Shown: positions 1-20,826 of the stretch, one piece after another
Position numbering within the stretch: the first letter of the stretch is position 1
Layout: every line of letters begins with the position of its first letter
Source: Baffinella frigidus
Taxonomy: Eukaryota > Cryptophyceae > Cryptomonadales > Baffinellaceae
Length of the DNA stretch: 20,826 nucleotides
Assembly (NCBI GenBank): GCA_026770585.1
Contig: MU646917.1
Coordinates: 213,977-234,802 of the forward strand
Direction: 5' to 3'
The notes under the pieces: model-generated
Seen by the model: the letters and a program-made list of their open reading frames with translations, nothing else
Databases searched by the model: none
What the model was told of the DNA's origin: nothing
Position numbers and translations under genes: made by a program

Positions 1-14
1 GGAGTGCTGAGCGA

Positions 15-30
15 CAGAGAGAGGGAGAGA

Positions 31-76
<46 letters not shown>
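15..76. repeat. GA/GT microsatellite
   Basis: Simple sequence: an imperfect GA run, about eleven GT units, then about twelve GA units. It is followed at 79-114 by two tandem copies of an 18-base unit beginning acttgcttgaatac. No coding signal. Confidence 0.9.
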
Positions 77-153
77 ACACTTGCTTGAATACAGGCACTT
101 GCTTGAATACAGGCATGGAGACACGGCAGTGTCAGGCCACACCAGAGGGCACG

Positions 154-257
154 TATCCCTTAAGTGGCCAGTAGGCTCATACGCCCTACAGTAGGGCCCT
201 AGGACCTGCCTAGGGCGAGTTAGGGTGAATATTCGCCCTATGGCCACTGAAGGGATG
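154..257 (+). mobile_element. MITE family B, copy 1
   Basis: About 104 bases with inverted ends. The left end is TATCCCTTAAGTGGCC and the right end is GGCCACTGAAGGGAT. The interior carries a CTAGGACCTGCCTAGG-like core. Three relatives lie at 1533-1636 (opposite orientation), 5481-5584 and 14056-14157. TA at both ends of the better copies suggests a TA target-site duplication, as for Tc1/mariner-type non-autonomous elements. The superfamily is inferred; no transposase is present. Confidence 0.75.
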
Positions 258-306
258 GGTATCCAGGATCCAAGGGCATAAAAGGACGCAAGGTTATGAG
301 GACGCA

Positions 307-425
307 TGCAGGGATACCTCGATTACAAGAAAACGCCACCCCCCTAGGACGACCATAGGGCCCTAGGCATAGCCCTACTGTAGGGTCCTACGGGGAGGTT
401 TTCTTGTAATCGAGGTACCCCTGTA
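307..425. mobile_element. MITE family A, copy 1 (diverged ends)
   Basis: Inverted-repeat element of about 119 bases. The ends read CAGGGATACCTCGATTACAA and, inverted, its near match ending CCCCTGTA. This is a variant of the commoner end CAGGGGTACCTCGCTCATAA. The middle holds the family core, with CCTAGG, CATAGGGCCCTAGGCATAG and GTAGGGTCCTA. Confidence 0.8.
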
Positions 426-525
426 GGTAGATTCACTTAGGCCTCCGAAGTAGATTCACTTGAGAGAGTTACGAGAAGTGCATGCGCACACAGCGTGCGT
501 CCATCGATTGCCAAGTGTGAGGACA

Positions 526-650
526 TACAGGGTTGCCTCACTCATAAGAAACTGCCCCCCTCCCTAGTAGGACCAACATAGGGCCCTAGGCATAGGCCTA
601 CTGTAGGCTCCTAGGGGGGGGCGGTTTCTTATGAGCGAGGTACCCCTGTA
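526..650. mobile_element. MITE family A, copy 2
   Basis: TA-CAGGG left end and CCCCTG-TA right end. Inverted arms of about 27 bases (CTCATAAGAAAC / GTTTCTTATGAG) flank G- and C-rich runs and the family core. Open reading frames through it translate the inverted repeat and are not genes. Confidence 0.85.
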
Positions 651-813
651 GTCCAGGACGAGTCCGTCTGGGGCCGTTAGGTCGACTGTACTCGAAACAA
701 ACATGGCCACTGTGTATGCACTTCCGTGGAGGGATTTTTTTATCAATATCAAAACGCCGAACGAGTCCTTGTTTCGTTCCCATAAAATACTTGAATGGCG
801 AGCCCGGTTTTAC

Positions 814-934
814 TACAGGGGTACCTCGCTCATAAGAAACCGCCCCCCCCTAGGACCCTACAGTAGGACCATGCATAGGGCCCTATGGTGGTCCTAGGGG
901 AGGGACGGTTTCTTATGAGCGAGGTACCCCTGTA
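814..934. mobile_element. MITE family A, copy 3 (near-consensus)
   Basis: Best preserved copy: 121 bases with almost perfect terminal inverted repeats starting TACAGGGGTACCTCGCTCAT and ending in its complement. The core is itself palindromic around CCATGCATAGGGCCCTATGG. Bounded by TA on both sides. Confidence 0.9.
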
Positions 935-1138
935 CGGCAGAGCTACGAGTCAACCAGGGCGCCGTTTCAGCCGGCACATGGCAGCGCGCGTGACACGACA
1001 CGAGCAACGTAATGAAACATGTATGTATTCGGTCTCTTGGAGCCCTTGGACTCACCCTTGGAGCCCTTTTCCCCTGAGGCGGGCCCGTCCAGGACATTCG
1101 GGCACTCCTCACGAGACACGGCCGGTTCCGAGCTCCCG

Positions 1139-1260
1139 CACAGGGGTACCTCGCTCGTAAGAAATCGCCACCCCCTAGGACCCTACAGTAGGCCTTTGCC
1201 TAGGGCCCTATGATGGTCCTAGGAGGGGGGGCGTGTTGTTATGAGCGAGGTACCCCTGTA
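1139..1260. mobile_element. MITE family A, copy 4
   Basis: 122-base copy; the left end has CA in place of TA. Arms contain CTCGTAAGAAA / GTTGTTATGAG, so the stems have started to diverge. The core carries CCTACAGTAGG. Confidence 0.85.
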
Positions 1261-1264
1261 TCGA

Positions 1265-1290
1265 TACATGGATACCTCGCGCATAAGGAC
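1265..1290 (+). mobile_element. MITE family A fragment
   Basis: Only the left terminal repeat survives (TACATGGATACCTCGCGCAT). It sits 25 bases upstream of a complete copy. Confidence 0.6.
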
Positions 1291-1315
1291 AGGGCATGTG
1301 AAGGAGCAGCTGCCG

Positions 1316-1436
1316 TACATGGGTACCTCGCTCATAAGAAACTGCCCCCCCCCTATGACCACCGTAGGGCCCTAGGCATGGTCCCACTGTAGGGTCCTAG
1401 GAGGAGCGGTTTTCTTATGAGCGAGGTACCCCTGTA
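1316..1436. mobile_element. MITE family A, copy 5
   Basis: 121-base copy with left end TACATGGGTACCTCGCTCAT and right end GAGCGAGGTACCCCTGTA. It carries the standard core. Confidence 0.85.
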
Positions 1437-1532
1437 TCCCTGTATCACCGGTGACGTGCGCCACGGGTGGGGGTGGGGGTTTTCTGGTGCGGCGACGGGG
1501 GGATGAGGGAGAAGTGGCGCGCGTCGTAATTA

Positions 1533-1636
1533 TATCCCTTGAGTGGCCATAGGGCGATTTTTCACCCTAACTCGCCGTGGGCAGGTCCTAGGGCCCTACC
1601 GTAGGGCGTATGAGCCTACTGGTCACTTAAGGGATA
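1533..1636 (-). mobile_element. MITE family B, copy 2 (inverted)
   Basis: Reverse-orientation relative of 154-257. Ends are TATCCCTTGAGTGGCC and CACTTAAGGGATA, about 104 bases. The interior matches the reverse complement of copy 1, including GCAGGTCCTAGGGCCCTAC. TA borders on both sides. Confidence 0.75.
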
Positions 1637-1642
1637 GGATGA

Positions 1643-1677
1643 CGCTCGTCGCACCTCTCCTAGAGGTGCGACGAGCG
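1643..1677. repeat. Perfect 16-base hairpin
   Basis: Perfect inverted repeat: CGCTCGTCGCACCTCT, spacer CCT, then the exact complement. It lies 7 bases outside a family B MITE and about 280 bases past the zinc-finger gene stop. There is no T run, so I do not call it a terminator. From 1680 to 1957 the sequence is very GC-rich and open in several frames, probably the 3' untranslated region of the neighbouring gene. Confidence 0.8.
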
Positions 1678-1957
1678 CGCTATCACCGCATCAGCTGCCC
1701 CAGGTGGTTGTCCCGGGTGAAGGGTGGCAGCTGCAGCCGACGGTTCAAGGGGGGCTGCTGCCACGTCACAGGGCTGGCCTCGCCCGCGATCGCGCCCTCT
1801 GGCGGCGCAGCGCGGCGCAGTGCGCAGGCATGCTCTTGCGCGCCGAGGTGCGCGCAGCGTGCGCCGCGCTCCACGCACAGCGAGAGCGAGGCCTCCCGCT
1901 GGCGTGGCGCATCGGGGTTGCCCGGCGAGGGGAGGTGGGTGCTCCATCGCAGGCCAT

Positions 1958-2983
1958 CTACCCCAGCATCATCAGGAGGCCCTCCGCCGCCTGCCTGTCG
2001 CTCATGGGCGGCGCGGTGGACGCGGGGGATTTTGCGAAGCTTTTCCCGAGGTTGATGGTGCTGGGGGGCGACGCGAGGGGCGAGATCTCGAGGGCGAGGT
2101 TGTTGACGGGGGAGGAGCGGTGCGAGTCGCCCTCGTCCTCCTCCTCCTCCTCGACCTGCTCGTCCGCGTCGGAGCGCTCCTGCTCGAGCGCGTGGATGAG
2201 GCGCGCGTTGACCTCCTCCTGCGTGCAGTGCGGCCAGGTGGCCTCCTGGTGCTGAAGGCCCCGCCAGATCTCGCAGACCACCTTCACGGTCGCGCCGTAA
2301 TCGACCGCGATGGCCTTGGCCTCGATCATGCCCCCACGCACCATGCGCCCAGTCCCAGGGGAGATCTTCGGGCGCTGGAAGAAGATCTCGAGCACCTCCT
2401 CATCGGAAAGATGGCCGGATCGTTGATATTTGCCCCGCTTGACTGCGTCGGTCCGCTTGACAGGTTTGCGCTCGCGCGCGCCCAGTAGCACGGCAGTTGC
2501 AGACGATGTGGCGTTGTCAGGCTCCGCAGGCTCGTCCTTCTCCGAAGTCTCTTCTTCCCCCCCATCCGCCCCATAAACCTCGCGGCCCTGATCCACCGAC
2601 AAACTGTCGACCCCGATCTCGCGCGCGAGGGCTGCGAGGAGCATCTGCACCTCCGCGTTGGTGTTCCTGGTGTCCGAGGTAGGGTCCTGCTTCTTCTTCT
2701 GCTGCTTGGGCAGCGCGGAAGGAGGGGCCTCGTAGGCGGCAGGAGTGGACTCCTCCTCCTCCTCCTCGTTGGGGTACTTGCGCTTGTTCTGCATCGCCTT
2801 GCCCTGGTTGACGTGGATGCGCTCGTAGTGCATCTTGCAGTGGTAGAGCCGGTCGCCGGAGTAGTCACACTGCCGGCAGTGGTACCAGCGCTTCGTCCCG
2901 TCGTGGCGCGTCAAAAGCCAGTCGTGCTTGCGGTGCAGAACGGCCGTTCGTGAACTCTCCCAAAGGGACTCCTTCCCGTCCAT
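1958..2983 (-). CDS. C2H2 zinc-finger / helix-turn-helix-like nuclear protein
   Basis: Intronless frame of 341 residues ending in TAG. The frame stays open upstream to 3085, but the first true ATG is at 2983; it has A at -3 and G at +4. Residues 36-57 form one C2H2 finger (C-X2-C-X12-H-X4-H: C36, C39, H52, H57). A Lys/Arg-rich patch follows, then Glu-rich low-complexity runs (73-78, 278-285). Residues about 190-252 look like a helix-turn-helix unit with the stretch AVDYGATVKVVCEIWRG, which resembles the Y-G-V-S-x-K-T-V-x-x-I-W DNA-binding segments common in stramenopile and haptophyte proteins (recall, not a search). A DNA-binding or transposon-derived regulator is likely; no catalytic residues are visible, so I do not call it a transposase. 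G+C is higher than in the flanks. Coding status is well supported, function is inferred. Confidence 0.75.
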   Translation of the reverse strand: MDGKESLWESSRTAVLHRKHDWLLTRHDGTKRWYHCRQCDYSGDRLYHCKMHYERIHVNQGKAMQNKRKYPNEEEEEESTPAAYEAPPSALPKQQKKKQDPTSDTRNTNAEVQMLLAALAREIGVDSLSVDQGREVYGADGGEEETSEKDEPAEPDNATSSATAVLLGARERKPVKRTDAVKRGKYQRSGHLSDEEVLEIFFQRPKISPGTGRMVRGGMIEAKAIAVDYGATVKVVCEIWRGLQHQEATWPHCTQEEVNARLIHALEQERSDADEQVEEEEEDEGDSHRSSPVNNLALEISPLASPPSTINLGKSFAKSPASTAPPMSDRQAAEGLLMMLG

Positions 2984-3149
2984 AGTGTGCGCGGCCTGGG
3001 CGAGGCTGTGCAAGGCTACGCGGGGCTGTTCGGGGCCGAGTGCGGGGAAAGTTCGAGGCGAGGAAGGAGGAGGCGGGGCGAGCAAGGCGCGGAGTGCCGA
3101 AAGAGGAAAGGTCGAAGGGCAGAGAAAAAAGAGAAGCAGTTGACTAATT

Positions 3150-3260
3150 CATAAAATTGAAAAAAAGAGGTTTAATACTCCGAGCCCGCCTCAGGACTGC
3201 CGAAATTCAGTAAAGCGACTCTCTGCAGAACCAGTCCTAAAAGGACCTAAAAAGGACCTA
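3150..3260 (+). repeat. CCTAAAGGA-type dispersed repeat
   Basis: Contains CTGCAGAACCAGT and tandem AAAGGACCTAAAAAGGACCTA units. The same words recur at 3500-3890, 6420-6446, 12395-12665, 13030-13122 and 13880-13905. Confidence 0.6.
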
Positions 3261-3262
3261 AA

Positions 3263-3346
3263 GGATCCGCGGACATCGAGGAGGAGCGCGCCGCCCAGCT
3301 GGCGCCTGCGCTCCCCGTCGTCGTCAACGTCTACCCCGTGGCGTAG
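3263..3346 (+). pseudogene. Small coding-like fragment with stop (possible captured terminal exon)
   Basis: 28 codons ending in TAG, GC-rich and unlike its surroundings, translating to a segment with DIEEERAAQLAPALPVVVNV near its end. The frame is closed by a stop just upstream inside the CCTAAAGGA repeat. No family recognised. It may be the terminal exon or relic of another gene trapped between repeats. It could also be chance: only the amino-acid composition and GC shift support it. Confidence 0.25.
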
Positions 3347-3374
3347 TTAGCTCGTTCTAGTGGACGAGATGTTC

Positions 3375-3491
3375 TTTCTCCACCCACCCTCTGGGTGGTT
3401 CTGGGCTGCTAGAGCCCTCACGTCTCGTCCCGCCTGTCCACCTGGCGTACAGCGGTCGTGTTTAACAATTTAGTAAACCTTGTTTTCCCCC
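3375..3491 (+). repeat. 117-base dispersed repeat, copy 1
   Basis: Nearly identical to 5004-5120, with a handful of differences over 117 bases. It starts TTTCTCCACCCACCC and ends GTTTTCCCCC. It contains a small stem (CCACCC..GGGTGG). The second copy lies inside the last intron of the coiled-coil gene. Confidence 0.85.
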
Positions 3492-3499
3492 CTTCCGGA

Positions 3500-3905
3500 A
3501 ATAACGAAATAACGGTGTCCGCCTATTGGGAGCTCGAAGAACCTAAAGGACCTAAAGAATCTCAACAGGCTTTTAGGCTTGATGTGATCCGAAAGGAAGC
3601 AGGGCCTTTCTACAGAACAAGTTCCGGTGTCCGCCTATGTTGGGAGCTCGAAGAACCTCAAGGACCTATGCAATACCCCAAGAGAACCGCCCTTTATCCC
3701 CTCTTCACGAGCCTCTGCACTGGAGAGCGAAACGCGATCCGAAAGCACAAATGTTTTTTCTGCAGATCCTTTCTACGGAAGGGCGTGTCGTTGGCATATG
3801 TTGGGAGAAATTAAAACCTAAAGGACCTAAAGAGTTCCGCTTATGTTGGGAGTTAAGTTGGGAGTTAAAAGAACCTCAAGGACCTGGACGAACTAGACCT
3901 GCGTA
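3500..3905 (+). repeat. Dispersed repeat cluster (family E and CCTAAAGGA units)
   Basis: Several tandem, unequal copies of a unit containing TGTCCGCCTATGTTGGGAGC, CTCGAAGAACCT and AAAGGACCTAAAG. From about 3695 to 3834 it holds a longer unit (CTCTTCACGAGCCTCTGCAC .. GGCATATGTTGGGAG) that recurs at 6319-6446 and 13755-13905. Frames through it have no recognisable protein. Confidence 0.75.
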
Positions 3906-3918
3906 AGGAGCCTAGGGT

Positions 3919-4185
3919 CTCCTCGCTCTGCCTTGAGTTAATTCCGGTCTCCTCAAAACGAGGGGAGTCCGGGACTGGAATTCCCTGGTCTGTTGTACAC
4001 ATTCGTCAACTACAGTGGGAGTGTACATGCATGTAGCCTTTACATGTAGGATAGTGGGCTACACGCCCCGCCGTGCGTCGAGAGCCTCGCTCCCTCTGAG
4101 TTCATCCGGTCTCCTCGAAATGAGGGGAGGCCGGGAACGGATTCCCCTGATCTGTTTTACAAATCCGATAACTTTGGGTGTAGCC
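3919..4185 (+). repeat. Duplicated ~100-base unit
   Basis: Two direct copies about 165 bases apart (from 3919 and from 4084). Both contain a CCGGTCTCCTC .. GAGGGGAG .. CCGG stem and end near GTAGCCTT. A related TACATGTAGCCTTCGCTG word recurs near 4265. The remainder to 4446 shows no gene. Confidence 0.65.
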
Positions 4186-4446
4186 TTCGCTGGTACATGT
4201 CCTTTCAGAAGGATTGGTGGGCCTGGCACTGAAATTACATGTGGCTCTAGGCGGTATCGCTCATCGGTACATGTAGCCTTCGCTGCAACTCGTCGGCCAC
4301 ACTGTGCACAGGGAGTTTGGGGGAGGCTATTTAGATTTAGAGGCCAGAGAGGAGGTTTGGCTCTAGCCAAACGTGGACCATCATCCATCAGTCGACTCAA
4401 GGATTTCCTCAAGGGCTCCGATCATCTTTCTCCACCAAACCACCCC

Positions 4447-4569
4447 TACAGGGGTACCTCGCTCATAAGAAACGCCCCCCCCCCCCTAGGACCACCGTAG
4501 GGCCCTAGGCATAGTCCTACTGTAGGGTCCTAGGGGGTGGCTGTTTCTTATGAGCGAGGTACCCCTGTA
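4447..4569. mobile_element. MITE family A, copy 6
   Basis: 123-base complete copy with TA-CAGGGGTACCTCGCTCAT ends. It lies about 95 bases beyond the stop codon of the coiled-coil gene. Confidence 0.88.
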
Positions 4570-4663
4570 GAACCACGCCGGAAAGCACACGCCACGAACT
4601 TGCCGCGCCAGGTCATCCGCCCGCGGGAAAACACACAAACGTCGCTTTACACACACAGTCGCT

Positions 4664-4804
4664 TTACTTTGCCGCGACGACCGTGGAGTGCACGGCCTGC
4701 TCGGCCTGGAGGGTGTCCTCGGCCTCTGAGAGCTTCGCGCGCGTCTGCTCCACCTTGGCGCGGAGCGTCGCGAGGTCCGCCATCGTCTGCTGCTTCAGCG
4801 AAAC
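4664..4804 (-). CDS. Exon 11 (last) of coiled-coil gene
   Basis: 46 codons plus TAA after CCCCCTTGCAG. Charged helix including LRAKVEQTRAKLSEAEDTLQ, ending HSTVVAAK. Repeated GTAAAGCGAC words lie just after the stop. Confidence 0.72.
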   Translation of the reverse strand, partial: VSLKQQTMADLATLRAKVEQTRAKLSEAEDTLQAEQAVHSTVVAAK

Positions 4805-7800
4805 CTGCAAGGGGGTGTTCGTTGTCCTTTATGTTGTGAGCCTCGGTCGGACAGGTGATGAGCCTCGATGGTTGACTAATGAAGGTGTTCGTGGTTAGGT
4901 TTGTCACCGCATTCAGGTTTCGAGTTTCGGGTCGCACCGTGTAGGGTGTAGGGTGTATGTAGGGTGTAGGGTGCAGGGTGTAGGGTGTAGGGTGTGGGTG
5001 TTTTTTCTCCACCCACCCTCTGGGTGGTTATGGGCTGCTAGAGCCCTCACGTCTCGTCCCACCTGTCCACCTGGCGTACAGCGGTCATGTTTAACAATTT
5101 AGTAAACCGTGTTTTCCCCCTGGGGTGTAGGGCCCCACCAGGTCCTCATTGAAAGGGTAGAGACAGGGGGTTTTGGGTTTCGGGTTTCGGGTTTCGGGTT
5201 CGGGTTCAGCTTTTTGGGTGGCCCCCGTTGTGTCACCTGGTCCTCCTTGACAGCCGCGACCTTGACCAAGATATTTTGTACCAAAATGACCACACGGGTT
5301 TGCTGGAATCGACTTTTCGGGTGTAGGGTACAGCGTGTCGGGTGTCAGCACCTGGTCCTCCTTGACAGCGGCCACCTTGACCTCCTGCGCCGCGATCTGC
5401 TCCTTCTGCTCGCTCTCCAAGTTCCGCACCTGCCGTAGGGTGTAGAATTTTTTTTAAAGCCTATTTTCGTGTTAATCCCTTATCCCTTAAGTGGCCAGTA
5501 GGCTCATACGCCCTACCGTAGGACCCTAGGACCAGCCTAGGACCTCAGGCCCCCAAATTTGGAGGCCTGGCCACGTAAGGGATATCATATCTCTTCGTGG
5601 AGGGTTTGGGGTTGGGGATTCAGGGGTTGAGCGATCTGCTCCTTTTGCTCGCTCTTCAGGCTCCGCACCTGGTGTGGTGTTTGGGGTTTGGAGTTTGGGG
5701 TTTGGGGGATGGGGGGTGGGGGGTGGGATGTGAGGTGTGGGGGTTGGGGTGTGGGGTTTGAGATTTGTGGTTTAAGGTTTGGGGTTTGGGTTTCAGGGTT
5801 TGGTGTTTCGGGGTTACAGGGGAACCTCGCTCGAGGTTACCGGGGTACCTCGAGCGAGGAGAGGAGCCTGGGGAGCGAAGTACCCCGGTTGGGGTTGAGG
5901 GTGGACACCTTGTTGACGAGGCGCGCGACACGCACCCCCGTGCTCGACGAGTAGTCCGTGATCCGGTCGTCCAGCTGTTGAGGGTTTGGGGGTTAGGGTG
6001 AGGGTTTAAGGGTTTAAGGGGTTAAGGGGGGACCAGTCGTTCACGCTCAGGGCACAAGTGGGACTTTCGCCGCAAGTTGATTCTGGCGAATAGTCCGTGG
6101 TCCGGTCATCCAGCTGTTTAGGGTTTGGGGTTGAGGGTTTGGGGTCTGGGGTTTCGGGTGTACGGTTTCGGGTGTACGGTTTAGGCAGCACGGGTGGGAA
6201 TTTCAGAACACGACGACGTTTCGGTGTAAAATTGTGTCGTGGTACAAACTGTACAAGTTTTTGCCGTTCTGTGCTGTTGACCATTGGCAGGTGTCTCGTA
6301 CAAATCTGGTACAAATCTCCATCTCTGCACTGGAGAGCGAAACGCGATCCGAAAGCAAACATGCTTTCCCTGCAGATCCCTCCTACGGAACAGCGTGTCG
6401 TTGGCATATGTTGGGAGCATCTAAAACCTAAAGGACCTAAAGGATCCAGAATCAACCGTAGGCGAATTCCTGCGTGTGCCCTGGAGCGGCCGAGGGACAG
6501 CGCTCTGGTCTCATCACGTCCATATCTTCATCATTCGGGTTCAAGGTTTCAGGTTTACGCACCTCCTTCGCGAAGCCATCAACCTTAGCCTGGATCTCAT
6601 CCGGATGAGTATTCATAATGAATACGATTTCGGGGATCTCCGATCCGATTCTCGTGCATCTTAAGGCTCTAAATGAAGTCTAGATAGACGACTGTCTTAT
6701 TTTTACCCCTTAACATACACCAAAATCGTATTCATGATGGATACTCCACGGGATGAGATCGCCTTCTTCTCGGGTGTCGGGTTTCGGGCTCCAGGTTCCG
6801 GGTTCCAGGTTCCAGGTTTCGCGTTTCGGGTCTCGGGTTTCGGGTTCCGGGTTTCGGGTTTCGCATTTCGGATTTGGAGTGTGGGGTTCAGGGTGGTTTT
6901 CGGGTTTACGCACCTCCTTCGCGCGGCCATCGACCTTAGCCTGGATCGCTTTCTTCTCCGTCGCCAGCTGCTTGTGCATCTCGCCTGCGTTTTGGGTTCA
7001 CGGATTACGGCTTAGCGTTTACGGTTAAAGGTGTAGGGTTTGGGGTGGGGGGTTTGGGGTTGGGGGTTGAGGGTTTGGTGGTTGGGGTTTGGGGTTTGGG
7101 ATTTGGGGTTTGGGGCGTGGGGTTTAGGGTTGAGGTTTAGGGTTTAGGGTTGAGGTTTAGGGTTCAGGGTTCAGGGTTCAGGGTTCAGGGTTTAGGGTTT
7201 GCCAAAGCTCAACATGCGTATCGGATGCAGGGTGTACCACCGAGAACGCCGATGCCCCCCTCGATCTTCTTCATTTGAGGGATCAAGGTTTACGGCTTAG
7301 CGTCTAGGGTTTAAGATTCAGAGGTTAGGGTTTGGGATTCAGTATACACTGCCCAGTCCGCTGGGTTCAAGGTCTACGGTTTAGAGTTTAGGGTGAAAGA
7401 TTTAGGGTTTGGGGTTCGGGATCTACCGCCGAGGCCGCCAATGTCCACCTCGATAGGGTTCAGGGTTTACGGCTTGGAGTTTAGGGTTTGGGGGTTGGGG
7501 TTTAGGGTTTGGGGTTCAGGTGGGTTACCACCGAGGCCGCCAATATCCGTACAGAGAGTGTAGGGTGTAGGGTTTGAGATGTAGGGTTTAGGATAAAGGG
7601 TTGAGGGTCTGGGATGCAGGGGATCTACCGCCGATGCCCCCGATGTCCCCCACGATCTTCGCTTAGAGTTTAGGGTTTAAGATGTATGGTTTAGGGTTTG
7701 GGATTCAGGGTGTACGATTCAGGGTTTTAGGGTTTGGGGTTCAGGGGGGGTTGCCGCCGAGGCCGCCGATGTCCTTAGTTAAAGTTGAGGGTTTAGGGTT

Positions 7801-10800
7801 TTAAGATTTAGGGTTGAAGGGTTAGGGTTGAGGGTTTAGGGTTTGGGATTGAGGGGGGTTACCGCCGAGGCCGCCAATGTCCCCCTCGATCTTCTTCATG
7901 ATCATCGCCTTCACGTCCGAGCGCTCTTTCGAGACCTGCAACGGGGGTTGCCGTTTATTGTTCTATTTTACTTGAGGTTTTCTGCTGCGTGTTTTATGTT
8001 TGTAGTTTGGGGTTGAGGGCTAAGGGTTGAGGGTTGAGGGTTTAGGATGTAGGGTGTAGGGTTGAGGGTTTAGGGTTTCGGGTGAAGGGTTTCGGGTGAA
8101 GGGTTTCTGGTGTAGGGTTTCGGATGAGGTTTCGGGTGTAGAGTTTAGGGTGTAGAGTTTCGAGTGTAGTGTTTAGGGTTTAGGGTTTAGGGTTTAGGGT
8201 TTAGGGTACCTTGGCCTCGGCGACCTTGAGCGCGTCCTGCGCCTTCTCGATCGTGGTTGACTGGTGTAGGGTTAAGGGATTAGGGTTTAGGGTTTAGGGT
8301 GCAGTGCTTAGGGTTTAGGGTTTAGGTTTTAGGGTTTAGGGCATTTGGTGTTTGGTGTTAGGTGTTTTGTGTTCAGGGTTTGGTGTTCAGGGTGTGGGGT
8401 TTAGCGTTCAGGTTTCGGGTTTTCGGTTTCAGGGTCCAAGATTTGGTTTTCAGGGTTTATTGTTCAGGGTGCATGGGTGATGGTTTCTGGTTTCAGGTGC
8501 AGGGTGGAGGGTGGGTGCCTCGGAGTCGAACTTGGTCTTCGACAGCTGCACCAGCTCTTTAGGTGGTTTCACATCAGGCGGGTCGAGGGTCTAAGAATTA
8601 AGGATTAGGGTGTAGGGTCTCGTGTTGCGGGTGAAGGGTTTCCGAAAAGGTGGGTTGGGTGCCTCTCGGGGTCGAACTTGGTCTTCATCAGCTGCACCAG
8701 CTCCGCCCGGCGCTCCTCCAGAAAGTCCAACAACCTCACAAAAACTCGAAAAACACAACGGTTCGCGGACGTGCTTGGTACAAACTTTGGTACGGGCGGT
8801 AGTAATTTTTACGGCGGTAGTGATTTTTACTCAACTGTCTGGTGTAGTGGTGGAGGGTGGGTGCCTCGGAGTCGAACTTGGTCTTGGTCAGCTGTACCAG
8901 CTGCGCCTGGCGCTTCTCCAGAAGGTCCAGGGCCTCATCCTGGTTTCAGGGTGTGGGGTTGAGGGGTTGGGGGTTGGGGTTTGGGTTGTAGGGTGTAGGG
9001 TATAGGATATAGGGTTAAGGGTTAAGGGTTAAGGGTTTAGGGTTCAGGGTCTTATCCTGGTCTAGAGGTTAGGGTTCATGCGCCGGCACAGTTGAGCGCA
9101 GGCTCCGCATTACGTAAATTTAGAGCAGCACTAATCTGGGCTCCTCGTTACATAAATTTAGAGCAGAACTCCGTACCAACGATCCAGTACAAAGAGCATC
9201 TAAATGTATTTCATGAGGAGAACAAGTTATCTGCGACAAAGCTACAACATCTGGGGTGGCCCGGAAGGGGAACGAGGCAGACCGGAGCTGACAGTGAGGC
9301 GCCTGCACTAGCAGGGGCACTAGCAGTCTCAATGTATTTGGGCTCACCAATTTGGTAACCCCTGCTCTTTTCCGCTTCCTCCAAAGTTGACGGGTTTGTA
9401 CCGCACACCCAGCATGCCAACCTGAGAATAGTCGGTCAACCCGAGTGAGGCAGAGCTAGGATGCTTTTCGTAGAAGGAGCTTTTTGGATCACTCATATCC
9501 AGGCGTGAGAGTAAAAACAAAGAGAACAAAACAGAAGAAGGCACAGACTATTCTCAAGTTGACATGCTCCCTCTCCGATGTATCTGCACCCTAGCCGTGC
9601 AGGGTGTAGGGTGAAAAATCACCTGCTCGTCCTGCTTAGCCTGACGGATGTGTTCCATAAACCCAGCATGCCAACTCGAGAATAGTCGTTCAACATGAGT
9701 GAGGCAGGGCTAGGATGCAGCGCTAGGATGCAGCGGAGAGGGAGCAACACCATGACGAGGGAAGGTGAGATGCCCTAGCCGTGCAGGGTTCATTCAGGGT
9801 GAAGGGGCGCCTGCTCTTCCTGCTTATCCTCCTGCTCCCAACAACAGAGAGAAGAAAACAAAACAAGACAACAACGTCCATCGGAGCTGGACGAAAACAG
9901 AAGAAGACAACAACATCCATCGGAGAGGGCGCGGCACCTGCTCGCCCTGCTTAGCCATGAGGGACGGTGAGATGCCCTAGCCTTCGAGGGTGGAGGGTGA
10001 AGGGCCAGGTAAGGCGAGATGCCCTAGCCGTGCATGGGTTCATTCAGGGTGAAGGGGCACCTGCTCGTCCTGTTTGGCTTCCTGCTCCCGCTCGATCCGC
10101 TCCAGCAGCTCGCGCACCGCAGGCGCGCTAGATACCTAGCTCTATCCCATTCTATTTGGGCTCACCAATTTGGTGTGGGCTCACCAATTTGGTGAGCCCG
10201 GGCTCTTTTTCGCTCCAAAGTTGACGGATGTGTACCGTGTACCGTACCGCAAGCCCGGAAGGTCAACTGTGCAGGGTAGGGTGGAGGGAGATGGAGACCT
10301 GCTCGTCCTGCTTAGCCTCCTGCTCCCGCTCGATCCGTTCCAGCAGCTCGCGCACCGCCGTCACGTTCCCTGAGGGTTCGGGGTGTGGGGTTCAGGGTTG
10401 AGGGTTTCCTTCGGGTTCAGGGTTGAGGGTTCAGGGTTGAGAGTTGAGGGTTTAGGGTTTAGGGTTGGGGGTTGGGGGTTTAGGGTCTAGGTTAGCTGCT
10501 GGAGCTCGCGCACCGCCGTCACGTTCCCTGCGGGTTCGAGTTCAGGGTTCAGGGTTTGGGGTTTGGGGTTTGGGGTTTGGTGTTTGGGGTGTAGGGTTTA
10601 GGTCCGGTCCAACAGCTCGCGCACCGTCATCACGTTCCCTGAGGGTTTGGGGTTCAGGGTTTAGGGTCGAGGGTTGAGGGTTGAGGGTTGAGGGTTTAGG
10701 TCCGCTCCAGCAGCTCGCGCACCGCCGTCACGTTCTCTTCGGGTTCATGGTTCAGGGATTAGGGTAGGTTTTAGGGTTAAGGGTGTGGGGTTAAGGGTTT

Positions 10801-11686
10801 AGGGTTTAGGGTTTGGGGTTCGGGGTTTAGGGTGTAGGGTGTAGGGTTTAGGGGCCACCCATCGCCACGTGCTTCAGCACGAGGATCTTGCTAGTCACGT
10901 CCCCGATCCCCGAGTCGATCAGTTTCCGGATCTCCGCCTTCTCCGCGACTGCCTCCCCCGTGAGCTTGTCCACCTGGGGGCGGCGGTGCTTGAGCGTGAG
11001 CGGCTCAGCCATGGCGGACAGTGGGGGGGGGCGTTCCAGGTGTCGCAAGGGGGAGGGGCGGGGGTCCTTGGGGGAGCAAGTCGGCTGTGCGAACACAGAG
11101 AGGCGGATAGAGGAAGTTCATGCTCTGATGCGGAGGTGAATGGCGATGAGGGTCAGGTTACCTCCCCCTTGAGCTTGAGGTTGAGGCTGTTCTGCTCTCG
11201 GACGTGTTGCTCCATAGCCTTGACGTCCTTCAGAGATTGCCACACCCGCTCCCGCACCTGAAAATCGTGTAGAAGCAAGGTGTGAGGATCAGATAGGTTC
11301 ACGCCTGGGTTCAAGGCTCGGACCTGAGAGCCACTGGCTGATGACTGGGACAAGCTGGGGCTGGCTTGGAAAGAGAAGCTGCGCACCTGCGACTGGCTCC
11401 ACTTCGCGTGCCCACTCTTGATCGTGGAGCTGTACCCCCCGTCAAACACGTTGAAGTACGGGTCGTGGTTTGGAGATTCGTCGGACTCCCACAGCGCCTG
11501 CCCCTTTGCCAGCTTCCCGACCAGCTCGGTCCTGCCGGCCTCGTCGCCCCCACTCGCAACCAGCACCACGGCAGCCGAGAGAAGGCAGGCACACACCACC
11601 GCGGCGACCCTGTATCTCCTCCCGGCTCCCGGAGTGTCCAACAGTTGCGGCCGCACCGCCCCAACCCCCTCGTCGAGCCCCGACAT
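4664..11686 (-). CDS. Membrane-anchored coiled-coil protein, 11 exons (reconstructed)
   Basis: Exons in sense order: 11387-11686, 11162-11257, 10859-10973, 10299-10369, 8865-8939, 8210-8260, 7863-7935, 6914-6984, 5909-5974, 5352-5429, 4664-4804. Joined, they give 378 codons plus TAA with no internal stop; phase-1 joins (exons 3/4 and 7/8) each complete a Gly codon. All ten acceptors are CAG; nine donors are GT and one is GC. Residues about 27-45 form one hydrophobic helix after a 26-residue N-terminus, then about 330 mostly charged helical residues with heptad-like spacing. This suggests a single-pass membrane protein with a coiled-coil domain, possibly a tether or scaffold. No family recognised. 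Introns 3-10 are largely telomere-like CCCTAAA repeats in the sense strand and hold partial exon copies. Alternative: exons 1-2 read on to a TGA (134 residues) and a second gene starts at the ATG at 11012, which has a strong Kozak context and is in frame with exon 3. Gene existence is well supported; single versus two genes is open. Confidence 0.65.
5004..5120 (+). repeat. 117-base dispersed repeat, copy 2
   Basis: Near-identical to 3375-3491; inside the last intron of the coiled-coil gene. Confidence 0.85.
5139..5268 (-). pseudogene. Downstream 3'-edge copies of exon 10
   Basis: 5237-5268 repeats the end of exon 10 (VKVAAVKEDQ and its donor, CAG|GTGACA). A weaker match to the last five codons is at 5139-5155 with GTGGGG after it. 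Neither has the 5' half or an acceptor in frame, so they are read as relics. Confidence 0.6.
5352..5429 (-). CDS. Exon 10 of coiled-coil gene
   Basis: 26 codons after CTACGGCAG, starting VRNLESEQKEQIAAQEVKVA and ending AVKEDQ. Donor CAG|GTGCTG. A 5'-half copy lies upstream (5631-5668) and a 3'-half copy downstream (5237-5268). Confidence 0.7.
5481..5584 (+). mobile_element. MITE family B, copy 3
   Basis: TATCCCTTAAGTGGCCAGTA left end, CCACGTAAGGGATA right end, inside intron 9 of the coiled-coil gene. Interior CCTACCGTAGGACCCTAGGA. Confidence 0.8.
5631..5668 (-). pseudogene. Upstream 5'-edge copy of exon 10
   Basis: Acceptor CACCAG followed by VRSLKSEQKEQIA, then an abrupt switch to telomere-like repeat. 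It keeps the acceptor and loses the 3' half. Confidence 0.65.
5815..5889. mobile_element. Diverged family A-like MITE
   Basis: CAGGGGAACCTCGCTCGAG followed by a nested inverted repeat, ACCGGGGTACCTCGAGCGAG to GAGCGAAGTACCCCGGT. Shorter than standard copies, in the intron just beyond the exon 9 donor. Confidence 0.55.
5909..5974 (-). CDS. Exon 9 of coiled-coil gene
   Basis: 22 codons after CCCTCAACAG: LDDRITDYSSSTGVRVARLV then NK. Donor AAG|GTGTCC, phase 0 at both ends. Confidence 0.65.
6087..6113 (-). pseudogene. Upstream 5'-edge copy of exon 9
   Basis: AAACAG acceptor followed by LDDRTTDYS, then homology stops. Lies 139 bases upstream of the intact exon. Confidence 0.6.
6319..6446 (+). repeat. 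Dispersed repeat family E, copy 2
   Basis: Matches 3710-3834 and 13780-13905 (CTGCACTGGAGAGCGAAACG, GGCATATGTTGGGAGCAT, AAAGGACCTAAAGGATC). Inserted in intron 8 of the coiled-coil gene. Confidence 0.8.
6563..6596 (-). pseudogene. 3'-edge copy of exon 8, interrupted by a mobile element
   Basis: Encodes IQAKVDGFAKE followed by GTGCGT, as in exon 8. The rest of the match (GATCGCCTTCTTCTC on the plus strand) resumes at 6757 after a 160-base insertion. Confidence 0.65.
6597..6756. mobile_element. 160-base MITE inserted in a relic exon
   Basis: Imperfect inverted ends: TCATCC..ATGAGTATTCATAATG..CGATTT and the complement AAAATCGTATTCATGATGG..GGGATGA. GATC occurs directly before (6593-6596) and after (6757-6760), consistent with a 4-base target duplication. 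Removing element plus one GATC restores continuity with exon 8. No other copy is in the window. Confidence 0.65.
6914..6984 (-). CDS. Exon 8 of coiled-coil gene
   Basis: 71 bases after AACGCAG. The first two bases complete the Gly codon from exon 7, then EMHKQLATEKKAIQAKVDGR and AKE. Donor GAG|GTGCGT. A broken second copy lies downstream (6563-6596 and 6761-6773). Confidence 0.65.
7021..7862 (+). repeat. Telomere-like degenerate repeat (intron 7)
   Basis: GGGTTTAGGG / GGGTTTGGGG / GGGTTCAGGG units on the plus strand, so CCCTAAA-like in the transcript. Interrupted by five partial copies of exon 7. Confidence 0.8.
7238..7774 (-). pseudogene. Five 3'-edge copies of exon 7
   Basis: Copies at 7755-7774, 7629-7661, 7529-7548, 7427-7454 and 7238-7274. 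Each ends with an IGGLGG, IGGIGG or IGVLGG-coding edge, followed by GTAGAT, GTAACC, GTACAC or, in one, GCAACC. The longest reaches KKIEGG. All lie downstream of the intact exon and lack its 5' part and acceptor. Confidence 0.7.
7863..7935 (-). CDS. Exon 7 of coiled-coil gene
   Basis: 73 bases after CCCGTTGCAG; starts VSKERSDVKAMIMKKIEGD and ends IGGLG plus one base. Donor GCG|GTAACC, phase 1. The IGGLG end is repeated five more times downstream in the following intron. Confidence 0.7.
7990..8510 (+). repeat. Telomere-like repeat around exon 6
   Basis: Includes about five near-perfect TTTAGGG units at 8171-8207 directly beside the exon 6 donor, and GGTTTCGGGTG variants at 8065-8150. Confidence 0.8.
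8210..8260 (-). CDS. Exon 6 of coiled-coil gene (51 bases)
   Basis: 17 codons, STTIEKAQDALKVAEAK, phase 0 at both ends. Acceptor ACACCAG, donor AAG|GTACCC. Both flanks are TTTAGGG-type repeat. No partial copies of this exon were found. Confidence 0.65.
8519..8740 (-). pseudogene. Two downstream copies of exon 5
   Basis: 8661-8740 covers most of exon 5 (LLDFLEERRAELVQLMKTKF, then DPE) but lacks the CAG acceptor. 8519-8557 keeps only ELVQLSKTKFDSE and the GAG/GCACCC edge. Both lie on the donor side of the intact exon. Confidence 0.65.
8865..8939 (-). CDS. Exon 5 of coiled-coil gene (GC donor)
   Basis: 25 codons after AAACCAG, beginning DEALDLLEKRQAQLVQLTKT and ending KFDSE. The only sensible donor is GAG|GCACCC, a GC donor. 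Another partial copy downstream keeps the same GAG/GCACCC junction. An upstream GT inside the exon (CTG|GTACAG) is the alternative. Confidence 0.55.
9409..9570. mobile_element. Inverted-repeat element in intron 4
   Basis: AGCATGCCAACCTGAGAATA at 9412 is repeated inverted at 9547-9568. A third half-copy with CCAACTCGAGAATAGTCG is at 9664-9690. The AT-richer interior is open on the minus strand but shows no recognisable protein. Confidence 0.55.
9623..10120 (-). pseudogene. Downstream 3'-edge copies of exon 4
   Basis: Four copies: 10061-10120 (nearly complete, AVRELLERIEREQEAKQDEQ), 9938-9956 (AKQGEQ), 9811-9838 (EQEDKQEEQ, now followed by GCGCCC) and 9623-9642 (QAKQDEQ). All keep the donor edge and none has a usable in-frame acceptor. 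Between them a unit with GATGCCCTAGCCGTGCA and GTTCATTCAGGGTGAAGGGG repeats. Confidence 0.7.
10299..10369 (-). CDS. Exon 4 of coiled-coil gene (only complete copy in an array)
   Basis: 71 bases after CCCTCAG, starting in phase with exon 3. Encodes NVTAVRELLERIEREQEAKQ then DEQ, an amphipathic helix. Donor CAG|GTCTCC. It is flanked on both sides by partial copies of itself. Confidence 0.7.
10374..10858 (+). repeat. Telomere-like repeat, intron 3
   Basis: GGGTTCAGGGTTGAGGG, GGTTTAGGG and GGTTTGGGG units on the plus strand fill the gaps between the three partial exon copies. Confidence 0.8.
10498..10737 (-). pseudogene. Upstream 5'-edge copies of exon 4
   Basis: Three copies: 10701-10737 (NVTAVRELLER), 10603-10638 (CTCAG acceptor kept, NVMTVRELLDR) and 10498-10527 (NVTAVREL). 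All end in telomere-like repeat instead of the exon's 3' half. All lie upstream of the intact exon. Confidence 0.7.
10859..10973 (-). CDS. Exon 3 of coiled-coil gene
   Basis: 115 bases after CCGCCCCCAG; starts VDKLTGEAVAEKAEIRKLID. It ends in phase 1 (ATG G|GTGGCC), and the Gly codon is completed by exon 4. An ATG at 11012 in GTCCGCCATGG context is in frame through the acceptor, so a variant starting MAEPLTLKHRRPQ is possible. Confidence 0.65.
11162..11257 (-). CDS. Exon 2 of coiled-coil gene
   Basis: 32 codons, phase 0 at both ends. The acceptor is preceded by TTCTACACGATTTTCAG. Donor GAG|GTAACC. Encodes a charged helix including KDVKAMEQHVREQNSLN. If the donor is not used, translation ends two codons later at TGA, giving the 134-residue alternative. 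Confidence 0.65.
11387..11686 (-). CDS. Exon 1 of coiled-coil gene (start and membrane anchor)
   Basis: 100 codons from ATG at 11686. Contains the hydrophobic run VAAVVCACLLSAAVVLVAS at residues 27-45, preceded by basic residues (GRRYR). Donor CAG|GTGCGC, followed by an ordinary 129-base intron without telomere-like repeats. The frame is open upstream to 11764, but the 11686 ATG places the anchor near the N-terminus. Confidence 0.7.
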
Positions 11687-11801
11687 TGTGCAGCTATTTC
11701 GGAAATATTGACATTTGAGATAAGTTGACAGGTTGACTAAACGTTGTTTTTTAGATACAGGCAATATCGGAGGGGTAGCAGGCTTTTTGTGTGGTTATCA
11801 T

Positions 11802-11908
11802 GATGTTCCCCCACTCGTCACAAAAATCTGAGGGCACTTTCGTAGAACAGAATTGAAAGTTGGTCCACAAACGTATTCTCAGATTTTCGTGGAGAGTGGG
11901 GGAACATC
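11802..11908. mobile_element. Inverted-repeat element upstream of coiled-coil gene
   Basis: GATGTTCCCCCACT..AAAATCTGAG on the left and CTCAGATTTTCGTGGAGAGT..GGAACATC on the right, 107 bases. It begins 116 bases upstream of the 11686 ATG, so it may lie in the promoter or 5' leader. Confidence 0.7.
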
Positions 11909-12079
11909 TTCAAAAACGGCTCTTGGTGAGTTTTACTTCACTCAGGCGGGCCCTTCCGGAGAAACAAAAACGTTTTCCTCCACTTTTGTCAACTAATTTC
12001 AGGGGGTTGTCGATAACTTGTGGTCTGCTACTCCACCCTCAATATATGTGCGTCTTGTTGGCAATAGGATTAGCCGGTT

Positions 12080-12400
12080 TCTGCAGCGATCCTTTTGCCT
12101 GTCTCTCTCCCTTAACTTGACTGACCTCCGTACATTGGGGGAAACCTCTACATTTGTTTGGTTTGACATCTGAGGTATCCGTGGTTGGAGCTCCTATGAG
12201 CCTAACGATGGGATACCATATGGGCCTGCAGCCGACTTGCTTTATCCTGGTGTGTGTGCGAGCCTGTACCTCTTTGGTCTAACTCAAACGCCCGATGAGG
12301 TTCCTCTTTAGCCGGTTTCTGCTGCGATCCTCTGCACCCTTTAGCCGGTTCCTGCTGCGATCTTTAGCCGGTTTCTGCTGCGATCCTCTGCATGGCTTCT
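12080..12400 (+). repeat. Dispersed repeat with TTTAGCCGGTTTCTGCTGCG units
   Basis: TTAGCCGGTT(T/C)CTGC.GCGAT occurs four times (about 12070, 12308, 12342, 12364). The segment 12100-12250 (CCTCCGTACATTGGGGGAAA, GGTTTGACATCTG) recurs at 13535-13700. Confidence 0.7.
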
Positions 12401-13125
12401 CTGCAGAACCAGTTCCAGTGTCCACCTATGTTGGGAGCTCGAAGAACCTAAAAGACCTAAAGCTCGAAAAACTTAAAGGACCTGAAATGCACCTGGTGGT
12501 GTGATGTGATCCGAGAGGAAGCATGGCCTTTCTGCAAGATAAGTTCCGGTGTCCGCCTATGTTTGGAGCTCGAAGAACCTGAAGGACCTAAAGGACTCCT
12601 GCAGGATCTTTTCAACAAAATGGCGTGTCGTTTGACTCTGTTGGGAGAAATCAAAACCTAAAGGACCAGCAGTTCCTTCCCCTGGCGTGAAGAGTTCGTG
12701 TTGGTAAACTTAAACCTCGCTTTCCCCCCTTTCTTTTTTTAGACTTCGACTTGTGATAACCAGGAACTTATTTTCAGCTCGCCTCATTTCTGCGCCGTGC
12801 ATTTCTCTTTTGAATAAAGTCAATAAGTGTCAATGAATAAGGACCTAAAGCAAAGGACAGTATGGTAGTCCGAAAGGACCCACAGGGCAGTATCCTTGGT
12901 GTATCCCCATACATGGGAAGTGGCAGTTTCTTGCCCTAGGATTCGACCGGTGATAACGCGGATTTTTTCCCAAACTCGCCGCATTTCTGCGCCTTGCAAT
13001 TCTCTTTCAAATCAACTCAATACGTGCATGGTGATCCGAAAGAAAGCAGTGCTTTTCTGCAGAACCAACCAGTCCCAGTGTCCGCCTATGTTAGGGGTTC
13101 GAAGAACCCAAAGGACCTAAAGGAT
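12401..13125 (+). repeat. Dispersed repeat cluster (CCTAAAGGA family)
   Basis: Repeats TGTCC(A/G)CCTATGTTGGGAGC, GATCCGAAAGGAAGC-like words and AAAGGACCTAAAGGA. A 95-base unit with CATTTCTGCGCC occurs twice (about 12765 and 12940). No protein recognised. Confidence 0.7.
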
Positions 13126-13286
13126 GGGAAACTTCATTTTGCGCCCCTGTAAGGGGCCTTCCCAATTTTCTGACCAAAAAAACACTGAACACTAAACACT
13201 AAACACTAACTGAAGCGTGTGGGTAGGCATTGCCGCGAGTGGGTGAGCTCTAACGCGTGTGGATTGGCTCTGATGCGTGTAACTTG

Positions 13287-13386
13287 CCCCTAACCCCTAA
13301 CCCCTACCCCCTACCCCCTACCCCCTAACCCCTAACCCCTAACCCCTAACCCCTAACCCCTAACCCCTAACCCCTAACCCCCTAAC
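13287..13386 (+). repeat. CCCCTAA tandem array
   Basis: About fourteen tandem units of CCCCTAA/CCCCTAC, a homogeneous 7-base variant unlike the degenerate TTTAGGG introns. Flanked by CACTAAACACTAAACACTAA and by GCGTGTGG-type short repeats. Confidence 0.9.
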
Positions 13387-13519
13387 GTCACGCGTGAACG
13401 CTTATGCGGGTGGGCACTATAATGGGTCGGTGTTTGACAGTGCTAACGGGATTTTCAAAATCCCCGATCTCCTCCCCCCACTGTGTAACCTGGGGGAAAC
13501 CCTTACACATCCACCTCTC

Positions 13520-13905
13520 TCACTCTCTCGCTCGCTGACTTCCGTACATTGAGGGAAACCTCTACATGCGTTTGGTTTGACATCTGTCTCATCTCACCCC
13601 CCCACACAACCCCTCTCACCTTGTGGGGTGTTGGTGATTGAAGCTCTTAAACTTCAACCATGGGATACTATGAGCCTCAAAGGAGGCTGACTTGGGTTCG
13701 GTGCGTGTCAGTGATCATGGGATCGATATCGCATACCTTCACCCACCCCAACAGAGCCGCCCTGTATCCCCTCTTCACGAGCCACTGCACTGGAGAGCTA
13801 AACGCGATCCGGAAGCAAACATGCTTTCCCTGCAGATCCCTTCTACGGAACGGCGTGTCGTTGGCATATGTTGGGAGCATTTAAAACCTAAAGGACCTAA
13901 AGGAT
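13520..13905 (+). repeat. Second copies of the 12100 repeat and of family E
   Basis: 13535-13700 matches 12120-12260 with TTCCGTACATTGAGGGAAAC. 13755-13905 matches 3695-3834 with CCCTCTTCACGAGCCACTGC. No coding sequence is supported. Confidence 0.75.
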
Positions 13906-13963
13906 CTGAAATCACATTTTCGGACCACCATGTAAAACATGCTGGTTTCAAAATGTGATTTCA
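13905..13963. repeat. Hairpin, ~15-base arms
   Basis: CTGAAATCACATTTT and AAAATGTGATTTCAG are exact complements separated by about 28 bases. It directly follows the end of the family E repeat. Confidence 0.8.
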
Positions 13964-14055
13964 GTTTTTCGAGAACATCATCTCAGATTTTTGTTAGCCC
14001 TCATGCTTTTAGCCAACCAACACACATGGCGGATGTCCTAGAGGGGTTTCTTGGC

Positions 14056-14157
14056 TATCCCTTACGTGGCGGGTAGGCTCATACGCCCTACCGTATGACC
14101 CTAGGACCTGCCCAGGACCTCAGAGGGTCTTTTGGACCCTTCTCCACTTAAGGGATA
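14056..14157 (+). mobile_element. MITE family B, copy 4
   Basis: TATCCCTTACGTGG left end, CCACTTAAGGGATA right end, TA on both borders. Interior GGACCTGCCCAGGACCT. Confidence 0.78.
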
Positions 14158-14189
14158 AGAACACCTGTGCACGAGGGTCGGTCGGTCGT

Positions 14190-14260
14190 CGTTTTCATAA
14201 ATTAAGAATACCGCAAGCAACACCGGCAGATCTCCGTTTGCTTAAATTATGAAAACGCAC
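14190..14260. repeat. Inverted repeat, TTTCATAAATTAAG arms
   Basis: CGTTTTCATAAATTAAG and CTTAAATTATGAAAACG pair across a 37-base spacer. Probably a further short non-autonomous element. 14260-14465 shows no gene. Confidence 0.6.
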
Positions 14261-14501
14261 GAAAGCAGTCGGTCCCCGTGTTCTTTAAGATGAGAAAACG
14301 AACGAAAGGGCGGCGTTCTTCTCAACGATTTTAAAATTTGATCACAGGGTGAGTTGGGAGGGGGTTTGATAAAATTTGCAAGGCTTCACCTCTCGGAAAC
14401 CCCATTCTTCTCGGGAAATGTTAGCTTTTTTTTCGGGCCCAAAATGCTCTAGCTCCATTCCCCGGGGGAATGAGCGATGTTGTATGAGCGGTGTACCCCG
14501 G

Positions 14502-14666
14502 TACAGGGGTACCTCGCTCATAAGAAACTACCCTAGGACTCCCATAGGGCCCTAAGCATAGCCCTGATGTAGGGCCCTTGGGAGGGGGGGCTTTTTATGA
14601 GCGAGGTACCCCAGTACTGTAGGGTCCTAAGGGGAGGCGTTTTCTTGAGGGTGAGGTACCCCTGTA
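14502..14666. mobile_element. MITE family A, copy 7 plus adjoining half copy
   Basis: A complete copy (14502-14616) is followed directly by the right half of another (14617-14666, ending GTGAGGTACCCCTGTA). It is preceded by a diverged half at 14469-14503 (GAGCGGTGTACCCCGGTA). This looks like insertion of one copy into another. Confidence 0.75.
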
Positions 14667-14873
14667 GCACTCGAGCGCATGAGAGGACTGGCGGAATTTT
14701 TCGAGAGTGTAATAAATATCTGGATTCCCGGCAACCAGGCTGCACTGCTTCCAACGATTTGCAGCGAGACACCCCACCCCTTGCACACGCCTAAAGTTGA
14801 TTCGGGATAAAGTTGATTCGGGAGCCTCCAGCGACCTAGAGAGACCTCAAATAGACCTCACATAGACCTCAAA

Positions 14874-15041
14874 TACAGGGGTACCTCGCTCATAAGAAAC
14901 GCGCCCCCCCCAGGACCCTACCGGGGTTCCTCGCTCATGAGAAACCGACCCCCCCTAGGGCCCTACAGTAGCCCTATGCCTAGGACCCTATGGTGGTCCT
15001 AGGGGGGGTGGGCCGTTTCTTATGAGCGAGGTACCCCTGTA
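14874..15041. mobile_element. Nested family A MITEs
   Basis: TACAGGGGTACCTCGCTCAT begins at 14874. A second left end (GGGGTTCCTCGCTCATGAGA) appears about 50 bases later, and a single right end closes at 15041. Two copies have merged. It lies about 80 bases beyond the stop codon of the GDT1-like gene. Confidence 0.78.
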
Positions 15042-15123
15042 CCAGGCAGGACTGCTTCGAACCACTTACAGCGAGACACACATTCCACGTGCCTAAAGTT
15101 GATTCGGGAGAGCCTCGAGCAAC

Positions 15124-15192
15124 CTAGAAGACTCCTAGGGCGGTTGTGGCCGCGAAGACGAGAAAGAGGCACCCCGAGAAGTACGAGATAAT
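15124..15192 (-). CDS. GDT1-like exon e (last)
   Basis: [20 protein letters not shown] then VF and TAG, after CCCTAAACGCAG. A hydrophobic helix matching the third helix of the UPF0016 repeat. Confidence 0.78.
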   Translation of the reverse strand: MISYFSGCLFLVFAATTALGVF

Positions 15193-18100
15193 CTGCGTTT
15201 AGGGTTTGGTGTTTGGTGTTTGGGGTTTTGGGTTTTGGAGTTTGGGGTTTAGGGTTTAGGGTTTGGGGGTTGGGATTTGAGGTTGAGGGTTTAGGGTTTA
15301 GGGTTTAGGGTTTAGGGTTCAGGGCTCAGGGTTTAGGCGTTAAGGCAGGACACAAGGCTTGCAGGTGAGCCGACGGCCCAGTCAGAAACGGTGTAAGCCC
15401 TCCCACTCAGCAGCCACTGTGGCCCTTCCCCCCCGGATTTCCGGGGGAGGGTTCAAGCCCCTTGCCCTGAAACGAACTGCAATTTGTACCACAGTCGTTT
15501 AGATGGACACATCATCGAAGGCGCCGGTGGCTGCTGAGTGGCTAGGGGTTACACAAGATATGTGCTGAAACAGACTTGTGTGCGTTTCCGCACATTCATA
15601 GGCTAACGGCGTGAAAATGGGGTAGTTAGGCATACGGTATTGCCTAGGACCTCCTACCGTAGGCCGAGGGATCCTAGGACCAACAAGTCTCGGGCTACGG
15701 TAGGAGGTCCTAGGCAATACCGTAGGCCTAACTACCCCATTTTCAGACCGTTACCCTATTAACATGTCCAGTGTCACCACGCCTGTACCACGAGTGTGGG
15801 CGGGATCCCAACAGAGCGCAGGGCACTGCTCTGCACGCGTCAACATTTTGTCAAAGTCAATTCCCCCATAAAAACGTCTACTTAGCAAAGAGGCACCCAT
15901 AATGGGTATTTGGATTTCCAGTTAAGTTGACAATTTGCATGGGGGTTAACTTTAACAAAAATTTCCCACTAGCAGGGCAACGCCAGCGAGTGTGTCCGGA
16001 TTCGCCTGGGTGGTGTTCATCGCCCTAGACGAACCACCTTACAGCCTAGGGTAATTACCCACACATCCTGGTTCAAAGACTCGGACGCTTGTTGCGTTCA
16101 AACCGGGAGAGCTGCCGGAAACGGCTGCACGAAACCCCAAACCCTAAAACCTAGACCCTAAACCTCAACCCCAACCCCTCAACCTACACCCTTAACTCGG
16201 GCCCCCTCAACGTACACTTAACTCGAGGCTACTCTCGTCGCCTGGAAAGACCTAGTCCAGGACGAACCCGTCCTGAGGCGGGCTCGTCCTGGGACGGGCC
16301 CGCCTCAGGAGGATCTATTTTGGGACGAGCCCGCCTCAGACCGTTACGTCGACTGTATCTGGGGTACAGGGGCACCTCGCCATAAGAAAGCGCCTCCCCC
16401 CCCTGGACAACCATAGGGCCCTAGGCATAGGGCTGCTGTAGGGTCCTACGGGGGGGCGCTTTCTTATAAGCGAGGTACCCCTGTAAGCCCTTTGTCGCCC
16501 TTGGTTTAGGGTTTTCTTAAACCCCAAACCCCAAACCACAACCCGAACCCCCGAACTCGACACCCCAACGCGCGAAAAGGGGCGAGACTCTCGGTACAGG
16601 GGTACCTCGCTCACAAGGAATCGCCCACCCCCTAGGACAACCATAGGGTCCTAGGCATAGGCCTACCGTAGGGTCCTAAGAGCGTTTCCTTCACCTGTAA
16701 GCCCTTTTAGGGTAACACAAGACATGTGCTAAAACACACTTGCGTGCGTTTCCGCATATGTCCAGTGTCACGCCCGTACAGGGGTACCTGGCTCATAAGA
16801 AAGCGCCAAACCCCAAAACCCCCTACCCGAAGCTACGAACCTTTTGGGGATTTACCCGTGGGCTCAGGTACTTAGCCAGGTAGACCCCCGAGATCACCGC
16901 GATACCTGTTTCGAGAAGGGGTGGGGGGGGTGGGGTGAGTAATTACGGAATTCGGAAATTGCGGTCAGTTCACACATTGTATGACGAATCGGTTGCTGTT
17001 GGGCTGACTAATAGTATTATAGTGCTGACTAATAGTATTGTAGTGCTGTCTCATAGTGTTGCAGTGCTGGCTCAGGTACTTCCACGCAAGAGTGGAGGGC
17101 AGAGTGCCATGTAGTAAAAATAGCCAAATCTGGCTATTTTGAAAAGTTCATCAGTCAACATTCTCCACCTAGAAAAATCGAAATTTCGGAAAGTTGATAC
17201 AAATTCCGTGTGAACTGACTTGTTTTCCCAGGTCAGTCTTACACTCTTGCGTGGTTGGCCTGATAGACTCAGGAAATCACCGCGACACCTGTTTCGAGGA
17301 GGGAGAGAAGAATAAGCTCATCATACGGACACGCACCACGATACCACCAGCCCTCACGATTGGACCAAATCGTCGATTTTAGATTTTGGATTTACCCTTG
17401 AATTACCCTTGCAGAGACCCCGGATCTGGGGTCTCTGCAAGGGTGAATCTCAAGTCTAAAATCGATGATTTGGCCCCACCGGGAGGGTTGGTGGTAGGGT
17501 CCTACGGCAGGGATAGTCCTAGGATCATCGAAGCACCGTCTTTGAGAGTGAGCGACCGCAGCGAAGCGTTACAGAGAGAACAGTGCTGAGATGGCCCGAG
17601 GGGAAGCTCCTGGGGGTGCAGAGCCATTGCTTGTCCACACGGTGGACCACACAGCGGACTTCGAAGGGATTCCGTAAATAAGCCGTAAGCGATAATACCT
17701 AGGACCCTATGGTAGGCAATACTTAAGATCCTACGGTAGGTGGACTGCGAGCTTTTCAGGACCCCCGGAATCCAGGAGTTATAATTTTGTACCGGAAAAG
17801 GGCTAACATTGGTGGAATTGAACGAGATTCCTTGTAAAAAATAAAAACCTCGGAGTGACCCTGAGGAGAACAATCGAACAAGGGCACTGTGTGTGTGTGT
17901 GTGGGAAGGGGGGGGGGGGTACGTCTGGAACCCCGGCTGGTTGGGACGGTGCGCTAAACTCTGAAGAGAGCCCTAACTCCTGAAGAGGGCCCTGACCCCT
18001 AGAGAGATGAGCCCTAAACCCTGACCCCCAAACCCTAAAGAGAGCCCTGGACCCCAAAGAGGGGCCTAAATCCTAAAGCGATGCGCCCTTGCCCCTCACT

Positions 18101-19829
18101 CGCGATGCGGCCTACACCCTGAAGAGATGAGCCCTGACGAGGGCTTACCGGTAGCAAGGGCGTGTCCCCCGATAGCGCCCAACCCGACAGCGACGGGGTT
18201 GTAGGCCGCGGAGAGCGGCTGGCTGGGACGGTGCCCGAAACTCTTGAACATAGTCTTACACCCTAAAACGAGGGCCATAAACCGTAAAGAGAGCCCTAGA
18301 CCCTAAAGAGAGCGTTAAAGCTCCCTAAAGAGAGCTGTAAAGCTCCCTAACGCAATGAGCCTTAAACCCAAAACCGTAACGAATGCTTACCGGTAGCAAG
18401 AGCGTGTCCTCCGATAGCGCCCAACCCGACAGCGACGGGGTTGTAGGCTGCGGAGAGCGCTACGGTTGCGAAGAGATGAGCCTCATCTCCTGAAGAGATG
18501 CGGCCTACATCCTGGGAGATGCGCCCTACATCATGAAGAGATGCGGCCTACACCCTGAAGAGATGAGCCCCAACGAGGGCTTACCGGTAGCAAGGGCGTG
18601 TCCTCCGATGGCACCCAGACCGACGGCGACGGGGTTGTAGGCCGCGGAGAGCGCGACGGTTGCGATGAAGGACCGATCGCCTATTTCGGCCGCGAAGACC
18701 TGTGTGTCCGGGTAGAGACGTTTTCACATATGTTGGCCATACAAAAACTAAGAAACAACGCCAAGAGTGGGCGTTGCTGGTACTAAATCGTCAACGTGCG
18801 TCAATAAAAAATCCCGAAGTCGGAGGTTATCGTCAACGTTTGGAACTACAACGATTGGAACTGAAAGAGAGAGAGAAAATGCGTTTGTTACCAAAGAAGA
18901 ACATGAGCACCGTACCAGGAGGAACGATTAGAGGATCTTTCATGTGAGCACTCTGAACCCTAACCACTAAACCCTATACGCTAGAACCTAAGTCATAACC
19001 CCTAACCCCTCAACCCTAACCCCTGACCCTAGACCCTAAACCCTAAGCCGTAAACCCTAAACCCAGGAGTACCAGGAGGAACGCTGGGAGAATCTTGTTG
19101 GACGTCCCCGCCAACTTGTCTTTCACTCTATGTCGCAACGCGTCCATCTAAAGAATTCCCGGCACAAATCCCGGTATTTTAAATCCTGAAAGTGCGAAAT
19201 GGCCGTCCATCTAAAGGATTTCCATTACACATCCCGGTATTTTAAATCCTAAAAGTGCGAAATGGATCCAATGCCAAAAGCCGAATCCGAGATATGTTTG
19301 AGGTGACGGGACTATTACCAGCAGGAACGCCTGGAGAATCTTCTTGCGCGTCCCCGCCAACTTGTCTTTCACCTGGGTTTGGGGTTTGGGGTTTGGGGAT
19401 TGGGGTTTGGGGTTTAGGGTTTAGGGTTCAGGGTTTGGGGTTTAGGTTTTAGGGTTCGGGGTTTGCGGTTTGCGGTTTGGGGTCTGAGGTTTGGGGTTTG
19501 GGGTTTAGGAGTGAGGGTCTAGGGTTTAGGGTTTAGGGTTTAGGGTTTAGGGTTTAGGGTTTCGGGGTTTGGGGTGTGGGGTTTCGGGTTTCGGGTTTCG
19601 GGTTTCGGGTTTCGGGTTTCGGGTTCCGGGTTTCGGGTTTCGGGTTCCGGGTTCCGGCTGAGGGTTTAGGGTTTGGAGTTTCGGGGTTTGGGGTTTGGGG
19701 TTTGAGGTCTCGGGTTTCGAGGGTCGGGTTTCGGGTTTCGGGTGTAGGGTTTAGGGTTCAGGTTTTAGGGTCTAGGGTTTAGGGTTTAGGGTTTACCAAT
19801 TCTAATGAGTCTTTCGCGTCATCCAACTC
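15124..19829 (-). CDS. GDT1/TMEM165 (UPF0016) cation transporter, C-terminal five exons
   Basis: Exons in sense order: 19797-19829, 19319-19372, 18585-18699, 16856-16905, 15124-15192. They join in frame to 106 residues and TAG. Residues 1-22 are polar and start acidic ([11 protein letters not shown]). Residues 23-47 form a membrane helix bearing E34-I-G-D-R-S39, the family signature E-x-G-D-[KR]-[ST] that lines the ion path. Helix 2 follows (about 53-78, with [11 protein letters not shown]). Helix 3 (85-106) holds [14 protein letters not shown] and ends at the stop. GDT1-family proteins move Ca2+/Mn2+ against H+ in Golgi or chloroplast membranes and usually have two such three-helix repeats. 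This is therefore probably the second repeat, with the acidic segment as the end of the inter-repeat linker. The ending resembles chloroplast members slightly more, a weak inference. The 5' exons with the first repeat were not found. All five acceptors are CAG; donors are GTAAAC, GTAATA, GTAAGC and GTAAAT. Confidence 0.8.
15197..15345 (+). repeat. Telomere-like repeat beside the last GDT1-like exon
   Basis: GGGTTTGGTG/GGGTTTAGGG units on the plus strand, with about four perfect TTTAGGG units at 15291-15320. Sense strand of the gene is C-rich here. Confidence 0.8.
15391..15554. mobile_element. Inverted-repeat element family G
   Basis: GTGTAAGCCCTCCCACTCAG on the left and its near complement ending GGGGTTACAC on the right, with arms of about 30 bases (ACTCAGCAGCCAC shared). 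Interior has a CCCCCCGGATTTCCGGGGGA stem. Related end sequences occur at 16698-16720 without the interior. Confidence 0.7.
15596..15765. mobile_element. Long-arm MITE family C
   Basis: Arms of about 65 bases: AGGCTAACGGCGTGAAAATG..GTATTGCCTAGGACCTCCTA and the complement ending CAGACCGTTACCCTATTAA. The interior carries GGGATCCTAGGACC. A paralogous site without the insert is at about 16720-16772. Confidence 0.78.
15839..15988. mobile_element. AT-rich inverted-repeat element
   Basis: CATTTTGTCAAAGTCAATTC..CCCCAT and ATGGGGGTTAACTTTAACAA..AAATTT are imperfect complements over about 25 bases across roughly 100 bases. In the last GDT1-like intron. Confidence 0.55.
16130..16215 (+). repeat. Telomere-like repeat, C-rich on plus strand
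   Basis: AACCCTAAAACCTAGACCCT and related words, inverted relative to the tract at 15197-15345 in the same intron. Followed at 16256-16340 by a GC-rich palindromic run (CAGGACGAACCCGTCCTGAG, GACGGGCCCGCC) also echoed at 654-690 and 1078-1096. Confidence 0.75.
16365..16485. mobile_element. MITE family A, copy 8
   Basis: TACAGGGGCACCTCGCCATA left end, AAGCGAGGTACCCCTGTA right end, 121 bases, standard core. In the last GDT1-like intron. Confidence 0.85.
16595..16699. mobile_element. MITE family A, copy 9 (right arm deleted)
   Basis: Complete left arm and core, then GAGCGTTTCCTTCACCTGTA: part of the right arm is lost. A lone left arm is also at 16777-16806 (TACAGGGGTACCTGGCTCAT). Confidence 0.75.
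16856..16905 (-). CDS. GDT1-like exon d
   Basis: Two bases complete Gly68, then [16 protein letters not shown]. Acceptor TTCTCGAAACAG, donor CGG|GTAAAT. Continues helix 2 as in the family. Confidence 0.78.
17004..17066 (+). repeat. 21-base tandem repeat, three units
   Basis: GCTGACTAATAGTATTATAGT and two variants in tandem. In the intron between GDT1-like exons c and d. Confidence 0.8.
17271..17288 (-). pseudogene. Upstream 5'-edge copy of GDT1-like exon d
   Basis: CTCGAAACAG acceptor followed by codons for VAVIS and then TGA. It keeps the polypyrimidine tract (CTTCTCTCCCTCCTC) and acceptor and loses the 3' part. Confidence 0.65.
17361..17478. mobile_element. Palindromic element in GDT1-like intron
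   Basis: Imperfect arms of about 55 bases (TGGACCAAATCGTCGATTTT / AAATCGATGATTTGGCCCCA) around a perfect 17-base stem ACCCTTGCAGAGACCCC with loop GGATCT. Confidence 0.75.
17940..18380 (+). repeat. CCCTAAAGAGAG-type intron repeat
   Basis: Units such as CCCTAAAGAGAGCCCTAGAC and GAAGAGATGAGCCC. C-rich on the plus strand, so G-rich in the transcript, the opposite of the upstream introns of the same gene. Confidence 0.7.
18149..18218 (-). pseudogene. 3'-edge copy 2 of GDT1-like exon c
   Basis: [20 protein letters not shown]-coding sequence and donor ACCG|GTAAGC intact; the EIGDRS-coding part is absent. Confidence 0.72.
18391..18471 (-). pseudogene. 3'-edge copy 1 of GDT1-like exon c
   Basis: [20 protein letters not shown] and the rest of the exon end with GTAAGC donor. 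Homology stops just after the signature motif would be expected. Confidence 0.72.
18585..18699 (-). CDS. GDT1-like exon c (signature motif)
   Basis: 115 bases after GGACACACAG, starting [20 protein letters not shown] and ending GHALAT plus one base. Donor CCG|GTAAGC, the strongest donor in the window. Confidence 0.85.
18702..18947 (+). other. Open frame of uncertain status
   Basis: 81 codons on the opposite strand inside a GDT1-like intron, with a basic, coil-like stretch ([20 protein letters not shown]). Its ends overlap the exon c acceptor region and a relic of exon b. No family recognised; probably non-coding or an inserted fragment. Confidence 0.2.
18916..19126 (-). pseudogene. Two downstream copies of GDT1-like exon b
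   Basis: 19073-19126 is a full-length copy ([18 protein letters not shown], then GTACTC) whose CAG acceptor has become ATAGAG. 18916-18943 keeps only the donor-side edge and contains an in-frame TAA. Confidence 0.68.
19319..19372 (-). CDS. GDT1-like exon b
   Basis: [18 protein letters not shown] after CAAACCCAG; donor CTG|GTAATA. Supplies the basic approach and first half of the helix that continues into exon c. Confidence 0.75.
19376..19795 (+). repeat. Telomere-like repeat with TTTCGGG block
   Basis: Contains about six perfect TTTAGGG units (19515-19560) and about ten TTTCGGG/TTCCGGG units (19579-19656). Fills the intron between exons a and b. Confidence 0.85.
19797..19829 (-). CDS. GDT1-like exon a (33-base micro-exon)
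   Basis: [11 protein letters not shown] between TGCATTTCCTTTTCAG and donor TTG|GTAAAC, phase 0 on both sides. Embedded in telomere-like repeat on both sides. Confidence 0.65.
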
Positions 19830-19847
19830 CTGAAAAGGAAATGCAAA

Positions 19848-20080
19848 AGGGTTTAGGTTTTAGGTTTTAGGGTTTAGGGATTGTGGTTTATGGGTTAGGG
19901 TTTAGGGTTTAGTGTTTCAAGTTGAGGGTTTAGGGTTGAGTGTTCAGGGTTTGGGGTGTGGGGTTCACAAAAGCCCAACATGGTTACCGCGGACCAAGAT
20001 ACGCACCACACGAATCGGCAAACCCTAAACCTTAAACCCTAAACCCTGACACCCACACCCCACACCTTAAACCCTCACGG
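19848..20080 (+). repeat. Telomere-like repeat, switching strand
   Basis: G-rich on the plus strand to 19965, a 55-base unique segment, then C-rich (AAACCCTAAACCTTAAACCC) from 20020. No upstream GDT1-like exon could be identified with confidence. Confidence 0.75.
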
Positions 20081-20097
20081 CGAAACCCTCACGGCGC

Positions 20098-20277
20098 ATG
20101 TTCGTGGCACTCGAGGCTGGCGGCGAAGCAGGGTGTGGAACAGCCCGCTAGGAACACGCAAGGCAGTCACGACCGACCGTCTGGCTTCGGCGCCGTTCAC
20201 AAGCCTGCCGGCGGGGCTGTTCCAAACCCTCACGTGAGGGTTTGGAACATGTTCGTGCCACTCGAGGCTGGCGGCGG
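20098..20277 (+). repeat. Duplicated 29-base segment
   Basis: ATGTTCGTGGCACTCGAGGC..GGCGGCG at 20098 recurs at 20249. On the minus strand the second copy is open behind a CACAG and could be an edge of the next GDT1-like exon, but I cannot confirm it. Confidence 0.5.
20218..20249. repeat. Perfect 32-base palindrome
   Basis: The half-site TGTTCCAAACCCTCAC is followed directly by its exact complement, with no spacer. The centre is CACGTG and the arms hold telomere-like CCAAACCCTCAC. Confidence 0.85.
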
Positions 20278-20326
20278 TCTTTGCATGAACTCTACAAGCG
20301 GCTGTGTAAAACCCATTTCAAGAGAT

Positions 20327-20393
20327 TTTGTACGAGACGAGGTCACGATCATTGACGGAATTCAATAGAGCATCGTGACCAGCCTCGTACAAA
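20327..20393. repeat. Inverted repeat
   Basis: TTGTACGAGACGAGGTCACG and CGTGACCAGCCTCGTACAA pair with one small bulge around a short loop. 20400-20826 holds only C-rich telomere-like fragments (20585-20610, 20790-20826) and no supported gene. Confidence 0.7.
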
Positions 20394-20826
20394 CCCGGAC
20401 GCGAGCGTAAAATGGTGGTGGCCGCGCGTGCACTGACATCACTACACACACCGCGCGTGAACTGACAACTGGTTCGTGACGGCAGGAGACCCTGTGCTGC
20501 AGCCTTCAAACAAAGGGCCTCGCGTGGGTGCAAGGCCTGCGAGCGAAAACTCGTCCCCGAATGGACGGTGCGTCAGGACTCCCATAAACCCTTAACCCTG
20601 AACCCTGAACCGACTGGGCGTTGCCTTGAAAAGTGGGCATTCGTATCAGGTTGATTCTGGAGATTTGTGCCAGTGGTGTATCGGAAACACGCCAAACATC
20701 AATGGTGCATATCCGCAACTATGTGGAATTTGTACCGCAAATATTTTTAACGCGAAACGTTGCGTTTCGATATTTCCACGTGTGACCTGGCAACCCTCAA
20801 CCCTCAACCCTCAACCCTCCACCCTC

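Follow-up and report, generated by a model that had tools for sequence, protein, structure and literature searches.

Exons of two unrelated genes in the cryptophyte Baffinella frigidus are accompanied, within the neighbouring introns, by partial copies of themselves, and the position of a copy tells which end of the exon it retains: the 5′ edge where it lies upstream of the intact exon, the 3′ edge where it lies downstream. The informative fact, however, is not this edge rule but the absence of complete copies. Taken as a whole, the observations are very probably best explained by frequent short tandem duplications which, together with a splicing filter, have given rise to arrays of exon-edge pieces.

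The window, by which we mean the whole stretch of 20,826 nucleotides analysed here, belongs to an assembly of 382,457,362 bases (382 Mb) in 1364 contigs. Overall, the analysis covers this one genome and three gene families, with exon edges set by hand. Gene A was modelled as an open frame with phase-consistent GT/GC-AG joins and is supported by collinearity with a homologue, P0005. The product of gene A has no Pfam match at an E value of 0.01. P0005 (317 amino acids; one open frame, either genomic or transcript-derived) is 77% identical to this product over 67% of the query and is collinear with it, starting at the end of exon 2 and extending to exon 11, with a single version of each exon. P0006 concurs with P0005 except that 19 residues are missing from the region of exon 8. 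The spliced product of the second gene, gene B, matches Pfam PF01169 at 75/75 positions (E 4.7e-24), and among named GDT1 proteins the one that matches it best comes from Guillardia theta, at 75% identity across 79% of the query. The gene models are as follows.

4664..11686 (-), gene A, coiled-coil-like protein with one hydrophobic stretch
11686-11162 (-), gene A exons 1/2, in the numbering of the first-pass annotation
10973-10859 (-), gene A exon 3
10299..10369 (-), gene A exon 4, intact, 71 nt
8865..8939 (-), gene A exon 5, intact, 75 nt, GC donor
8260-8210 (-), gene A exon 6
7863..7935 (-), gene A exon 7, intact, 73 nt
6914..6984 (-), gene A exon 8, intact, 71 nt
5909..5974 (-), gene A exon 9, intact, 66 nt
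5352..5429 (-), gene A exon 10, intact, 78 nt
4804-4664 (-), gene A exon 11
15124..19829 (-), gene B, 3′ half, GDT1 family; exons a-e are part of the spliced product
19829-19797 (-), GDT1 exon a
19372-19319 (-), GDT1 exon b, 54 nt
18699-18585 (-), GDT1 exon c, 115 nt
16905-16856 (-), GDT1 exon d
15192-15124 (-), GDT1 exon e

Smith-Waterman alignment was used to search the window, on both strands, for matches to fourteen exons of the two genes, with reversed exons as decoys. This yielded 21 partial copies at a score of at least 31, a line that one decoy exceeds (decoy maximum 36, next 30). GDT1 exon d adds one more copy in two halves scoring 28 and 26; taken singly, each half is at decoy level, but we accepted the copy because the halves abut once an inverted-repeat insertion is removed. 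The remaining matches on either strand of the window, at a score of 25 and one of them antisense, are at decoy level, and no antisense match rises above the decoys. Copies were thus found for 9/14 exons; nt positions below are those within the exon.

10701..10735 (-), exon 4 upstream copy, nt 2-36, 5′ edge kept, score 65
10603..10638 (-), exon 4 upstream copy, nt 1-36, 5′ edge and CAG kept, score 52
10503..10527 (-), exon 4 upstream copy, nt 1-25, score 50
10061..10120 (-), exon 4 downstream copy, nt 12-71, donor GT kept, score 100
9938..9956 (-), exon 4 downstream copy, nt 53-71, score 33
9811..9839 (-), exon 4 downstream copy, nt 43-71, donor GC, score 48
9623..9642 (-), exon 4 downstream copy, nt 52-71, score 40
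8665..8729 (-), exon 5 downstream copy, nt 11-75, score 90
8519..8556 (-), exon 5 downstream copy, nt 38-75, score 61
7755..7774 (-), exon 7 downstream copy, nt 54-73, score 35, below the best decoy (36)
7629..7660 (-), exon 7 downstream copy, nt 42-73, score 44
7531..7548 (-), exon 7 downstream copy, nt 54-71, score 31, weak alone
7427..7454 (-), exon 7 downstream copy, nt 46-73, score 51
7240..7274 (-), exon 7 downstream copy, nt 37-71, score 50
6563..6596 (-), exon 8 downstream copy, nt 38-71, score 53
6757-6771 (-), exon 8 downstream copy, remainder, nt 27-41, past an inverted-repeat insert (I1), score 25
6087..6113 (-), exon 9 upstream copy, nt 1-27, score 39
5631..5668 (-), exon 10 upstream copy, nt 1-38, score 56
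5237..5267 (-), exon 10 downstream copy, nt 48-78, score 52
19073..19126 (-), GDT1 b downstream copy, all 54 nt, donor kept, without normal acceptor, Smith-Waterman
18391..18474 (-), GDT1 c downstream copy, nt 32-115, score 123
18149..18217 (-), GDT1 c downstream copy, nt 47-115, score 108
17069..17288 (-), GDT1 d upstream copy, overall, scores 28 and 26, ends read from the sequence
17288-17255 and 17081-17069 (-), halves of the GDT1 d upstream copy, nt 1-34 and nt 33-45
about 17082-17258, inverted-repeat insertion splitting the GDT1 d copy

All six upstream copies (exon 4 three times, exon 9, exon 10 and GDT1 d) begin within 1 nt of the 5′ edge, and all sixteen downstream copies (exon 4 four times, exon 5 twice, exon 7 five times, exon 8, exon 10, GDT1 b and GDT1 c twice) end within 2 nt of the 3′ edge, so that the edge rule holds for 22/22 copies across the window. 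The first-pass annotation had reported about twenty partial exon copies in two genes, and every copy that it named was recovered by the alignment. The truncated ends generally carry no splice site: GT follows none of the 6 in upstream copies, and AG precedes 1/17 in downstream copies. Internal splicing between a copy and its intact exon was considered and rejected, given that the truncated ends in the window lack splice sites except for that one AG. The copy of GDT1 exon b (19126-19073) has both exon edges; it is preceded by the dinucleotide GA; an AG lies one base upstream of this, and a pyrimidine tract is absent. At the residue before Ala-Phe this copy encodes Pro, whereas the intact exon encodes Gln, as do two of three homologues, the other having Ser; the Gln shared with homologues supports 19372-19319 as the real exon b. 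Two further pieces were noted by eye only: a second GDT1 b copy (18942-18913) and, upstream of exon 5, 12 nt of that exon at about 9050-9067.

The copies of exon 8 and GDT1 d are split by inverted-repeat insertions and hence predate those insertions. Calculated from the coordinates, 2855 of the 5569 nt of gene A introns 3-10, about half, lie within the span of such copies. In line with the earlier proposal that introns lengthen by this route, the copies are absent from the homologous protein P0005.

Tandem Repeats Finder (TRF), which is blind to exons, detected arrays beginning or ending inside an exon at 4 of 26 curated exons, with 80-94% match.

C632, from exon nt 67 of 112, period 204, 94% match
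C112, from exon nt 27 of 90, period 252, 88% match
C506, to exon nt 66 of 102, period 369, 91% match
C123:73984, to exon nt 64 of 101, period 201, 80% match

These four young arrays are plain tandem repeats with a boundary inside an exon, and at these exons they bear out the suggestion that units spanning an exon-intron junction had been duplicated in tandem. At the other 22/26 exons, TRF reported no array overlapping the exon with a period of at least 50. The 40 nt of intron beside the splice site show at least 75% identity in 15/60 near-edge copies, compared with 0/60 controls, and their overall identity is 65% against 56% in unrelated flanks, so that these flanks have diverged further than the copied exon parts. 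With only 15/60 flanks similar, the junction-spanning unit is not directly visible for most copies.

The positional rule is a geometrical consequence of tandem duplication whenever one breakpoint falls in an exon and the other in its intron. Duplicating a segment that runs from the upstream intron to mid-exon gives the order intron, acceptor, 5′ part, followed by intron, acceptor, whole exon; the mirror duplication gives whole exon, donor, intron, followed by 3′ part, donor, intron. The rule put forward earlier therefore stands as a description of the window, but not as a separate law. It argues for tandem duplication over dispersed copying.

The pattern recurs in unrelated genes on other contigs. 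A kinesin survey gave 45 exon-like domain matches, 43 within the retrieved regions and 2 outside; 2/43 turned out to be copies of neighbouring exons, leaving 41. Same-strand copies accompany 14/41 of these exons, each with a best score of at least 52 (decoys up to 32); C941:57617, borderline at a score of 36, was left out of the 14 but counted in the curated set described below. Among kinesin cores of at least 180 nt, 1/12 has copies (C23:405798). Three opposite-strand matches appeared in this survey, all at C138: an exact match of 23 nt near 386859, and two for the core at 390113, which is doubtful and has a stop codon in frame. A tblastn set provided 29 further exon stretches, of which 6 were copies of other exons (5 by score, 1 by judgement). 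Of the remaining 23, 5 have 8 copies in all, counted on the same strand only. The 4 upstream copies all begin at the first base of the matched stretch, and 3/4 downstream copies reach its end within 1 nt while the fourth stops 31 nt short, so that 7/8 reach the near end of the stretch and 1 is internal. Pooling all sets, 28/78 exons have copies (9/14, 14/41 and 5/23). In a blastn comparison with the retrieved DNA, 232/323 matches fell in other loci, and the 60 of these 232 that were viewed were overlapping or other kinesin loci.

For a closer view, 26 exons were curated with edges set by hand, and matches scoring at least 33 within 3000 nt were retained, farther or lower ones being left out. 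This set holds 73 matches on 23 exons, 38 upstream and 35 downstream; one downstream copy of C23:408857 is counted as two of the 73, and twice among those missing the edge. The near edge is kept by 31/38 upstream and 29/35 downstream matches, and the far edge by 0/38 and 1/35, the latter being GDT1 b, which has both. In total, 59 matches keep only the near edge, 13 neither, 1 both (without a normal acceptor) and 0 only the far edge. The claim that no exception exists thus holds in that no copy keeps the far edge alone (0/73), but has to be relaxed, since 13/73 end more than 3 nt away from the near edge (7 upstream and 6 downstream; 5 by 6-9 nt, 8 by at least 20 nt) and GDT1 b keeps both. A check of the opposite strand in the curated set found no copies for 29 exons. 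All curated matches lie within 850 nt of their exon, in a search range of 3000 nt, and the exon part of edge-keeping pieces measures 19-88 nt, even next to a 467-nt exon. The farther copy is the more diverged one in 33/52 pairs, a weak trend.

No copy carrying both splice sites was seen among the 73 curated matches. Under blind breakpoints, 9.9 complete copies would be expected over 30 exon sides, compared with 0 with both splice sites observed (P about 2.4e-6), assuming that nearest-copy spacing equals unit length, that breakpoints are uniform and that sides are independent. Complete copies would be spliced in, which suggests that selection removes them. This deficit provides the strongest, albeit indirect, support for splicing acting as a filter on duplications, and the near-edge bias probably arises because duplications yielding a complete extra exon are weeded out. 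Alternatively, the duplication process itself could avoid whole exons, with no need for selection.

Under the preferred reading of tandem duplication with a splicing filter, short direct tandem duplications with units of about 110-370 nt would occur frequently along these genes. When one breakpoint falls in an exon and the other in the intron next to it, the intact exon would be left beside a piece with the near splice site only. Such single-site pieces would lengthen the intron, need not alter the mRNA and could therefore persist; it is plausible, judging from their sequence, that they are ignored under exon definition. A duplication that included both splice sites would create an additional exon able to be spliced, and selection would presumably remove it. 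Repeated rounds would build arrays with acceptor and 5′ part upstream and 3′ part and donor downstream, which would then decay.

The substitutions in the copies bear on their age and fate. In the curated set, mismatches between copy and exon at codon positions 1, 2 and 3 number 48/1171, 60/1166 and 239/1156 (4.1, 5.1 and 20.7%). Among 1116 codons, 220 differ synonymously and 102 otherwise, with 2 stops, and net frameshifts occur in 3/73 matches. Differences between pairs of copies are distributed as 61/79/232 over the three positions. In exons with at least two copies, changes found in a single copy number 27/31/55, those that set every copy apart from the intact exon 1/2/24, and mixed sites 1/1/26; comparing the first two classes assigns the bulk of the synonymous changes to the exon. 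Simulated neutral change at a rate of 4.6% per site gave 3.8 stops (2 observed), a BLOSUM mean of -0.50 (-0.45 observed) and 107 amino-acid changes (102 observed); for the number of amino-acid changes the agreement is partly by construction, as the rate comes from the same data. Acceptor AG is kept in 29/31 copies and the donor dinucleotide is unchanged in 26/29, a slow loss that is expected at 4-5% per site. By these measures the copies look neutral and fairly young.

The third-position difference between copy and exon has a median of 18.5% and is uncorrelated with the other differences (rho -0.11, P 0.39, 62 copies), although the score threshold may bias this comparison. The third-position excess is smaller in gene A (5.8/6.3/11.4% at positions 1/2/3) than in the kinesins (3.6/5.1/22.6%). 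The simple reading is that most copies may have come from, or now be linked to, another allele of the exon, diverged by about 15-25% at neutral, synonymous sites. No second haplotype of the window was seen among the 40 of 4081 candidates that were scored. Faster change of the exons through conversion from the copies was considered by argument.

Could the copies instead be functional, as half-exons used in alternative transcripts and maintained by selection? The strong third-position excess between copy and exon, the third position also being the most variable between copies, and the retention of splice dinucleotides would all fit such a role. However, changes at position 2 are not rarer than at position 1, stops and the severity of changes match the neutral simulation, and the synonymous excess lies on the exon side. 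As the truncated ends in the window lack splice sites and P0005 has a single version of each exon, we regard this role as very unlikely. An assembly artefact is a concern because tandem repeats are hard to assemble and the arrays are known from assembled sequence alone. Yet collapse or expansion errors would give identical copies, whereas most copies have diverged from the intact exon, at up to 25% and largely through synonymous changes, and they recur on many contigs, which makes this explanation extremely improbable.

A different origin, in which the insertion of an exon-spanning copy repairs a break within the exon, would produce upstream and downstream pieces with a common breakpoint. In five exons the upstream end and the downstream start do lie within 10 nt of each other, and permutation by absolute length gave P values of 0.06 and 0.02. 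Permuting fractions instead in the 9 exons with both kinds gave 0.79 and 0.61; moreover, upstream ends at C23:405798 (467 nt) fall at 54-72 whereas the downstream start is at 386, and many exons have pieces on a single side, so that we give such repair very little credence. A link to telomere-like repeats had also been suggested, and telomerase, or the insertion of telomere repeats at breaks, might drive the process. In favour, the introns abound in CCCTAAA-like heptamers, and in the window a number of truncated ends pass into such motifs, for example upstream of exon 4 and downstream of exon 7. The tie of these repeats to the duplication breakpoints is weak: a C-rich heptamer lies within 30 nt of 22/60 truncated ends, compared with 27% of random nearby 30-mers, and at C123:70647, among the clearest arrays, the upstream junctions consist of sequence other than telomere-like. 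A telomere-driven origin is therefore improbable.

The heptamers nevertheless show a pronounced strand bias. Counted over 65,501 intron bases from 30 stretches (8.8% N), C-rich heptamers occur 664 times on the sense and 50 times on the antisense strand, whereas TTTAGG occurs 24 and 272 times. Over whole loci, the sense and antisense counts of C-rich heptamers are 798 vs 49 in the kinesins, 124 vs 0 in gene A and 55 vs 21 in gene B. CCCTAAA repeats contain neither AG nor GT, whereas TTTAGGG repeats contain both, with AG after a run of T; the former would be splice-silent and the latter splice-like, so that a splicing filter could explain the bias. Depletion of splice dinucleotides on the sense strand of introns was not found (observed/expected 1.00 for AG and 1.11 for GT), and generic splice-like motifs are not rarer there than on the antisense strand (3′ type 36 vs 33; 5′ type 106 vs 87). 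A general purge of cryptic splice sites is thus unsupported, which lowers our confidence in an extended version of the preferred reading, namely that the filter passes both single-site pieces and the splice-silent telomere-like strand, and that the pieces are snapshots of diverged exon alleles acquired through unequal exchange between homologous chromosomes in a hyperdiverse population. We put this forward tentatively, as a possibility somewhat doubtful on present numbers.

Tandem exon duplication is familiar from mutually exclusive exons, in which the copies have both splice sites and are used. As there, exon sequence is repeated in the neighbouring intron; unlike there, 1/73 matches is full-length, without a normal acceptor, and 72/73 lack the far edge. 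Intronic minisatellites likewise form head-to-tail arrays of unequal copies, here with units of 200-370 nt in the TRF arrays, but our arrays end within an exon and pieces flank the same exon on either side. Introner elements are dispersed mobile units that create introns. They resemble the copies in building intron sequence from repeats, but the pieces counted here, in a search range of 3000 nt, adjoin their own exon; a paper on Amoebophrya offers a point of comparison (PMC7789003).

Close to our observations, too, is the established gain of introns through tandem genomic duplication of exon segments containing AGGT (PMC3443670 and, for Drosophila, PMC2891723), with a potato case in PMC4974935. 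In the known cases, as in ours, a short tandem duplication carries exon sequence and splice signals, and the mRNA can stay the same (PMC3443670, PMC2891723). Direct tandem duplication including exon sequence is indeed found here, in the four TRF arrays and the 73 same-strand matches, whereas a duplicated exonic AGGT supplying both splice sites is not found in the window, as the truncated ends show. In those cases, a within-exon AGGT segment is doubled and the new intron forms between the two (PMC3443670); our copies are intronic, the duplicated unit contains a single real splice site, and a given exon can be surrounded by several copies. Plant telo boxes are telomere motifs within genes, commoner in the first two introns of Arabidopsis genes; as described in PMC3022908, they are single short motifs tied to 5′ regions, whereas the repeats here form strand-biased arrays throughout gene introns. 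A look for the words 'orientation' and 'strand' in PMC3022908 found neither. Among the matches listed from mainly openly available literature, we recognised neither serial exon-edge copies in introns nor strand-biased telomere-like intron repeats. The mechanism had been thought undescribed; tandem duplication of splice signals is already known, but the scale and place of intron growth through serial junction-spanning duplications at one exon look new.

In practical terms, exon pieces can mislead gene and domain searches, as the two kinesin matches that proved to be pieces of a neighbouring exon illustrate. For the biology of these genes, the arrays offer a concrete, testable route by which introns may lengthen without harm to the mRNA, and a natural experiment on splicing tolerance, in which acceptor-only and donor-only exon pieces sit beside real exons. 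If the diverged-allele reading is true, the introns would moreover hold a readable record of alleles of the neighbouring exon.

Across the window and the kinesin loci, which lie on other contigs of the same assembly, the partial exon copies differ from their intact exons mainly at synonymous positions, and the remaining changes of the copies look neutral. Such a pattern suggests that alleles are highly diverse here or that homologues exchange sequence. The sequence of events can also be ordered, since inverted-repeat elements have inserted into a copy of exon 8 and a copy of GDT1 exon d. These elements and the other features discussed here are as follows.

440-1440, 4445-4570, 14510-15050 and 16360-16800: inverted-repeat element in several copies, read from sequence
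1961-2983, minus strand: likely gene, single open frame
~4997-5124: short dispersed repeat 1, in a gene A intron
~5480-5586: short dispersed repeat 2, in a gene A intron
6593-6760: inverted-repeat element within the exon 8 copy
8865: GC donor of exon 5
9811: GC donor of a copy of exon 4
~17082-17258: inverted-repeat element within the GDT1 exon d copy

The element present in several copies starts like TACAGGGGTACCTCGCTCATAAGAAA and finishes with its complement. Taken together, the two short dispersed repeats recur at dozens of assembly sites among the matches listed, nearly all at 91-99% identity. Telomere-like heptamers show a strong strand bias, the C-rich form prevailing on the sense strand by 664 to 50 in 65.5 kb of intron drawn from gene A (4805-10858), gene B and the kinesin loci L039-L058.

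The product of the likely gene matches DUF702 weakly, under the cut-off for that domain, and a protein search with it returned four proteins, including the window's own.

Besides the two GC donors in gene A, the kinesin exon at C941:57617 probably carries one as well. GC-AG introns may be in use in Baffinella frigidus.
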